The notes under the pieces are model-generated. The model was not told the DNA's origin. It made no database searches and saw only the letters and a list, made by a program, of their open reading frames with translations. The position numbers were made by a program, and so were the translations under genes. Below are positions 1 to 64,000 of a stretch of 64,000 bases of DNA, one piece after another. The number at the start of each line of letters is the position of its first letter. Position 1 is the stretch's first letter. The stretch covers positions 2,294,001-2,358,000 of the forward strand of contig NC_007778.1 of the NCBI RefSeq assembly GCF_000013365.1. The letters run 5' to 3'. The DNA comes from Rhodopseudomonas palustris HaA2. Its GTDB lineage: Bacteria > Pseudomonadota > Alphaproteobacteria > Rhizobiales > Xanthobacteraceae.

Positions 1-2
1 AG

Positions 3-1634
3 ATGGACATCAACGCCAGCACCGGCGCGGACGATGCGGGCGCGGTCGCGCCGTCGTGGATGATGCGGGCACGCTGGGTGTTCCTCGCCGCGGTGCCGTC
101 CGGCCTGCTGATCGCCGTGACCGCCCACATCTCGACCGATGTCGCGGCGGCGCCGTTGTTGTGGGTACTGCCGCTGTCGCTGTATCTGCTGACCTGGGTG
201 CTGGTGTTCCAGTCGCGGCCATTGCTGCCGCACAAATGGATGCTGGCGGCGCAACCGCTGGCGATCGCGGTGATCGCGGTGCTGCTCGCCTACACCGGCA
301 CGCCCAATCTCTTGGTCGTGCTCGGCGGCCATCTGCTGTCGTTCTTCATCATCGCAATGGCCTGCCATGGCGAACTGGCGCGGACGCGGCCGGATGCGCG
401 CCATCTCACCGGCTTCTATGTCGCGCTGTCGTTCGGCGGCATGGTCGGCGGCCTGTTCGCGGGGCTGGTGGCGCCCTACAGTTTTTCCTGGATCGCCGAA
501 TATCCGATCCTGCTGGCGCTGGCGGTGCTGTGCCGGCCGCAGGCCTCCGAGCGCGTTCCGGCCTGGACGCGGTGGTACTGGGCGTTTCTCGCCGCGCTCG
601 CGGTGGTGCTGATCGCGCCGGCGTTCAGCTCCGGCCGCGTGTTCGAATGGCTCAGCATCAACCGCGTGCTGCTGGTCGGCGATGTGGCGGCGGTGGCGGT
701 GTTGGCGGCGCTGGCGCTGCGCGCCAACCGCTGGAAGGTGTTCGCCACCGTGGTGCTGGCGTTGACGCTGACGCGGCTGTATCCGGCGGACGACGGCCGG
801 GTCGAGACGGTGCGCAGCTTCTTCGGCGTCCACAAGATCCAGGTGACGCCGAACGGCCAGTATCACGTGCTGCTGCACGGCACGACGATCCACGGCGCCG
901 AGAAGATGCTGAACGACGACGGCACGCCGGTCACTGGCCGGCCCGAGCCGATCACCTATTACGACAAGGACGGCGGTATCGGTCGCGGGATCGCCGCGAT
1001 GCGCGCCCGCAAAGCCGGGCCGCTCCGGGTCGCCGTGATCGGGCTCGGGGCGGGATCGCTCACCTGCGCTGCGCAGCCCGGCGAAAGCTGGCGCTTCTTC
1101 GAGATCGACCAGTCGATGGTCGATACCGCGCGCGACCCGAAATATTTCACCTATGTCAGCAAATGCGCCCCAGACCTCGATCCGGTGATGGGCGATGCAC
1201 GCCTGACCTTCGCCGGCGAGCCCGCCGGCGGCTACGATCTGATCATCGTCGATGCCTATTCATCAGATGCGATCCCGATCCATCTCGCCACCCGGGAGGC
1301 GATGGCGATCTACAAATCGAAGCTGGCGCCGCAGGGCGCGGTCTTGATGCACGTCTCCAACCGGCATCTCGAACTCTCGAGCGTCGTGGTCGGCATCGCC
1401 GCCGCCAACGGCCTGAAGAGCTGGACCTATGGCGACGATCCGGAGCGCGATGCCGAGTACATCTTCGCCACCTCGGTGGTGATCTCGGCGCGCGAACCTG
1501 AAGATGTCGGTGTGATCGCGTCCTCGCCGGACTGGAAACTGACGACGCCGCGCCCGCATCAGCGGGTGTGGACCGACGACTATTCCAACGTCCTCGGCGC
1601 CGTGTGGCGCCGGCTGCGGGAAGGCGACGAGTAG
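3..1634 (+). CDS. Membrane-anchored spermidine-synthase-like protein (probably 5'-truncated)
   Basis: The first ~230 residues form a run of hydrophobic membrane segments. The C-terminal ~200 residues are a Rossmann methyltransferase-like fold of the spermidine synthase superfamily, with the nucleotide loop VIGLGAGSL near residue 345 and the VDAYSSDAIPIHL stretch near residue 418. This architecture (membrane domain plus aminopropyltransferase-like domain) is widespread in alphaproteobacteria. Its substrate is not known, so I do not call it a true spermidine synthase. The ATG at base 3 lies almost at the window edge, and homologues usually have more membrane segments ahead of it, so the real start is probably outside the window. 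It converges on the L,D-transpeptidase gene. Confidence 0.75.
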   Translation: MDINASTGADDAGAVAPSWMMRARWVFLAAVPSGLLIAVTAHISTDVAAAPLLWVLPLSLYLLTWVLVFQSRPLLPHKWMLAAQPLAIAVIAVLLAYTGTPNLLVVLGGHLLSFFIIAMACHGELARTRPDARHLTGFYVALSFGGMVGGLFAGLVAPYSFSWIAEYPILLALAVLCRPQASERVPAWTRWYWAFLAALAVVLIAPAFSSGRVFEWLSINRVLLVGDVAAVAVLAALALRANRWKVFATVVLALTLTRLYPADDGRVETVRSFFGVHKIQVTPNGQYHVLLHGTTIHGAEKMLNDDGTPVTGRPEPITYYDKDGGIGRGIAAMRARKAGPLRVAVIGLGAGSLTCAAQPGESWRFFEIDQSMVDTARDPKYFTYVSKCAPDLDPVMGDARLTFAGEPAGGYDLIIVDAYSSDAIPIHLATREAMAIYKSKLAPQGAVLMHVSNRHLELSSVVVGIAAANGLKSWTYGDDPERDAEYIFATSVVISAREPEDVGVIASSPDWKLTTPRPHQRVWTDDYSNVLGAVWRRLREGDE

Positions 1635-1671
1635 ACGAGGAGCTGACCGACACAGCGCGCGTCACATCGGC

Positions 1672-2433
1672 TCAATACGCCGAGTAGCCGCCGTAATAGC
1701 CGCGCGGCTGGTAGTAGCGCTGCGGTTGATAGACCTGGGCCGCGTAGGCGTCTTCATCCGAGTGCTGATACTGCGGCTGGGCGTAGCCGCGGCGATAGCC
1801 GGGAGGAGCCGGGTAGCGGCGGCTGTCGCTGCCGTCGGCCGGATAGATGTAGCCGTCGTCCACGACCTGCGGCGCGACCACACGTGGCTGCGCGCGCGGC
1901 GCCAGTTCGACCGGCTCGCCGGCGCTGTCATAGACCGGCGCCGGAGCGCGGCGCGCCGCCGCGGTGGCCGTCCGGTTGGCCGGCTGCCGCGCCAGCGCCA
2001 CGCGCGACGATCCGGTGAGGGTGACGGTGGTGTTGAGCACGCCGTCCTTCTCGACCAGCGCATAGAGCTTCGACGCGTTCTCGCGCGACAGTCGCACGCA
2101 GCCGTGCGACACCGGCACGCCGAGCTTGCCGGCGGCGTCGGTGCCGTGGATGGCGTGGCCGCGCTTGGTGAAGAAGATCGCGTGCGGCATCGGCGCATCG
2201 TCGAACTCCTTCGAATAATGATCGGGCTCCATCCGGAAGGTTTGGAACGATCCGTTCGGCGTTTCGTGCGACGGGTTTCCGGTCGAGACCGGCCAGCGAT
2301 AGCGCTCGACGCCATCGACCGCGACGGTCATTTGCTGATTGTCCTTGTCGACGGTGATCGCGACTTTCGCCTGCGCGGTGCCGGCGGTCGCCAGCAGGAT
2401 CAGGCCGGCGAGGGAAACGAGATACGAACGCAT
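1672..2433 (-). CDS. L,D-transpeptidase (YkuD/ErfK family), exported
   Basis: This is a periplasmic peptidoglycan-remodelling enzyme that makes 3-3 cross-links or attaches proteins to the wall. Residues 1-22 are a signal peptide ending in TAQA. The YkuD catalytic block SHGCVRLS lies at residues 109-116, with the nucleophile Cys112, His110 next to it and the upstream GHAIHG histidines at 102-107. The last ~55 residues are rich in Tyr, Pro, Arg and Gln, a low-complexity tail often seen in Bradyrhizobiaceae members. The 253-residue length suits a single-domain enzyme. It stands alone between two genes on the other strand. Confidence 0.9.
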   Translation of the reverse strand: MRSYLVSLAGLILLATAGTAQAKVAITVDKDNQQMTVAVDGVERYRWPVSTGNPSHETPNGSFQTFRMEPDHYSKEFDDAPMPHAIFFTKRGHAIHGTDAAGKLGVPVSHGCVRLSRENASKLYALVEKDGVLNTTVTLTGSSRVALARQPANRTATAAARRAPAPVYDSAGEPVELAPRAQPRVVAPQVVDDGYIYPADGSDSRRYPAPPGYRRGYAQPQYQHSDEDAYAAQVYQPQRYYQPRGYYGGYSAY

Positions 2434-2699
2434 GCTTGACGGCCTCCTCGGCCCGATCCTTCGACTTCACGCCCCGTCCCCGACGGTAATATGCATAGTG
2501 GCCCGCGCAGTTTCCAGTGCCGGCCGCGCCGCAGGTCGAAAACCGTGGGCATCGTTAATTCGCCGCTGCGCCGGGCGGGGCCAAGACCGAGCTGCGGCAA
2601 AATCGGGGCTGGATGGAACCGAACCGGTCGCTGCGAGTTGATGTGCGGCAAGTCTGCTCCGACGATCGATCGGGGGACAATCCCGAAGGATTCACATCA

Positions 2700-3041
2700 A
2701 TGAGAACGAAAACCAAGACGCTCGCCATTCGCGCCGACCAGTCGTCGCTGAAGGCGATGCTGGCCGCAGCCGCGCTGGCGCTGGCGCTGCTGGCGATCCC
2801 GACGATCGGCCATGCCCAGGGCATCGTCCGCGGCGCGCAGGAAGGCTCGCGCGAAGGCAATCGCGCGGCTGGGCCGGTGGGCGGTGTGGTCGGCGGCGCG
2901 ATCGGCGCCGGCGTCGGCGGCGCGGTGGGTGCGGTCAACGGCGTGCTCGGTCTTCCGAACCGCGGCGTGCGCTATCATCGCGGCCATCGCTGCAAGGGCT
3001 ACTACACCCGCAGCGGCAATTTCCGCTGCTATCGCCGCTGA
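2700..3041 (+). CDS. Small exported Gly/Ala-rich protein, function unknown
   Basis: The 113-residue product has a signal peptide (hydrophobic core AAALALALLAIP, cleavage expected after GHAQ). A glycine-rich stretch with GGVVGGAIGAGVGGAVGAVNG follows, resembling a glycine-zipper membrane helix. The C-terminus is basic with two cysteines (HRCKGYY...FRCYRR). Similar short envelope proteins are common in Rhodopseudomonas and Bradyrhizobium and have no assigned role. I chose the ATG at 2700 because the signal peptide begins there. An in-frame ATG at 2613 would add an unconvincing 29-residue extension. A clear terminator follows. Confidence 0.7.
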   Translation: MRTKTKTLAIRADQSSLKAMLAAAALALALLAIPTIGHAQGIVRGAQEGSREGNRAAGPVGGVVGGAIGAGVGGAVGAVNGVLGLPNRGVRYHRGHRCKGYYTRSGNFRCYRR

Positions 3042-3061
3042 TCCGGCGAAGGTTTCCAAAG

Positions 3062-3093
3062 AAGGCGCGGCCGTTCGGGTCGCGCCTTTTTCT
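3062..3093 (+). terminator. Rho-independent terminator
   Basis: AAGGCGCG (3062-3069) pairs perfectly with CGCGCCTT (3081-3088), with an 11-base loop, and a T-rich run follows to about 3095. It sits 20 bases after the stop of the small exported protein. The A-rich left flank (3057-3063) could let it also serve the converging ABC transporter operon. Confidence 0.8.
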
Positions 3094-3120
3094 TTGTCCG
3101 ATCGCTCGGCATCCGGACCA

Positions 3121-3882
3121 TCAGGCCTTCAGCCGGTAGCCGGTCTTGAAGATCCACCACACCACGGCCATTCCGGCGAGTAGAAAGCCGCAGGTCGCGG
3201 CGACGCTGATGCCGATATCGACGTCGGAGATCTCGTAGAAGCTCCAGCGGAAGCCGGAGACGAGATAGACCACCGGGTTGAACAGCGCGATGGTCTGCCA
3301 GATCGGCGGCAGCATCGAGATCGAATAGAAGCTGCCGCCGAGAAACGTCAGCGGCGTGATGATCAACAGCGGCACGATCTGCAGTTTCTCGAAGCCGTCG
3401 GCCCAGATCCCGATGATGAAGCCGAGCAGGCTGAACGCCACCGAGGTCAGCACCAGAAAACTCAGCATCCACAGCGGATGCGCGATCTTCAGCGGCACGA
3501 ACAGCCAGGCGGTGGCGAGGATGATCAGGCCGAGGATGATCGACTTGGTCGCCGCCGCGCCGACATAGCCGAGCGCGATTTCCAGGAACGACACCGGCGC
3601 CGACAGGATCTCGTAGATCGTGCCGGTGAATTTCGGGAAGTAGATGCCGAACGACGCGTTCGCCACGCTCTGCGTCAGCACGCTCAGCATGATCAGCCCG
3701 GGCACGATGAAGCTGCCATAGCTGACGCCCTCGATCTGATCGATCCGCGAGCCGATCGCCGCGCCGAACACGATGAAATACAGCGAGGTCGACAGCACCG
3801 GCGAGACGATGCTCTGCATCAGCGTCCGCCAGGTCCGCGCCATCTCGAACAGATAGATCGCCTTGATGGCCCGATGGTTCAT
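3121..3882 (-). CDS. ABC-2 type transporter permease
   Basis: This 253-residue membrane protein has six hydrophobic segments and the ABC-2 permease signature region [36 protein letters not shown] at about residues 175-210. It forms the channel of an exporter with the ATPase encoded directly upstream; the two genes are separated by 2 bases. The family includes DrrB and NodJ, exporters of drugs, polysaccharide or lipo-oligosaccharide. The substrate here cannot be read from sequence. Confidence 0.9.
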
Positions 3883-3884
3883 GC

Positions 3885-4805
<921 letters not shown>

Positions 4806-4945
4806 GGGGCTCGCAGGCTGGGACGCTGAACAAGAGGCTGCGGGCACAGCCTGTCACGCGGGTCGGTTACATAAGGACGCAGGCGGGCGGGCGCAACCGA
4901 CAGGTGGCGCCAAATGCGCCAGCAATCCCTGCGCCGCGGCGGCTC

Positions 4946-4993
4946 CTATTCGGCCGCGTGGGCGCGGGCGGGGTATTCGATCAGGGCGACGAT
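4946..4993. repeat. 48-bp direct repeat shared by the two hicB 3' ends (other copy 5575-5622)
   Basis: The 48 bases ending each hicB gene match at 46 positions between 4946-4993 and 5575-5622, whereas the rest of the two genes is strongly diverged. The identity stops abruptly at the base after CGACGAT. This suggests recent recombination or gene conversion confined to the 3' end. Confidence 0.85.
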
Positions 4994-5236
4994 GTAATTC
5001 CGGATGTCCTCGGCCGCTTCGGGATCGGCCTTCAACTCGGTCAGCGTGCGCGGCTTCGGCAGCGGTTTGCCCTCTTGCTCGACCTCTTCGAGATATAGCG
5101 CCAGCGCCTCGGGCGCATTGCGCAACGCCTCGTCGACATCATCGCCCGCCGAGACGCAGCCCGGCAGATCGGGAAACCAGACACCGACCGCGAATTCCGG
5201 TCCGGCTTCTTCGATGATGGCGATGTAGTGGGTCAT
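4946..5236 (-). CDS. hicB: HicB-family antitoxin
   Basis: The N-terminal ~60 residues are a HicB fold: HYIAIIEEAGPEFAVGVWFPDLPGCVSAGDDVDEAL, the partially degraded RNase-H-like domain that binds HicA. A helical C-terminus ends in ALIEYPARAHAAE. It lies just after hicA, 8 bases past its stop from this start (a longer ATG at 5248 would overlap hicA by 4 bases). In known systems HicB blocks the HicA mRNA interferase and represses the operon. The last 48 bases are almost identical to those of the second hicB copy at 5575. Confidence 0.85.
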   Translation of the reverse strand: MTHYIAIIEEAGPEFAVGVWFPDLPGCVSAGDDVDEALRNAPEALALYLEEVEQEGKPLPKPRTLTELKADPEAAEDIRNYIVALIEYPARAHAAE

Positions 5237-5244
5237 GGCGAACC

Positions 5245-5439
5245 TCAATCGGGCTTCCAGCCTGCGCCCTTATAAATGGCACGAACAAGCCCCTTTCCCA
5301 AGTCCTTCTTGGGATGCGGCACAGTTACGATATCCTTGCGATCCGGATGCTTGAAAACGTGATGCGATCCGGTGATGCGGACGCAGGTCCAGCCTTCACG
5401 TTCAAGACGGCGGACAATGTCGCGGCTCGTTGCAAGCAC
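5245..5439 (-). CDS. hicA: HicA-family mRNA interferase toxin
   Basis: The 64-residue protein has the dsRNA-binding-like HicA fold: RDIVRRLEREGWTCVRITGSHHVFKHPD, with the conserved catalytic histidine of the GSHHVFKHP motif at residues 24-32. HicA proteins cleave mRNA and arrest translation until neutralised by HicB. The order toxin then antitoxin is the usual one for this family. The active-site region is intact, so it is probably functional. Confidence 0.88.
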   Translation of the reverse strand: MLATSRDIVRRLEREGWTCVRITGSHHVFKHPDRKDIVTVPHPKKDLGKGLVRAIYKGAGWKPD

Positions 5440-5574
5440 GGGTCATCTCCTGTGATTCGATGACCTCCGAAGCTAAAGCCATGCAGAGCACGTCAACCGA
5501 CGAATCCCCAAGAAAATTTTTGGCATCGCGCAAACCAAGCGGCTTTGTCGAAAGTGATATCCTCTCCGAAGCAT

Positions 5575-5868
5575 CTATTCCGCCGCGTGGGCACGGGCGG
5601 GGTATTCGATCAGGGCGACGATTGCGTCCTTGCTGTCTTCGACGAAGGCGGGGTCTTTGCGCAACTCGTCGATCGTGCGTGGCGGATTGAACACGGTCGA
5701 GCCATCCGGGTTGGTCCAATCCTCGGCCGCGAAGACGAGCACCTCGGCGGCTTCTTCCTTCGCCTCTTCCAGCGTCTCGCCGGCGGTGACGACCCCGGGG
5801 ATATCGGGAAACGACACGCTGTAGCTGCCGTCAGCGTCCTGGTGGATCAAGGCGACGTAGTGAACCAT
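5575..5868 (-). CDS. Second HicB-family antitoxin, without its own HicA
   Basis: The 97-residue HicB-like protein reads VHYVALIHQDADGSYSVSFPDIPGVVTAGETLEEAKEEA, the same fold as the hicB at 4946 but clearly diverged except for an identical C-terminal VALIEYPARAHAAE. No hicA lies between it and the hicA-hicB pair 135 bases downstream. The 5440-5574 gap contains no recognisable HicA remnant. It may be an orphan antitoxin, a regulator of the pair, or a duplicate that lost its toxin. Confidence 0.8.
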   Translation of the reverse strand: MVHYVALIHQDADGSYSVSFPDIPGVVTAGETLEEAKEEAAEVLVFAAEDWTNPDGSTVFNPPRTIDELRKDPAFVEDSKDAIVALIEYPARAHAAE

Positions 5869-5876
5869 CGTGGCCT

Positions 5877-8414
5877 CTACACCCGCTGCACGAAACTATC
5901 GACCACCTTCTTTTCGCCGGCCTTGTCGAAGGCGATGGTGAGCTTGTTGCCGTCGATTTTCGTCACTTGGCCGTAGCCGAACTTTTGATGAAACACCCGG
6001 TCGCTGACGGTGAAGTCGGAGTCGGTGCCGGTGGATTTGGCGACCAGTTCGCCTTCGATGGTGAACGGGGCGCGGCGGGGGCTGGATGAGTAGGACGCGC
6101 CGCTTTCGCTGAAACCGCCGCCGCCGCTGCGGCCGCCGCCGTTTTTACGTTGCGCCTGGGCGCGCTGCCAGCCCGGCGTCGAGTAGCTGGAGCCGAACGA
6201 TTCGACATTGTCGAAGCGCGACGGGCCGTAGCCGCTCATGCCGCCCCAGCCGGAGCCGCCTTTCGACTCGGTGATCTCGACATTGGCCTGCGGCAGTTCG
6301 TCGAGAAAGCGCGACGGGATCGTGGTGTTCCAGGTGCCGTGGATGCGGCGGTTGGTGGCGAAGTACAACTTCGCCCGGCGCCTCGCCCGCGTAATGCCGA
6401 CATGGGCGAGGCGGCGTTCTTCTTCCAGCCCGGCGCGGCCCTGATCGTCGAGCGCGCGCTGATGTGGAAACAGGCCTTCCTCCCAGCCGGGCAGGAACAC
6501 CGTCTCGAATTCCAGGCCCTTGGCGGAATGCAGCGTCATCACGCTGACGGCGTCCTCGTCGGCGGCGCCGTCGCGGTCCATCACCAGCGAGATGTGTTCG
6601 AGAAATCCTTGCAGGTTCTCGAACTCCTCCATCGAGCGGACGAGTTCCTTCAGGTTCTCCAGCCGGCCGGCGGCGTCGGCGGAGCGGTCCTTCTGCCACA
6701 TCTCGGTGTAGCCGCTCTCGTCGAGCACGATCTCGGCGAGTTCGGTATGCGACAGCGCGTTGCGCTGCACCTGCCAGCGCTCGAAATTCTCGATCAGCCC
6801 GCGCAGCGAACTGCGCGCCTTCGGCTTCAGCTCGTCGGTCTCGACCACCAGCCGCGACGCTTCGAACAGCGGAATGCGGCGCTTGCGGGCGTGGTCGTGC
6901 AAGAGCTGCACGGTGGCGTCGCCGAGGCCGCGCTTCGGCACGTTGACGATGCGCTCGAAGGCGAGATCGTCGGCCGGCGAATTGATCACGCGCAGATACG
7001 CCAGCGCGTCGCGGATTTCGGCGCGCTCGTAGAACCGCGGACCGCCGATGACGCGATAGGGCAGGCCGAGGGTGACGAAGCGGTCTTCGAATTCGCGCAT
7101 CTGGAACGAGGCGCGCACCAGGATGGCGATCTCGTTGAGCTTGTGGCCCTGGCGCTGCAGCTGCTCGATCTCCTCGCCGATGCCTCGGGCTTCTTCCTCG
7201 GAGTCCCACGCGCCGGTGACGGTGACCATCTCGCCGTCGACGTCCTCGGTGCGCAGCGTCTTGCCGAGCCGGCCTTCGTTATGGGCGATCAGATGCGAGG
7301 CGGCGGCGAGGATGTGGCCGGTCGAGCGATAATTGCGTTCGAGGCGAATGACCTTGGCGCCGGGGAAATCGTGGTCGAAGCGCAGGATGTTGTCGACCTC
7401 GGCACCGCGCCAGCCATAGATCGACTGATCGTCGTCGCCGACGCAGCAGATGTTTTTGGGGGGCGAGGAAGGCGCAGCGACATCGCCGCTTGTTCTGTCG
7501 TCATCACCGGGCCGACGCGAAGCGTCGCGACCCGGTGATCCATCTTCTTGAGAAATGATGGATTGCCGGGTCAAGCCCGGCAATGACGACGAGGAGGACG
7601 ACGGCGCCTGCGACAGCAGCCGCAGCCAGAGATACTGCGCGACGTTCGTGTCCTGATACTCGTCGACCAGGATGAACTTGAAGCGGCTTTGATATTGCCG
7701 CAGCACGTCGGGGTGCTCGCGGAACAGCCTTATGTTCTCCAGCAGCAGATCGCCGAAATCGGCGGCGTTCAGCACTTTCAGCCGCTCCTGATAGGCGGCG
7801 TAGAGCTTGCCGCCGCGGCCGTTGCCGAAGCTCGCGGCTTCGCCGGCGGGCACCTGCGACGGCGTCAGGCCGCGGTTCTTCCAGCCGTCGATCAGCCCGG
7901 CCAGCATCCGCGCCGGCCAGCGCTTGTCGTCGATATTGTCGGCGGCGAGGAGCTGCTTCAGCAGCCTTATCTGGTCGTCGGTGTCGAGCACGGTGAAGTT
8001 CGAGGTGAGCTGCACCAGTTCGGCGTGATAGCGCAGGATGCGGCCGCCGATGGAATGGAAGGTGCCGAGCCACGGCATGCCCTCGACCGCCTGGCCGAGC
8101 ATCTGCCCCAGCCGCAGCTTCATCTCGCGCGCGGCCTTGTTGGTGAAGGTCACCGACAGGATCTCGGCGGGGCGGGCGCGGCCGGTGGAGAGGATGTGGG
8201 CGATCCGCGTCGTCAGCACCCGGGTCTTGCCGGTGCCCGCGCCGGCCAGCACCAGCACCGGGCCGTCCAGCGTCTCGACCGCCTCGCGCTGCTCCGGATT
8301 GAGCCCCGACAGATAGGCCGGCGCCGCGGAGGCGCGCGCCCGCGCGGCGATGCCGCCGGCGGCGGGCTGATAGCCGGAGAGGTCGGGATTGGCGCGCTTG
8401 TTCGGTTCAGTCAT
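5877..8414 (-). CDS. uvrD: UvrD/PcrA-type ATP-dependent DNA helicase with an internal repeat insertion
   Basis: This is a superfamily 1 3'-5' helicase for nucleotide-excision and mismatch repair. Motif I is GAGTGKTRVL (~59-68), Ia is TFTNKAAREMKLR, II is LVDEYQDTN (~248-256), III is VGDDDQSIYGWRGA (~323-336), IV is LERNYRS and VI is VGITRARRR. The C-terminal region is a Gly/Ser-rich linker plus a Tudor-like end (DRVFHQKFGYGQVTKIDGNKLTIAFD), as in PcrA. Between motifs II and III, where homologues pass directly from the LLSQ helix to NICCVGDDDQ, there are ~45 extra residues rich in Ser, Pro, Asp and Arg. They are encoded by a palindromic element (7498-7589). All catalytic motifs are intact and the frame is open throughout. 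Confidence 0.92.
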   Translation of the reverse strand: MTEPNKRANPDLSGYQPAAGGIAARARASAAPAYLSGLNPEQREAVETLDGPVLVLAGAGTGKTRVLTTRIAHILSTGRARPAEILSVTFTNKAAREMKLRLGQMLGQAVEGMPWLGTFHSIGGRILRYHAELVQLTSNFTVLDTDDQIRLLKQLLAADNIDDKRWPARMLAGLIDGWKNRGLTPSQVPAGEAASFGNGRGGKLYAAYQERLKVLNAADFGDLLLENIRLFREHPDVLRQYQSRFKFILVDEYQDTNVAQYLWLRLLSQAPSSSSSSLPGLTRQSIISQEDGSPGRDASRRPGDDDRTSGDVAAPSSPPKNICCVGDDDQSIYGWRGAEVDNILRFDHDFPGAKVIRLERNYRSTGHILAAASHLIAHNEGRLGKTLRTEDVDGEMVTVTGAWDSEEEARGIGEEIEQLQRQGHKLNEIAILVRASFQMREFEDRFVTLGLPYRVIGGPRFYERAEIRDALAYLRVINSPADDLAFERIVNVPKRGLGDATVQLLHDHARKRRIPLFEASRLVVETDELKPKARSSLRGLIENFERWQVQRNALSHTELAEIVLDESGYTEMWQKDRSADAAGRLENLKELVRSMEEFENLQGFLEHISLVMDRDGAADEDAVSVMTLHSAKGLEFETVFLPGWEEGLFPHQRALDDQGRAGLEEERRLAHVGITRARRRAKLYFATNRRIHGTWNTTIPSRFLDELPQANVEITESKGGSGWGGMSGYGPSRFDNVESFGSSYSTPGWQRAQAQRKNGGGRSGGGGFSESGASYSSSPRRAPFTIEGELVAKSTGTDSDFTVSDRVFHQKFGYGQVTKIDGNKLTIAFDKAGEKKVVDSFVQRV
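7498..7589. repeat. Palindromic repeat element inserted in frame within uvrD
   Basis: The element is bounded by the inverted ends TCGTCAT (7498-7504) and ATGACGA (7583-7589). It holds two perfect hairpins: ATCACCGGG (7503-7511) with CCCGGTGAT (7531-7539), enclosing CGACGC/GCGTCG, and ATTGCCGGG (7562-7570) with CCCGGCAAT (7576-7584). A related hairpin (TGCCCGGC...GCCGGGCA followed by TTGACG) recurs at 45721. Read in the uvrD frame it adds SSLPGLTRQSI and following residues. It resembles the mobile palindromes (REP/BIME or RPE type) of the family. Confidence 0.85.
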
Positions 8415-8732
8415 GCGAATCGTCTTTGACCCACGTTGGCACCGCGGGCTTGCGATGGGGAGCCTTCATAGCAGGATTATCCGGCGATATGGGGTCTGCG
8501 AGCCCGAAACGACAGGTTGTCCCGCGCAAGGCGGCCCCGCAAACACAGGCGTCCACGAATTTTCGTTCCGCAAACACGCTGCAAATTATGGCCCTGCGCG
8601 CACGGAAACGCGCCGGAACTTTCGTTCCGGCGACGGATTGGTTCGCCAGACGGCGCGGCTGTTCGCTCGCCGAGCCAAGGTCCTCAGGGACGTCCCGCGC
8701 GGACAAGTCCCAAGCGAAACGGAGATGGTCTC
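8415..8732. other. Gene-free stretch between uvrD and the DUF1328 gene, with a perfect hairpin
   Basis: No credible gene is present. The stretch should hold the divergent promoters of uvrD and the DUF1328 gene. CGCCGGAAC (8610-8618) and GTTCCGGCG (8623-8631) form a perfect 9-bp hairpin with a TTTC loop, possibly an operator. I could not fit a convincing -35/-10 pair or an EcfG-type GGAAC/CGTT pair with correct spacing. Confidence 0.5.
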
Positions 8733-8906
8733 ATGCTGGGTTGGGTTGTCACTTTTCTGGTCGTCGCGTTGATCGCGGGTCTGCTCGGCTTCGGCGGCAT
8801 CGCCGGCGCCTCGATCGAAATCGCCAAGGTGATCTTCTTCATCGCGATCGTGCTTTTCCTAGTCTCCGCGGTGGTCGGCCTGGTTCGCGGCCGCACGCGA
8901 GTCTAG
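8733..8906 (+). CDS. DUF1328 small inner-membrane protein
   Basis: The 57-residue protein consists of two membrane helices ([22 protein letters not shown] and [22 protein letters not shown]) and a basic tail RGRTRV. This matches the DUF1328/UPF0391 (YtjA) family in length and motif. The function is unknown; members are often stress-induced. The ATG at 8733 follows the weak ribosome-binding site GGAG at 8721-8724. The stop codon overlaps the convergent thioesterase stop within a shared CTAG. Confidence 0.88.
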
Positions 8907-9436
8907 CGCACCGGCTCCGCGCGCTTCGAGGGCATTGCGATGCTTCGTCCGATGCCCTCGGGCCGCGGCGCCGCGCGATGCGCCTCGGCGACGCGCTCGA
9001 TCCGGGCGCGGATGTCGGGCGGAAACGGCGCGACTTTGCGGACGCCCATGTCGACATGCATCGTCATGTTCTCGGACGTCGCCGACAGCCAGCCTTCCTC
9101 GGCGTGGCGCAGTTCCTCGAAGGTGTGAATGCGTTTTTCGTCCGCTGCGATCAGGTAGACGTGCACCCGCACCGGGTCGCCGAGATGCACCTCGCGCAGA
9201 TAGCGCACGTGGCACTCCGCCGTGAAGGTCGAGCCGCCGCGGGTTTTCAGATAGTCCGGACCAATCCCCAGTTCGAGCCACATCTGATCGATCGAGCGAT
9301 CGAACAGCACATTGTAGTAGGCCATGTTGAGGTGGCCGTTGTAGTCGATCCAGGCCGGTTCGATCTGCATCACGGTGGTGACGAACGGCGCGGCGATGCT
9401 GCCGGCGTCGACGTTGCGATCTGCTTCCAAAGTCAA
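8903..9436 (-). CDS. Hotdog-fold acyl-CoA thioesterase
   Basis: This 177-residue protein of the 4-hydroxybenzoyl-CoA thioesterase-like hotdog family carries the hallmark [23 protein letters not shown] near residues 31-53, where the aspartate is the expected catalytic residue. It probably hydrolyses an acyl- or aryl-CoA ester in the cytoplasm; some homologues act as betainyl-CoA or carnitine-related thioesterases. It is divergent from the flavoprotein gene and converges on the DUF1328 gene with a 4-base overlap. Substrate is not assignable. Confidence 0.8.
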
Positions 9437-9501
9437 ATGCTCCTCCCTTGACCCCTCCGGTATCCTTTGCCACGGTCGATCCGATCCGGAGGATTTTTAT
9501 C

Positions 9502-10929
9502 GTGGGCCTGACCATCACCAACACGCCGAAGCGCGCCGAGCCGCAGGCCGTGGCCAGCGCCATTGAAGCGCTCGCGGCGCGGTTCGGCAACCGTCTCGTC
9601 ACGTCGCTCGCGGTTCGCGAACAGCACGGCCACACCACCACCTGGCTGCCGAACCAGCCGCCGGACGCGGTGGTGATGGCGCAGGAGACGGCGGACATCC
9701 AGGACGTGGTGCGCATTTGTGCCAAATACCGCGTGCCGGTGATCGCGTTCGGCACCGGCACCTCGCTGGAGGGCCACGTCAACGCCCCGGCTGGCGGCAT
9801 TTCGATCGACCTGCGCGACATGAACAAGATCCTCAGCGTTCATGCCGAGGATCTCGACTGCGTGATCCAGCCCGGCGTCACCCGCAAGGCTCTGAACGAG
9901 GACCTTCGCGACCAGGGCCTGTTCTTCCCGATCGATCCGGGCGCCGACGCCTCGATCGGCGGCATGGCGGCGACGCGCGCCTCCGGCACCAATGCGGTCC
10001 GCTACGGCACCATGCGCGACAACGTGCTGGCGCTGAAAGTCGTTCGCGGCGACGGCGAGATCATCACCACCGGCACCCGCGCCAAAAAGTCCGCCGCCGG
10101 CTACGACCTGACGCATCTGTTCGTCGGCAGCGAGGGCACGCTCGGCATCATTTCGGAACTGACCATCAAGCTGCGCGGCATCCCCGAGGTGATCGCGGCG
10201 GCCTCGTGCTCGTTTTCGTCGGTCACCGACGCCTGCCAGGCGGTGATCCTGGCGATCCAGACCGGCATCCCGCTGGCGCGGATCGAGCTGCTCAGCGAGT
10301 CCCAGGTCAGGGCCGTCAACGCCTATTCCAAGCTGACGCTGCCGGAGACGCCGCTGCTGCTGCTGGAATTCCACGGCAGCGAGGTCGAGGTCGGCGAGCA
10401 GTCGAAGAATTTCGGCGCGATCGCCAAGGATTGCGGCGGCGGCGACTTCACCTGGACGACGCGGCCCGAAGACCGCAACAAGCTCTGGCAGGCCCGGCAC
10501 GACGCCTATTGGTCGGTGCGGGCGCTGCGGCCCGGCGACGGCGTCGGCGTGGTCGCCACCGATGTCTGCGTGCCGATCTCCCGGCTGGCCGATTGCGTCG
10601 CCGAGACTGAGCAGGACATGGCGCGGCTCGGCCTGCTGGCGCCGATCGTCGGCCATGTCGGCGACGGCAATTTCCATTGCTCGCTGCTATGCGACGTCAA
10701 CGACGCCGACGAGATGGCGCGCGCCGATGAGTTCATGCACCGTCTGGTCGAGCGGGCGCAGGCAATGGACGGCACCTGCACCGGCGAACACGGCATCGGT
10801 CAGGGCAAGCAGAAATATCTTCAAGCCGAACTCGGCATCGAGGCGCTGCAGGCGATGCGCGCGATCAAGCAGGCGCTTGACCCGCAAAACATCTTCAATC
10901 CCGGCAAGATCCTGCCGCAAGGGCTTTGA
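9502..10929 (+). CDS. FAD-dependent D-lactate dehydrogenase / D-2-hydroxyacid oxidase
   Basis: The protein has an N-terminal FAD_binding_4 (PCMH-type) domain (PVIAFGTGTSLEGHV; IDPGADASIGGMAATRASGTNAVRYG; HLFVGSEGTLGIISELTIKL) and a C-terminal FAD-oxidase_C domain with VGHVGDGNFH, TGEHGIG and the closing DPQNIFNPGKI. It most resembles the D-lactate dehydrogenase (cytochrome)/LDHD group that oxidises D-2-hydroxyacids and passes electrons to the respiratory chain. I chose GTG 9502 because CCGGAGGA lies 8-15 bases upstream. An ATG at 9448 adds 18 residues with no family match. Length from GTG is 475 residues, typical. A hairpin follows the stop. Confidence 0.88.
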   Translation: MGLTITNTPKRAEPQAVASAIEALAARFGNRLVTSLAVREQHGHTTTWLPNQPPDAVVMAQETADIQDVVRICAKYRVPVIAFGTGTSLEGHVNAPAGGISIDLRDMNKILSVHAEDLDCVIQPGVTRKALNEDLRDQGLFFPIDPGADASIGGMAATRASGTNAVRYGTMRDNVLALKVVRGDGEIITTGTRAKKSAAGYDLTHLFVGSEGTLGIISELTIKLRGIPEVIAAASCSFSSVTDACQAVILAIQTGIPLARIELLSESQVRAVNAYSKLTLPETPLLLLEFHGSEVEVGEQSKNFGAIAKDCGGGDFTWTTRPEDRNKLWQARHDAYWSVRALRPGDGVGVVATDVCVPISRLADCVAETEQDMARLGLLAPIVGHVGDGNFHCSLLCDVNDADEMARADEFMHRLVERAQAMDGTCTGEHGIGQGKQKYLQAELGIEALQAMRAIKQALDPQNIFNPGKILPQGL

Positions 10930-10938
10930 AGTGTTGAT

Positions 10939-10970
10939 ATTTCCGCCTCACCCTGATGTGCGGCGGAAAT
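10939..10970 (+). terminator. Hairpin after the flavoprotein gene, possible terminator
   Basis: ATTTCCGCC (10939-10947) pairs perfectly with GGCGGAAAT (10962-10970) around a 14-base loop, 10 bases past the stop. No T-run follows, so it may act as a 3'-end stabiliser or a weak terminator. Confidence 0.45.
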
Positions 10971-11066
10971 TGCTGTGAGTTCGCCATCATTCGTTGTTAT
11001 GCGTTGATAAGACGGAGCTAATGATCGTTGGCCGGGGCAGGCTGATCGCCCGGGGGGACACACGCG

Positions 11067-14000
11067 TTGCAGACGACCTTGCTCGGCCTGGCCATCGCGC
11101 TGATTGTGGCGCTGCTCGCCGCCCTGGTCGGGCCTTTCGTGGTCGACTGGAATCAGTTCCGCGATCAGTTCGAGACCGAGGCGACGCGGCTCGCCGGCGC
11201 GCCGGTCCGGGTCGCGGGCGACCTCGACGCGAGGCTGTTGCCGACGCCGACGCTACGGCTGCGCGACGTCACCATCGGCGGCGCTAACGATCCCGGCCGC
11301 ATCCGCGCCGCCAAGCTCGATGTCGAATTCAGCCTCGGCGCGCTGATGCGCGGCGAATGGCGCGCCGACGAACTCTCGGTCAACGGCTTTGCGCTCGACC
11401 TCGGGCTCGATGCCGACGGCCGGCTCGACTGGCCGGCCTCCGGCCTGTCCGACCTCGCCGCGCTGTCGATCGACCGGCTCAATCTGACCGGCCGGATCGC
11501 GCTGCACGACGCCGCCAGCCGCTCCACGCTCGAACTCAGCGACATCGCTTTCGCCGGCGATCTGCGCGCCCAGGGCACCTCGCTGCGCGGCGACGGCAAT
11601 TTCCTGATGCACGGCACGCGCTATCCGTTCCGGCTGTCGGCCGGGCGGGCGGCGGCGAGCCAAGGGACGAGTCAGGCGACGAACGATGGCACGCGACTGC
11701 ACCTCACGGTCGATCAGGCCGGGCGTGGCGTGACGGCCGATCTCGACGGCGTGCTGGCATTCGCCGGCCGCTCGCCGCGGTTCGAGGGCACCGCCATGCT
11801 CTCGGCGACGGCCGCGCCCGACGGCTCGCGCACGCCGTGGCGGATCTCGGCGAAGGTGAAAGCCGATCCCGCGCTGGCGGCGCTGGATCAGCTCGACGTC
11901 AGCTGGGGGGCTGAGGAGCGCGCGCTGAAGCTCGCCGGTTCCGGCGACGTCCGGTTCGGCGCAGCGCCGCTGCTCACCGCCAGATTGGCGGCGCGCCAGC
12001 TCGACGGCGACAGGCTGCTGGCCGCGGAGGGCGACGACCCGGCGGGCTGGCTGCGGCAATTGCGCGACCGCATCGGCATGACGCCGCAGCCGCCGCTACC
12101 GATGCGGCTCGTGCTCGACGCCGAGCAGATCATGCTCGGCGGCCGGCCGCTGACCGAAATTGCCGCGGAGCTGCGCTCCGACCGCGCGATGTGGCGGATC
12201 GATCGCTTCGCCCTGCGGGCGCCCGGCGGTTCGCGGCTGGCGCTGAGCGGGGGTGGCGGGCCGGCCGGCGCGTCGGATCAGTTCAACGGTACGCTGACGA
12301 TCGAGTCCGCCGATCCCGATCTGCTCACCGCGTGGCTGCAGGGGCGCGCGCCGACACGGGTCGGTCCGGCGAAGCCCTTGCGGATGCAGGGCCGCGTCGC
12401 CGCGTCGACCGACGCGGTCACGATCGATCCGCTGACGATCGAGGCGGATGGCGGCACGCTGCGGGGCCGCATCGCCACCAGCCGGACGGTCGATCGCGGC
12501 GGCCGGATCGAGGCCGTGCTGGCGGGCGACCGGGTCGATCTCGATGCCGCCACCGAATTGTGGCATTCGCTGGCGGGTCCGCGCGACAACTGGCCGGAGC
12601 AGGCGAGCGTCGCGCTCGATCTCGAAGAGGCCACATCCGGCGGCCAGATCTGGCGGCCGTTGCGGACGAAGTTCGGCTACGGACCCGGCACCGTCTCGCT
12701 CGATCAGCTCGAGGCCCGGAGTGCAAGCGGCGTGACGCTGCAAGGCGACGGCCGGCTCGATCGCGCCAACGCCATCGGTCGGCTCAATCTCGCGGCGCTC
12801 GCGCCGTCGCTGCGCCCGATCGCCGACGCGCTCGATCAGGTCGCGCCGACCATCGCCGCACGGCTGAAGACCATCGGCGAGGGGCCCGGCGCCGCGCCAG
12901 GCGATGCGCGGATTTCGATCGCGCTGACACTCGAGGCCGACAAGGCGAAGGCCGGGCAGGTCAATGCGGGCGCGGTGGCGCAGATCGACAGCCGGCCGCT
13001 CAAGGGTACGGTAACTCTGAAGGCGACGCCGAGCGGCGCCGACATCGGGGATCTCAAGGCGGACGCGCTCAGTCGCAGCAACATCAGCCTGAGCGGCAAA
13101 TTGTCGGCCGAGCGCGGCGTCTCGTTGTTGACCTTGCTCGGGCTCGATCGGGCGATCGCCGCCGGCGAGGGCGGCGGTACGCTCGACCTCGCCGCGTCCG
13201 GCGCGTGGGGCGGGCCGCTGAAGGTGAAGGCGCATCTGACGAGCGCAGCTCTCGACATCGCGGCCGACGGCCCGGTCGAGCCGTGGGCGGCCGAACCGAA
13301 GGCGACGCTGTCGCTGAATGCGCGCCGGGTCGATCTGGCGCCGCTGTTCGACCTTGCTGCGGCGGGCGGCGATGCAGCGAGGATCAGCGCGACCTCGCGG
13401 CTCGCGGTCGCCGGCCGGCAGTGGAGCTTCAACGAGATCGACGCCGGCCTCGGCGGCGCGCGTCTGCGCGGGCGGCTGGCGCTGACGCTCGGCGACGAGA
13501 TCGGCGTCGATGGCGAGGCCGGTCTCGATGCGCTGGCGCTCGGGCCGGCGCTGCAGCTGGCGCTCGGCGTCACCGGCCACGATCCGGCCGAGCCGCTCGG
13601 CCGCGGCCTGCTGCATGGCTGGCGCGGCAAGGTCGCTTTCCAGGCGCTGCGCGCGACGCTGCCCGGGGGCGCCGAGCTGCAGCCGTTCGGCGGCCTATTG
13701 CGCCACGACGGCCGGACCCTGACGCTGGACGCCAAGGGCAAGCTCGGCGGCGGCGACGCCAAAGTCGTGCTGCACGCCAGGCCGGGCGATGCCGGCGTCG
13801 CGTTCGACGCCGATGTCGGGCTGGCAGGTGCGGATGCGTCGGCGCTGCGTTACGGTGAGCAGGCGATGCCGGCGGCCAAAGCGTCGCTGCAGATCACGCT
13901 CGACAGCGTCGGCCGCAGCGCTTCGGCGCTGGGCGGCGCTCTGGCCGGCGGCGGCACGCTGACGCTGGAGCGGGCGCAAATCCCTGGGCTCGATCCCAAG

Positions 14001-14888
14001 GCGTTCGAGGTCGCGATGCGGGCCGGCGAGTCGCCGACACCGATCGACGAAGCCAGCCTCGCCCGGATGGTCGAGCCGGTTCTGTCGGGTGGAACGCTTG
14101 CGGTCGACAGCGCGCAGTTCCCGCTCAGCCTCGCCGACGGGCGTCTGCGGGTCGCGGCCACGCCGCTGACCGCCAAGGGCGCGCGGGCGGTGATCTCGGG
14201 CGGCTACGACATCCCGGCGGGGCAGGCCGATCTGCGCGCCACGCTGGCGCTGACCGGCACCGGCCCGGGGCTTCCGCCCGACATCCGGATTTTCGCAGCC
14301 GGCCCGCCGGAGCGGCTGACGCGCAACGTCGATCTGTCGGCGCTGTCGTCCTGGTTGACGGTGCAGCGGATCGATCGCGAGACCAAGAAGCTGGAAAGCC
14401 TGGAGCAGGAGGCGAAACCGCCGGCATTGCCGGCGTCGCGTCCGGCTTCCGACGGAGCGGCGCCGATTGCCGCAGCGAATCCGGCGCAGAACAGCCTTGC
14501 ACCAGCAGCGCCGTCGAAGGCAGCGCCATCGAACGGGCCCGCGCCGACCGAGTCGCAGCAGGGCGCGGCCTCACCGCTGGTGCCGTTGCCGGATGCCGAC
14601 CCGCGCCGCGCGCCGTCACAGCCGTCGCCATCGCAGCCATCACCACGGGCCGCCACGCCGAAGCCTGTGCCCGTTGCACCGCTGCCCCAAGCCGTGCCGC
14701 CCCGAACCGCGACGCCCCAAGCTGGGCCGCCCCAAGCCGCGACCAGCGACAAGCCCGGCACACGCGAGAAGCTAGCGCCGCTACCGCCGGCTCTGGAAAT
14801 CAAACCCGCACCGGGCGACGCGCGACCGTCCCGGTCGCGCCCGCCTTTGGTTCTCACGCCCCCGAACAATTCGCGGGCGGCCAACTAA
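11067..14888 (+). CDS. AsmA-family outer-envelope biogenesis protein
   Basis: The 1273-residue protein starts with one membrane helix (LLGLAIALIVALLAALVGPFVV) and the AsmA signature VDWNQFRDQFETEATRLAGAPVRVAGDLDARLLPTPTLRLRDVTIGG. A long beta-rich repetitive body follows (many G-L/D-L alternations to about residue 1080), then a ~150-residue Pro/Ala/Ser-rich disordered tail. AsmA-like proteins (AsmA, TamB, YhdP) are inner-membrane-anchored bridges implicated in lipid transport to the outer membrane. TTG at 11067 is chosen because CGGGGGGA precedes it by 8 bases and the membrane helix begins at once. Coding is continuous without frameshift. Confidence 0.88.
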   Translation: MQTTLLGLAIALIVALLAALVGPFVVDWNQFRDQFETEATRLAGAPVRVAGDLDARLLPTPTLRLRDVTIGGANDPGRIRAAKLDVEFSLGALMRGEWRADELSVNGFALDLGLDADGRLDWPASGLSDLAALSIDRLNLTGRIALHDAASRSTLELSDIAFAGDLRAQGTSLRGDGNFLMHGTRYPFRLSAGRAAASQGTSQATNDGTRLHLTVDQAGRGVTADLDGVLAFAGRSPRFEGTAMLSATAAPDGSRTPWRISAKVKADPALAALDQLDVSWGAEERALKLAGSGDVRFGAAPLLTARLAARQLDGDRLLAAEGDDPAGWLRQLRDRIGMTPQPPLPMRLVLDAEQIMLGGRPLTEIAAELRSDRAMWRIDRFALRAPGGSRLALSGGGGPAGASDQFNGTLTIESADPDLLTAWLQGRAPTRVGPAKPLRMQGRVAASTDAVTIDPLTIEADGGTLRGRIATSRTVDRGGRIEAVLAGDRVDLDAATELWHSLAGPRDNWPEQASVALDLEEATSGGQIWRPLRTKFGYGPGTVSLDQLEARSASGVTLQGDGRLDRANAIGRLNLAALAPSLRPIADALDQVAPTIAARLKTIGEGPGAAPGDARISIALTLEADKAKAGQVNAGAVAQIDSRPLKGTVTLKATPSGADIGDLKADALSRSNISLSGKLSAERGVSLLTLLGLDRAIAAGEGGGTLDLAASGAWGGPLKVKAHLTSAALDIAADGPVEPWAAEPKATLSLNARRVDLAPLFDLAAAGGDAARISATSRLAVAGRQWSFNEIDAGLGGARLRGRLALTLGDEIGVDGEAGLDALALGPALQLALGVTGHDPAEPLGRGLLHGWRGKVAFQALRATLPGGAELQPFGGLLRHDGRTLTLDAKGKLGGGDAKVVLHARPGDAGVAFDADVGLAGADASALRYGEQAMPAAKASLQITLDSVGRSASALGGALAGGGTLTLERAQIPGLDPKAFEVAMRAGESPTPIDEASLARMVEPVLSGGTLAVDSAQFPLSLADGRLRVAATPLTAKGARAVISGGYDIPAGQADLRATLALTGTGPGLPPDIRIFAAGPPERLTRNVDLSALSSWLTVQRIDRETKKLESLEQEAKPPALPASRPASDGAAPIAAANPAQNSLAPAAPSKAAPSNGPAPTESQQGAASPLVPLPDADPRRAPSQPSPSQPSPRAATPKPVPVAPLPQAVPPRTATPQAGPPQAATSDKPGTREKLAPLPPALEIKPAPGDARPSRSRPPLVLTPPNNSRAAN

Positions 14889-14912
14889 CTGCGCACCAAC
14901 CGACGAAGTCGA

Positions 14913-15197
14913 TCAGTGCGCCACGATGCTGCTATCGACCTTGGCTTCGACCACGGGCTGTGGCTGCTGCGGTTGCTGCATCGCGCGGCTGCGGAAGTAG
15001 TCCAGCACGAACAGGCGAATCGCCGACGACAGATTGCCCTGCTGACGATTGCCGTCGATTTCACCGACGAGCTCGGACAAAGTCATGTCCCGCACGCCGG
15101 AGATCTCCTTCATGCCGTTCCAGAACGCCTCTTCGAGGCTGACACTGGTCTTGTGGCCCGCGACCACGATCGATCGTTTGACGACCGGCGATTTCAT
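14913..15197 (-). CDS. Ribbon-helix-helix domain protein
   Basis: The 94-residue protein carries an RHH_4-type DNA-binding fold: KRSIVVAGHKTSVSLEEAFWNGMKEISGVRDMTLSELVGEID, where the RSIVVAG strand and two helices are visible. A short helical region (LSSAIRLFVLDYFRSRA) and a Gln/Pro-rich tail follow. Its start overlaps the end of the DUF4169 gene by 4 bases, so the pair is co-transcribed. This pairing recurs next to fumC in many alphaproteobacteria. Target operator is unknown. Confidence 0.82.
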   Translation of the reverse strand: MKSPVVKRSIVVAGHKTSVSLEEAFWNGMKEISGVRDMTLSELVGEIDGNRQQGNLSSAIRLFVLDYFRSRAMQQPQQPQPVVEAKVDSSIVAH

Positions 15198-15382
15198 GAC
15201 GCGTCCTCGCCACCGATTACATGTTGATCCAGCAGTTCATTGGCGCGACCGACCCGATGCTCGTCGCTCGCACGCTGCGATTTGGTCCTGCCAAATCGCG
15301 CACGATTGACGTCGGCGAGCTTCGCGGCTGCTTCCCGCTCCGCCCGTTTCTTGAAACGTCTCAAATTGACCACATCCACCAT
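15194..15382 (-). CDS. DUF4169 small basic protein
   Basis: The short protein MVDVVNLRRFKKRAEREAAA... with FGRTKSQRA matches DUF4169, a charged alphaproteobacterial family of about 60 residues. Its function is unknown. It is translated just ahead of the RHH gene with a 4-base stop/start overlap. I prefer ATG 15382. A GTG at 15391 would add three residues, and neither start has a clear ribosome-binding site. The ~250 bases upstream (15392-15646) are comparatively AT-rich and carry no gene. Confidence 0.75.
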   Translation of the reverse strand: MVDVVNLRRFKKRAEREAAAKLADVNRARFGRTKSQRASDEHRVGRANELLDQHVIGGEDAS

Positions 15383-15646
15383 TACGAACACCCATTATCG
15401 ACTAATCGGCAACGGGCGTCGCTCAGGGCCGGGCACGAATGCACGAAGCCATAGGCGGCTCGATCACCATCAAGAATACAGTCCTCACCGCTGCAGGTTG
15501 CTGCTAATTCCGGCCCGCCGACGGCGGATTAAAATTACCAAATCACAACGCTGCGAGATCAAGTTGATCAATCCGCACGAGCAAGGGATATGATTTACAT
15601 CAATTTCCAAAATGGCATTTTTGGTCAGTCTGCGCGACGGCACGGC

Positions 15647-17065
<1,419 letters not shown>

Positions 17066-17157
17066 CGCGGTCGTCCTGTCGGTCAGCGGGGGAATCGTAA
17101 AGAACCCCGCAGGCCGCGCCGCGGCCGGCGGAGGGGGCGCGACGGCTGCGCGAAACC

Positions 17158-17682
17158 CTATTTCTTGCGGAAGCGATCGAGCCGCACCACTTCGGCGCCT
17201 TCGGATTTGACCGCCTCGTCGGCGGCAATTTCGGCAGGCCCGGAATCGGCCGCGGCGGGCAAAGCCGGGCTCGGAGCCGGGGGGGCGATCTCCGGGGCGT
17301 CGGTGTCGGCAGCTTCAGCGGCGCCGTCACCGGCTTCGAATTGCAGGCCGAACTGCACCGACGGATCGAAGAAGCTCTTGATCGACGAAAACGGCACCAC
17401 CAGCCGCTCCGGAATGCCGCCGAACGACAGCCCGACCTCGAAACGATCCTCGGTCACCACCAGATCCCAGAATTGATGCTGGAGGATGACGGTCATCTCC
17501 TCCGGATATTGCGCCAGCAGCCGTGGCGACAGCTTCACGCCATCGGCCTTGGACAGGAAGGTGATGAAGAAGTGGTGCTCGCCGGGCAGGCCGTGCTGAG
17601 CGACGTCGGTCAGGACCTGCCGCAGCACGCCGCGCAAGGCTTCGCGCGCGAGGACGTCGTATCGGATGTGATCGGTGGCCAT
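17158..17682 (-). CDS. sspB: SspB-alpha, ClpXP adaptor for ssrA-tagged proteins
   Basis: The 174-residue protein has the SspB core ([42 protein letters not shown]-like [55 protein letters not shown]). An acidic Pro/Ala-rich linker and the C-terminal ClpX-binding-type motif [11 protein letters not shown] follow. It tethers tagged substrates to ClpXP. The start at 17682 begins the family match. An in-frame ATG at 17865 would add 61 unrelated residues reaching almost into the tmRNA. Its position directly after ssrA on the same strand links adaptor and tag. Confidence 0.92.
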
Positions 17683-17885
17683 GACCTGTCCTGTGCCCGC
17701 CTCGTGCTGTGCTCGCTGGTCCCGTCGCCGGACGTTTCGACACTGATCACCATCGGCATCAGGGCCCGACTCGCGCCGACCGGACGGATCGTAACCCGGC
17801 AAAGGCCCGGGGTCAGCAGGCATCACGTTGGAATTATTGTGCTCCCCGGCGTCGACGGAAGGCACCAGGGGAGGTGGAGGAAAAG

Positions 17886-18218
17886 TAAAGTGGAGGCTTC
17901 TGTTGCCAGGTGCCTCCGAACCCCGCCAAACGGAGCTTAACCCGTCAGGACTTCAGACTTGGTCTTTCAAACTGCGTTACGCAGCCTGAGCAACCGGAGC
18001 ATAGTTGTCGTTGGCAACTATTGCATAGCCCGATAACGGCGGAACAATACCGGGAAAAAGCAAGCCCTTTACGCCCTCGTCGATCCTGTTTCGCCCCCGC
18101 CGAAGCCCGCGCTTCCAACTCGAAACAGGCGGGCTTGGGTGGAGGCGCCGGGTACTGCCCCCGGGTCCGAATGGTTTATTACGACGGCCATTTATTTCCA
18201 TAGTCGGGTTGCCCCGAC
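17886..18218 (-). ncRNA. ssrA: Circularly permuted two-piece tmRNA (alpha type)
   Basis: On the minus strand the acceptor piece comes first. Its T-arm CCGGG-GGCAGTA-CCCGG and the acceptor strand CGCCTCC (18141-18147) are followed by ACC. The coding piece starts with GGGGGCG (18092-18098), which pairs with that strand over 7 bp (one G-U). It continues with the conserved GAAACAGGATCGACG and encodes the tag ANDNYAPVAQAA (18015-17980) with a TAA stop (17979-17977). It ends in the GGAGGC...GCCTCC hairpin (17892-17917). Ending the coding piece near 17886 gives about 213 nt, the size known for Bradyrhizobium japonicum sra RNA. The excised internal segment is rich in inverted repeats. A TATATT -10 box lies at 18225-18230. 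The outer ends are approximate. Confidence 0.93.
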
Positions 18219-18349
18219 CTTCCCAATATAGGGGGCAATGGCTTGGGGCGGAAGGGCGTTCGCCGGCAAAACGTAAGTTATCCGGTCAGCCCGGCCGGAG
18301 GGGAAAAGGCAGCCGGCAAGAATGCCGGTGGTCGTTGGTAGGGAGCCGT

Positions 18350-18690
18350 CTGGCCGCGACATTCGCCCGGATGTCGCTGTTCGCGATCGGCGCCAACGCC
18401 GCGGTGCCGGAGATCCATCGCATCGTCGTCGAGGTGCCTCACGCCGACGTTCAATTCGCCGACGCCTATGCGATCGCGCGATCGTCTCCGGCATCCCCAA
18501 CGTCCTGATCGTCACGTTGATCGGCTATCAGGTCGCCGGAATCGCCGGTGCGAAAGTCGCGACGCCGGCGATGTGCCGTCCGACCGCGCTCGTCACCGCG
18601 GCCGCCGCAATGCTCACGGCGGCAACACGGCTCAATCCGCTGTGGCTGTTGATCGCCGGCGGCGCTCTGGGTTTCGCTGGCGTTGTCTGA
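18350..18690 (+). pseudogene. Decayed chromate transporter (ChrA) fragment
   Basis: One frame reads LAATFARMSLFAIGANAAVPEIHRIVVEV...FADAYAIARSSPASP, matching the ChrA N-terminal half-domain. Near 18490 the match shifts to another frame: PNVLIVTLIGYQVAGIAGAKVATPAMCRP. The sequence then jumps from the middle of the half-domain to its end (AATRLNPLWLLIAGGALGFAGVV). A frameshift and an internal deletion of roughly 80 or more residues make it non-functional. It sits just upstream of the tct operon and may be the scar of a lost gene. Confidence 0.75.
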
Positions 18691-18766
18691 CGAAACTGAG
18701 TAGGCAGGACGGCCACGCCGCCGATAACAAAAACGGGCGACGAAGCCCGGCAACGGGGAGGACACG

Positions 18767-19267
18767 ATGAGCGACACGCCGAGCGGGATCTCGGACAAAT
18801 CCCTGTTTCCGAAATGGATTCGCGGACCGCAGGATTTCATCGGCGGCCTCGCTCTGGTGGCGGTGGCTGCCTTCGCGCTGTGGGCATCGAGCGATCTTCA
18901 GGGCATGCAGGGCTTTTCGTTCGGCGCCGGCACGGCGCCGCGGATCTTCGCGCTGCTGCTGCTCGGGATCGGCATCGTCCTCACGGTGACCGCCGTCCTC
19001 GTCGACGGCGAACCGATGGCGAAATTTCACTGGCGCGGACCTTTGTTCGTCGGCCTCGCCATCCTGTGTTTCGCCGTCTCGATTCGCCCGCTCGGACTGA
19101 TCATCTCCGCCTTCGCCAGCTTCCTGATCGCCGCGCTCGGAACCCCCGAGACGCGTTGGAAGGAAACCGTCCTCGTCGGCATCGCGCTGACGATCGGCTG
19201 CAGCCTGCTGTTCCCCTATGCGCTGGGGCTGCCGATGCCGCTGTATCCGTCTGTCCTGATCCGGTGA
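18767..19267 (+). CDS. tctB: Tripartite tricarboxylate transporter small membrane subunit TctB
   Basis: The 166-residue protein has four hydrophobic helices (FIGGLALVAVAAFALWASSDLQG, IFALLLLGIGIVLTVTAVLV and two more), including the DLxxMxGFSFGAGTAPRIF pattern typical of TctB. It is the small integral subunit of a TTT secondary transporter that takes up carboxylates with the help of a periplasmic binding protein. GGGGAGG at 18754-18760 is the ribosome-binding site. tctA follows after 9 bases. Confidence 0.88.
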   Translation: MSDTPSGISDKSLFPKWIRGPQDFIGGLALVAVAAFALWASSDLQGMQGFSFGAGTAPRIFALLLLGIGIVLTVTAVLVDGEPMAKFHWRGPLFVGLAILCFAVSIRPLGLIISAFASFLIAALGTPETRWKETVLVGIALTIGCSLLFPYALGLPMPLYPSVLIR

Positions 19268-19276
19268 GCGCGCGCG

Positions 19277-20794
19277 ATGCTTGATCTGTTCTCCAATCTC
19301 GCGCTCGGCTTCCAGGTCGCGGCCTCGCCGATGAATCTCGGGCTCTGTCTCGTCGGCGCCCTGGTCGGCACGCTGATCGGCGTGCTGCCCGGCATCGGCA
19401 CCATCGCCACCGTGGCGATGCTGCTTCCGATCACCTTCGGCCTGCCGCCGATCGGCGCGCTGATCATGCTCGCCGGTATCTATTACGGCGCGCAATATGG
19501 CGGCTCGACCACATCGATCCTGGTCAACATTCCGGGCGAGGCGACCTCGGTGGTCACGACCCTCGACGGCTTCCAGATGGCCAAGCAGGGCAGGGCCGGT
19601 CCGGCGCTGGCGATCGCTGCGATCGGCTCCTTCGCCGCCGGCTGTTTCGCCACCGTGCTGATCGCGGTGCTGGGCGCGCCGCTGACCAAGCTGGCGCTGG
19701 AGTTCGGGCCGGCAGAATATTTTTCCCTGATGGTGCTCGGTTTGATCTTCGCGGTGGTGCTGGCGAAGGGGTCGGTGCTCAAGGCGGTCGCGATGATCGC
19801 GCTCGGCCTGCTGCTGTCGATGATCGGCTCCGACATCGAAACCGGCGCGTCCCGCATGACCTTCGGCATTCCCGAACTCGCCGACGGTCTGGGCTTCGCC
19901 ACCGTAGCGATGGGGGTGTTCGGCTTCGCCGAGATCATTCGCAACCTCGACGGCGGCACCGAGGCCGATCGGCAATTGGTGCAGCAGAAGATCACCGGCC
20001 TGATGCCGACCCGGAAGGATCTGCGCGACGCCGCGCCCGCGATCGCCCGCGGGACCGTGCTCGGCTCGATTCTCGGCATCCTGCCGGGCGGCGGCGCCGT
20101 GATCGCGTCGTTCGCGGCCTATACGCTGGAAAAGAAGATCTCCCGGACGCCCTACCGGTTCGGCCGGGGCGCGATCGAAGGCGTGGCGGGGCCGGAAAGC
20201 GCCAACAATGCCGCTGCGCAAACGTCTTTCATCCCGCTGCTGACGCTCGGCATTCCGCCGAACGCGGTGATGGCGCTGATGGTCGGCGCAATGACCATTC
20301 ACGGCATCGTGCCGGGACCGCAGGTGATGCAGAATCAGCCGGAACTGGTGTGGGGCATGATCGCCTCGATGTGGATCGGCAATCTGATGCTGCTGATCAT
20401 CAACCTGCCGCTGGTCGGAGTCTGGGTACGGTTGCTGCGCGTGCCGTACCGGCTGATGTTTCCGGCGATCGTGGTATTCTGCGCCATCGGCATCTATTCG
20501 GTGAACAATGCGCCGATCGACGTCGTGATGGCGGGTATTTTCGGACTGATCGGCTATTGGCTGGTCAAGCACGATTTCGAACCGGCTCCGCTGCTGCTCG
20601 GAATGGTGCTCGGACCGCTGATGGAGGAGAATCTGCGCCGGGCGCTGCTGATTTCGCGCGGCGACGCGACGATCTTCGTGACCCAGCCGCTGTCGGCGAC
20701 GTTGCTCGCGGTAGCCGCAGGACTTCTGGTGCTCGCGGTGCTTCCGTCGCTGCGCAGCAAGCGCGACGAGGTTTTCGTCGAGTCCGAGAACTGA
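19277..20794 (+). CDS. tctA: Tripartite tricarboxylate transporter large membrane subunit TctA
   Basis: The 505-residue protein has about 12 membrane segments with the two TctA signature regions: [26 protein letters not shown] near the N-terminus, and [22 protein letters not shown] with [34 protein letters not shown] in the middle. It forms the transport channel together with TctB. The order B-A-C is common for the family. Actual substrate (citrate, tartrate, aromatic acids) cannot be told from the channel. Confidence 0.93.
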
Positions 20795-20905
20795 TCGATT
20801 TGCGCGACGCAGACGTCAGCGTCGTGAACTGTCTGATATACTCGATCGGGTCATTCGCTCCCGATCATCTCGATATTGGCAAGGAATTTCTGCCGGAGGC
20901 GGAAC

Positions 20906-21910
20906 ATGCATTGCATCGCGCGCGCGATCGCGTCCAGGCGCGTCGTCGGTCTCGTCATCGCGGTTTCGGCGTCGCTTGCGGGCGAGCCGGCGGTCGGTCA
21001 AACAGCGGCCGACTATCCGGCACGTCCGCTCACCGTGATCGTTCCGTTCGCAAAGGGCGGCCCGACCGACGTGGTGGCGCGGATCGTCACTGCCGAGATG
21101 TCGAAGACGTTGGGCCAGCCGATCGCGATCGAGAACGTCGTCGGCGCCGGCGGCACCACGGCGACCCAGCGCGCGGCGCGGGCCGCGCCCGACGGCTATA
21201 CGCTGATCGTCGGTCATATGGGGACCCATGCTGCGGCGGTCGCGCTGTATCCCAAGCTCGGCTACGATCCGGATGCCGATTTCGCACCGGTCGCGCTGCT
21301 GACACGAATGCCGGTGCTGCTGGTGGCGCGTCGGCATTTCCCGGCGGCCGATTTCGGCGAATTCGTCGCTTACGTGCGGGGCCACACCCACGTCCTCAAT
21401 ATGGCGCATGCGGGGGTCGGATCGGTGTCCTATGCCTCGTGCACGCTGCTCAATCATCTGCTCAGGATCGATCCCACCGGCGTTCCGTTCAATGGAACGA
21501 AGCCGGCGATGGATGCTCTGGCGGCGGGGCAGGTCGATTATATGTGCGACCAGATCGTCAACGTGGTGCCGCCGCTGCGGGAAGGCGCGGTGCGGGCCTA
21601 CGTCATTGCCAGTCCGGAACGTGATCCTGCCGTGCCGACCGTGCCGACCGCCGCCGAGGCCGGTCTGCCGGCGTTCCAGGTCGAAGCCTGGAACGCGATG
21701 TTCGTGCCGAAAGGCACGCCGGAGGCAATTGTCGGCGTCTTGAACGCTGCGGTGATGCGGGCGCTGGACCGGCCCGAGGTCCGCGATCCGCTGATCGGCC
21801 TCGGCGGCATCGTTCCCCCGCCGGACCAGCGCACGCCGGACGCGCTTCACGCGCACCTGCGGACCGAGCTGCAGAAATGGGGGCAGGTGCTGAAGCGAGC
21901 CAGCGACTGA
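20906..21910 (+). CDS. tctC: TctC/Bug-family periplasmic binding protein
   Basis: This solute receptor of the TTT system starts at ATG 20906, preceded by CCGGAGGCGG. Residues 1-34 are a signal peptide (VVGLVIAVSASLAGEPAVGQ). The mature protein has the Bug landmarks YPARPLTVIVPFAKGGPTDVVARIV, ENVVGAGGTTATQRAARAAPDGYTL and GVPFNGTKPAMDALAAGQVDYM. The 111 bases between tctA and tctC may carry a separate promoter or processing site giving higher receptor levels. Bug proteins usually bind carboxylates via the two beta-alpha loops. The specific ligand is unknown. Confidence 0.9.
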   Translation: MHCIARAIASRRVVGLVIAVSASLAGEPAVGQTAADYPARPLTVIVPFAKGGPTDVVARIVTAEMSKTLGQPIAIENVVGAGGTTATQRAARAAPDGYTLIVGHMGTHAAAVALYPKLGYDPDADFAPVALLTRMPVLLVARRHFPAADFGEFVAYVRGHTHVLNMAHAGVGSVSYASCTLLNHLLRIDPTGVPFNGTKPAMDALAAGQVDYMCDQIVNVVPPLREGAVRAYVIASPERDPAVPTVPTAAEAGLPAFQVEAWNAMFVPKGTPEAIVGVLNAAVMRALDRPEVRDPLIGLGGIVPPPDQRTPDALHAHLRTELQKWGQVLKRASD

Positions 21911-22064
21911 CAAAACGGTTGAAGACAGCTGACCTGCCGCGATCAAACCTTGTTGTTTCGACCGGCAGGGGTATTTTCGGCATGAAATCCGAAGATCCGC
22001 AGCCTCGCGCAGCGACCGCTCCCGGCGGACGCCACGCCGGCGCCATTCCGGACACCGCCGACCG

Positions 22065-22859
22065 ATGATTCCGTACCACGACCTGCTCGAACGCATCCTG
22101 AGCGACGGCGCCGAAAAACACGACCGCACCGGCACCGGCACGCTGTCGGTGTTCGGCCATCAGCTTCGGTTCGATCTCGCCGCCGGTTTTCCGATGCTGA
22201 CCACCAAGCGGTTACCGCTCAAGGCGATCATTCACGAGCTGCTGTGGTTTCTGCAGGGCGACACCAACATCAAATATCTGCACGACCACGGCGTCACGAT
22301 CTGGGACGAATGGGCGGACGCCAACGGTGACCTCGGCCCTGTCTATGGCGCGCAATGGCGCTCGTGGCCGACCGCGGACGGCCGCAGCATCGATCAGATC
22401 GCCCATGTCGTCGACATGATCAGGCGCAACCCGGACTCGCGTCGGCTGATCGTCACGGCGTGGAATCCGGCGGATGTCGAGAAGATGGCGTTGCCGCCGT
22501 GTCATTGCCTGTTCCAGTTCTACGTCGCGAACGGCAGGCTATCGTGCCAATTGTATCAGCGCTCGGCGGACGTGTTTCTCGGCGTGCCGTTCAACATCGC
22601 GTCCTACGCGCTGCTGACGATGATGGTGGCGCAGGTCACGGGGCTGAAGCCCGGCGACTTCATCCACACGCTCGGCGACGCGCATCTGTATTCCAATCAT
22701 CTGGAGCAGGCGCGGCTGCAACTGACCCGCGCCCCGCGCGCGCTGCCGGCGATGGCGATCAATCCCGCCGTGACCGACATCTTCGGCTTCCGCTACGAAG
22801 ACTTCACCCTGCACGGCTACGATCCGCACCCGCACATCAAGGCGGAGGTGGCGGTGTGA
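22065..22859 (+). CDS. thyA: Thymidylate synthase
   Basis: The enzyme converts dUMP to dTMP using methylene-tetrahydrofolate. At 264 residues it is the same length as E. coli ThyA. The nucleophile is Cys146 in [14 protein letters not shown], and the folate/dUMP site [21 protein letters not shown] is intact. It is coupled to folA by a GTGA overlap, so dihydrofolate made here is recycled by the next gene product. Confidence 0.96.
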
Positions 22860-23395
22860 GTAGCCCGGGAGTTAGCTCGCGACTGTCGATCGTCCTCATC
22901 GTGGCGGTTGCCGACAATGGCGTGATCGGGCGGGACAACGCGATTCCGTGGCGGCTGAAATCCGACCTGCAGCGCTTCAAGCAACTGACGCTGAACAAGC
23001 CGATCATCATGGGTCGCAAGACCTATCAGTCGATCGGCCGGCCGTTGCCGGGACGAACCAATATCGTGGTGACCCGAGACCCGACCTTCCATGCGGACGG
23101 CGTGGTGGTCGTGCCGTCATTCGACGCCGCGGAGCAAGTCGCATGCGGCGATGCGATGCGGCGTTTTGCCACCGAAATCGCGGTGATCGGCGGCGCGGAA
23201 ATCTATGCGCACTGGCTGCCGCGCGCGACTCGGATCGAATTGACCGAGGTACATGCGAGCCCGCCGGGCGATGCGACTTTTCCCGCGCTCGACCCGTCGC
23301 AGTGGGAGGAAACGGCTCGGACGCATCACGCAGCCGGCCCCCAGGACAGCGCCGATGTCTCGTATGTGACCTATCGACGCTGCACTGCACGTTAA
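22856..23395 (+). CDS. folA: Dihydrofolate reductase
   Basis: The protein (179 residues) reads [36 protein letters not shown], with the active-site acidic residue in the [10 protein letters not shown] helix. [23 protein letters not shown] and [15 protein letters not shown] for NADPH binding follow. It regenerates tetrahydrofolate for ThyA. The start is a GTG at 22856 overlapping the thyA stop; no ATG lies ahead of the conserved N-terminus, so translational coupling is likely. Confidence 0.93.
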
Positions 23396-23466
23396 CCTTG
23401 AGCACCGCGCGATCCACATTGACAAAATTGCGGCAGGGCTTAGCTCGCGACAAGTGACGACGCGCG

Positions 23467-23495
23467 TTGTGCCTGCCGGGCCCGTCCCCTATAAA
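23467..23495 (+). promoter_or_regulatory. Candidate promoter for hflK-hflC
   Basis: TTGTGC (23467-23472) and TATAAA (23490-23495) are 17 bases apart, with CCCC directly before the -10. The C-rich -10 context would also suit a heat-shock (RpoH) promoter, which is plausible for hflKC. It lies 54 bases upstream of the hflK start. Confidence 0.45.
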
Positions 23496-23548
23496 GCCGT
23501 TCACGAATTGGGGTCCGCACGATCGCCGGACCGCTGAGGAGACTTTTG

Positions 23549-24721
23549 ATGCCGTGGAAGAATCAAGGCGGAGGACCGTGGGGTTCTGGTCCGAAGGGGC
23601 CATGGGGCTCCGGGCCGCAATCATCGGGATCGGGGCCGCGGCCGCCTGACCTGGAAGATCTGCTCCGTCGCGGCCAGGACCGGCTTCAGCAGTTGCTTCC
23701 CGGCGGTTATTTCAGCGGTCTCGGCATCGCCATCGCGGTGCTCGGCGCGCTGACGATCTGGGGCCTGTCCGGGTTCTTCCGGGTACAGTCCGAAGAACTC
23801 GGCGTCGTGCTGCGCTTCGGCAAGCATGTCCGCACCGTTCAGCCGGGCCTGAATTATCATCTGCCGTATCCGATCGAGACCGTACTGCTGCCGAAGGCGC
23901 TGCGCGTGTCGACGATCAGTATCGGCATGACGATGATCAACGACCCCGCGCGGCGCGGCACGACGGTGCGTGACGTTCCCGAAGAGAGCCTGATGCTGAC
24001 CGGCGACGAGAACATCGTCGACGTCGACTTCGCCGTGCTGTGGCGGATCAAGCCCGACGGCGTCGGCAATTTCCTGTTCAACATCCAGAACCCGGAAGGC
24101 ACCGTGAAGGCCGTCGCCGAAAGCGCGATGCGCGAAGTGATCGGCCGCTCCAACATCCAGCCGATCCTGACCGGCGCCCGAACCACGATCGAGGGCGGCG
24201 TCCAGGAACTGATGCAGAAGACGCTCGACGGCTACGGCGCCGGCGTTCTCATCCAGCAGGTGCAGATGCAGAAGGTCGACCCGCCGCTGCAGGTCATCGA
24301 CGCGTTCCGCGACGTGCAGGCGGCGCGCGCCGACCTCGAGCGGCTGCAGAACGAGGCGCAGACCTACGCCAACCGGGTCATCCCGGACGCCAAGGGTCGC
24401 GGCGCCCAGATCATCCAGGCCGCCGAAGGCTACAAAGGACAGGCGGTCGCCGAGGCCAAGGGCCAGAGCGCGCGCTTCCTCGACGTCTATGAAGAATACA
24501 GGAAGGCGCCCGACGTGACCCGTCAGCGGATCTATCTCGAAACCATGGAGCGTGTGCTCGGCCCGGCCGAGAAGCTCGTTTACGATTCGGGGTCTGGCCC
24601 CGGGGGAGGCCAGGGCATCGTGCCGTATCTGCCGCTGAGTGAGTTGAGCCCGCGCCGCACGGCGCCGGCTACACCGACGCAGCCGCAGAACCAGCAGACC
24701 CAGGGCGGAGGCAGCCGATGA
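23549..24721 (+). CDS. hflK: HflK, FtsH-modulating membrane protein
   Basis: The 390-residue protein has a Gly/Trp-rich N-terminus (MPWKNQGGGPWGSGPKG), a membrane helix near residues 50-75, and an SPFH/prohibitin domain (VQSEELGVVLRFGKHVRTVQPGLNYHLPYP...). A coiled-coil region (AARADLERLQNEAQTYANRVIPDAKGRGAQIIQAAEGYKGQAVAEAKG) and a Pro/Gln-rich tail follow. HflK and HflC form a periplasm-facing cage around the FtsH protease. ATG 23549 follows GAGGAG at 23536-23541. The stop overlaps the hflC start (ATGA). Confidence 0.94.
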   Translation: MPWKNQGGGPWGSGPKGPWGSGPQSSGSGPRPPDLEDLLRRGQDRLQQLLPGGYFSGLGIAIAVLGALTIWGLSGFFRVQSEELGVVLRFGKHVRTVQPGLNYHLPYPIETVLLPKALRVSTISIGMTMINDPARRGTTVRDVPEESLMLTGDENIVDVDFAVLWRIKPDGVGNFLFNIQNPEGTVKAVAESAMREVIGRSNIQPILTGARTTIEGGVQELMQKTLDGYGAGVLIQQVQMQKVDPPLQVIDAFRDVQAARADLERLQNEAQTYANRVIPDAKGRGAQIIQAAEGYKGQAVAEAKGQSARFLDVYEEYRKAPDVTRQRIYLETMERVLGPAEKLVYDSGSGPGGGQGIVPYLPLSELSPRRTAPATPTQPQNQQTQGGGSR

Positions 24722-25674
24722 AGACCGGAATCGCAGGTATCGTCGCCCTGATCGTCCTCCTGGTCGCGATCATCGTCGGTTGGTCGTCGCTGTTCACCGT
24801 CCGCCAGACCGAGCAGGTGCTGCTCGTCCGGCTCGGCGAGCCGGTGCGCGTCGTCACTGAACCGGGCCTGCATTTCAAGGCGCCGTTCATCGACACCGTG
24901 ATCAGCATCGACAAGCGGATTCTCGATCTCGAAAATCCGTCTCAGGAAGTCATCGCGTCCGATCAGAAGCGGCTCGTGGTCGATGCGTTCGCGCGCTATC
25001 GCATCAACAATGCGCTGCGCTTCTACCAGAGCATCGGGTCGATCCCGGCCGCGAACATCCAGCTCACGACGCTGTTGAACTCGGCGCTGCGCCGCGTGCT
25101 CGGCGAGGTCACCTTCATTCAGGTGGTGCGCGACGAGCGTGAGGGCTTGATGCAGCGGATTCGTGCCCAGCTCGACCGCGAGGCGGAAGGCTACGGCATT
25201 CAGGTCATCGACGTGCGTATCCGCCGTGCCGATCTGCCGGAGCAGAACAGCCAGGCGGTGTATCAGCGGATGCAGACCGAACGTCAGCGCGAGGCCGCCG
25301 AGTTCCGCGCTCAGGGTGCCCAGAAGGCCCAGGAGATCCGTTCGAGGGCCGACCGCGAGGCGACCGTGATCGTCGCCGAGGCGAATTCGCAGGCCGAAGA
25401 AATCCGCGGTTCGGGCGACGCCGAGCGTAACCGCCTGTTCGCGGCCGCCTACGGCAAGGACCCGGAATTCTTCTCGTTCTATCGGTCGATGACGGCCTAT
25501 GATCAGTCGCTGAAGAGCTCGGACACCCGCTTCCTGCTGCGGCCCGATTCGGAGTTCTTCCGCTTCTTCGCCAATTCGTCCGGCAGGCCTGCGATACGGC
25601 CGGCGACTGCGGCGGCTCCCGCGCCGGGCGGGACGGGGCAGGCAATGCCTGAACCGGCCGCCGCGCCGCGCTAG
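24718..25674 (+). CDS. hflC: HflC, partner of HflK
   Basis: The 318-residue protein has an N-terminal membrane anchor (GIAGIVALIVLLVAIIVGWSSLFTV), the SPFH domain (VRQTEQVLLVRLGEPVRVVTEPGLHFKAPFIDTVISIDKRILDLENPSQEVIASDQKRLVVDAFARYRI) and the long helix ending GKDPEFFSFYRSMTAYDQSL typical of HflC. The C-terminal ~35 residues are Ala/Pro-rich and variable. It is coupled to hflK by a 4-base overlap. Confidence 0.95.
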   Translation: MKTGIAGIVALIVLLVAIIVGWSSLFTVRQTEQVLLVRLGEPVRVVTEPGLHFKAPFIDTVISIDKRILDLENPSQEVIASDQKRLVVDAFARYRINNALRFYQSIGSIPAANIQLTTLLNSALRRVLGEVTFIQVVRDEREGLMQRIRAQLDREAEGYGIQVIDVRIRRADLPEQNSQAVYQRMQTERQREAAEFRAQGAQKAQEIRSRADREATVIVAEANSQAEEIRGSGDAERNRLFAAAYGKDPEFFSFYRSMTAYDQSLKSSDTRFLLRPDSEFFRFFANSSGRPAIRPATAAAPAPGGTGQAMPEPAAAPR

Positions 25675-25680
25675 CGTTTC

Positions 25681-25753
25681 CGGTTCTGATCGAAACCAGA
25701 ACCGGGCACCGGATCGCCGTCGTGACGGGTCGTCATGACCCGATCCGGTGCCC
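25681..25753. repeat. Nested inverted repeats after hflC
   Basis: CGGTTCTG (25681-25688) pairs with CAGAACCG (25697-25704). Next to it GGGCACCGGATCG (25704-25716) pairs perfectly with CGATCCGGTGCCC (25741-25753), with GGGTC/GACCC inside the loop. Short GTTTC.CGCGAAAC repeats follow to about 25785. It lies 7 bases after the hflC stop and could end or stabilise the transcript, or be a dispersed palindromic element. Confidence 0.7.
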
Positions 25754-25948
25754 GTTTCCCGCGAAACCATTTCGCGCGAAACCGGCGTCAACGGTATCTT
25801 TGCGAGCGGATCTCGATATTGGAATGCGTTTTGCGTTCCCCGATCGGCTGGACTAAAACAGACCCGAATTCAGAAGCGCAGGCTTGGGCCTGCGCTTTCG
25901 TCGATAATGGCTGTCGGGCAAGTCTCCCGGCCGGGAGGATACAGTCGT

Positions 25949-26149
25949 ATGGGGTCTTTCGCGTTCGCCGACCTCCTGATCGGGGTGGGTGTGTTGTTCG
26001 TGCTGGAAGGACTGATCTTCGCCGCGAGCCCGAACTGGATGCGGCGCGCGATGAAAAGCGCACTGGCGACTCCGGACAATATCCTGCGCGTGGTCGGCAT
26101 CGTCTCGGCCGTGCTCGGCCTGATCCTGATCTGGATGGTCCGGCGCTGA
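25949..26149 (+). CDS. DUF2065 small membrane protein
   Basis: The 66-residue product MGSFAFADLLIGVGVLFVLEGLIFAASPNWMRRAMKSALATPDNILRVVGIVSAVLGLILIWMVRR matches the DUF2065 (YjeT) family: two membrane helices around a conserved SPxWMRRAM loop and a P-xx-LR-GL/VS motif. It commonly lies between hflC and degP in proteobacteria, as here. The function is unknown. ATG 25949 is preceded by GGGAGGA at 25933-25939. A longer in-frame ATG (25748) would run through the repeat region and is rejected. Confidence 0.85.
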   Translation: MGSFAFADLLIGVGVLFVLEGLIFAASPNWMRRAMKSALATPDNILRVVGIVSAVLGLILIWMVRR

Positions 26150-26338
26150 CCCGCGGACAGGATCGGCCGGTTTTCAACGGCATCGTGAGCACGGACGTCC
26201 GTTTTTCGCCGCAATCGGTGCAGCGGATGGGGTAGCTTCGATCGATTCCGATGCGTGCGCCGGTCCCCGGATCGGGCGCAGAGTTTTCAAGCGGCTGCGC
26301 CCAATTTGCCCGGCCTCGATGCAGGAGATGTTCCGATC

Positions 26339-27835
26339 ATGCCCGTTGCGATCACCGCCTTGAGCTTCCGGTTCAAGCCTCTGCTGACGGCTTTGTGCCT
26401 CGGCGCGGCTGCCGCCTTGACCGCGGCGCCGGCGCAGGCCCGCGGCCCCGAGGGCATCGCGGACGTCGCCGAGAAGGTCATCGACGCCGTGGTCAACATC
26501 TCGACCAGCCAGACCGTCGAGGCCAAGAGTGCGCCCAGCGAGGGCAACAGCGCCAAGCCGAATCTGCCGCCGGGGTCGCCCTTCGAGGAGTTTTTCGAGG
26601 ACTTCTTCAAGAACCGCCGCGGCGAGAAGGGCGGTGGCGGCCCGCGCAAGACCAACTCGCTCGGCTCGGGCTTCATCGTCGACACCGCCGGCATTGCCGT
26701 GACCAACAATCACGTCATCGCCGACGCCGACGAGATCAACCTGATCATGAACGACGGCACCAAAATCAAGGCGGAGCTGGTCGGCGTCGACAAGAAGACC
26801 GATCTGGCGGTGCTGAAGTTCAAGCCGCCGGCGAACAAGCCGCTGGTGGCGGTGAAGTTCGGCGACAGTGACAAGCTGCGGCTCGGCGAATGGGTGGTGG
26901 CGATCGGCAACCCGTTCTCGCTCGGCGGCACGGTCACCGCCGGCATCGTCTCGGCGCGCAACCGCGACATCAATTCGGGGCCGTATGACAGCTACATCCA
27001 GACCGACGCCGCGATCAATCGCGGCAATTCCGGCGGCCCGCTGTTCAACCTCGACGGCGAAGTCATCGGCGTCAACACGCTGATCATCTCGCCGTCCGGC
27101 GGCTCGATCGGCATCGGATTCGCGGTGCCTTCGAAGACCGTGGTCGGGGTGGTCGATCAGCTCCGCCAGTTCGGCGAGCTGCGCCGCGGCTGGCTCGGCG
27201 TGCGGATCCAGCAGGTCACCGACGAGATCGCCGAAAGCCTCAACATCAAGCCGGCGCGCGGCGCGCTGGTCGCCGGCATCGACGACAAGGGCCCGGCCAA
27301 GCCCGCCGGCATCGAGCCCGGCGACGTCGTCGTCAAGTTCGACGGCAAGGACGTCAAGGAGCCGAAGGATCTGTCGCGCGTGGTCGCCGACACGGCGGTC
27401 GGCAAGACCGTCGACGTGGTGATCATCCGCAAGGGCAAGGAAGAGACCAAGCAGGTCACGCTCGGCCGCCTCGACGACGGCGCCAAGCCGCAGCCGGCCT
27501 CCGCGAAGTCGCAGCCGGAGCCGGAAAAGCCGGTGACACAGAAGGCGCTCGGGCTCGACCTCGCCGCGCTGTCGAAGGACCTGCGCGGCAAGTACAAGAT
27601 CAAGGACAGCGTCAAGGGCGTCGTCGTGGTCGGCGTCGACACCGGCTCCGATGCCGCCGAGAAGCGGCTGTCGGCCGGCGACGTGATCGTCGAAGTGGCG
27701 CAGGAAGCGGTCACCAGCGCCGCCGATATCAAGAAGCGGATCGATCAGGTCAAGAAGGACGGCAAGAAGTCGGTGCTGCTGCTGGTTTCGAACGGAGCCG
27801 GCGAACTGCGCTTCGTGGCGCTCAGCCTGCAATAG
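26339..27835 (+). CDS. degP: DegP/HtrA-type periplasmic serine protease (Do family)
   Basis: This envelope quality-control protease/chaperone has 498 residues. The signal peptide ends at APAQA (residue 34). The trypsin-like domain carries the complete triad His125 (VTNNHVIAD), Asp155 (KKTDLAVLK) and Ser231 (INRGNSGGPLF). Two PDZ domains follow at about 285-375 and 405-495. ATG 26339 starts the signal peptide and follows GCAGGAGATG. An upstream in-frame ATG at 26255 is not needed. Placement after hflKC and DUF2065 suggests a shared envelope-stress role. Confidence 0.93.
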   Translation: MPVAITALSFRFKPLLTALCLGAAAALTAAPAQARGPEGIADVAEKVIDAVVNISTSQTVEAKSAPSEGNSAKPNLPPGSPFEEFFEDFFKNRRGEKGGGGPRKTNSLGSGFIVDTAGIAVTNNHVIADADEINLIMNDGTKIKAELVGVDKKTDLAVLKFKPPANKPLVAVKFGDSDKLRLGEWVVAIGNPFSLGGTVTAGIVSARNRDINSGPYDSYIQTDAAINRGNSGGPLFNLDGEVIGVNTLIISPSGGSIGIGFAVPSKTVVGVVDQLRQFGELRRGWLGVRIQQVTDEIAESLNIKPARGALVAGIDDKGPAKPAGIEPGDVVVKFDGKDVKEPKDLSRVVADTAVGKTVDVVIIRKGKEETKQVTLGRLDDGAKPQPASAKSQPEPEKPVTQKALGLDLAALSKDLRGKYKIKDSVKGVVVVGVDTGSDAAEKRLSAGDVIVEVAQEAVTSAADIKKRIDQVKKDGKKSVLLLVSNGAGELRFVALSLQ

Positions 27836-27838
27836 ACG

Positions 27839-28495
27839 ATGGCCGCGGCCGGCCGATCTGCGCTCGCCATCGACTTCGTCGGCGGCGCGGTCGGTTACAA
27901 ATTGCGCTCCGGCGCCGCCCGCAGCCACGCGCTGCTGAAGGCGACCGGCATGGCGCCCGGCCGCGCGCTGCAGGTCATCGATGCCACCGCAGGACTCGGC
28001 CGCGATGCCTTCCTGCTCGCGTCGATGGGCGCGAGCGTCACGTTGATCGAGCGGTCGCCGCAGGTGCACGCGCTGCTCGCGCAAGGGCTCGCCGCGGCGC
28101 AGGCGGAGAGCGCCGAGCTCGCCGGCGTCGTCGCCCGGATGACTCTGATCCAGGGCGATGCGCGCGACCTGCTTCCGACCCTGCAGGCCGATGTCGTGAC
28201 CGTCGATCCGATGCATCCGGAGCGGACCAAGACGGCATTGGTCAAGCAGGAGATGCGGCTGCTGCGCGATCTGGTCGGCGCCGATCCCGACGTTTGCGAA
28301 TTGATGCAGGCGGCGCTGTCGGCGCGCTGCGGCCGGGTCGTGCTGAAATGGCCGTTGCGTGCCGAGCCGCTCGCCGGCGTGCGCAAGCCGTCCTACCAGA
28401 TCGCCGGCAAGACGGTGCGCTACGACGTGTTCGTGCTGCCGCGCGGTGCTGCGGAAGAGCGCGCGCCCGGCGCCGATGCCGCGCTCAATCCTTGA
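27839..28495 (+). CDS. rsmJ: 16S rRNA m2G1516 methyltransferase RsmJ-like
   Basis: The 218-residue SAM-dependent methyltransferase begins with the RsmJ motif IDFVGGAVGYKLRSGAARSHALLKATG. It continues with the SAM loop VIDATAGLGRDAFLLASMGASVTLIERSPQVHALL and the catalytic region VTVDPMHPERTKTALVKQEMRLLRDLVGAD. In E. coli RsmJ methylates G1516 of 16S rRNA; activity here is inferred. It starts 3 bases after degP, so may be co-transcribed with it. Its 3' end overlaps the convergent GNAT gene by 11 bases. Confidence 0.85.
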   Translation: MAAAGRSALAIDFVGGAVGYKLRSGAARSHALLKATGMAPGRALQVIDATAGLGRDAFLLASMGASVTLIERSPQVHALLAQGLAAAQAESAELAGVVARMTLIQGDARDLLPTLQADVVTVDPMHPERTKTALVKQEMRLLRDLVGADPDVCELMQAALSARCGRVVLKWPLRAEPLAGVRKPSYQIAGKTVRYDVFVLPRGAAEERAPGADAALNP

Positions 28496-28952
28496 GCGGC
28501 TTTTCCAGATAGATCTGCGTCGGCACGAAGCCGACGCGGGCCAGCACGCCCTTCATCGGTTCGTTGGTGGCGCGGGTGCGGAACACCACATGATCCAGCT
28601 TCTGCGCCTTGCACCAGTCAAACACCGAATTCATCAAGAGGTTCGACAGGCCGGAGCCGCGCTGCGACGGGTCGATGTAGATGCTGTGATAGTCGCCGTA
28701 GGGCTGCTTGGTGATGAAGTTGCGGCGGATGCTGACATAGGACCAGCCGACGATCTCGCCGTCGCGCTCGGCGACGAAGGTCGCGGCTTCCTTGTCGCCG
28801 AACAGCTTCTCCAGCTTCTTCACATAGAAGCCGACATCGGTGATCGGATCGTCCGGGAACGAGATCTTGGCGATCTCGGCTTCCATCCAGCCGATCTTCT
28901 CGAGATCCGCGCGCTCCAGCGGGCGCAGCGTGTGCAGGGGCTTGTCGGTCAT
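28485..28952 (-). CDS. GNAT-family N-acetyltransferase
   Basis: The 155-residue acetyltransferase has the acetyl-CoA-binding segment YIDPSQRGSGLSNLLMNSVFDWCKAQKLDHV (motif A, with R/QxxGxG/S as QRGSGL) and the motif B region FRTRATNEPMKGVLARVGFVPTQIYLEKPL. It acetylates an amine of unknown identity. The neighbouring polyamine genes make a polyamine substrate conceivable, but nothing in the sequence proves it. Confidence 0.82.
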   Translation of the reverse strand: MTDKPLHTLRPLERADLEKIGWMEAEIAKISFPDDPITDVGFYVKKLEKLFGDKEAATFVAERDGEIVGWSYVSIRRNFITKQPYGDYHSIYIDPSQRGSGLSNLLMNSVFDWCKAQKLDHVVFRTRATNEPMKGVLARVGFVPTQIYLEKPLKD

Positions 28953-29024
28953 CGTTCAACTCCAGAATTCAGCCGCCGCGTTCGCACGAACCGCTGCGGC
29001 GGGCAAGTCCGTCTTTCCGCGGGT

Positions 29025-30176
29025 TCAGCCGCCGGTCTTGCGGCGGAAGCTGTGCCCGCCGCAATTCGCGCATCCCTGATCCTTCAACGCCTCGATCGTC
29101 TCCGGCGTCGAGCCGCGCCCCAGGACGGCCTCGCGGCCGCATGACGTGCAGACATAGGCGCGGATCCGCGGATTGATCTCGGCGGTGTACAGCGGTCCCT
29201 GCCACGCCGGCAATGCGGCGGCGGCCGGGCCCGCGGCGGCGAGTTCGATCAGTTGCCCGACATTGCCAAGCACGGTGGCGCCCGCATAGGCGTTGAAGCC
29301 CGGCCGGATCGTCTGCACCGCGAGGCCGAGATCGAGAAACACCCGCTGCAATGCCAGCATCTGCCGCGGCGGCCATTGCGCGAACGAAAAGTAGCACAGC
29401 CCGTCGCCGGCCAGCGCCTCGCGGCCGCGCGTCAGAAACAGCTTCGCGCCTTCGAGCGTGTAGGGCGGGTCGGTCTCGATGGTGTCGAACGCGCCCTGCA
29501 ACTCGGCCGGCAGCGGCTGGCGCAGATCGTGATGCAGCGTGCGCAGCGCGATGCCTTCGCGGGCAGCATTCTCGCGCAGGAAGGCGAGCCGGCGCTCGTC
29601 CGCGTCGACCACCACCACGCCGCGGGTGAGGTCGGCCTTGCCCAGCGCCTGGCCGACGAGGCCGATCGCCAGTGACACCGAATCGTCGTCGCCGAGCAGC
29701 AGCACCCGGCGGCCTTCCAGCGCGCCGGCCTGCAGCATCAGAAGCGCACGCAGCAGCGACGTCTCCGGGGTGCACGGCGCCTGATCCAGCGTGACATCGA
29801 CCGATGGCGCCTGCGCGATGATGGCGGCGAGCCGGCCGACCTGCGCCTGGAAATCCGCGGGGATCACCACGCCATGGCCGGCGCAGGCCGGGCAGGTGAC
29901 GTCGATGGTGATGCCGAGCCCGAGTTCGCGCTCGACGAAGTCGCGGCCCTCGGGGCTCAGCGCCAGGCCCTGCTTGCGCTCCAGCAGCCCGGCCTTCTCC
30001 AGTTCGCGGCGGACGGCGGTGGCAATCGGCATCGGCAGCCGGGCCTCGCGGGCGACGTCCTGCAGCCGCAGCGAGCCCGAGCGATACACCGCACGCAGGA
30101 TCGCCTCGACGCCGGCCGGGCCTTCGCGCAGCCGGGTCGCCTCGGCGATGGTTTTCAGGATTTCGGGGTCAGCCAT
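29025..30176 (-). CDS. bpsA: BpsA-type branched-chain polyamine synthase (DUF43)
   Basis: The 383-residue protein has a winged-helix-like N-terminus (~1-95) and a CPAC zinc pair at 95-98. The aminopropyltransferase domain carries GDDDSVSLA (162-170), VVVVDADERRLAFLRENA and the catalytic TDPPYT (235-240). A C-terminal zinc ribbon (CTSC...CANC) is an addition to the archaeal and thermophile enzymes I know. BpsA transfers two aminopropyl groups from decarboxylated SAM to spermidine, giving N4-bis(aminopropyl)spermidine. I chose ATG 30176 (MADPEILKTI) because the conserved region begins there. It diverges from a speD homologue, which would make the aminopropyl donor if canonical. Confidence 0.85.
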   Translation of the reverse strand: MADPEILKTIAEATRLREGPAGVEAILRAVYRSGSLRLQDVAREARLPMPIATAVRRELEKAGLLERKQGLALSPEGRDFVERELGLGITIDVTCPACAGHGVVIPADFQAQVGRLAAIIAQAPSVDVTLDQAPCTPETSLLRALLMLQAGALEGRRVLLLGDDDSVSLAIGLVGQALGKADLTRGVVVVDADERRLAFLRENAAREGIALRTLHHDLRQPLPAELQGAFDTIETDPPYTLEGAKLFLTRGREALAGDGLCYFSFAQWPPRQMLALQRVFLDLGLAVQTIRPGFNAYAGATVLGNVGQLIELAAAGPAAAALPAWQGPLYTAEINPRIRAYVCTSCGREAVLGRGSTPETIEALKDQGCANCGGHSFRRKTGG

Positions 30177-30280
30177 GGCCGACGGCTCCGCAAAACAACG
30201 GGCAGCGCCGCGGTTGGCCCGCGCCGCCATCCGTGCCAAACAGGCGCTGAAACTGAACCGCCATTGAGGACCGATCGCCG

Positions 30281-30631
30281 ATGTTGATGACCCACGCGCT
30301 GGCGGAACTGTACGACTGCCTGCCGGTGATCGAGGATGAAGCCGCCTTGGTAGCGGCCGCGCGCGCCGCGGTCCAGAGCGTCGGCGCGACCATCATCGGC
30401 TCCTACGAGGTGCGCTACGTCCCGCATGGGCTGACCATCGCGCTGTTCCTCGCCGAGTCGCACATTGTGCTGACCACCTGGCCGGAATACCGGCTGCTGC
30501 TGCTCGACGTGTTGCTGTGCAATCCGGAGATGGATTTCAACCGCGTCCTCGCCGAGGTCAAGCGCAGCGTCTGCCCCGACGGCGAGATGACGGTGCACCA
30601 CGTGCCGCGCAAGATCGCCGCGCGGCCCTGA
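30281..30631 (+). CDS. speD: SpeD-family pyruvoyl-dependent decarboxylase, atypical
   Basis: The 116-residue protein is the class Ib prokaryotic S-adenosylmethionine decarboxylase fold. The self-cleavage site LAESHI places the pyruvoyl-forming serine at residue 60; TTWPEY and DVLLCNP (Cys80) follow. In Thermotoga maritima AdoMetDC the motif is ESHLTIHTWPE, with His68 needed for processing; the aligned residue here (65) is Thr. It could still be a SAM decarboxylase feeding BpsA. It could also belong to the SpeD homologues that decarboxylate ornithine or arginine instead. Start ATG 30281 follows GAGGA at 30266-30270. Confidence 0.8.
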   Translation: MLMTHALAELYDCLPVIEDEAALVAAARAAVQSVGATIIGSYEVRYVPHGLTIALFLAESHIVLTTWPEYRLLLLDVLLCNPEMDFNRVLAEVKRSVCPDGEMTVHHVPRKIAARP

Positions 30632-30675
30632 GCGGCTCGAATCCGGTCGATCGGCTCGGCACATCCGCGCCCGCG

Positions 30676-30714
30676 GTTGACGGCGGTGCGTCGCGCCTGC
30701 ATTGCGCCGTCAAC
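30676..30714. terminator. Inverted repeat between convergent speD and araC-type genes
   Basis: GTTGACGGCG (30676-30685) pairs perfectly with CGCCGTCAAC (30705-30714) around 19 bases. It lies midway between two convergent stops, so a bidirectional terminator is the natural reading, although no T-run follows on either side. Confidence 0.4.
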
Positions 30715-30745
30715 GGCTGTGGGGTGGCCTGGTCCCGCGACTGAT

Positions 30746-31726
30746 TCAGCTTCCGGCGTCGGCGGCGGATTGTCGATCGGACTTCCCGGTCTGGCGTGGC
30801 GTCAAGCCAAAGCGTTTCCGATAGCAGGTCGAGAAATAGGACTGGCTCGTGAACCCGCATTCATAGGCCACCTGACCAAGATTGATGGTGGTGGTGGCGC
30901 CATGTCTTGAAATGACGTAATGCGCACGCTGCAATCTGAGTTCGAGGAGGCGCTGGCCGAACGAGGTGCCGTGAAAGTGAAACACCTTGTGCAGGTAGCG
31001 GACCGAGATCTTGTGCTCTCGCGCGGCGTGATCGGGCGACAGGTCGCAATCGTGCAGGTTGCGCTGCAGGTAAGCATCGATCCGATGGTACAGCGACGAG
31101 GCCAGCGTCTGCCTGATGAAGGTCTTGTCTTGTGCCGATTCCCGCAAGTCCAGCATCAGGCAGATCAGGTCGATCACCGACTGCTGGAGTCGGTCGGCGT
31201 GCTCTCCCGGCGGAAGATTGAGCAATTGCGCGCCGAGCGTTGTCACAACCGGAACGAGTTGTGAGTTGGCGATATTCATCGAGGCGCACAGGCCGTCGAT
31301 CCCTTTGACCCGATCGATCAGAAGGCGGCGGTCGACCTTGATCGTGATGTTTTCGGACCCGTCCGGAACGTCGATGACGTAATTTTCGGCAGAGTTGAGG
31401 AGAAAGACGGTTCCGGGCATGGCTAGCCCCGAGCGTCCCCGCTGCTCGTATTGCAAGCCCTTTCGGATCGGAAACAGAAAGACGAAGTCTTCGGACCCGT
31501 CGATCTTCGCGGACTCCTTGCGCCTGATCACCCGTTGCGCATCCGCCTTGAAGTTGGACAGTCCCAGCGAGCCGAGTTGAACGTCGATCAGTTCGCCGAC
31601 CACGCGGTCATCGTGGCGGGCCTGAATATCGAGGCGATAATACACTTCAGCCATGGCCTGCCGCCACGCTGCAATGCTTTCAGACCCGGTTAGCGCGGCC
31701 GTCGAATAGTGATTCCTCTGATTCAT
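30746..31726 (-). CDS. AraC-family transcriptional regulator
   Basis: The 326-residue regulator has an AraC-binding-like cupin N-terminal domain (LGLSNFKADAQRVIRRKESAKIDGSEDFVFLFPIRKG...; GTVFLLNSAENYVIDVPDGS). The C-terminal double helix-turn-helix is HRIDAYLQRNLHDCDLSPDHAAREHKISVRYLHKVFHFHGTSFGQRLLELRLQRAHYVI...LGQVAYECGFTSQSYFSTCYRKRFGLTP. The start at 31726 (MNQRNHYS) begins the domain. The in-frame extension to 31825 runs through a 15-bp tandem repeat and is rejected. It diverges from the amide transporter operon and probably controls it. Confidence 0.88.
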   Translation of the reverse strand: MNQRNHYSTAALTGSESIAAWRQAMAEVYYRLDIQARHDDRVVGELIDVQLGSLGLSNFKADAQRVIRRKESAKIDGSEDFVFLFPIRKGLQYEQRGRSGLAMPGTVFLLNSAENYVIDVPDGSENITIKVDRRLLIDRVKGIDGLCASMNIANSQLVPVVTTLGAQLLNLPPGEHADRLQQSVIDLICLMLDLRESAQDKTFIRQTLASSLYHRIDAYLQRNLHDCDLSPDHAAREHKISVRYLHKVFHFHGTSFGQRLLELRLQRAHYVISRHGATTTINLGQVAYECGFTSQSYFSTCYRKRFGLTPRQTGKSDRQSAADAGS

Positions 31727-31742
31727 CACAGCGACCCCGATT

Positions 31743-31811
31743 GATCGGCACGTCCCGATCGGCTCGATACAAACGCCAGACATACAAATGCGAGAAATAC
31801 AAACGCAAGAA
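31743..31811. promoter_or_regulatory. Iteron and inverted repeat between the AraC regulator and the amide operon
   Basis: ATACAAAYGC recurs at 31767, 31782 and 31797, each exactly 15 bases apart and embedded in near-identical 15-mers (ATACAAACGCCAGAC, ATACAAATGCGAGAA, ATACAAACGCAAGAA). Just before them GATCGG (31743-31748) and CCGATC (31755-31760) form an inverted repeat. Position between divergent genes fits a regulator-binding region. Confidence 0.7.
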
Positions 31812-31975
31812 GTGTGCCGTTTCAACGGGGCTTTGCCGCTGCGGCGTCGATCAGCAGTGCGCTGGCCTTGTAGAGAAGGTGCCCTCCAGTGAAAGACCGG
31901 ACTTTGATCGGCTACTTATGATGCGGACGTTCTGAAACATGAGCGCCCGCCGGGACGCTCGTCAGGGAGAGGTCT

Positions 31976-33271
31976 ATGGTCAGCAAGGTCTCGCGTCGAA
32001 AACTGCTTCACATGGCGTCAGCAGGCACGGCCGCTGCCGCTTTTCCCGCCCCATTCGTGTCCGGCGTCACGCGTGCGGCATCGGCAGATCCGATCCTGCT
32101 CGGGGTTCCGACGGCTCAAACCGCCCAGGCGGGCGTCGCGGATCATCAGGACTATCTGAACGGGACGACGTTGGCCCTGGAAGAAATCAACGGCGCCGGC
32201 GGCGTGCTCGGGCGTCAGGTCAAAGCCGTCGTGGTCGATATCGACCCGCTGTCCCCGGAAAGCGGGCAGGTTGCAATCAACAAGCTGATCGACGCCAAGG
32301 TGCACGCGATGTCCTGCGCCTTCGTGTTCACGCCGGTCCCGGTGGCGGACGTGTCGGCGCGCTACAAGGCGCCGTTTCTGTGGGGCCTCACTCAGCGCAA
32401 CATGACCGATCTCGTCGCCAAGCAGCCCGACAAATACTCGCACGTGTTTCAGACTGACCCGTCCGAGGTCCACTACGGGCACACGTTCCCGGTGTTTTTG
32501 AAAGCGATGAAGGACCAGGGGGTGTGGAAGCCGCTGAATAACGGCGTGCACATCGTCCAGGAACAGATCGCCTACAACCAGACGATCTCGAAGGCGCTGC
32601 AGGCGTCGCTCCCCAAGAGCGAGTTCAAGCTCGCCGGCATCACCGACATCCAGTATCCGGTGCAGGACTGGGGCACAGTCATCCAGGAGATCAAGAAGGT
32701 CGGGGCCGGGGCGGTGATGATCGACCATTGGGTCGCCGCCGAATACGCCGCCTTCGTCAAACAGTACAGCGCCGATCCGTTGAAGGGCGCGCTCGTCTAT
32801 CTGCAATACGGACCGTCGCAGCCCGAGTTCCTCGAACTGTCGGGGCCCGCCGCTGAAGGCTTCGTCTGGAGCACCGTGCTCGGCGTCTATGCGGACGAGA
32901 AGGGCAAGGCATTCCGCGCCAAATACAAGAAGCGGTTTCCCGGCATCATGGGGCTTTGCTACACCGGCAACGGTTACGACACGACGTATTATCTCAAGGC
33001 CGCCTGGGAGGCCGTCGGCGATCCGTCGAACTTCAAGGGCGTCAGTGACTGGATCCGCAAGAATTCCTATCGCGGCGTCTGCGGCTTCATGAGCATGGAC
33101 AATCCCTATCAGGAATGTGCGCACTATCCGGACACGGGTGATGCGATCGGAGCCGCTGAGCTCGAGAAGGGCATGGCGCAACTGTTCTTCCAGGTCCAGA
33201 ACAACGAGCACAAGATCATCTATCCGGACGTGCTCGTCGAGAACAAGCTGCAGAAGGCGCCGTGGTGGTGA
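31976..33271 (+). CDS. HAAT-type ABC transporter substrate-binding protein (amide/urea-like)
   Basis: The 431-residue exported receptor carries a twin-arginine signal (SRRKLLHMASAGTAAAAFPAPFVSG, residues 4-28). The mature domain is of the Peripla_BP_6 / urea-amide binding type: DPILLGVPTAQTAQAGVADHQDYLNGTTLALEEINGAGGVLGRQVKAVVVDIDP. It is the first gene of an operon with two ATPases and two permeases and is followed by a dimethylformamidase-like gene. A small amide such as dimethylformamide is therefore the likely ligand. GGGAGAGG at 31965-31972 is the ribosome-binding site. Confidence 0.87.
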   Translation: MVSKVSRRKLLHMASAGTAAAAFPAPFVSGVTRAASADPILLGVPTAQTAQAGVADHQDYLNGTTLALEEINGAGGVLGRQVKAVVVDIDPLSPESGQVAINKLIDAKVHAMSCAFVFTPVPVADVSARYKAPFLWGLTQRNMTDLVAKQPDKYSHVFQTDPSEVHYGHTFPVFLKAMKDQGVWKPLNNGVHIVQEQIAYNQTISKALQASLPKSEFKLAGITDIQYPVQDWGTVIQEIKKVGAGAVMIDHWVAAEYAAFVKQYSADPLKGALVYLQYGPSQPEFLELSGPAAEGFVWSTVLGVYADEKGKAFRAKYKKRFPGIMGLCYTGNGYDTTYYLKAAWEAVGDPSNFKGVSDWIRKNSYRGVCGFMSMDNPYQECAHYPDTGDAIGAAELEKGMAQLFFQVQNNEHKIIYPDVLVENKLQKAPWW

Positions 33272-33281
33272 CGCCGGGTCG

Positions 33282-34025
33282 ATGACGATGGCCGCATCCG
33301 CGATCTTCTCCTGCGATCAGATCGGTCTCGATCTCGGCGGACGTTCGATCCTGCGCGGCATTTCGCTCGACGTGAAGCCGGGCGAGGTGCTGGGGATCAT
33401 CGGGCCGAACGGCGCCGGCAAGACCAGCCTGTTCGAAGTGCTGTCGGGGCGCATCTCGCCCAAGAGCGGAACGGTCGCCTATGGCGGCCGCGAGATCACC
33501 GGCCTGCCGCTGCACCGGCGGGCGCGTCTCGGCATCGGCCGTACCTACCAGACCCCGATCGTGCCGGAAGACATGACCGTCGCGCAGGTTCTGAAAGCGG
33601 CGCGGCAGGCGTATCGGCCGTATCTGACGCCCGACGACGCCGAATGGGGCGCGGGGCTGGTCGGCTTCCGGATTCCGGGCGCGATGATGGCGGATCGGCT
33701 CGACACGCTGAACCGCCGCAAACTGCTGATTGCCTGTCTGCTGATGCGGCGGCCGTCGGTGCTGCTGATGGACGAGCCGGCCGCGGGATTGATCAATTCC
33801 GAGATCGACGAACTCGACGACATCATGCGGGTGCTCGCCAAGGAACTGAACATCGCGATCGTGCTGATCGAGCACCGGATGGAGCTGCTCGATACGCTTG
33901 CCGATCGGGTGCTGGTGATGGATGCCGGCGAGACGATCGCCGAAGGATCGCTTGCGGAGATCCTGCTCAACCCGCGCGTCAAGGCTGCGTATTTCGAGAC
34001 CGATGCCGGCGGGGGGCTGCATTGA
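33282..34025 (+). CDS. ABC transporter ATP-binding protein (LivG type)
   Basis: The 247-residue ATPase has Walker [10 protein letters not shown], Walker B VLLMDEPAAGL and the H-loop VLIEHRMELL. The signature region is degenerate (MADRLDTLNRRKLLIACLL, with LNRRK where LSGGQ/LSYGQ is expected). This substitution is unusual and may lower ATPase cooperativity, although the second ATPase keeps LSGGE. It belongs to the branched-chain amino-acid/urea type importer and lies 10 bases after the receptor gene. ATG 33282 is chosen at the start of the family match. Confidence 0.87.
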   Translation: MTMAASAIFSCDQIGLDLGGRSILRGISLDVKPGEVLGIIGPNGAGKTSLFEVLSGRISPKSGTVAYGGREITGLPLHRRARLGIGRTYQTPIVPEDMTVAQVLKAARQAYRPYLTPDDAEWGAGLVGFRIPGAMMADRLDTLNRRKLLIACLLMRRPSVLLMDEPAAGLINSEIDELDDIMRVLAKELNIAIVLIEHRMELLDTLADRVLVMDAGETIAEGSLAEILLNPRVKAAYFETDAGGGLH

Positions 34026-34765
34026 TGAGTATGCCCGAGACGGCCACGGCGCGCCCCGCGGTGCTCGACGTCAAGGGACTATCCGCCGGCTGGGGACCGA
34101 TGCGGGTGATCCACGACCTCGATCTCACCGTCTTCGCCGGCGAGCGGATCGGTCTGGTCGGCCTCAACGGCCACGGCAAGTCGACGTTGTTTCAGGCGAT
34201 CGCCGGGCTCACCGGCTGGCAGCGCGGATCGATCAAGCTCAACGGCTATGAGGTCGGCCGCACCCGCAGCCAGGGGCCGGGCCGCTACACGCATCTAATT
34301 GTGCGGAGAGGTCTGGCGCTGATCCCGCAGGGCGATGAGATCTTTCACGGCCTGACGGTCGAGGAGCATCTCGACAGCGGCGCCTTCACCAAGAGCGCCT
34401 GGGCCGAGCGCGGCATCCGCAAGAAGCGAATTCTGCAGATCTTCCCGCCGCTGGAGAAGCTGATGAAGATTCCGGTGGGCCGCCTGTCGGGCGGCGAGCG
34501 ACGGATGGTGTCGATCGGCCGCGGCCTGATGTCCGACGCCGAACTGTTCCTGGTCGACGAGCCGTCGCTCGGGCTGGCGCCGAAGATCGGCCGCTCGGTG
34601 GTCGATGCCTTGATGGCGGTCGAGCTCGGCGGCTCGGCGATGGTGATCGCCGAACAGAACGTCGCGCTGCTCGAAGGCAGCGTCGATCGCATCATCGGAA
34701 TGCACGCCGGCAAGCTGAAGGGCGAGGCCTCGGCCTCCAAGTCCATGTCGACGGAGCGCAGCTGA
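34025..34765 (+). CDS. ABC transporter ATP-binding protein (LivF type)
   Basis: The 246-residue ATPase has Walker A VGLNGHGKSTL, signature RLSGGERRMVSIGRGLM, Walker B LFLVDEPSLGLAPK and the H-loop region replaced by VIAEQNVALL, as is usual for LivF. It pairs with the upstream ATPase. Start and stop overlap as TGATG on both sides (34023-34027 and 34763-34767), so translation is coupled through the operon. Confidence 0.92.
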   Translation: MSMPETATARPAVLDVKGLSAGWGPMRVIHDLDLTVFAGERIGLVGLNGHGKSTLFQAIAGLTGWQRGSIKLNGYEVGRTRSQGPGRYTHLIVRRGLALIPQGDEIFHGLTVEEHLDSGAFTKSAWAERGIRKKRILQIFPPLEKLMKIPVGRLSGGERRMVSIGRGLMSDAELFLVDEPSLGLAPKIGRSVVDALMAVELGGSAMVIAEQNVALLEGSVDRIIGMHAGKLKGEASASKSMSTERS

Positions 34766-35646
34766 TGAATTGGGGTTTCATCGTCACCAACGCGATCACG
34801 CTGGCCTGCATCTACGGGACGCTGGCGATCGGGATTTCGGTCACCTGGTCGAGCCTCGGCCTGGTCAATATGGCCTACGGCTTCATCTTTGCGCTGTCCG
34901 GCTACGGGGCGTGGATGGCGAGCGTGTATATCGGCCCGTATCCGGTCGTCGTGATGGCGGCAGGGATCCTGACCGGCGCGCTCGGCGGGCTGATCGTCTG
35001 TCTGCTCGCCTTCATTCCGATCCACGACAAGCCGAACTTCCCGTTGCGCGCGCTGATCGCCACGCTGGCGATCAGCCTGGTCGGCAATCAGATCCTGCTG
35101 TGGTGGTTCGGACCCCGGGCGAAATCGCTGCCGCGGCTGTTCGGCAACTGGAACGCCGACATCCTCGGCGTCGTCGTGACCTCGGACAAGCTCGGCGCCT
35201 CGCTGTCGGCGATCCTGCTGCTGACCCTGATCCTGCTGTGGATGCGCTCCAGCCGCCGCGGCCTCGAAATTCGGGCGATGATGATGAACCCGCACGCCGC
35301 CTCGATCGTCGGCATCGGCGTCCGCCGCACCAGCATCTACGTGATGGCCTTGACCGGGTCGCTCGCCGGACTGGCGGCGGTGCTGCTGGCGCAGACCTAT
35401 TACGTCGCGCCGTTCAGCGGCATCACGCCGATGATCAAGGGACTGAGCATCGCGCTGGTCGGCGGCCTCGGCAGCATCCCCGGAGCGATCATCGGCGCCA
35501 TCATGCTGGGGGTGAACGAGTCGCTGACCTCGACCTTCCTCGGCGGCCAATACGTTCTGATCACGCAGTTCCTGCTCATCATCGTCGTGCTTCTGATCCG
35601 CCCGCGCGGGATCTCCGGAATTCTCGACAAGGCGCGCGAGGCATAG
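34765..35646 (+). CDS. Branched-chain/amide ABC transporter permease (LivH type)
   Basis: The 293-residue protein has about eight membrane helices and the LivH hallmarks: ITLACIYGTLAIGISVTWSSLGLVNMAYGFIFALSGYGAWMA near the N-terminus and KGLSIALVGGLGSIPGAIIGAIMLGVNESL near residue 225. It forms half of the inner-membrane channel with the next gene product. Three bases separate the two genes. Confidence 0.92.
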   Translation: MNWGFIVTNAITLACIYGTLAIGISVTWSSLGLVNMAYGFIFALSGYGAWMASVYIGPYPVVVMAAGILTGALGGLIVCLLAFIPIHDKPNFPLRALIATLAISLVGNQILLWWFGPRAKSLPRLFGNWNADILGVVVTSDKLGASLSAILLLTLILLWMRSSRRGLEIRAMMMNPHAASIVGIGVRRTSIYVMALTGSLAGLAAVLLAQTYYVAPFSGITPMIKGLSIALVGGLGSIPGAIIGAIMLGVNESLTSTFLGGQYVLITQFLLIIVVLLIRPRGISGILDKAREA

Positions 35647-35649
35647 CCG

Positions 35650-37299
35650 ATGTCCGACACCACCGCTCCGATCTGGATCGACCCGACCGACTCGCAGCAT
35701 CCGGAGACTCCGGCGCGCGAGGTGGCGACCAACCCATTCCTGTCGCATCAGGTGACCTGGAACGAAACCACGCGGTTTCGGCCGAAGATGTATCCCGTCG
35801 GCCGGCTGCGCTACTACTACAAGTGGCCCGGCCACGGCGGCGCGCTGTGGACGCGGACGCGGTACTGGCCGACGCGCCGCCGCGTACTCGACATCCGGGG
35901 CGAGTACAACCCCAAGACAATGCGGCGCGAGAAGACGATCGTCGACAAGCGGCCGATCTGGTGGATGCTGGCGCTCGCCGCCTTCTTCATCATGCCGCTG
36001 TTCGTGCCGGGAAGCATGTGGAATACCGTGATGTCGGCGGCCTCGGTGTTCGCGATCTACGCCGCCATCAACCTGTGCTGGATGCTGGTTGTGGGCACCG
36101 CGGGCATCTTTTCGCTCGCGACCTATGCGGTGGTCGGTGCCGCCGCTTATGGCACCACCTATATGGCGATCACGCTGGGGCTGCCGTGGTGGGTACTGCC
36201 GTTCGCGGGGATGCTGATCGGGCTGGCCTTCGGCGTCCTGATCGCGCTGCCGGCGATGCGGCTCGACGGGTTCTATTACGCGCTGCTGACGCTGGGTGTG
36301 GTCGAGCTGTGCCGCGTCTATGTGGTGCAGTCGCGCCAGTTCGGCTCGGCGACCGGCGGCCTGTACGGCGCGCCCAGCTATCTGCCGGCGTGGCTGTCGC
36401 AATCCAACCGGCTGCTGCTGGGGTACTACGTCGCGCTGTTCGTGATGATCCTCGCGCTGGCGCTCTACCGCTTCGTCGACGGCAAGCGGCTCGGCCGGCT
36501 GCTGCGGATGGCGCAGGAGAAGAAAGAAGGCTTCGCGCAGGCCTGCGGCGTCGATTTCATCCGCGCCCGCATCATGGTGTTCCTGATCTCGTCGGCGGCG
36601 CTCGGCTTCATCGGCGGCTTCTACGCCGTCCATTTCGGCGGGGCGTCGCCCAATCTGTTCTCGTTCGACACGCTGCTGCTGTCGCTGGCGATGCTGGTGA
36701 TCGGCGGGATCGGGCGCGCCGAGGGCGCGGTCGCCGGCACGCTGATCGTGGTGTTTATCGATCGCGTGCTGATCGATCTCGGTCCGCTGCGCTTCGTCCT
36801 GATCGGCGCCATCATGCTCGGCGTCGTACTGTTCCTGCGCGGCGGCATTTTCGGCATCAAGGCGCAGTTCCGAGCCTGGCGCGACAAAAAGAAGAGCGAA
36901 CGGCGATCGACCCGAGCCGAGAAAGGAGGCGAGATGTTGCCCGAAGAGGCCACCGAAGTCGAAGACAAGGACCAGGTGTATTTCCGCCGCTTCGACAAGA
37001 TGCAGCGGGATTTCCTCAAGCGTCTTGTGTCGGACGCAGTGATCGCGGAGCACAAGTCCAAGCCGCTCGGCCAGCACAGCGAAGCGCTCGAACGCCTGCT
37101 GATCTACTTCCGCCGCCAGGGCCAGATCGACAAATACGCGATCATGGTGCTGGAGGAATTCAAGGCCTATCGCATCGTCGCGCTATCGGGTCATCGCGGC
37201 ACCGCGCCGCGCATGGTCGAGGACCGCAATTACGAGACGCCGGACGAAGCCTATCACGCGCTGTTCCTGCGTCGCGTCCAGGATCTGCTCGAAACCTAA
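35650..37299 (+). CDS. LivM-type permease fused in frame to a DMFase small-subunit-like module
   Basis: The 549-residue frame has three parts. Residues 1-95 are a soluble N-terminal extension (HQVTWNETTRFRPKMYPVGRLRYYYKWPGHGG...). Residues ~96-410 are a LivM permease core (GTAGIFSLATYAVVGAAAYGTT; LRMAQEKKEGFAQACGVDFIRARI; LVIGGIGRAEGAVAGTLIVVFIDRVL). Residues 429-549 are a helical, charged module (QVYFRRFDKMQRDFLKRLV...KYAIMVLEEFKAYRIVALSGHRGTAPRMVED). No stop separates the last two, but AAAGGAGG (36922-36929) stands before an in-frame ATG at 36934. Given the dimethylformamidase large subunit next door, I read the module as the small subunit. Whether the product is a fusion or two proteins is open. 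Confidence 0.82.
   Translation: MSDTTAPIWIDPTDSQHPETPAREVATNPFLSHQVTWNETTRFRPKMYPVGRLRYYYKWPGHGGALWTRTRYWPTRRRVLDIRGEYNPKTMRREKTIVDKRPIWWMLALAAFFIMPLFVPGSMWNTVMSAASVFAIYAAINLCWMLVVGTAGIFSLATYAVVGAAAYGTTYMAITLGLPWWVLPFAGMLIGLAFGVLIALPAMRLDGFYYALLTLGVVELCRVYVVQSRQFGSATGGLYGAPSYLPAWLSQSNRLLLGYYVALFVMILALALYRFVDGKRLGRLLRMAQEKKEGFAQACGVDFIRARIMVFLISSAALGFIGGFYAVHFGGASPNLFSFDTLLLSLAMLVIGGIGRAEGAVAGTLIVVFIDRVLIDLGPLRFVLIGAIMLGVVLFLRGGIFGIKAQFRAWRDKKKSERRSTRAEKGGEMLPEEATEVEDKDQVYFRRFDKMQRDFLKRLVSDAVIAEHKSKPLGQHSEALERLLIYFRRQGQIDKYAIMVLEEFKAYRIVALSGHRGTAPRMVEDRNYETPDEAYHALFLRRVQDLLET
36934..37299 (+). CDS. Possible separately translated small subunit of N,N-dimethylformamidase
   Basis: This 121-residue frame begins at an internal ATG with a strong ribosome-binding site inside the permease reading frame. 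It is soluble and helical, unlike the membrane protein that precedes it. Its length is close to the ~130-residue alpha subunit of known alpha2beta2 dimethylformamidases, and the large subunit gene starts 35 bases after its stop. Assignment rests on length, position and partner, not on a recognised motif. Confidence 0.5.
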   Translation: MLPEEATEVEDKDQVYFRRFDKMQRDFLKRLVSDAVIAEHKSKPLGQHSEALERLLIYFRRQGQIDKYAIMVLEEFKAYRIVALSGHRGTAPRMVEDRNYETPDEAYHALFLRRVQDLLET

Positions 37300-37333
37300 T
37301 CCGCTCTGTCAGTCGCTGGAGAAGCCTGAGGCC

Positions 37334-39652
37334 ATGGCCGAAAAGAAAGTATTTGGATACGCGGACAAGATTTCGGTCAAGCCCGGCGACGACATCTCGT
37401 TCTTCGTGCACGCCGATGGCACCGACGTCGTCGACGCGCAGCTGGTGCGACTGATCCATGGCGACGCGCATCCGGCCGGACCGGGCTATCGGGAGGAGGA
37501 GATCGCCTGCGAAGCCAACGGGGTGTGGCGGGTTCGCAAGCAGTTCACCCAGGTCGGCTCGTTTCTCACCGTGGCCGATCCGGAACAGCGCCTCGCGCCG
37601 AACGGCAGCTTCAGTCTCTGTATCTTCGTGCATCCGAACAGCCCGGGCGGCGGCCGACGGCAATGCCTGCTCGGCAAGTGGGACGCGTTCGGCAACCGTG
37701 GCTACGGTTTGTGGCTCAACCCGGACGGCTTTCTCGAATTCGGCTTCGGCGACGGCCACGAGGTCGACTATCTCGACGCCGAAGTGCCGGTTCTGAAGAA
37801 CAACTGGTACTTCGTCGCGGCGACGTTCGACGCAACGACCGGCGTGGCGACGCTGTATCAGGAGGGGGTAGCGACCCGCTATAACTCGCTGCTGAGCAAG
37901 GTCGCCAATGTCGACTTCCGCTCGCATGTGCGCGAGACGTTGCGATTCCGCCCGGTCAATCCGCCGGACGTGCCGTTCCTGCTCGCGGGCGCGCGGGATC
38001 ATCACACGCTGCGCGGCGATTTCGTCACCCAATGCCTGAACGGCAAACTGGACCGGCCCGCGGTGTTCGATCGGGTGCTGACGCATGACGAACTCGACCG
38101 CTATCGCGACACCGGGCTGGCGCCGCAGAATGGCCTGCTGGCCTATTGGGACACGGCGCAGGGCTACACCGCGCAGGGCATCGGCGATCGGGTCATCGAT
38201 GTCGGGCCCTATGGATTGCACGCCGAGGGCTACAATCGCCCGGTGCGCGCGCAGACCGGGTTCAACTGGCAGGGCCGCGACGACTGCTTCCGGCTCGCGC
38301 CCGAGCAATATGGTGGCATCGAGTTTCACGACGATGCCATCATCGATTGCAAGTGGGAGCTGACGCGGTCGATCAAGCTGCCGGATCTGCGCAGCGGCGC
38401 CTATGCGTTCCGGCTGCGCACCGGCGACGCCAAGGGCATGCGCGAGGAATACATCGTGTTCTTCGTCCGCTCCGTCGCGCCGAAAGCGCCGATTCTGTTT
38501 CTGGTGCCGACGGGCAGCTACCTGGCCTATGCCAACGAGCATCTCAGTTTCGACGCTGAGATCATGCAGCCGCTCGCCGGACAATCACCGATCCTCTCCG
38601 AGGTCGACATCGAATTGTACCAGACCGCCGAGTTCGGTCTGTCGCTGTACGACCATCACGCCGATGGCGCAGGCGTCTGCTACAGCACCTATCGCCGGCC
38701 GATCCTGAATATGCGTCCGAAGGCGCGGATGTCGTCGATGGGCGTGACCTGGCAGTTCCCGGCGGATCTGTCGATCATCGCCTGGCTCGAGCACATGGGC
38801 TACGACTACGATTTGACGACCGACGAGGATCTGCATCGGGAGGGGGCCGATGCGCTGAAGCCGTACAATGTGGTGCTGAGCGGGACGCATCCGGAATACA
38901 CCTCGGAAGCGATGCTCGATGCCACCGAAGACTACATCGCCGCCGGCGGCCGGTTCATCTATCTCGGCGGCAACGGCTTCTATTGGAACGTCGGCTACCA
39001 CAGCGATGATCCGTGGTGCATGGAAGTGCGGAAGCTGAATTCCGGCATGCGGGCATGGCAGGCGCGCCCCGGCGAGTACTATCTGGCGACGACCGGTCAG
39101 AAGAGCGGCCTGTGGAAGGATCTCGGGCGGCCGCCGCAGAAGATCTTCGGCGTCGGCTTCATCTCGGAAGGTTTCGATTCGGCGCGGCCGTTCCGGCGGA
39201 TGCCGGATAGCTGGCATCGCCGCGTGTCATGGATTATGGACGGCATCGAGGGCGAGATCATCGGCGATTTCGGTCTGGCGCAGGGCGCCGCCGGCGGCAT
39301 CGAGATTGATCGCTACGATCTGACGCTCGGCACCCCGCCGCATTCGCTGATCGTCGCCTCTTCCGGCGGACACAGCGACAACTATCAGACAGTGGTGGAG
39401 GAGGTGCTCTATCCCTATCCAGGGCTGTCCGGATCGCACGACTATCGTGTGCGGGCCGACATGGTCTATTTCACGGCTCCGAATGACGGCGCGGTGTTTT
39501 CGACCGGATCGATCGCCTTCAGTCAATCTTTGCCGTACCAGAATTTCGACAACAACGTATCGCGCCTGCTGGCGAACGTCGTCACGGCATTCAGCAAGCC
39601 GGGGAAACTGCCGGGTTGGGCGTGGTCGGCCGAGGAAAAGCAATGGCGATGA
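37334..39652 (+). CDS. N,N-dimethylformamidase large (beta) subunit-like protein
   Basis: The 772-residue soluble protein has a beta-rich N-terminal domain and a LamG/concanavalin-like region (SFSLCIFVHPNSPGG...KNNWYFVAATFDATTGVATLYQEG, ~100-190). A catalytic region (~380-770) includes SIIAWLEHMGYDYDLTTDEDLHREG, YIAAGGRFIYLGGNGFYWNV and the closing GAVFSTGSIAFSQSLPYQNFDNNVSRLLANVV. This is the layout of the DMFase beta subunit, which hydrolyses dimethylformamide to dimethylamine and formate using a mononuclear iron held by two Tyr and a Glu. I could not place those ligands with certainty. The upstream ABC transporter probably imports the substrate. Confidence 0.83.
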   Translation: MAEKKVFGYADKISVKPGDDISFFVHADGTDVVDAQLVRLIHGDAHPAGPGYREEEIACEANGVWRVRKQFTQVGSFLTVADPEQRLAPNGSFSLCIFVHPNSPGGGRRQCLLGKWDAFGNRGYGLWLNPDGFLEFGFGDGHEVDYLDAEVPVLKNNWYFVAATFDATTGVATLYQEGVATRYNSLLSKVANVDFRSHVRETLRFRPVNPPDVPFLLAGARDHHTLRGDFVTQCLNGKLDRPAVFDRVLTHDELDRYRDTGLAPQNGLLAYWDTAQGYTAQGIGDRVIDVGPYGLHAEGYNRPVRAQTGFNWQGRDDCFRLAPEQYGGIEFHDDAIIDCKWELTRSIKLPDLRSGAYAFRLRTGDAKGMREEYIVFFVRSVAPKAPILFLVPTGSYLAYANEHLSFDAEIMQPLAGQSPILSEVDIELYQTAEFGLSLYDHHADGAGVCYSTYRRPILNMRPKARMSSMGVTWQFPADLSIIAWLEHMGYDYDLTTDEDLHREGADALKPYNVVLSGTHPEYTSEAMLDATEDYIAAGGRFIYLGGNGFYWNVGYHSDDPWCMEVRKLNSGMRAWQARPGEYYLATTGQKSGLWKDLGRPPQKIFGVGFISEGFDSARPFRRMPDSWHRRVSWIMDGIEGEIIGDFGLAQGAAGGIEIDRYDLTLGTPPHSLIVASSGGHSDNYQTVVEEVLYPYPGLSGSHDYRVRADMVYFTAPNDGAVFSTGSIAFSQSLPYQNFDNNVSRLLANVVTAFSKPGKLPGWAWSAEEKQWR

Positions 39653-39747
39653 GTCCGCCGGGCCGGTGAATTTGGGGAGTTGCGGTGGCGTACTCCGCCG
39701 CAAACAGCGGCGATCTGTCGCGCGAGGCAAGGGTCGGTCGTGTTATC

Positions 39748-41679
39748 TCAGTCGACTGCACTGCCGTTCGCGGCCCGTGTCGCGCTGATGCCCAATGCCT
39801 TGATCCGCGACGCCAGCGTCGTCGGCTTGAGGTCGAGCATCGCCGCTGCGCCGTCGTCGCCGAACACTTTGCCGTTGCACGCGCGTAGCGCGGCGACGAT
39901 GTTGGCGCGCTCGAGATCGCGCAGCTCCGCGGCGGTCATCACCGCGGGTCGCGTTTCGGATTTCTGCCGGCCGGCGTTCGGCGCGGGATGGTGGCCGGAC
40001 GGCTCCGGCAAATCGATCCGCAGCCGCCCGTTCTGTGCCAGGATGGTGGCGCGCTCGATCACGTTCTGCAATTCGCGGACGTTCCCCGGCCACTCGTAGC
40101 GCATCAGCCGCCGCACGTCGCCCTGCGACAGCCGCAGTCCGGATTTCAGCTCGCGCCGCTCGCTGGCGAGGAAGTGCTGCGCCAGCAACGGAATATCCTC
40201 GCGGCGATCGCGTAGCGGCACCGACTCGATCGGAAACACGTTGAGCCGGAAGTACAGATCCTCGCGGAAACGGCCGCGCTGCACCTCCTGCTTCAGGTCG
40301 CGATTGGTGGCGGCGATCAGCCGGACGTCGACATTGCGGGTGCGCTCGTCGCCGACCCGCTCGAAATTGCCCTCCTGCAGCACGCGCAGCAGCTTGCCCT
40401 GCAGCTCCAGCGGGATCTCGCCTATCTCGTCGAGGAACAGCGTGCCGCCGTCGGCCAGCTCGAACCGGCCGATGCGGTCGCGCACCGCCCCGGTGAAGGC
40501 GCCGCGGGTGTGGCCGAAGAATTCGCTCTCGAACAATTCGCGCGGAATCGCGGCGCAATTGACCCGGATCAGCGGCCGGCCGCTGCGGGTGCTGGCGTCG
40601 TGGATGGCGCGCGCGATCAGTTCCTTGCCGGTGCCGGATTCGCCGGTGATCAGCACCGCGGCGGTGGTCGGCGCCACCAGCTTGACCTGGCGCAGCGTGG
40701 TCTGGATCGCTTCGCTCTGGCCGATGATGCCGCGCGGATTGGTCTCGATCCGGATCTCTTCCTGCAAGTAATCGTTCTCGAGCTGCAGCCGCTCGCGCAG
40801 CCGGTCGACTTCGGCGAGCGCGGCATGCAGCTTCTCGTCGGCCTCGCGGCGCTGGCTCACGTCGCGAAACACCACGACGGCGCCGACGATCACGCCGCTG
40901 CGGTCGCGGATCGGCGTCGAGGTGTACTCGACCCACACCGGCTTGCCGTCCTTGCGCCAGAACACTTCGCCGTCGACGGTGTGCACCGCGCCGTCGCGGA
41001 ACGCGGCGTAGATCGGGCAGTCGTGGTCGGCGTAGGGACGGCCGTCGTGATGGGTGTGGTGCATCACGGCGTGGATCGACCGACCGACCAGCTCCTCGGC
41101 CGACCAGCCGAGCATCCGTTCCGCCGCCGGGTTGACGAAGGTGGCGCGGCCCTCGGCGTTGACGCCGTAGATGCCTTCGCCGGCAGCGCGCAGGATCAAC
41201 TGGTTCTCGCGCTCGATATCCTCGAACACCCGCTCGACCCGCTGCCACGCCGGCAGTCCGTCGCGCATGTAATCGTCGGCCGCTGCGTCGATATGGCGGC
41301 GGCGGCGCTGCTCGAGGTCGCTCATCGTCAGCAGCAGCAGTGTGCGCCCGCGAGATTGCAGCGCCCGGCCGGCATATTCGACCCGCAATGGCGTGCCGGC
41401 GCCATGGTTCGGCGTCAGCGCGTGGGTCCAATAGCTGCCGCGGTCGAACACCGCCTGGGTGAATACGATCAGCGCCGGGAATTGCCGGTCGTGCAGCGCG
41501 CTGATCCGGGTCTGCAGCAACGTGGCGCGGTCGTAGCCGAGCAGGGCGCAGGCCGCGGGATTGACCTCGAGGATCTGGTCGGCGGCCGGATCGAGCAACA
41601 GCGCCGCCTCGATCAGCCCGTCGAAGGCCTCCGCGCGCAGATCGGTGTCGGTTGCGGAAAAGGGTACCGGCAGATCCAC
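39748..41679 (-). CDS. PAS-domain sigma54-dependent transcriptional activator
   Basis: Two PAS domains come first ([19 protein letters not shown] and [31 protein letters not shown]), the second with a [23 protein letters not shown] insertion. A coiled coil, a complete AAA+ domain (Walker A GESGTGKE, sigma54-contact loop GAFTGA, Walker [12 protein letters not shown], sensor [11 protein letters not shown]) and a Fis-type HTH ([22 protein letters not shown]) follow. I place the start at GTG 41679, behind GGAG (41686-41689). A TTG at 41742 would add 21 residues but lacks a ribosome-binding site and overlaps palindromes. It diverges from the cyanate operon, which has a -24/-12 promoter, and converges on the DMFase gene. 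Confidence 0.9.
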
Positions 41680-41688
41680 CACTTGCTC

Positions 41689-41738
41689 CGAGATCTCGTA
41701 ATTCGACTCCGAAAAATCGTATACTACGAGATTTCGTA
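41689..41738. promoter_or_regulatory. Paired palindromic sites, candidate enhancer (UAS) for the sigma54 activator
   Basis: CGAGATCTCGTA (41689-41700) and CGAGATTTCGTA (41727-41738) match at 11 of 12 bases and start 38 bases apart. Each contains an inverted repeat (CGAGATCTCG; CTACGA-GATT-TCGTAG at 41724-41739). They lie about 60-120 bases before the -24/-12 promoter, the usual distance for an enhancer-binding protein. Confidence 0.65.
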
Positions 41739-41794
41739 GCAAACAAGTCGGCGAGCCTGTCGCCGTTTGAAGGCGAAGGTCCCGAAAGCCGAGC

Positions 41795-41810
41795 TGGCAT
41801 GCTCCTTGCG
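41795..41810 (+). promoter_or_regulatory. Sigma54 (-24/-12) promoter of the cyanate operon
   Basis: TGGCATGCTCCTTGCG fits the TGGCAC-N5-TTGCA consensus, with GG and GC exactly 10 bases apart. Transcription would start near 41821, giving a ~20-base leader that contains the ribosome-binding site AGGAGGT directly before the ATG at 41842. The divergent gene encodes a sigma54 activator. Confidence 0.82.
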
Positions 41811-41841
41811 TTAGATCTGATCAAACAGCGCAGGAGGTCTC

Positions 41842-43230
41842 ATGTCCACGTTCGACAATCCGTTCGATCCCAACCGTCGCCTCACCGCAGGCGGATGTAG
41901 CTGCGGCCGGCACGTCAACGAAGCCGAACATGCGGCGGATCCGTCGTCGGCGCTGCAGCCGACAATGCTGGAGAGCGACGACAAGAAGTTCGAGGGCGTG
42001 GTCGCCTCCGCGGTGATGCGGGCGATGTTTCCGCAAGACGCCTCGCGGCGCGCCTTTCTGAAATCGGTCGGCGCCGCAACCGCTCTGGCGGCGATCTCGC
42101 AGTTCTTTCCGCTACAGACCGCCACCGAGGCGTTCGCCTCCGGCGGTCCGCTGGAGAAGAAGGACCTCAAGGTCGGCTTCATCCCGATCACCTGCGCCAC
42201 GCCGATCATCATGGCCGCCCCGATGGGGTTCTATTCGAAATACAGCCTCAACGTCGAAGTCATCAAGACCGCGGGTTGGGCGGTGATCCGCGACAAGACC
42301 ATCAACAAGGAATACGACGCCGCGCACATGCTGTCGCCGATGCCGCTCGCCATCACCATGGGCGTCGGCTCGAATCCGATCCCCTACACCATGCCGGCGG
42401 TCGAGAACATCAACGGCCAGGCCATCACTTTGGCGATGAAGCACAAGGACAAGCGCAATCCGAAGGATTGGAAGGGATTCAAATTCGCGGTCCCGTTCGA
42501 CTATTCGATGCACAACTATCTGCTGCGCTATTATCTCGCCGAACACGGCCTCGATCCCGACGTCGACGTGCAGATCCGCGCGGTGCCGCCGCCGGAAATG
42601 GTCGCCAATCTGCGCGCCGACAATATCGACGGCTATCTCGCGCCCGACCCGATGAACCAGCGCGCGGTGTATGACGGCGTCGGCTTTATCCACATCCTGA
42701 CCAAGGAGATCTGGGACGGCCACCCGTGCTGCGCCTTCGCCGCGTCGAAGGAATTCGTCACCACGATGCCCAACACCTACGGCGCGCTCTTGAAATCGAT
42801 CATCGAGGCCACCGCCTACGCCCACAAGCCGGAGAACCGCAAGGAGATCGCCGCCGCGATCGCGCCGGCCAACTACCTGAACCAGCCCGCGATCGTGCTG
42901 GAGCAGATCCTCACCGGCACCTATGCGGACGGCCTCGGCAACATCATCAAGCAGCCGAACCGGATCGACTTCGACCCGTTCCCCTGGCAGTCCTTCGCGG
43001 TCTGGATCATGACCCAGATGAAGCGCTGGGGACAGGTCAAGGGCGACGTCGACTACAAGGCGATCGCCGAGCAGGTCTATCTGGCGACCGACACCGCGAA
43101 ACTGATGAAGGAAGCGGGCCTCACCCCGCCGACCACGACCTCGCGGTCGTTCTCGGTGATGGGCAAGTCGTTCGACGGCTCGAATCCGGAAGAATATCTC
43201 GCGAGCTTCAAGATCAAGAAGGCCTCGTGA
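41842..43230 (+). CDS. cynA: Cyanate/nitrate-type ABC transporter substrate-binding protein
   Basis: The 462-residue NrtA/CynA/CmpA-family receptor reads KKDLKVGFIPITCATPIIMAAPMGFYSKYSLNVEVIKTAGWAVIRDKTINKEYDAAHMLSPMPLAITMG. A twin-arginine signal (SRRAFLKSVGAATALAAISQFFP) starts at residue 68, after an unusual 67-residue N-terminal extension containing CSCGRH. That places the Tat motif far from the N-terminus, yet the ribosome-binding site AGGAGGT clearly marks ATG 41842. Linkage to cyanase suggests cyanate as ligand, but nitrate or nitrite cannot be excluded. Confidence 0.85.
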   Translation: MSTFDNPFDPNRRLTAGGCSCGRHVNEAEHAADPSSALQPTMLESDDKKFEGVVASAVMRAMFPQDASRRAFLKSVGAATALAAISQFFPLQTATEAFASGGPLEKKDLKVGFIPITCATPIIMAAPMGFYSKYSLNVEVIKTAGWAVIRDKTINKEYDAAHMLSPMPLAITMGVGSNPIPYTMPAVENINGQAITLAMKHKDKRNPKDWKGFKFAVPFDYSMHNYLLRYYLAEHGLDPDVDVQIRAVPPPEMVANLRADNIDGYLAPDPMNQRAVYDGVGFIHILTKEIWDGHPCCAFAASKEFVTTMPNTYGALLKSIIEATAYAHKPENRKEIAAAIAPANYLNQPAIVLEQILTGTYADGLGNIIKQPNRIDFDPFPWQSFAVWIMTQMKRWGQVKGDVDYKAIAEQVYLATDTAKLMKEAGLTPPTTTSRSFSVMGKSFDGSNPEEYLASFKIKKAS

Positions 43231-43348
43231 TGGCCGGGGATGCGCTCCCTGCTATTCCAGCACGCGCGCGCGGACGATTCCGCGCGGTGAGCCGGGCGAG
43301 GGGGCGCATCCTCGTTGCGAAATCATCGTTCCATTCCTTCATGCCGCC

Positions 43349-43373
43349 TCTCTCCCGGCGAGCGGGAGAGAGC
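43349..43373 (+). repeat. Perfect hairpin between the receptor and permease genes
   Basis: CTCTCTCCCG (43349-43358) pairs with CGGGAGAGAG (43364-43373) around the loop GCGAG, in the 154-base gap inside the operon. No T-run follows. Such hairpins often protect the upstream receptor mRNA, giving more receptor than channel. It may also be a dispersed repeat. Confidence 0.7.
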
Positions 43374-43384
43374 AGAGAGTCCTC

Positions 43385-44224
43385 ATGACGAAGTCCCTTC
43401 GCATTCGTGCAGCCGTGGTCTCGCTGGTGATCTTCGCGGCCTTCATCGGCGCCTGGCATCTGGCGACGCGCGGCACCGGCGCCGTGGCCCAGATGAGTCC
43501 GGAATACGCCGCGCTGATGGGCGCGACAGCGACCCAGGGCAAATCGGCGATGCCGGGTCCGCTCGACGTCGGCGCCAAGCTCTGGGAGCACATCCAGCGG
43601 CCGTTCTACGACAACGGCCCCAACGATAAGGGGCTCGGCATCCAGCTCGGCTATTCGATCGCGCGGGTGGCGATCGGCTATCTGATCGCGGTCGCGGTGG
43701 CGATCCCGCTCGGCTTCCTGATCGGGATGTCGCCGCTGATGAACAAGGCGCTCGACCCGTTCATTCAGGTGCTGAAGCCGATCTCGCCGCTCGCCTGGAT
43801 GCCGCTGGCGCTCTACACGATCAAGGATTCGAGCCTGTCGGCGATCTTCGTGATCTTCATCTGCTCGGTGTGGCCGATGCTGCTCAACACCGCGTTCGGC
43901 GTCGCCTCGGTGCGCAAGGAGTGGATCAACGTCGCGCGCACGCTGGAAGTCGGCAACGTGCGGCGCGCCTTCACCGTGATCCTGCCGGCGGCGGCGCCGA
44001 CCATCCTCACCGGCATGCGGATCTCGATCGGCATCGCCTGGCTGGTGATCGTCGCCGCCGAGATGTTAGTAGGGGGTACGGGTATTGGGTACTTCGTCTG
44101 GAACGAATGGAATAATTTGTCGATCGTGAATGTGATCATTGCGATCCTGCTGATCGGGGTGGTGGGGATGCTGCTCGACCAGATCCTGGCGCGGTTCACC
44201 CGCATGGTCACGTTTCCGGAGTGA
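43385..44224 (+). CDS. cynB: Cyanate/nitrate-type ABC transporter permease
   Basis: The 279-residue permease has six helices and the EAA-loop region NVARTLEVGNVRRAFTVILPAAAPTILTGMRISIGIAWLVIVAAEMLVGGTGIGYFVWNEWNNLSIVNVIIAI, which is diagnostic of the NrtB/SsuC/TauC family. A periplasmic segment between the first two helices (~25-90) is longer than in SsuC, as in nitrate and cyanate systems. The ATPase gene follows almost immediately. Confidence 0.9.
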   Translation: MTKSLRIRAAVVSLVIFAAFIGAWHLATRGTGAVAQMSPEYAALMGATATQGKSAMPGPLDVGAKLWEHIQRPFYDNGPNDKGLGIQLGYSIARVAIGYLIAVAVAIPLGFLIGMSPLMNKALDPFIQVLKPISPLAWMPLALYTIKDSSLSAIFVIFICSVWPMLLNTAFGVASVRKEWINVARTLEVGNVRRAFTVILPAAAPTILTGMRISIGIAWLVIVAAEMLVGGTGIGYFVWNEWNNLSIVNVIIAILLIGVVGMLLDQILARFTRMVTFPE

Positions 44225-44229
44225 GCGCG

Positions 44230-45147
44230 ATGATCGACAAGTTCATTTCGATCGAGGGCATCGCCAAGCGCTATCCCGGCGCGGCCGGCGCCGGCGACAC
44301 CACGATCTTCGAGAACCTCTGGTTGTCGCTGCCGCGCGGCGAGTTCGGCTGCGTCATCGGCCATTCCGGCTGCGGCAAGACCACGGTGCTCAACATCCTC
44401 GCCGGGCTCGACGCGCCCAGCGAAGGCGCGGTGATCGTCGACGGCCAGGCGATCGAGGGCACCAGCCTCGACCGCGCGGTGATCTTCCAGAGCCACGCGC
44501 TGCTGCCGTGGCGCACGGTGATGGGCAACGTCGCCTATGCGGTGAGTTCGAAATGGCGCAAATGGGACAAGGCGCGCGTCCGCGCCCACGCCCAGCAATT
44601 CATCGACCTCGTCGGCCTGACCGGTTCGGAGCACAAGCGGCCCTCGGAACTGTCCGGCGGCATGAAACAGCGCGTCGGCATCGCCCGCGCGCTGAGCATC
44701 ACGCCGAAGATCATGCTGATGGACGAGCCGTTCTCGGCGCTCGACGCGCTGACCCGCGGCTCGCTGCAGGACGAGGTCCGCCGGATCTGTCTGGAGACCG
44801 GCCAGACCACCTTCATGATCACCCACGACGTCGACGAGGCGATGTATCTCGCCGATAAAATCTTCCTCATGACCAACGGCCCCGGCGCCGTGGTGGCGGA
44901 GATCGTCGAGAACCCGCTGCCGAAGGATCGCGCAAGGATCGATCTGCACCGGCATCCTTATTACTACGCGCTGCGCAACCACATCGTCGACTTCCTGGTG
45001 ACGCGCAGCAAGACCTTCGCCGCCGCCAATCCGAACCACGATCCGCTCGCCGTGCCGGTGGTGCGCCCCGGCCTCGGCGAACCCGCTCTGGTGCCGGCCG
45101 CGAACGGCGCCGGCGCGTCGGCTCCGGCGCAGCTCCGCGCGCGCTGA
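44230..45147 (+). CDS. cynD: Cyanate/nitrate-type ABC transporter ATPase
   Basis: The 305-residue ATPase has Walker A GHSGCGKTTV, Q-loop IFQSHALLPWRTV, signature ELSGGMKQRVGIARAL, Walker B ILMDEPFSALDALTR and the H-loop MITHDVDEA. The C-terminal ~45 residues after the ATPase core are Ala/Pro-rich. ATG 44230 is spaced properly from GGAG (44217-44220). A GTG at 44221 overlapping the permease stop is possible. It completes the receptor-permease-ATPase set feeding cyanase. Confidence 0.9.
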   Translation: MIDKFISIEGIAKRYPGAAGAGDTTIFENLWLSLPRGEFGCVIGHSGCGKTTVLNILAGLDAPSEGAVIVDGQAIEGTSLDRAVIFQSHALLPWRTVMGNVAYAVSSKWRKWDKARVRAHAQQFIDLVGLTGSEHKRPSELSGGMKQRVGIARALSITPKIMLMDEPFSALDALTRGSLQDEVRRICLETGQTTFMITHDVDEAMYLADKIFLMTNGPGAVVAEIVENPLPKDRARIDLHRHPYYYALRNHIVDFLVTRSKTFAAANPNHDPLAVPVVRPGLGEPALVPAANGAGASAPAQLRAR

Positions 45148-45189
45148 CGCCATCCTCTTTCATCATCACCACCTCACGGAGAACTCATC

Positions 45190-45678
45190 ATGAAGCGTGC
45201 GCAACTCACCGAAAAGCTCGTCGATCTCAAGCGCGAGAAAGGCTGGACCTGGAAGTACATCTGCGAAAAGATCGGCGGCCATTCCGAAGTGCTGGTGGTC
45301 GGCGCCATCCTCGGCCAGATGAAGCTGACCAAGCCGCAGGCCGCCGCCGCCGGCGAATTGTTCGGCCTGTCCAAGGTCGAGATCGCGATGCTCAACGAGG
45401 TGCCGATGCGCGGCGAGGGCATCACCATGCCGCCGACCGATCCCTTGATCTATCGCTTCTACGAACTGGTGATGATCAACGGCCCGGCCTGGAAGGCGCT
45501 GATCGAAGAGGAATTCGGCGACGGCATCATGTCGGCGATCGATTTCGACATGGTGATGGACCGCCTGCCCAACCCCAAGGGCGACCGCGTCAAGATCACG
45601 ATGTCGGGCAAGTTCCTGCCCTACAAATACTACGGCGCGACCGGCAACAACCAGGAATACGGCTTCAAGGAGGAGTGA
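45190..45678 (+). CDS. cynS: Cyanase (cyanate hydratase)
   Basis: The enzyme catalyses cyanate + bicarbonate to ammonia and CO2 via carbamate. The 162-residue protein has an N-terminal helical DNA-binding-like domain and the catalytic C-terminal domain PTDPLIYRFYELVMINGPAWKALIEEEFGDGIMSAIDF. This contains the counterparts of E. coli Arg96, Glu99 (YRFYE) and Ser122 (MSAIDF). The C-terminus (YKYYGATGNNQEYGFKEE) is ~10 residues longer than the E. coli enzyme. No carbonic anhydrase gene (cynT) is present nearby, so bicarbonate must come from elsewhere. Confidence 0.95.
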   Translation: MKRAQLTEKLVDLKREKGWTWKYICEKIGGHSEVLVVGAILGQMKLTKPQAAAAGELFGLSKVEIAMLNEVPMRGEGITMPPTDPLIYRFYELVMINGPAWKALIEEEFGDGIMSAIDFDMVMDRLPNPKGDRVKITMSGKFLPYKYYGATGNNQEYGFKEE

Positions 45679-45720
45679 GGCGGACTCGCTGCGTCGCGAC
45701 CGACCACAGTTCAATGCATC

Positions 45721-45743
45721 ATGCCCGGCCTCGTGCCGGGCAT
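45721..45743. repeat. Palindromic repeat after cynS
   Basis: ATGCCCGGC (45721-45729) pairs with GCCGGGCAT (45735-45743), loop CTCGT, followed by TTGACGTTTT. The core resembles the second hairpin of the element inside uvrD. A further GGCCGGGACGAGGCCCGATGAC follows at about 45779-45800. It lies ~40 bases after the cynS stop and could also act as a terminator. Confidence 0.7.
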
Positions 45744-45967
45744 TGACGTTTTGGCCTTGCAGTGCAGTAAGGCGTGGTGGCCGGGACGAGGCCCGATGAC
45801 GGGTTGATGGAGACGGGCGCCGACAGCCCACGGCGGGCCACCTCGACCTCTCGGCTCTCGTCCTTGCGAAAATCGCATGCCGATGCGACGCCGAGCCCAC
45901 ATCTCGGTCGCGGCCGGACATGTATGGTCGCCGGCAGAATCTCGCCGACTCCCCATCGTGGACAGCC

Positions 45968-47161
45968 ATGACAACACCGACCGGGCCGCTCGCCGGCATC
46001 CGCATTCTCGATCTGACCAGCGTATTGTTCGGCCCCTATGCGGCGCAGATTCTCGGCGACTGGGGCGCCGACGTGATCAAGGTCGAGTCGCTGGCCGGCG
46101 ACATGTGGCGCTACTCGGGCGCGTTCCGCCATCGCGGCATGGGCGGCCAGTTCATGGCAGTGAACCGCAACAAGCGCAGCCTCGCGCTCGACCTCAAGCA
46201 TCCGCACGGCAAGGCGGCGCTGCGGCGGCTGATCCCGGGCGCCGACGTGCTGCTCAGCAATGTGCGCCCCGCCGCGATGGCGCGGCTCGGATTCGGCTAC
46301 GAGGACTGTTGCGCGTTGAACCCGCGGCTGATCTATGCGGCGGCGACCGGCTTCGGTCAGGACGGGCCGTGGGCGGCGCGGCCGGCGTTCGACGAGATCA
46401 TCCAGGCGGCGTCGGGGCTGGCGTCATCGATCGGCTCGGACGACGAACCGCATTTCGTGCCGAGCCTCATCGGCGACAAGATCTGCGGCCAGGCGCTCGC
46501 CGGCGCGGTGTCGGCGGCGCTGTTCAGTCGCGAGCGAACCGGCCGCGGCCAATTCGTCGAAGTGCCGATGCTGGAGACCATCGCCGGCTTCAACAGCATC
46601 GAGATGCTCGGCGGCTATGCGTTCGATCCGCCGATCGGCCCCGCCGGTTACAAGCGGATGAAGGAGCGCAGGCCGGTCCGCACCAAGGACGGCTGGATGA
46701 CGATGCTGCCGTATTCCGGCGACAATTGGTGCGCGTTCTTCACCGCGGTCGGCCGCGCCGAACTGATCGACGAATTGCAGGTGCGCGATCCGGTGGCGCG
46801 CGCCGAGAACATCGACCGGATCTACGCGGCGATGAACGAGATCGCGCCGAGCCGCACCACCGCGGAGTGGGAAGAGCTGCTGCTGCGGCTCGACGTGCCG
46901 CACACTTCGTTTGCGAGGATCAGCGAGGTCGCCGAGCAGGAGCACCTCAAGGCGGTCGATTACTTCGCCGCGATCGACCATCCGAGCGAAGGCCGGATCC
47001 GTCAGGCGCGCCCCGCGACTAAATTTTCCGAAGAGCCCCCCAGCCTGCACCGCCCGACCCCACGCCTCGGCGAGCACTCGCGCGAGGTGCTGCTGGAGGC
47101 CGGCTACAGCGATGACGAGATCGATGCGCTGGTCGATGCCGGCGCGGTCGGGGAGGGGTGA
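45968..47161 (+). CDS. Family III (CaiB/BaiF) CoA-transferase
   Basis: The 397-residue protein begins GPLAGIRILDLTSVLFGPYAAQILGDWGADVIKVE, the canonical CaiB/BaiF N-terminus. It contains the putative catalytic aspartate region RPAFDEIIQAASGLASSIG (~140-158) and the C-terminal HPSEGRIRQARPATKFSEEPPSLHRPTPRLGEHSREVLLEAGYSDDEIDAL. These enzymes move CoA between organic acids (formyl-, carnitine-, benzylsuccinyl- and other types). The acid used here is unknown. The ATG at 45968 begins the conserved part. It appears monocistronic. Confidence 0.88.
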   Translation: MTTPTGPLAGIRILDLTSVLFGPYAAQILGDWGADVIKVESLAGDMWRYSGAFRHRGMGGQFMAVNRNKRSLALDLKHPHGKAALRRLIPGADVLLSNVRPAAMARLGFGYEDCCALNPRLIYAAATGFGQDGPWAARPAFDEIIQAASGLASSIGSDDEPHFVPSLIGDKICGQALAGAVSAALFSRERTGRGQFVEVPMLETIAGFNSIEMLGGYAFDPPIGPAGYKRMKERRPVRTKDGWMTMLPYSGDNWCAFFTAVGRAELIDELQVRDPVARAENIDRIYAAMNEIAPSRTTAEWEELLLRLDVPHTSFARISEVAEQEHLKAVDYFAAIDHPSEGRIRQARPATKFSEEPPSLHRPTPRLGEHSREVLLEAGYSDDEIDALVDAGAVGEG

Positions 47162-47216
47162 GCGAGTAAGTTACCACGACCGACCATTCAGCCGCCGCAT
47201 CCGCAACGAGTCGTCC

Positions 47217-47320
47217 CCGCGCAGGCGGGGACCCATAACCCCCGGCTTGGCAAGCTAAAGATGGCCTCAGCCGCAGCGGGCAATGGAGACGCTGCGGCGT
47301 ATGGGTTCCCGCCTGCGCGG
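47217..47320. repeat. ~104-bp imperfect palindrome (MITE-like element)
   Basis: The arms 47217-47237 and 47300-47320 are 21 bases long and complementary at 20 positions (CCGCGCAGGCGGGGACCCATA against its complement with one change). Inside, CCGCAGCG and CGCTGCGG (about 47271-47297) form another stem, and each outer arm has a GTCCCCGC/GCGGGGAC-type mini-hairpin. No coding content. It looks like a non-autonomous mobile repeat. Confidence 0.8.
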
Positions 47321-47449
47321 CAGCAATCGCCTATGGAATTCGAGGCTCTTGCACCGGGCTCTCTTCACCCTCTCCTTCGAGGGGGAGGGTGATGCGCGCC
47401 GCGAGCGCGAACGTTCAGATGCGATCGCCCTGGCCTGCGCGGGGACCAC

Positions 47450-47621
47450 ATGCTCGATCTCCACGAGGAAGGGCTGGTGCTGGCGGAGATCGATCTCGGC
47501 CTGATCGCATTCGCCAAGGCCTCGGTCGACCCCGTGGGCCACGATGCACGGCCGGACGTGACCCGGCTGCTGTTCAACAACAAGCCAGCCCGCCACGTCG
47601 AATACTTCTCGGTGCCGGCGA
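47450..47621 (+). pseudogene. C-terminal remnant of a nitrilase-family hydrolase
   Basis: The frame reads EEGLVLAEIDLGLIAFAKASVDPVGHDARPDVTRLLFNNKPARHVEY, which matches the C-terminal end of carbon-nitrogen hydrolases (the VGHYARPDVTRL motif). The catalytic Glu-Lys-Cys part is absent, and after residue ~60 the frame degenerates into Arg-rich sequence. Only the last ~55 codons of the ancestral gene survive, between two repeat-rich segments. Confidence 0.65.
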
Positions 47622-48037
47622 GGCGGGGCCGATGGCGGCGCTCGATCCGGCCGCCGGTTAGGAGAGGGCGGCGGCGCGCACAACGCCATGCGGCGCGCCA
47701 GCGCTCCTCACGCACACTGAGTATGGCGATCCCGCCGCGTCATCAGATGAAATGGAACCAGGGTGACCCCTACGCGCCGCCTGGCCAGCATCATGACGAG
47801 ATTGGCCGAAGGTCCCTTGGCGTATAGAAAAGGTATGTTACAGTTACGGCGCTTTGACGGAAGTGATACTCGGAAATTTTTCTTACGATTGTTTTGTTCA
47901 GCGAAAGCACCTTCGGAAGAGGTGCCGCCCCAACTACTCCGCGAAGAACGCTCTGCGAGAGACCGTTACGCGACCGTGATGAAAGTCACGATCGTCGACC
48001 CGTCGTCATGCAGACACTCAACATCAGGGAGGTGGGA
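47622..48037. other. Gene-free, partly AT-rich stretch
   Basis: No credible coding region is seen here. Bases ~47815-47900 are clearly AT-richer than the surroundings (for example GAAATTTTTCTTACGATTG) and probably hold the promoter of the following unknown gene pair. The composition suggests acquired DNA. Confidence 0.5.
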
Positions 48038-48568
48038 ATGAATTCGGATATCAAGCTGGACTCCGAGGGAACCGGGTGGGTCACCATCGAATCCAACGTG
48101 CTGAAGGTGAACGCGAGTGATCTGATGTTGGACAGCAGCGCTCGCCGCAGCAGCGCGGAAGGACACCGGCGCGCGCTGGTCCACGACGAAAGCGACGGCC
48201 TCACCCTCAATTTCGCCGGCGACTATCCGGGCAACGTCACGATCGAAGGCGGCGCCAATATTCGTGGCCCGACCAGAATCAAGGGTGACGGGCGGATTGA
48301 AGGCCGCGCCCAGATCGACGGCGGATTGAGCGTCCGTGGTCGACTGCGGCTGCACAGAATCGACTCTCCCGACAACGCGTTGCCGCGCACCGGCAATGTC
48401 GGCGACATCATCGTCGTTCAGAATGCAACGATCACGCCGGAGGCCTTGTTGAATGATGTCAGCCTCTGGATCTGTATCGGAAAACGTATCGGGCTGGGCC
48501 AGGGCGACGAAGTCTACTGGCAGCCGCTGTCCGCAGGCGCACCCGTCGCAGGAACGCGTGATGACTGA
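48038..48568 (+). CDS. Unrecognised protein with a beta-helix-like repetitive region
   Basis: The 176-residue protein has no signal peptide or membrane helix. Its middle (NFAGDYPGNVTIEGGANIRGPTRIKGDGRIEGRAQIDGGLSVRGRLRLHRI, ~65-115) alternates Gly and hydrophobic/charged residues in short steps, as in right-handed beta-helix or bactofilin-like proteins. I do not recognise the family. ATG 48038 follows AGGGAGGTGGG; an in-frame ATG at 48008 is an alternative. The next gene begins 53 bases on with its own ribosome-binding site, so they probably act together. Confidence 0.6.
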   Translation: MNSDIKLDSEGTGWVTIESNVLKVNASDLMLDSSARRSSAEGHRRALVHDESDGLTLNFAGDYPGNVTIEGGANIRGPTRIKGDGRIEGRAQIDGGLSVRGRLRLHRIDSPDNALPRTGNVGDIIVVQNATITPEALLNDVSLWICIGKRIGLGQGDEVYWQPLSAGAPVAGTRDD

Positions 48569-48621
48569 TGCGAGATCACCGATCACAACCATTGGATTGA
48601 AGATCTGGACGGAGGACCAAG

Positions 48622-49443
48622 ATGGCTCTCTTCGGTTTCCGGTTGCAAACGCTTGCGACCATTTCACTCCGTAGCCGCCACACCGATGACGATATCATCA
48701 CGTTCGCCGTCGCCATCAACGAGGTGGTGCGTGGGCAATGCTCTGGCCGATCGGCGGCGTTCGGAGGCGGCACCATCGACATGGCGTTCGTCCCCGCAAC
48801 GGTCGGTACTGGAAGTTGGGATCGCGATTTTCTCGTCGGACCTTTCGATATCGAGCCCGAGGACAGCATCCGCGTGTTCTATTCGGTGACCAATATCGGA
48901 GACACGCAGATTCCCGATCCGAAAGCCGAGAAGCTTCAGATCGAAATCATGGACAAAATGTTGGTCGCGGCGGTCGGCTTCGTCGCCGGCCCGGCTGGTC
49001 TCGCCTTGGGCGTGATCGGCGAAATACTGGGAAAAGCGCTGGGACTGATTCCAAGTCCGATCGCGACAGCTCTCGGTTGGAAGCCGAACGGGCCCTGCAA
49101 CGGCGTCGTGCTCGGCGGCGGCGTGGACTTCACTGGCACGGGACTCGGGCAACTCGAATTCGTCGATCGCCCATCTCTTCCTTCGGGCGTCGGGCCGGAA
49201 CAGGCCAGCAAGGTCACCCGTCACTACGACGACGAGGCCACCCACGACATCGAGAAGTGCGGAGCGATCGCGCAAACGGATCTGACGTTCGAAGTGATGA
49301 AGTTCGCCCGCGTGGTTTCGGTCCGCGCCCACGCATCACGTCGAAGGCCGACGGCTCCGCAACTTCGTGACGGGCTTCGCCAGTTGCGGCCGAACGCCGG
49401 CCCGGTCGGCGTGCGTCAGTTGTTGGGACTGCAGGCGATCTAA
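48622..49443 (+). CDS. Unrecognised 273-residue protein
   Basis: The first ~95 residues look like a beta-rich domain (LFGFRLQTLATISLRSRHTDDDIITFAVAINEVVRG...). A hydrophobic Gly/Ala stretch (MLVAAVGFVAGPAGLALGVIGEILGKALGLIPSPIATALGW, ~113-153) could insert into membrane. The last ~45 residues turn Arg-rich (RAHASRRRPTAPQLRDGLRQLRPNAG), perhaps from a late frameshift. No family is recognised. GGAGGACC precedes the ATG. It follows the beta-helix-like gene and is probably co-transcribed. Confidence 0.6.
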   Translation: MALFGFRLQTLATISLRSRHTDDDIITFAVAINEVVRGQCSGRSAAFGGGTIDMAFVPATVGTGSWDRDFLVGPFDIEPEDSIRVFYSVTNIGDTQIPDPKAEKLQIEIMDKMLVAAVGFVAGPAGLALGVIGEILGKALGLIPSPIATALGWKPNGPCNGVVLGGGVDFTGTGLGQLEFVDRPSLPSGVGPEQASKVTRHYDDEATHDIEKCGAIAQTDLTFEVMKFARVVSVRAHASRRRPTAPQLRDGLRQLRPNAGPVGVRQLLGLQAI

Positions 49444-49520
49444 GAGTAGCGCGCGCCGGATGCGCCTGGGCCACGCGTGGCCGAACTCCGTTTCGGTGCG
49501 CGGCGCGCTCCGGCGAGACA

Positions 49521-50201
49521 TTATTCGAAGTCCCGTCGCCGCTTCCGCCGCCCCCTGCCGCTATAGCCGAGGTCGGTTTCCTCCGCCGGGCGTTTCGCGG
49601 CCGTCAGCAGGTCCATCGCCTCCTGCGGGATGTGTTCGAGGTCGACGCCGCCGCGGCGCATCTCCTTCAGGGCGGTGCGGATGGCCTCGTCTTCCGACAG
49701 CCAGTCGGCGATGGTGCGCGTCCGGTCAGCGGGCTCGCGGCGGCGGCGCCGGCGGCCCATCGCTTCCAGTCGCGCCATCTTCAGCACCTGCAACGCCTGC
49801 ATCAGCCGGTCGACATCGGTGCCGGCGTCGGCCTCGAGCCTGACGACCATCTGCTCGGCGAGCTGGCGCAGCCGCTCGGCCAGCGTCCGCAATTTCAGCT
49901 TCTGGCTGGCGCGCGCGGTCGGCATTCGGTCGGTGGCGCGCGGCGCGAAGGGCGGGCGCGTCCAGGCGCCGTCGCGGCTCCAGCGGCTGATGCTGGCGCG
50001 GCCGACGCCGGTCCTGGCGCTGATCTGGCTGTAGGTCAGCTCGGTCTGTTCGATCAGCCGGCGCACCTCCGCCGCCTTGGCGTCGGTATGCGGCCGCCGC
50101 GATCCGCGCGGGCGCCCGCCGGGGATCGGCGGCGGCGAATCCGACTTCGGGTCGGGCGTGACGCGGAGACGGATGATGGAGGGTTCGAATGGATATCGCA
50201 T
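49521..50201 (-). CDS. HTH protein, terminase-small-subunit-like
   Basis: The 226-residue basic protein has one helix-turn-helix (TDAKAAEVRRLIEQTELTYSQISARTGVGRASISRWSRDGAW, ~40-85), reminiscent of phage terminase small subunits and Hin-type resolvase HTHs. A helical region (LKLRTLAERLRQLAEQMVVRLEADAGTDVDRLMQALQVLKMARLEAMGRR) and a very basic C-terminus follow. No other phage genes are near. It diverges from the biosynthetic operon and could be its regulator. ATG 50201 is preferred; an upstream extension to 50333 reads Cys/Arg-rich non-conserved sequence. Confidence 0.6.
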   Translation of the reverse strand: MRYPFEPSIIRLRVTPDPKSDSPPPIPGGRPRGSRRPHTDAKAAEVRRLIEQTELTYSQISARTGVGRASISRWSRDGAWTRPPFAPRATDRMPTARASQKLKLRTLAERLRQLAEQMVVRLEADAGTDVDRLMQALQVLKMARLEAMGRRRRRREPADRTRTIADWLSEDEAIRTALKEMRRGGVDLEHIPQEAMDLLTAAKRPAEETDLGYSGRGRRKRRRDFE

Positions 50202-50377
50202 AACAAGGAATATAAACCTAGTTCGTGCGCTTGGCAAGTCCGGCTGACGTGCGCCGCGCGTTTGCGGCCGGACGCGGTCCGCGTGTGCCGCACAGAAACA
50301 CTCTTTCAAGTTGTGCAATTTCGAGTTATACAATCATGGGTTGCATCATCGACCCGCGCAAACTCATGGAGGACACG

Positions 50378-50560
50378 ATGTCTGGCAGTGCGGAAGAAGG
50401 CGTGCAGATCGAACGGTCCAAGGAGCATCTCGAGGGGCTGCAGCAATTCCATTCGGCGCTCGAGAAGCTGCACACCGCCGAAGCGGAGCTGGCGCGCCTG
50501 CGCGTCGACCTGCTGTCGCGCGGCGTCGACCTCGACGTCTGCGACGAGCTCCACTGGTAG
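50378..50560 (+). CDS. Small helical peptide, possible precursor or carrier
   Basis: This 60-residue acidic peptide starts MSGSAEEGVQIERSKEHLEGL, is predicted helical by composition and ends VDLDVCDELHW, with a single cysteine and C-terminal Trp. The ATG at 50378 follows GGAGG (50368-50372). Upstream ATGs at 50366 and 50336 are in frame. It is the first plus-strand gene before the biosynthetic operon, 166 bases ahead of the desaturase. The leader-like charged helix plus short C-terminal core would fit a RiPP precursor, but a small regulatory or scaffold protein is equally possible. A weak promoter-like pair (TTTCAA, 17 bases, TATACA) lies near 50304-50330. Confidence 0.5.
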   Translation: MSGSAEEGVQIERSKEHLEGLQQFHSALEKLHTAEAELARLRVDLLSRGVDLDVCDELHW

Positions 50561-50726
50561 GCGGGCTCGCCCGCCCGCGGCGCCACGCGCCGGCCGCCTC
50601 TCGCGTGCGGGCGGTGGCTGCGGGTGGCGCCGCGCCGGGCCGCGCGGCCGCGGGCGATGATCAAGGCCCGCCGAGCGCGATGATCTCACCAACGACGCGC
50701 CGTCCGACATTGCGGAGGAGTTCGTC

Positions 50727-51638
50727 ATGCCGAGCCGTGTCCCGTCCAACCCGCATGCGCCGCTCAGGCTCGCCATCTATCTCGGCGCGATCGTTGCGCT
50801 GCTCGCGGCGATCGTCGTCGTGCCGGGGACGGCGGCCGGGATCGCAGCGGCGCTGCTGCTGGGGATCGTCTACGCCCACGGCCTCGAACTGCAGCACGAG
50901 ACGCTGCACGGCATCTTCCTCGCGACCGAGGCCGGCAACCGGCTCGCCGGCTCGCTGCTCGGCCTGCCGATGCTCACCACCTTCACCGACACCCGCGTCC
51001 GCCACCTGCATCATCACCGCTATGTCGGCACGCCGCAGGATGTGTTCGACCGCAGCTGCGCGGATTTCTCGAACCGGCGCGCGCTGCTCGGCCATGTCTT
51101 CGCGGCGACGCGGCTGCGCGATTTCATCGGCGCCACGGCGACGCTGCTGTCCGGGCGCCGGCACGATGTGCTCAAGGCCCCTGCGCGCGATCGGGCGAGG
51201 ACCGAGTTCGTCGCCACCGCGCTGATCCTGCTCGCGCTGCTCGCGCTCGCGGCGCTGATCGATCCGCGGCTGTTGCTGTGGGGCTGGATCGTGCCGGCGC
51301 TGATCGTCGCGCCGGCCGTGCACTTCCTGATGACGGTGCACGAACATATCGGCCGGCCGCGGCTGACGCGCCGGATCACCGAGAATTCGCGCAGCTACCG
51401 GGCGCCGGCGTGGTGGAACTATCTGGTCCACTACGACAATTATCACATCGAGCATCATCTGGAACCCGGCCTGCCGTTCCCGCAACTGCCCGCCTTCCAC
51501 GCCGAGCGTCGCCGCGCCGGCGCCGACAGCCTGACCTTGTCGCAGGCGATGGCCGAGACGGCGCGCGGCATCGCCGCGTGCCTGCGCGCATCCGCATCCA
51601 CCGCAACGCGAACGGAGCCGCCGCGATGTGCGCCATAG
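50727..51638 (+). CDS. Membrane fatty-acid desaturase
   Basis: The 303-residue integral membrane di-iron enzyme has three histidine boxes: HGLELQHETLHG (~51-62), RHLHHHR (~92-98) and HYDNYHIEHHLEPG (~236-249). Hydrophobic helices pair between boxes 1-2 and 2-3. It would introduce a double bond or hydroxyl into an acyl or related hydrophobic chain. Its last 13 bases overlap the asparagine synthetase gene, so it belongs to the biosynthetic operon. Confidence 0.88.
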   Translation: MPSRVPSNPHAPLRLAIYLGAIVALLAAIVVVPGTAAGIAAALLLGIVYAHGLELQHETLHGIFLATEAGNRLAGSLLGLPMLTTFTDTRVRHLHHHRYVGTPQDVFDRSCADFSNRRALLGHVFAATRLRDFIGATATLLSGRRHDVLKAPARDRARTEFVATALILLALLALAALIDPRLLLWGWIVPALIVAPAVHFLMTVHEHIGRPRLTRRITENSRSYRAPAWWNYLVHYDNYHIEHHLEPGLPFPQLPAFHAERRRAGADSLTLSQAMAETARGIAACLRASASTATRTEPPRCAP

Positions 51639-53374
51639 CCGGACTCGTCTCGCTCGATGCGCCGCCGCACGTGCGGCCGATCCTCGACGCCATCCGCCAT
51701 CGCGGCCCGGATGGGCTCGGCACGCATCGCGACGGCGCCTGCGAGATCGGCGCGGCGCGGCTCGCGATCGTCGATCCCGAACGCGGCGCGCAGCCGATGC
51801 GCGATCCGCTGTCGCAGACCGCGGTCGCGTTCAACGGCGAGATCTACAACGCCGACGAATTGCGCCGCATGCTGATCGCGCGCGGGCACCGCTTCGCGAC
51901 GCGCTGCGACACGGAAGTGGTGCTGCGCGGCTTCCTCGAATGGGGGCTGGATCTGCCAACGCATCTGTCCGGCATGTACGCGATCGCGGTGCTGGAACGC
52001 GGGCGGCTGACGCTGATCCGCGATCCGCTCGGCATCAAGCCGCTGCGCTATGCGCAGCGCGGCGCGCAATTCGCGTTCGCCTCGGAGGCCAAGGCGCTGC
52101 TGCGCTGGTTCGGCCCGCCGCGTCTCGACGAGACGGCGTTGGCCGATTTCATCGCGATCGGCTATCCGACCGGCCGCCACACCTTCTTCGCCGGGATCTC
52201 GACGCTGCCGCCCGGCCATCTGCTGACGGTAAACTGGGGGCAGGGGCTGCACGTCGCCGAGCCGCGGCCGTATCAACTACGCACCCCGCCGCCGCAGTTG
52301 CAATTGTGCGAGGACGAGGCCGAACTCGCTTTCGTCGACGCGCTGCTGGCGGCGACGAACAGCCATCTGCAGGCCGACACCGAGGTCGTGGCGGTGCTGT
52401 CCGGCGGCATCGATTCCGCGATGCTGGCCTGCACCGCGGCGGAACTGTCGGGCCGCAGGCTGCGCACCTTCACCGTCGCCGACACCGCCGAGCATCCCGA
52501 CGCCGTCGCCGCCGCGCGCGTGGCGCGGGCGATCGGCGCCGATCACACGCTGCTGACCTTCGGCTTCGACGATTACCTCGCGGCAATTCCGGCGACCATC
52601 GCGGCGGTCGAGGCGCCCGATCTGCATGCCGGGCCGTTCTTCCATCTGCTGTGCCAGGTGATCGGCGGCTGCGCCAAAGTCTGCCTCAACGGCGAAGGCG
52701 CCGACGAGACGCTCGGCGGCTACTACGATCCGGCCGGGACGATCGCCACGCTCACCGACGGCCAGGCGCGCGCGCAGGCCGCGGGGCTCGTTCCCAGCGA
52801 CCGCGCCTGCGCCATTCGCGACGGCCTGCTCGAAGCCGCCGCGAAAGGCGCCGCCGGCATCCGCGCCACGCTCGACATTTCGCTGCAGGATCTGCTGGAG
52901 CGCGCCCAGCTCGATCCGGTGGATCATCTGTCGATGGCCGCGGGCGTCGAGATGCGGGTGCCCTATCTCGACCCCGTGGTGCAGGCGGTGGTGCGGCGCG
53001 TGCCGCCGGGCGAGATCGTCGATACGTCGCTCGGCATCACCAAGCGGCTGCTGCGCCGCGCCGCGGTGCGCCGCCACGGCGCGCATCTGCTCGACAGCGC
53101 GCTGCGCGCCAAGATGATGATGCCGCACGCCTCCGGCGGCCACGCCGCGCGCTTTGCCCAGGCCTGCGATCACGCGGTGCCCGACGACGCGCTGCGTCGT
53201 CTGCCGTTCGGCGCGGGCTTCGCCAGCAAGACCGATGTCGTGCTGTTCGAACTGTTCCGCCGGATCCATCTCGACGGCGGCGGCGCTGCAGTGAAAATCG
53301 ACGACGTGTTCGCCGAGATCGCCGGATCGTCGCGCGCCGGCGCGAGCGCGATCGCGCAGGCGGCCGCGTCATGA
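51626..53374 (+). CDS. Asparagine synthetase (glutamine-hydrolysing) family protein
   Basis: The 582-residue protein is an intact class II glutamine amidotransferase. Cys2 follows the initiator Met (MCAIAGLVSL), with RHRGPDG and FNGEIYN conserved. An ATP-pyrophosphatase domain has SGGIDSAM (~259-266), LNGEGADETLGGYY and MRVPYLDPVVQAVV. It would amidate a carboxylate using glutamine and ATP. In natural-product clusters such enzymes often act on pathway intermediates rather than aspartate. The intact glutaminase domain argues against a lasso-peptide cyclase, which has lost it. It overlaps its neighbours by 13 and 4 bases. Confidence 0.9.
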   Translation: MCAIAGLVSLDAPPHVRPILDAIRHRGPDGLGTHRDGACEIGAARLAIVDPERGAQPMRDPLSQTAVAFNGEIYNADELRRMLIARGHRFATRCDTEVVLRGFLEWGLDLPTHLSGMYAIAVLERGRLTLIRDPLGIKPLRYAQRGAQFAFASEAKALLRWFGPPRLDETALADFIAIGYPTGRHTFFAGISTLPPGHLLTVNWGQGLHVAEPRPYQLRTPPPQLQLCEDEAELAFVDALLAATNSHLQADTEVVAVLSGGIDSAMLACTAAELSGRRLRTFTVADTAEHPDAVAAARVARAIGADHTLLTFGFDDYLAAIPATIAAVEAPDLHAGPFFHLLCQVIGGCAKVCLNGEGADETLGGYYDPAGTIATLTDGQARAQAAGLVPSDRACAIRDGLLEAAAKGAAGIRATLDISLQDLLERAQLDPVDHLSMAAGVEMRVPYLDPVVQAVVRRVPPGEIVDTSLGITKRLLRRAAVRRHGAHLLDSALRAKMMMPHASGGHAARFAQACDHAVPDDALRRLPFGAGFASKTDVVLFELFRRIHLDGGGAAVKIDDVFAEIAGSSRAGASAIAQAAAS

Positions 53375-54021
53375 CCGCGGTGCTGTTCGATCTCGACGGC
53401 GTGCTGATCGATAGCTGGCAGGCGGTGGAAGCCGCCTTCCTCGCAGCCGCGGCCGACCACGCGCTCGACGGCCGCGCCCGGCTGTCCGACTTTCGCGCGC
53501 GGATGGGAATGCCGCTGGAAGCGATCGTCGCCGAGTTCGGCTTTCCCTCGGGCTTCCCCGCGGCGTTTCGCGCCGCCGCGCGTCTCCACGATCCCAAGGC
53601 CCGCGCATTTCCCGGCGTCGTGGCGATGTTGCAGCACATCCGCAGCGCCGGATTGAAGCTCGGCGTGGTGACCGGGAAGGATCGGCCGCGTACGCTGTCG
53701 ATCCTCGCCGCCACCGGCCTGATCGAGCTGGTCGACGCGGTCGTCACCGCCGACGATGCGCCGGGCAAGCCCGCGCCCGACGGGCTGTGGCTGTGCGAGC
53801 GCCGGCTCGGCGCCGGCGCGGCGCTGGCCTTCGTCGGCGACACCGCGATCGATCTGGCCGCCGCGCGCAATGCCGGGCGCATCGCGATGCTGGCGCATTG
53901 GGGCGGCGGCCCGCAGGTCACGGATCGCGCCGGCGTTATCGAGGTCGCAACGCCCGGCGAGGTCACCGACCTCGTCGTCGCGCTGGCGCAGGAGGCCCGC
54001 CGGCTGGAGCCGGCGCGATGA
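53371..54021 (+). CDS. HAD-superfamily phosphatase (RifM/phosphoglycolate-phosphatase type)
   Basis: The 216-residue hydrolase has motif I FDLDGVLIDSW (nucleophile Asp7, acid Asp9), motif II VVTGKDR, motif III lysine in GKPAPDGLW and motif IV FVGDTAIDLAAARNAG. The cap domain is of the C1 alpha-helical type. In the aminoshikimate pathway RifM is an HAD phosphatase of this kind that acts around kanosamine formation. Its presence beside RifL-, RifN- and RifK-like genes supports that role. Start and stop overlaps of 4 bases on both sides show coupling. Confidence 0.88.
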   Translation: MTAVLFDLDGVLIDSWQAVEAAFLAAAADHALDGRARLSDFRARMGMPLEAIVAEFGFPSGFPAAFRAAARLHDPKARAFPGVVAMLQHIRSAGLKLGVVTGKDRPRTLSILAATGLIELVDAVVTADDAPGKPAPDGLWLCERRLGAGAALAFVGDTAIDLAAARNAGRIAMLAHWGGGPQVTDRAGVIEVATPGEVTDLVVALAQEARRLEPAR

Positions 54022-55094
54022 CGGCGCCGCTGCGGCAGGAACCGCTGCGGCTCGGCCTGTGCGGCTGCGGCTGGGTGATCCGGCATTGCTATCAGCCGGC
54101 GCTGGCGGAGCTTTCGGCGCTGTTCGAGGTCGTGGCGGTCTTCGATCCCGATCCGGCCGCGCTGCAGCGGGCCGCACATGCGTGGCCGGCGGCGCGGCGC
54201 TGCGATTCGTTCGAGGAGTTGCTCGCCGCGCATCCGGATGCGGCGGTGATCGCCTCGCCGAACGCCTGTCATCTCGACCACGCAACCGCATTGCTCGCCG
54301 CCGGCATCTCGTGCCTGGTCGAGAAGCCGGTGGTGCGCGACACGGCCGACGCCGCGCTGCTGCAGGCTGCGGCGCAGAGCGGCGCGGCGCTGGTCAGCGG
54401 CGTCGCCTGCCGCTTTCGCGATGATACACGACTGTGGCTCGATCAGGTCGCGTTGCTCGGTCCGCTCACCGAACTCGATCTGGTCTGGAGTCGCGAGCAC
54501 GGCGTGCCGTCGGCGCCGTGGCATCTGCGCCGCGCGGACGGCTGGACCGGCGTGTTCGCCGATCTCGGCTATCATCTGCTGGACCTCGCCGGCGCGGCGC
54601 TGCGCTGGCGCGCCGAACGCATCGACGTCGCCATGGTGCAACGCGCGTCACAGCGTCGTGGCGCGGGCGCCTCCTGGTATGTCGAGGGCAGCAAGGTCCG
54701 TGCCGGGTCGCTGGCCTACGACACCGACGATCGCTTCGGCGCCACGCTGGCGGTCGACGGCTGCCGGATCGGCCTGCGCGTCGCCTGGATCGACAGCGCG
54801 CGCGGCGATCTGGTGCGGCTCGAGGCGCGCGGTGCGCGGGGCGAAGCCGTGCTCAGCGGGCTGTTCGGATTTTCCGACAACCGCCGTGAGCGCGATCAGC
54901 AAGTGGTGCTGCGGCTGCACGGCCGCGACAAGATCCGTACCACATTCGAAACCGGGCCCGAGTTGCAACTTTGCGCCTTCGCGACCCTGCTGCGACATTT
55001 TCATCGCTGCGTCCGCGCCGGCGCGGACGAGGAAGCCGCCGCGCTGCGGTTCGCCGCCGCGCTCGGCGGCGCCTTGCGGGAGGCGGCGGCATGA
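54018..55094 (+). CDS. Gfo/Idh/MocA-family dehydrogenase (RifL-like)
   Basis: The 358-residue NAD(P)-dependent oxidoreductase has the Rossmann loop LGLCGCGWVIRHCYQPAL near residue 12. The conserved catalytic-lysine motif CLVEKPVV (~104-111), the SGVACRF region and a beta-sheet domain with GWTGVFADLGYHLLDLAG follow. RifL in rifamycin clusters belongs to this family and is proposed to oxidise the sugar 3-hydroxyl of UDP-glucose before transamination by RifK. The same pairing is suggested here. It overlaps the phosphatase and kinase genes by 4 bases each. Confidence 0.85.
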   Translation: MTAPLRQEPLRLGLCGCGWVIRHCYQPALAELSALFEVVAVFDPDPAALQRAAHAWPAARRCDSFEELLAAHPDAAVIASPNACHLDHATALLAAGISCLVEKPVVRDTADAALLQAAAQSGAALVSGVACRFRDDTRLWLDQVALLGPLTELDLVWSREHGVPSAPWHLRRADGWTGVFADLGYHLLDLAGAALRWRAERIDVAMVQRASQRRGAGASWYVEGSKVRAGSLAYDTDDRFGATLAVDGCRIGLRVAWIDSARGDLVRLEARGARGEAVLSGLFGFSDNRRERDQQVVLRLHGRDKIRTTFETGPELQLCAFATLLRHFHRCVRAGADEEAAALRFAAALGGALREAAA

Positions 55095-56035
55095 GCGCGA
55101 TCTTCGCCGTCGATCTAGGGGCCACCTGGCTGCGCACCGCGCGGGTCGCGCCGGACGGGCGATGGATCGACCGCAAGGCGCGGGTGCCGACGCCGGACGG
55201 CCCAGCCGAGGCGCGCAAACTGATCGAGACCGCCTGGCGGCGTGCCGGCTGCGCCGAAGCGGTGGCGCTGGCGACCGCGCCGGAACTCGACAGCGATGGC
55301 GTGGTGCGGCGCTGGCCGAACCGGCGCGACTACGAAGGCGCGCCGCTGTTGACCGATGCGCTCCGCTGCGTCGCGAGGCTCGCGCTGTTCGACGACGCCA
55401 CCGCGGCGGCGCTGTCGGCGGATGATGTCGACGGCGCCGCGGACGCGATCACGCTATGCCTGAGCATCGGCAGCGGCATCGGCGGCGGCGTCGTCATCGC
55501 GGGGCGGCCGCTCGTGGGCGCGCATCACGCGGCGATGGATGCCGGCCACATGCCGGTGCCGTCCGCCGCCGGCCTGCGATGCGCGTGCGGCCGCGACGGC
55601 TGCCTGCAGGCGGTCGCCTCCGGCGGGGCATTGCAACGGCACGGGGGCGGCGCTCTGTTCGGCGATGCGCGCGCAGAGCCGGCCTTGCATCGCGCCACCG
55701 CCGCGCTGGCGGAGGCGTTGGCGATCCTGCAGGCACTATTCGATCCGGAACGCGTGGTGATCGCGGGCGGCCTCGGCCTGTCGCCGCTGTTCGACCGGAT
55801 CGCGGCCGAATTGAAAAGAAGCGGCGTCGCGCTCGCGATCGCGCCGCATCATCATGGCGACGATGCCGCGCTGGTCGGCGCGGCGATCGGTCTGGCGCGG
55901 GGCCTCGCGCCGCGCGCGTCAACCTCGGCAGCAATATCCCCACCAGCAGCGAGAGGCGATCCACGATGCAAGGTCAGTTCTCCGAACGGATACCAGCCTG
56001 GCCGCGTTTCGACGACGCGGACGAGCGGCGCCTGA
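55091..56035 (+). CDS. ROK-family sugar kinase (RifN-like)
   Basis: The 314-residue kinase has an N-terminal phosphate loop (FAVDLGATWLRTARV), the ROK zinc site CACGRDGC, catalytic aspartate region AAMDAGHMPV and the adenosine motif SIGSGIGGGVVIAG. RifN is a ROK kinase specific for kanosamine, so a 3-aminosugar is a possible substrate. After ~residue 280 the protein continues with a low-complexity tail (SAAISPPAARGDPRCK...) that overlaps the first 70 bases of the aminotransferase gene. The original stop may have been lost. Confidence 0.85.
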   Translation: MSAIFAVDLGATWLRTARVAPDGRWIDRKARVPTPDGPAEARKLIETAWRRAGCAEAVALATAPELDSDGVVRRWPNRRDYEGAPLLTDALRCVARLALFDDATAAALSADDVDGAADAITLCLSIGSGIGGGVVIAGRPLVGAHHAAMDAGHMPVPSAAGLRCACGRDGCLQAVASGGALQRHGGGALFGDARAEPALHRATAALAEALAILQALFDPERVVIAGGLGLSPLFDRIAAELKRSGVALAIAPHHHGDDAALVGAAIGLARGLAPRASTSAAISPPAARGDPRCKVSSPNGYQPGRVSTTRTSGA

Positions 56036-57183
56036 TCGAGGTGCTGCAGTCGCGCCGGTGGTGGCGCGGCAACGGCGGCATCGGCGACGCGTTCGAAGCC
56101 GCCTTCGCGGACTCGCTCGGCGCGGCGCATGTCCGTGTCGTGGCCAACGGCACGCTGGCGCTGGAACTGGCGCTCGATGCGCTCGGCGTGCAGCCGGGCG
56201 ACGAGGTGATCGTGCCGGCCTGCACCTTCATCTCGACGGCGTCGGCGGTGCTGCGGATCGGCGCCTGGCCGATCCCGGTCGATGTCGAGCGTGACACGCT
56301 CAACATCGATGTCGACGCAGTGGCGGCGGCGATCACGCCGCGCACCCGCTGCATCGTCCCGGTGCATATGGCCGGCCATTCCTGCGACCTGTCGCGCCTG
56401 ATCGCGCTCGCCCGCAGCCACGGCCTGGCGCTGCTCGAGGACGCCGCCCACGCGCATGGCGCGCGCGCGTTCGGCAAGGCGCTGGGCACGTTCGGTGATG
56501 CCGCGATCTTCAGTTTCCAGTCCGGCAAGCTGATGACGTGCGGCGAGGGCGGCGCGATCGCTACGGACCGGCCCGATCTCGCCGCGCGCAGCTTCGCGCT
56601 GCATTCCTGCGGCCGGCCGAAGGGCGACACCGACTATCGGCATCTGATGCCCGCGACCAATATGCGGCTCACCGAATTCCAGTCGGCGCTGCTGCACGGC
56701 CAGCTCGCGCGATTGCCGGCGCTCGGCGCCCAGCGCGAGCGCGCGGCGCCGTGTTTCGAGGCGCATCTGCGCGCCGCCGGACTGACGCCGCTGGCGCGCC
56801 GGGACTATGTCGAAGCCCACGGCCGCTACATGACGATGGCGTGGTTCGATCCGGCCGCGTTCGGCGGCCGCGACGCCGGACAATTGGCGGCGGAGCTGCG
56901 CGGCCTCGGCATTCCGGCGTATCGCTGCTTTCCCGAGATCCACCGCACCGGGATGTTCGATCCGCCGGCGTTGCAGCGGTTGCAGCGATCGTCCACGCCG
57001 CCGCCGGACTACGCGCGGATCGCGACGCCGGTCGCCGCCGCCGCGTCGCGTGCGGCGATCTGGTTCGCGCATCCGATCCTGCTCGGCGACGACGAATTGT
57101 TCGCCGACATCGCCCGCGCGATCGGCGAATTGCGACAGCCGCAACGCGCCGCGACGCCCCTGTCGCTGTCGGAGACGGCATGA
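55966..57183 (+). CDS. DegT/DnrJ-family aminotransferase, AHBA-synthase-like (RifK-like)
   Basis: The 405-residue PLP enzyme has the Schiff-base lysine at residue 188 in FSFQSGKLMTCGEGGA. The segments PAWPRFDDADERRLIEVLQSRRWWR, VVANGTLALELALDALGV, HMAGHSCDLSRL, HSCGRPKGDTDYRHL and NMRLTEFQSALLHGQLARL closely follow 3-amino-5-hydroxybenzoate synthase RifK, which has its lysine at the same position. RifK has two jobs: it transaminates UDP-3-keto-glucose and aromatises aminodehydroshikimate. Which applies here is unknown, because the aminoDAHP and aminoDHQ genes are not in the window. ATG 55966 follows GAGAGG. Confidence 0.9.
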   Translation: MQGQFSERIPAWPRFDDADERRLIEVLQSRRWWRGNGGIGDAFEAAFADSLGAAHVRVVANGTLALELALDALGVQPGDEVIVPACTFISTASAVLRIGAWPIPVDVERDTLNIDVDAVAAAITPRTRCIVPVHMAGHSCDLSRLIALARSHGLALLEDAAHAHGARAFGKALGTFGDAAIFSFQSGKLMTCGEGGAIATDRPDLAARSFALHSCGRPKGDTDYRHLMPATNMRLTEFQSALLHGQLARLPALGAQRERAAPCFEAHLRAAGLTPLARRDYVEAHGRYMTMAWFDPAAFGGRDAGQLAAELRGLGIPAYRCFPEIHRTGMFDPPALQRLQRSSTPPPDYARIATPVAAAASRAAIWFAHPILLGDDELFADIARAIGELRQPQRAATPLSLSETA

Positions 57184-58550
57184 GCGCGCCGCGCCGCATC
57201 GATGATCTGATCGCGTTGATCCGACGCGGACGGGTGCTGCTGCCGGACGGCCGCGACGTGACGATCGCGGAGGCTTGGCACGACGCCGAGACCGATCCGG
57301 CGGCGCGATGGATCGCGCCGGGCGACCGCGTGGTGTTGTCCGAGCCTGCCGGCGCCGATCTGGTACGCGCCACGCTCGCGGTGTGGGCGCAAGGCGGCGT
57401 TGCGGTGTTCGGCGTCGATCCGCATCGCTGCGGCGACTGGCCGGCCGATGTTCGCGTGCGGAGCTGGCCGGACGGCGCGGTGCTGCACGATGCGTCGCCG
57501 CGCACCGACGCTGTGGCTGTGATCCATACGTCGTCGGGAACGACGGGGCGGCCGAAGCTGGCGCGCAGGTCGTTCGAGAGCCTCGCGGCCGAGGCGGAGC
57601 GCTATGCCGCGTGCTACGCGCCGGCCGCCGGCGCGCGCGCTTATCTGGCCGCGCCGATCACGCACTCGTTTGCATTCGGCGCGATGCTCGGTCTGCTCGC
57701 GGCCGGCTGCGTGGTGCAAGTCGCGCCGGTGTTCCGGCCACGCGCGCTGGCGGACGCATTGCGCGGCGGCGCCGACATCGTCGTGCTGACGCCGCCGATG
57801 GCGCGGCTTGCGATCGAGGCGGCGCAGGAGCGCGATCAGCCGCTGCGGTGCGCGCCGCAGCTGGTGATCGCCGGCGCCGGCGCCGTGCCGGGCCGGCTCG
57901 ACGCGGAGTTTCGCCGCGCATTCGGCTGCGGCCTCGCGCGCAACTACGGCGCGTCGGAAACCGGCGCGAGTTTCGGCGCGGCGCAGTCGCTGCCCGAGGG
58001 CTGCCTCGGCCGGCCGTTCCGCGGCGTCCGTGTCGTGTCGCCCCGGCCGGGCGACCACATCGGCGAACTGATCGTCGATCTCGACCACCCGATCCTCAGC
58101 CTCGAAGGCAAGACCGCGACGCCACCAATGCAGCGCGGCCTGTGGCGCAGCGGCGATCTCGCCGAGGTCGACGACGATCAACGGGTGTGGCTGCGCGGAC
58201 GGATCGACGATCGCGTCAAGATCAACGGCCATCTGATCGATTGCGCCGCGCTGGCGGCGCAGGCGCGGGCGGCGCCGGGCGTCAGCGATGCGGTGGCGCT
58301 GGCGCTGCCACGGCCGCAGCGCGGCGAGATCCATGATCTGGTGCTGATCTGCGAGTGCCGCGATGAGGCTGTGTCGGCGGCCGATATCAGCCTGGCTGCG
58401 ATGCCGCAGACGCCGATGATCGTGCTGACCCGGACCGAATTTCCGCGCACGGCGGCGGGCAAACCGGATCGCGACCAATTGCGCAGCTTCGCCGAAGCGC
58501 GGCTGCGCCGCGGGGCGGCGCGAGGCGAGATGCAAGGCGAGCCGCGATGA
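57180..58550 (+). CDS. Stand-alone AMP-dependent ligase (adenylation enzyme)
   Basis: The 456-residue ANL-superfamily enzyme has core motif HTSSGTTGRPKLARRS (~117-132), NYGASETGASFG, RSGDLAEVDDDQRVWLRGRIDDRVKINGHLID (hinge and A8) and the C-terminal catalytic lysine in FPRTAAGKPDRDQL. It should activate a carboxylic acid as the adenylate and load it onto a thiol, most likely the ACP encoded at 61558. It is shorter than usual (~500) at the N-terminus. Acid specificity cannot be read. It overlaps both neighbours by 4 bases. Confidence 0.88.
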   Translation: MSAPRRIDDLIALIRRGRVLLPDGRDVTIAEAWHDAETDPAARWIAPGDRVVLSEPAGADLVRATLAVWAQGGVAVFGVDPHRCGDWPADVRVRSWPDGAVLHDASPRTDAVAVIHTSSGTTGRPKLARRSFESLAAEAERYAACYAPAAGARAYLAAPITHSFAFGAMLGLLAAGCVVQVAPVFRPRALADALRGGADIVVLTPPMARLAIEAAQERDQPLRCAPQLVIAGAGAVPGRLDAEFRRAFGCGLARNYGASETGASFGAAQSLPEGCLGRPFRGVRVVSPRPGDHIGELIVDLDHPILSLEGKTATPPMQRGLWRSGDLAEVDDDQRVWLRGRIDDRVKINGHLIDCAALAAQARAAPGVSDAVALALPRPQRGEIHDLVLICECRDEAVSAADISLAAMPQTPMIVLTRTEFPRTAAGKPDRDQLRSFAEARLRRGAARGEMQGEPR

Positions 58551-59563
58551 ACGCAGCCGGGCGCAGCATCGAAATCGATCGCTGCGCGCGCGACGCGGTG
58601 GCGCTGCTGCCGCATGTCGTGCCGCATCGTGACGGCCTGCAGACGCTCGGCGGCCGAGTGATCGCGCTGCCGGCGCCGGCCCGCGCGCTGGTCGCGCGCT
58701 TTGCCGAGGGGCATGAATTCGACGACGACGAATTGTCGGACAGCGAGCGCGCCGCCGCGCGCGATCTGATCGAGGCCGGCTATCTGCTGCGTCTGCCGCC
58801 GGCCCGGCCGATCGATCGCGCGGCGCCGGTCGACGTGGTGCTGTCACCGCATATCGACGACGCCGCATTGTCACTCGGCGGCACCATCGCGCAGGCACGA
58901 CGCCGCACGCTGGTGGTCAACGCGTTCACCTCGCAATCCTATCAGACCGGGCTGCGCGTGCCGCCCGAGCGGCTCGATGCGGTGGCCTGCGCCGAGGATC
59001 GTTTGGCCGGCCGTCTGCTCGGCTACGATGCCGTCTCGCTCGGCCTCGCCGGCGCGCAGGACCGGCATCGGCTCGGCCTGTCGGCGACGATGGGGTGGCC
59101 GCCGCGCGATGTCGCCGATCGGTTTGCGGGCGAGATCGACGCCGTGGCGCAGCGCGCCGTGGCGGCGATCCGCAACGCGCTCGGCCGAGCAGCGATCGGC
59201 AGCCTGTACGCGCCGGCCGCGATCGGCGGCCATCTCGATCACGTGGTCGTCGCGCTGGCGGGGCCGGCGATCGCGGCGGCGCTCGGGCTGTCGCCCGGCG
59301 CCGTCGCTTACTACGAGGATTTGCCTTACGCCGCGGCCGGCTGGCGCGGTGGCGTCGAGCTGCGCGAGCGCGCGCCGCGTTTCCGCGATATCTCCGCCGC
59401 GCTGGAGCGCAAGCGCGCGGCGCTGGCGATCTTCAAGACGCGGCTGCGCGCGCCGCAGATCGAACTCTGCATCGCCCACGCCGCACGGATTGCGCAGCGC
59501 GGCGCGGTGGAGCGTTGCTATCGGCGCAGCGGCGATGAAGTGCAAGCGGAGGATGGCGGATGA
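58547..59563 (+). CDS. PIG-L (LmbE-like) zinc deacetylase with N-terminal extra domain
   Basis: Residues ~93-338 are a PIG-L deacetylase: VVLSPHIDDAALSLGG (zinc-binding PHxDD at 101-105) and the later GGHLDHVVV histidines. Relatives remove acetyl from N-acetylglucosaminyl lipids or mycothiol and bacillithiol precursors. Residues 1-85 form a separate domain whose pattern (ALPAPARALVARFAEGHEFDDDELSDSERAAARDLIEAGYLLRL) resembles a PqqD-like winged helix, the fold used to bind peptide substrates in RiPP pathways. That resemblance is weak and inferred by eye. It is coupled to the radical SAM gene. Confidence 0.82.
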   Translation: MNAAGRSIEIDRCARDAVALLPHVVPHRDGLQTLGGRVIALPAPARALVARFAEGHEFDDDELSDSERAAARDLIEAGYLLRLPPARPIDRAAPVDVVLSPHIDDAALSLGGTIAQARRRTLVVNAFTSQSYQTGLRVPPERLDAVACAEDRLAGRLLGYDAVSLGLAGAQDRHRLGLSATMGWPPRDVADRFAGEIDAVAQRAVAAIRNALGRAAIGSLYAPAAIGGHLDHVVVALAGPAIAAALGLSPGAVAYYEDLPYAAAGWRGGVELRERAPRFRDISAALERKRAALAIFKTRLRAPQIELCIAHAARIAQRGAVERCYRRSGDEVQAEDGG

Positions 59564-60744
59564 AGCATCTGCTGTATCACGACCTGATCGTCGCCGGAAA
59601 CTGGTGCAACCTGAAATGCAGCTATTGCACCAGCGTCGCCGACGCCGACGATTACGGCGCCGTCACCTCGGCGTCGCGGCGCGGCAGGGGCGCGACCATC
59701 GCGATCGCCGAGGTGCTGGCGATGCTCGACGGTTTCGCCGCGCAGGTCGACGCGCCGCTGATCAAGCTGAGCGGCGGCGAATTGTTCCTGCTCGCCAACG
59801 CCGCCGAGCTGATCGCCGAGCTGGCGCAGCGCTACGCGCATGTCCAGGTGCTGACCAACGGCACCGAACTCGACGCCGCGACGGTGCAGCGCATCGCGCG
59901 GCGCGGCAACGTCTCGTTCAACCTGTCGCTCGACGGCCATAGCGCGGCGATGAACGCGATGCGGTGGCGCTCGCCGCGGATCGGCGCCCGGGTGATGGCG
60001 GCGTTCGCGGCGATGGTTCAGGCGTGCGAGACGGTCGAGATCACCAGCGTGATCAGCGCGGCCAATGCCGAGGGCTTTCCGGCCTTTCTCGACGTGCTGG
60101 CAGCGCAGCCTTGCCGCATCGTCGCGGTGCCGATCCCGGTGCGCGGCGTCACTGCCGCAGTGCTGTTTCCGGCCGAGGCGCGCCGCGCCTTCGCGGCGAC
60201 GCTGCGGGCCTGCGTGCGGACACATCCCGACGTGCTCGGGCCTGCCGCTTACTACACGACGCTCGCGGATTTCCTCGACGCCGGCGGCGCGCAGCGCGAG
60301 CGGCGCTGCCATCTCGTCACGGCCGCCGTGCAACTCTTCGACACCGGCGCGGTGACGCCGTGCCCGGTGGGCTGGACCGGTGCAATCGGCGATCTGCGCA
60401 AAGAGGGCGCCGCATCGGTCGCGGCGCGGGTCGGCACGCACAAGATGTACGACCTGCTGACGCGCGAGCGGCCGCGGGTGCCGGTCTGTCGCAACTGTTT
60501 CAGCGCCGCCGACATGCTCAATCTGTATCTCGACGGCGAGATCGAGCTCGACGCGCTGGCGCGGCTGCCGCTGTATCACTCCGCCGCGGCCCGGGCGCGG
60601 CTGGTCGAACTACGCGAAGCCGCCGTCAGCCGCTTGACGGCGTCGATCGTATCGCAACTCGGCAGCAGCGAGATCAGCAGCAGATCGGCCAGCGCCGGCG
60701 GATCGGCGTCGCCGATGGCGATGCCGGCGCGCGCCGCGACCTGA
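59560..60744 (+). CDS. Radical SAM enzyme with C-terminal extra cysteines
   Basis: The radical SAM cluster motif CNLKCSYC is at residues 16-23, very close to the N-terminus. KLSGGELFLL follows, with VLTNGTELDA and FNLSLDGHSAAMNAMR in the TIM barrel. A C-terminal region has further cysteines (RRCHLVT, VTPCPVGW, VCRNCF) that suggest a SPASM/twitch-type auxiliary iron-sulfur cluster. Such enzymes modify peptides, sugars or alcohols. The last ~55 residues are Ser/Ala-rich and overlap a gene on the other strand by 169 bases, so the original C-terminus may have ended earlier. Confidence 0.88.
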   Translation: MKHLLYHDLIVAGNWCNLKCSYCTSVADADDYGAVTSASRRGRGATIAIAEVLAMLDGFAAQVDAPLIKLSGGELFLLANAAELIAELAQRYAHVQVLTNGTELDAATVQRIARRGNVSFNLSLDGHSAAMNAMRWRSPRIGARVMAAFAAMVQACETVEITSVISAANAEGFPAFLDVLAAQPCRIVAVPIPVRGVTAAVLFPAEARRAFAATLRACVRTHPDVLGPAAYYTTLADFLDAGGAQRERRCHLVTAAVQLFDTGAVTPCPVGWTGAIGDLRKEGAASVAARVGTHKMYDLLTRERPRVPVCRNCFSAADMLNLYLDGEIELDALARLPLYHSAAARARLVELREAAVSRLTASIVSQLGSSEISSRSASAGGSASPMAMPARAAT

Positions 60745-61409
60745 GCCGCCTGCGCCTGCGCGCCGGGCCAGTCGTGCGCGAGGCAGGCCTGCAGCGCCGC
60801 CGCGAACGCCGCTTTGTCGGCGAGCCAGCCCTCGGTCGCGGCGCCGAGCCGGCGCAGCCGGTCGCGGGCTTCTGGCGCGCAGAGTTCGGCATGATCGGCT
60901 TGCGCGGAGTTGTCGCGCAAGGCCGCGACCGATGCGGTGGCGGCGACCAGCCGGTCCAGCGATGTCGCCGGCGCGAGCTGCTGGGCGACGAACAGTCGCG
61001 TCCGCGGCGTCAGCGCCGCGCGCGGGTCGATCAACGCGGCGATCCGCTTCAGCGAGGCGCGGCGCAGCGCATTGGCCGCGAATGCATCGGGCACCTCGAA
61101 CGGCAGATAGGCGAGCGCCAGCGCGAAGCCGGCTTCCTCGGTGTTCAACGTCGGCGTTGCCGCACGCAGCATCGCGCCCGCCGATCCGGCATCACCCTCG
61201 CAACGCAGCAGCCGGCGCAGCGCCTCGCCGTCGCAGAGGCCGTCGTCGATCGCCCGGATCGCGGCGGCGAGCGCGCGGAGCTGGCGCATGTCGGCGGTGC
61301 CGATCGTGGCGCCGAACATATGCGCCATCGGCACCAGCTGCTGCTTGGCGGCGAATTCGCGCAACATGCTGCGCCCCCAGGCGCGGTTCTCGTCGATCAA
61401 GTCGGACAT
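60576..61409 (-). CDS. Unrecognised 277-residue helical protein, antisense within the cluster
   Basis: The protein is Ala/Leu-rich and mostly helical (SDLIDENRAWGRSMLREFAAKQQLVPMAHMFGATIGTADMRQLRALAAAIRAIDDG...). It has no signal peptide or membrane helix, and its composition is natural for a real protein. I do not recognise a family. The region 60745-61409 has no better plus-strand candidate. ATG 61409 follows AGAGG; an in-frame ATG at 61454 is possible. Its 3' end overlaps the convergent radical SAM gene by 169 bases. It diverges from the ACP gene, so it is the only opposite-strand member of the cluster. Confidence 0.6.
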   Translation of the reverse strand: MSDLIDENRAWGRSMLREFAAKQQLVPMAHMFGATIGTADMRQLRALAAAIRAIDDGLCDGEALRRLLRCEGDAGSAGAMLRAATPTLNTEEAGFALALAYLPFEVPDAFAANALRRASLKRIAALIDPRAALTPRTRLFVAQQLAPATSLDRLVAATASVAALRDNSAQADHAELCAPEARDRLRRLGAATEGWLADKAAFAAALQACLAHDWPGAQAQAAQVAARAGIAIGDADPPALADLLLISLLPSCDTIDAVKRLTAASRSSTSRARAAAE

Positions 61410-61557
61410 GGGCCTCTGCCAGATCGGCGCGCAGCGACGCGTCGATGAATACAACCAATACGGGAAATCAGATTGACAGAAACCGTATAAGTTGCAAAGC
61501 TGGCGCTGTTATCACAGAAGTTGCGCCGCTTGCGGCGCCGGCAGGGAGGTCGCAGCC

Positions 61558-61893
61558 ATGGTCCAGGCCCATCCGACGAGCCTCGCGACGCCGCCCGACA
61601 CGCGGGCGGACACGCTCAGCGAAGCCCTGACCCGCATTCTCGGGGGCATTCTCGCGGCCAAGGGTGGCCTGCCGGACGATGTCGATCTGTCGACCGCGAC
61701 CTTCACCTCGCTGGATTTCAACTCGGTCGACTATCTGGAATTCGTGCTGAACGCCGAGGCCGATCTCAATCTGGATATTCCGGACGAAGCCGTGCTCGAT
61801 CCGTCGCTGTGTTCGGTCGCCACCTGGGCCGCATGGCTGGCGGCGCACGCCGATGAGCTCGCGACGCCGGCGATCGGGTCGGCCGGCGCATGA
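61558..61893 (+). CDS. Acyl carrier protein
   Basis: The 111-residue carrier protein carries the phosphopantetheine-attachment serine at residue 56 in FTSLDFNSVDYLEFVLNAEADLNLDIPDEA, which corresponds to the usual D-S-L motif with Asn and Val variants. It is the probable acceptor of the acid activated by the AMP ligase encoded at 57180. The ribosome-binding site AGGGAGG (61542-61548) fixes ATG 61558. A TTGACA at 61473-61478 in the AT-richer gap could belong to a promoter that starts a second transcript here. The stop overlaps the next gene by 4 bases. Confidence 0.85.
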   Translation: MVQAHPTSLATPPDTRADTLSEALTRILGGILAAKGGLPDDVDLSTATFTSLDFNSVDYLEFVLNAEADLNLDIPDEAVLDPSLCSVATWAAWLAAHADELATPAIGSAGA

Positions 61894-63686
61894 CCGGCGC
61901 CGCGCGCGCGCCGCTGCGGGTGGCGCTGGTCGGGCCGCGCGAACAGCCCTTCGCCGGCGATCCCGATCGCGAGCATCGCGAGACGATGCTGCGCAGCTAC
62001 GCGGAGATCTGCGACAGCGTCGCCACCTTCGGCTCGGACTTCACGCTGTCGCGCGAATTTCTCGGCATCGAATATCTCGCGGCGACGCTGCGGCGCGACG
62101 GCCGCATCGTCCGCGTGCTGTCCGCCGCCAATGAGGGGCTGGACGACGATGCGCTGCTCGCCGAACTACTGGCCTTCGCGCCGCGCATCGTCGGCCTCTC
62201 GGTGCTGTACGATCTGCAACTCGGCAATGCGCTGGTGCTGGCGCGGCGGCTGAAGGCGGCGCGGCCCGGTCTTGCCATCGTGTTGGGCGGTCCGCTCGCC
62301 ACCGCGCTGTCGCAGGAACTGCTCGGCACCTTCGCCTTCGTGGACTACGTCGTCGAAGGCGAGGGCGAGGCGGCGTTGAGCCGGCTCGCTGATGCGATCG
62401 AACGCGGCGAGGCGCCGAGCGACGTGCCGGCGCTGGCGCATCGCGGCCCGGGCGGCATCGTCCGCAATCCGCGCGGCGCGCCGCTCGATCTCGACCGCCT
62501 GCCGCATCCGGCGCGCGACGGCCTCGCGTCGATCCGCGCCCGCGGCCTGCCGGCGCCGAGCGCCTATCTCACCACCTCGCGCGGCTGCAAGGCGTTCTGC
62601 ACCTTCTGCACTGTGCCGGGCAGCGTGCGGAGCCTGAAGAGCGGCGTCTACCGGATGCGCGATCCGGTCGACGTGGTCGACGAGATCGAAGAGTTGGTGC
62701 GCGATCACGGCGTCAGCCGCTTCTACATGGCCGACGACAATTTCCTCGGCTATGGCGAGGACAGCAACGCGCGGATGCATCGCTTCGCCGACGAGATCCT
62801 GCGCCGCCGGCTCGCGATCCATTTCCACGCCGAATGCCGCGTCGACTCGCTGATCCCGGAGACTCTGGTCAGACTGCGCGCCGCCGGCTTCGACCAGATC
62901 CTGTTCGGCCTGGAATCCGGCTCGGCGCGGACGCTGAAGCGCTGGGCCAAAGGCCAGACGGTGGCGCAGAACGAGGCCGCGATCGCGCTGGCGCGGCGGT
63001 TGCGCATCGAGATGATGCCGAGCCTGATCCTGCTCGACTGGGAGTCCGACCTCTCCGAGATCGAAGAGACGATCGGCTTCATCGAGCGCAACCAATTGTG
63101 GCGCAGCGGCCAGCCGCTGTGGCTGGTCAACAAGCTCAAGGTCCATTGCGGCACCGCCGCCGCGCGCCGCTACGACAGCGTGCACGGCCGGCCGACGCCG
63201 CCCGCGGTCGGCTATTCCGACGCCGATATTCATCGTTGGTGCGAGACCGTGACCTATCAGCACGTCGGCATCGACGATGTCTATGTCGCGGCGTTCTGGC
63301 GCGCGCTCAACGCCGCCGCCAATCGCTGGTCGGTGCTGATCGACGAGGTGCTGCCGCCGTTTCTGAAGAGCCTGCGCAGCGAGGCGCGCCGCGGCGACCG
63401 GACCGATCGCCTCGAACTGGTGCGCCGGCTCGCCGCGTTCCGCCGCTCGATCGGGGCGTCGCTCGCCGCGCTGATGCGGCTGCTGATCGATCAGGCGATC
63501 GCGATGCAGCAGGCGCGCGCGCCGCAGCCGGATCTGCGCGGGCTCGCGCTGGCTCATGTCGAGGCGCAGGAGCGCCGCTTCTTTCCGGAGGGTCTGCATG
63601 TGGCCTTGCAGGATACCGGCCGCCGCCGCGCCGTTGCTGGTCATGCCATCGGCGCGCGGCTGGGCGAGATCGTTTCGACCGCGTGA
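61890..63686 (+). CDS. Cobalamin-binding-domain radical SAM enzyme (class B type)
   Basis: The 598-residue protein has an N-terminal B12-binding-like Rossmann domain (~15-165; IVGLSVLYDLQLGNALVLARRLKAARPGLAIVLGGPLATAL) lacking an obvious DxHxxG cobalamin histidine motif, as in many class B enzymes. The radical SAM barrel follows, with CKAFCTFC (Cys233, Cys237, Cys240), FYMADDNFLGYGEDS and ILFGLESGSARTLKRWAKGQT. A ~150-residue helical C-terminus is unusual. Relatives methylate unactivated carbons or carry out ring rearrangements. It is coupled to both the ACP and the glycosyltransferase genes, so its substrate may be carrier-bound. Confidence 0.9.
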   Translation: MTGAARAPLRVALVGPREQPFAGDPDREHRETMLRSYAEICDSVATFGSDFTLSREFLGIEYLAATLRRDGRIVRVLSAANEGLDDDALLAELLAFAPRIVGLSVLYDLQLGNALVLARRLKAARPGLAIVLGGPLATALSQELLGTFAFVDYVVEGEGEAALSRLADAIERGEAPSDVPALAHRGPGGIVRNPRGAPLDLDRLPHPARDGLASIRARGLPAPSAYLTTSRGCKAFCTFCTVPGSVRSLKSGVYRMRDPVDVVDEIEELVRDHGVSRFYMADDNFLGYGEDSNARMHRFADEILRRRLAIHFHAECRVDSLIPETLVRLRAAGFDQILFGLESGSARTLKRWAKGQTVAQNEAAIALARRLRIEMMPSLILLDWESDLSEIEETIGFIERNQLWRSGQPLWLVNKLKVHCGTAAARRYDSVHGRPTPPAVGYSDADIHRWCETVTYQHVGIDDVYVAAFWRALNAAANRWSVLIDEVLPPFLKSLRSEARRGDRTDRLELVRRLAAFRRSIGASLAALMRLLIDQAIAMQQARAPQPDLRGLALAHVEAQERRFFPEGLHVALQDTGRRRAVAGHAIGARLGEIVSTA

Positions 63687-64000
63687 TGGCGATGTCGCAG
63701 CCGCCGGCGATCTCGATCATCATCCCGACCCGCGACAAGCCGGAGCGGTTGGTGCTGATGCTGTATGCACTGCTGTGCCAGCGCAGCGGCAATGCACGCC
63801 GCATCGAGACCATCCTGGTCGATGACGGCAGCGCCGCGCCGATCGAACCCTTGCTGGCGCCGCTGCGCGCGCAGGGTCTCGAGGTCGAATTGATCCGGAC
63901 CGCAGGCATCGGCCAGGCGGCGGCGCGCAATCGCGGCGCGGCGGCGGCGCGCGGCGAGTTGCTGCTGTTCGTCGACGACGACGTGCTGCTGTCGCCGGAC
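63686..64000 (+). CDS. Family 2 glycosyltransferase, cut by the window end
   Basis: The visible 105 residues start at the TGATG overlap with the radical SAM gene. They show a GT-A fold: AISIIIPTRDKPERLVLMLYALLCQ, ETILVDDGSAAPIEPLL, GQAAARNRGAAAARGELLLFVDDDVLLSPD, the last containing the DxD-type metal motif. It would transfer a nucleotide-activated sugar, possibly the aminosugar made by the preceding genes. The rest lies beyond base 64000. Confidence 0.88.
   Translation, partial: MAMSQPPAISIIIPTRDKPERLVLMLYALLCQRSGNARRIETILVDDGSAAPIEPLLAPLRAQGLEVELIRTAGIGQAAARNRGAAAARGELLLFVDDDVLLSPD

Follow-up and report, generated by a model that had tools for sequence, protein, structure and literature searches.

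The closest described relatives of the locus analysed here are the kanosamine/AHBA pathway with the genes rifKLMN and ntdABC, the butirosin side-chain pathway represented by BtrI/J/K, and the pathways of mycofactocin and PQQ, which are RiPP cofactors. The locus itself is a cluster of about 18.7 kb, which extends from position 50378 to about 69077 and continues about 5 kb beyond the end of the window, i.e., the whole stretch of 64,000 nucleotides under study (Table 1; coordinates above 64000 carry the window numbering on into the extended sequence). The initial annotation had listed the enzymes from the desaturase to the glycosyltransferase, and all these classes are recognized in the same order by Pfam/NCBIfam models, with key motifs such as Cys2 and SGGIDS in the AsnB-like protein, DLDG in the HAD phosphatase, PHIDD and GGHLDH in the PIG-L protein, and CX3CX2C in both radical SAM proteins (g9, g12). 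Its remark that PKS and NRPS are absent was borne out among all proteins scanned with these models (49521 to 69789). The extent of the cluster had been underestimated; to its genes must be added those for a 60-aa peptide and for the minus-strand protein g10 as well as, at the far end, three encoding a PLP enzyme (g14), a BtrK-like decarboxylase (g16), and, between them, a putative C25-like protease (g15). The proposed start at 50378 is in fact the start codon of the peptide, which had gone unmentioned. The described overlaps of 1–13 bases apply to most genes, with one exception of 70 (13, 4, 4, 4, 70, 4, 4, and 4 bases from the desaturase to the radical SAM gene, according to predicted start sites), and the near-gapless plus-strand run is broken by the conserved gene g10, which converges tail-to-tail on g9, the first of the two radical SAM genes, the ACP gene beginning anew behind g10.

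Table 1. Genes of the cluster with their positions in window numbering and the matches or features on which the labels are based.
Gene	Product	Position	Strand	Evidence
g0	putative precursor peptide, 60 aa, ends ...CDELHW	50378..50560	+	11 copies in 7 genomes
g1	desaturase-fold enzyme	50727..51638	+	PF00487 131.6 bits
g2	AsnB-like glutamine amidotransferase with Cys2 and P-loop	51626..53374	+	TIGR01536 317.6 bits
g3	HAD phosphatase	53371..54021	+	best NCBIfam AHBA_synth_RP 106 bits
g4	Gfo/Idh sugar dehydrogenase	54018..55094	+	PF01408 67.7 bits
g5	ROK sugar kinase	55091..56035	+	PF00480 100.4 bits
g6	DegT aminotransferase	55966..57183	+	best PDB AHBA synthase
g7	stand-alone AMP ligase	57180..58550	+	PF00501 84.3 bits
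g8	PIG-L deacetylase-like, ~90-aa N-terminal domain	58547..59563	+	PF02585 28.9 bits, cut-off 28.2
g9	radical SAM	59560..60744	+	PF04055 51 bits
g10	conserved all-helical protein of unknown fold	60576..61409	-	44-54% identity in 7 relatives
g11	acyl carrier protein	61558..61893	+	PF00550 18.2 bits, below cut-off 20.8
g12	B12-binding radical SAM	61890..63686	+	PF02310 65, PF04055 64 bits
g13	GT2 glycosyltransferase	63686..64594 (window end 64000)	+	PF00535 63 bits
g14	class I/II PLP enzyme	64580-65980	-	PF00155 71.8 bits
g15	putative C25-like cysteine protease	66055-67794	+	conserved H/C motifs, weak C25 profile match
g16	BtrK-like decarboxylase	67791-69077	+	best PDB BtrK

Seven other genomes, namely a Hyphomicrobiales MAG and six Aurantimonas genomes, carry the gene set in largely conserved order with protein identities of 30–72%, which is more than can be ascribed to chance and makes it near certain that the genes represent one discrete pathway. 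The earlier proposal of a discrete pathway without PKS or NRPS, consisting of an aminosugar and a carrier-protein branch, is thus well supported by synteny, and the homologues are not scattered, the outcome that would have spoken against it. The same interpretation had also offered an aminoaryl unit as one option, which finds no support (see below), and had not named the conserved peptide at the cluster head. Some genes vary in their occurrence: the HAD gene was not found in five of six relatives and was found outside this genome only in the MAG cluster, the Gfo/Idh gene was not found in one of six, i.e., the MAG cluster, and in Aurantimonas the cluster also includes SpeD, BpsA, a second ACP, and a protein labeled by eye as FkbH-like. 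The cluster shows a patchy distribution and is rare among bacteria, and no plasmid-borne copies were found in PLSDB at E 1e-60. Positions 50248..68941 are absent from a sister genome (G002), where the flanking DNA is directly joined (blastn). Since G002 retains codons 385–429 of the decarboxylase gene beside the left flank (45 codons, stop included), a loss in that genome fits better, and a recent insertion into the genome studied here was rejected. Another genome of the genus (G003) shows no such scar, and nothing after its left-flank gene matches 47.2–78.3 kb. A defence system was also rejected, as PADLOC matched only the two radical SAM proteins among seven proteins submitted (25–39 bits) and, weakly, a flanking HTH gene.

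The conserved peptide at the head is the feature that changes the picture of the cluster. Eleven copies were found in seven genomes including this one, all of which end in D[SE]LHW, and in all six relatives whose upstream half is covered, the conserved genes begin with the peptide, which is present in one or two copies. Tandem copies keep the C-terminus and differ in their N-termini. Fourteen positions are invariant among ten aligned peptides (the eleventh, G821, lies outside the alignment), and the pN/pS values of 0.02–0.54 in the eight pairs tested indicate purifying selection. No Pfam or NCBIfam model matched the peptide below E 0.05. In these six relatives, the protease-like gene comes directly after the peptide gene. 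As judged from the conservation of a small gene in this leading position, the chances are roughly even that the peptide is the precursor and substrate of the pathway.

The reading we prefer, at a probability of about 0.5, is that of a discrete cluster for a RiPP hybrid, in which the C-terminus of the peptide would be modified by two radical SAM enzymes, released by a protease, and decorated. A helical leader of the peptide would recruit the enzymes, perhaps via the N-terminal domain of g8 (PIG-L). The C-terminal (S/E)LHW would be modified by g9, g12, and the desaturase-fold enzyme, and the C25-like protease would release the modified fragment. Kanosamine (3-amino-3-deoxyglucose) would arise from the action of the ROK kinase (phosphorylation), the Gfo/Idh enzyme (C3 oxidation), the DegT enzyme (amination), and the HAD phosphatase (dephosphorylation). 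The AMP ligase would load an amino acid onto the ACP, and the BtrK-like enzyme would decarboxylate it in the ACP-bound state, yielding an amine-bearing acyl unit. In the last steps, the product may be amidated by the AsnB-like amidotransferase, glycosylated by the glycosyltransferase, and deacetylated by the PIG-L hydrolase. Against this reading, aminosugar, ACP, and decarboxylase genes are generally unusual in RiPP clusters.

The enzymes presumed to act on the peptide show affinities to both RiPP and other families. The radical SAM protein g9 contains further conserved cysteines (C250, C268, C310, and C313 in the alignment) and has the peptide maturase SkfB as best PDB match (38.7 bits); it scores 30.5 bits on the SkfB model (cut-off 300), and its best NCBIfam match among 25 of 35 listed is the heme d1 enzyme NirJ (45 bits, cut-off 515). 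For the B12-binding protein g12, the best matches are the small-molecule enzyme OxsB in the PDB (102 bits) and the RiPP C-methyltransferase rSAM_ocin_1 in NCBIfam (120 bits, below the cut-off of 282), and for the desaturase-fold enzyme the arginine hydroxylase GntB in NCBIfam (50 bits, cut-off 380). None of the cluster enzymes reaches the cut-off of a curated RiPP family among the matches listed (25 of 35 for g9). The conserved protein g10 is all-helical in an AF2 model predicted from six sequences (mean pLDDT 77.1), for which Foldseek returned no PDB match at E<=0.001.

The N-terminal domain of g8 is weakly assigned as an RRE-like recognition element. RREs have three helices, and the AF2 model of this domain, predicted from three sequences with a mean pLDDT of 78.5, contains two. 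A lasso-peptide B1 leader-binding protein ranks first in Foldseek, but with an E-value of 0.38 and a TM score of 0.38, and there is no Pfam PqqD match. In a comparison with domains from 13 of 30 PqqD loci, the score was reached by one of 200 column shuffles with all 13 domains and by none of 200 with four of these, in different registers and against a lenient null. The assignment of g15 as a protease is likewise weak. H179 (GHGDG), C248 (NTC), FGDP, and C446/C449/C473/C476 are invariant in six sequences, and neither a protease family in Pfam nor a PDB entry was matched. Aligned by hhalign to Peptidase_C25 (PF01364) using nine C25-type stretches (nine of ten C25 loci), g15 gave a probability of 2.7% and P 0.017, with 0 of 100 shuffles as good, and the C25 model matches nowhere in this genome. 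A CHAT protease (PF12770) was rejected, because there is no Pfam match and hhalign to nine CHAT domains, from 20 loci, performed no better than shuffles (12 of 100 as good). C25, CHAT, caspase, and gingipain are absent from the main text of a review on RiPP leader proteases (PMC10885120).

As judged from sequence, the DegT/Gfo-Idh/ROK/HAD set fits kanosamine formation. The best PDB match of the aminotransferase is the AHBA synthase RifK (1b9i/1b9h, 273 bits), followed by 2-deoxy-scyllo-inosose aminotransferase (202 bits), the dehydrogenase matches a putative oxidoreductase (8zn9, 58 bits) and then DgpA (46 bits), and the kinase is closest to glucokinase (3vov, 72 bits). The HAD phosphatase, which scores below the AHBA_synth_RP cut-off of 247, probably belongs to this sugar branch. 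An AHBA-synthase-like DegT protein, as in the AHBA pathway, is present, but AHBA was rejected as product because no aminoshikimate genes, i.e., no aminoDAHP synthase, aminoDHQ synthase, or dehydratase, were recognized in the cluster (49521 to 69789). The amidotransferase exceeds its TIGR01536 cut-off of 267 and best matches a hydroxyamidotransferase in the PDB (7ylz, 131 bits).

In the carrier-protein branch, the ACP and the decarboxylase resemble, at the level of protein families, the ACP-bound decarboxylation by BtrK in butirosin formation. The ACP contains the motif ...LDFNSVDYLEF..., the Ser of which is kept in seven relatives, and the decarboxylase scores 208 bits with BtrK in the PDB vs. 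138 with the next DAP decarboxylase; the ACP and BtrK-like decarboxylase of a butirosin-type side chain are thus both present. The AMP ligase is nearest to the 2-oxoglutaryl-ACP ligase AmcH in NCBIfam (74 bits, cut-off 370) and to a salicylate-AMP ligase in the PDB (63 bits). The PLP enzyme g14 scores 79 bits on the GntC model (cut-off 415).

These two branches lend some weight to an aminoglycoside-like small molecule, which we consider possible but rather unlikely. Kanosamine would be acylated by an ACP-carried decarboxylated amino acid in the manner of the butirosin side chain and further modified by g9 and g12, and the protease would process the peptide as an accessory factor (an adaptor, chaperone, or regulator, for instance). 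The RifK and BtrK matches, the presence of ACP and AMP ligase, the proximity of g12 to OxsB, and the additional Aurantimonas genes agree with this, whereas the invariant D[SE]LHW end and the one or two tandem peptide copies look like a substrate, and the ATP-grasp amino acid-ACP ligase of the butirosin kind (BtrJ) was not recognized among the cluster proteins scanned, which contain an AMP ligase instead.

An intracellular peptide-derived cofactor of the PQQ/mycofactocin kind, with the C-terminal His-Trp rearranged by the radical SAM enzymes, excised, and glycosylated, appears improbable. It would account for the C-terminal aromatic residue next to radical SAM enzymes, a protease-like protein, and a GT2 protein (77 bits on the MftF model, cut-off 280), and for the fact that the scanned cluster proteins of this genome include no transporter, but the mycofactocin (MftC-type) radical SAM model yields 36.5 bits at a cut-off of 265, and the many sugar and acyl genes and the patchy distribution speak against it. 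Still less probable is a role in decorating a glycan or lipid at the cell surface, as in exosortase-A (XrtA) loci; the NCBIfam models of such loci cover, among others, an AsnB-like protein, an AMP ligase, and a BtrK-type decarboxylase. Despite 275 bits of g16 on dCO2ase_PEP1 and 224 bits of g2 on eps_aminotran_1, the cut-offs of TIGR03098/03099/03108 are missed (40.5/592, 275/478, and 224/817 bits) and no exosortase, polymerase, or export gene was found among the cluster proteins scanned.

In weighing the RiPP hybrid, the D[SE]LHW end, the adjacency of the peptide and protease-like genes in six relatives, and the SkfB, rSAM_ocin_1, lasso B1, RifK-like, and BtrK-like matches were counted for it, and the missed RiPP cut-offs, the NirJ and OxsB matches, the weak RRE and protease assignments, and the gaps of HAD and Gfo/Idh in relatives against it. 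We tentatively suggest, as a narrower and less secure proposal, that the RiPP hybrid may represent a new RiPP class. Its radical SAM enzymes, one with extra cysteines and one of the B12 type, would remodel a His-Trp or Ser/Glu-Leu-His-Trp end while it is still part of a carrier peptide, a C25-like protease would release it, and kanosamine and an ACP-made amine acyl unit would be attached to it. No matching pathway was found in the open-licence literature searched, and as far as these searches reach, such peptide/sugar/acyl-carrier hybrids are a kind without description. If the peptide is the substrate, the logics of ribosomal peptides, aminosugars, and acyl carrier proteins would be joined in one pathway, and the protease-like g15 might represent RiPP peptidases of a new kind. 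The combination may indicate a natural product or cofactor of a new type, and the short peptide gene is a simple genetic handle on the origin of the product.

Compared with the known systems, the cluster shares with the kanosamine/AHBA pathway a DegT protein nearest to RifK, a HAD protein closest, though below cut-off, to the AHBA-associated phosphatase model, Gfo/Idh, and ROK, but the aminoDAHP/aminoDHQ steps were not recognized in it and peptide, ACP, and radical SAM genes lie alongside. As in the butirosin side-chain pathway, a BtrK-like decarboxylase occurs with an ACP, whereas an AMP ligase replaces the ATP-grasp ligase and a BtrO-like monooxygenase was not recognized. Among the radical SAM enzymes of RiPP pathways, SkfB is the top PDB match of g9 and rSAM_ocin_1 the top NCBIfam model for g12, but the scores are far under the family cut-offs and the precursor is unrelated. 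With mycofactocin and PQQ, finally, the cluster has in common a small peptide with a C-terminal aromatic residue, a radical SAM enzyme with extra cysteines, and a GT2 protein, whereas the families differ by score and the cluster features an LHW C-terminus together with sugar and ACP modules.

The locus that begins near the right end of the window (bases 2294001-2358000 of a one-contig genome of 5.33 Mb) is close to certain to be a conserved biosynthetic locus serving one pathway. Genes were called from open reading frames, GC3 and start sites, with DNA past the window end included, and the gene list of the initial annotation is borne out by Pfam and NCBIfam profile matches. A gene does start where the cluster had been taken to begin, and it encodes a 60-residue peptide that had gone unnamed, as had g10, a minus-strand gene inside the cluster; the proposed extent to 64000 falls short, as three more genes lie beyond. 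Very G+C-rich inverted repeats just 3' of the peptide stop form a possible attenuator, with a folding z-score of only -2.2 and without a terminator-like T tail. The adjoining small HTH protein gene is regarded as flank rather than cluster, because nearly the whole gene matches the sister genome G002 at 89%.

Features of the locus and of related stretches (positions in the window unless a stretch is named; those above 64000 are extended window coordinates, i.e., 62000 plus the position in L005, a stretch that reaches past the window end)
Feature	Position	Strand	Remark
Small HTH protein gene	49521-50204	minus	Flank
Putative peptide, 60 aa	50378 (start)		Ends ...CDELHW
Inverted repeats	50555-50730
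g10	60576-61409	minus	Between first radical SAM gene and ACP gene
PLP enzyme	64580-65980	minus	Past window end
Protease-like protein	66055-67794		Past window end
Decarboxylase	67791-69077		Past window end
EamA-like transporter	L014:1559-2554; L016:2260-3138	minus	Equivalents in L017 and G821
Aurantimonas inserts	L010:2926-7618; L007:4491-7534		Also in relatives
ORF of ~1365 aa, A. marina	L014:14472-18569	minus	Between BpsA and second ACP
PqqD-family match	G000:C1:3909432-3909623	minus	Window genome, far from cluster

Searched against the collection, the B12 radical SAM protein matches 28 stretches, with relatives encoded in six; within the genus to which A. marina belongs, it is found in five of eight genomes, including a new one (G821). 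The gene-neighbourhood comparison suggested in the initial annotation, performed by tblastn with all cluster genes after adding the missing halves of loci, finds the set in seven other genomes with its order mostly kept: a Hyphomicrobiales MAG, A. marina, A. endophytica, G821, A. coralicida (on two contigs), A. marianensis (on two contigs, with the break within the B12 gene) and an uncultured Aurantimonas (downstream half only). The genes for the peptide, protease-like protein, desaturase, AsnB, ROK, DegT and AMP ligase (one copy cut by a contig end) occur in all six relatives with the upstream half covered, those for PIG-L (the sixth falls into a contig gap) and Gfo/Idh in five, and that for HAD in one. 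Radical SAM, g10, ACP, B12 radical SAM, glycosyltransferase, PLP enzyme and decarboxylase genes are present in all seven relatives with the downstream half covered. The only exception to the shared order concerns the protease and decarboxylase genes, which adjoin each other in the window genome only, the decarboxylase also being flipped relative to the relatives.

At the thresholds used, the cluster is rare in genus- to phylum-level samples. Its own genome is the sole match among 61 relatives at E 1e-60 (none of 15 other members of the genus) and in the order-level (1/397, 1e-80), class-level (1/385; B12 profile 1e-60, peptide profile 0.001) and phylum-level samples (1/398; radical SAM profile, 1e-30), which overlap, had few candidates scored per genome and would miss distant relatives at these thresholds; no PLSDB plasmid matches at E 1e-60. 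The G+C content (1-kb steps) is 68-75% at 50-69 kb versus 60-69% at 46-49 kb and 65-66% at 70-71 kb. In G002, the DNA matching 49579-50247 and 68942-69805 is joined directly (blastn), and 50248-68941 is missing. G002 retains the last 45 decarboxylase codons (385-429, stop included), in frame, 82% identical and abutting the left flank. The common ancestor therefore probably had the cluster, with a later deletion in G002, rather than a recent insertion here. The deletion scar lies in G002:C1 at about 7330-7505 on the reverse strand of stretch L096, with the junction around a shared CCGGC. Since 47.6-49.6 kb is without match in G002 and 47.2-78.3 kb without matches in the same-genus genome G003, this chromosomal site is variable within the genus.

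The position of the peptide gene, the fixed C-terminus, the duplication and the neighbouring protease-like gene point to the peptide as substrate or scaffold of the pathway, to which we assign a probability of about 0.5; the chief competing reading is that the product is an aminoglycoside-like molecule and the peptide only a helper. Eleven copies of 60-67 residues occur in seven genomes including that of the window, and ten of them (that of G821 lies outside the alignment) share 14 invariant positions, among them the terminal D, L, H and W. Neither Pfam nor NCBIfam has a family for these ten: their best E values, 0.059 (Strep_SA_rep), 0.067 and 0.093 (NodA), are near chance. Across eight pairs, the second Aurantimonas copy gives pN/pS values of 0.02-0.03, and the remaining pairs give 0.27-0.54.

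The C-terminus reads DSLHW in the Aurantimonas copies and DELHW in those of the window and the MAG, whose clusters are without the extra genes of six Aurantimonas genomes (BpsA, SpeD, a second ACP, GNAT, SDR and an FkbH-like protein, labelled by eye, with only weak Pfam phosphatase matches below cut-off); descent alone could explain this split. The BpsA-like, SpeD, FkbH-like, second ACP and GNAT genes are inserted between those for PIG-L and radical SAM, which would fit the addition of a polyamine or glyceryl unit. The A. marina cluster also contains a large ORF whose N-terminus carries an HTH (HTH_3 in Pfam, for the portion in L007), and a divergent EamA-like transporter gene (family by eye) adjoins the peptide gene in Aurantimonas loci.

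The protease-like protein carries invariant GHGDG and NTC motifs (T to S in one sequence), together with FGDP and cysteines like those of a zinc ribbon. Its similarity to Peptidase_C25 is weak (probability 2.7%, P 0.017, 0/100 column shuffles, a lenient null), and the Peptidase_C25 model has no match in the window genome; CHAT does not fit. At the N-terminus of the PIG-L protein, a small domain of ~90 residues is predicted, made up of two helices and several strands (block pLDDT 81-93 across residues 21-80). Foldseek of this model against PDB gives no match at E 0.001; lasso-peptide protein B1 with leader peptide ranks first (E 0.38, TM 0.38), and many other entries are methionine aminopeptidase 2. 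When the domain is aligned as a profile against 13 PqqD-family domains, 1/200 column shuffles scores as well, and 0/200 against four of the 13 chosen by eye as unlike the PQQ type, again under the lenient null, with HHalign probabilities of only 5-12% and registers differing between two alignments. The window genome has one PqqD-family match. Because of the lenient null, the PqqD and C25 links are hints, weak but relevant.

As to known systems, DegT is nearest in PDB to the AHBA synthase RifK (273 bits; 202 for the next, 2-deoxy-scyllo-inosose aminotransferase), ROK to glucokinase, and Gfo/Idh to a putative oxidoreductase followed by DgpA, a glucoside C3 oxidase; the nearest NCBIfam model of HAD is the AHBA-associated phosphatase, under cut-off. 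From these matches, and by analogy with known kanosamine chemistry, we infer that the sugar branch may lead to kanosamine; however, HAD turning up in only 1/6 relatives and the search finding no Gfo/Idh in the MAG cluster count against it. The AsnB-like protein, a candidate for amidation, has Cys2 and the P-loop, scores above the NCBIfam Asn-synthase cut-off and is nearest in PDB to a hydroxyamidotransferase. The radical SAM protein g9, with further conserved cysteines (C250, C268, C310, C313), is nearest to SkfB in PDB and to NirJ in NCBIfam, far under cut-off, and the B12 radical SAM protein to OxsB and, under cut-off, to a RiPP C-methyltransferase model. The carrier branch consists of the AMP ligase, the ACP and the decarboxylase, which is closest to BtrK in PDB (208 bits vs 138 for the next DAP decarboxylase).
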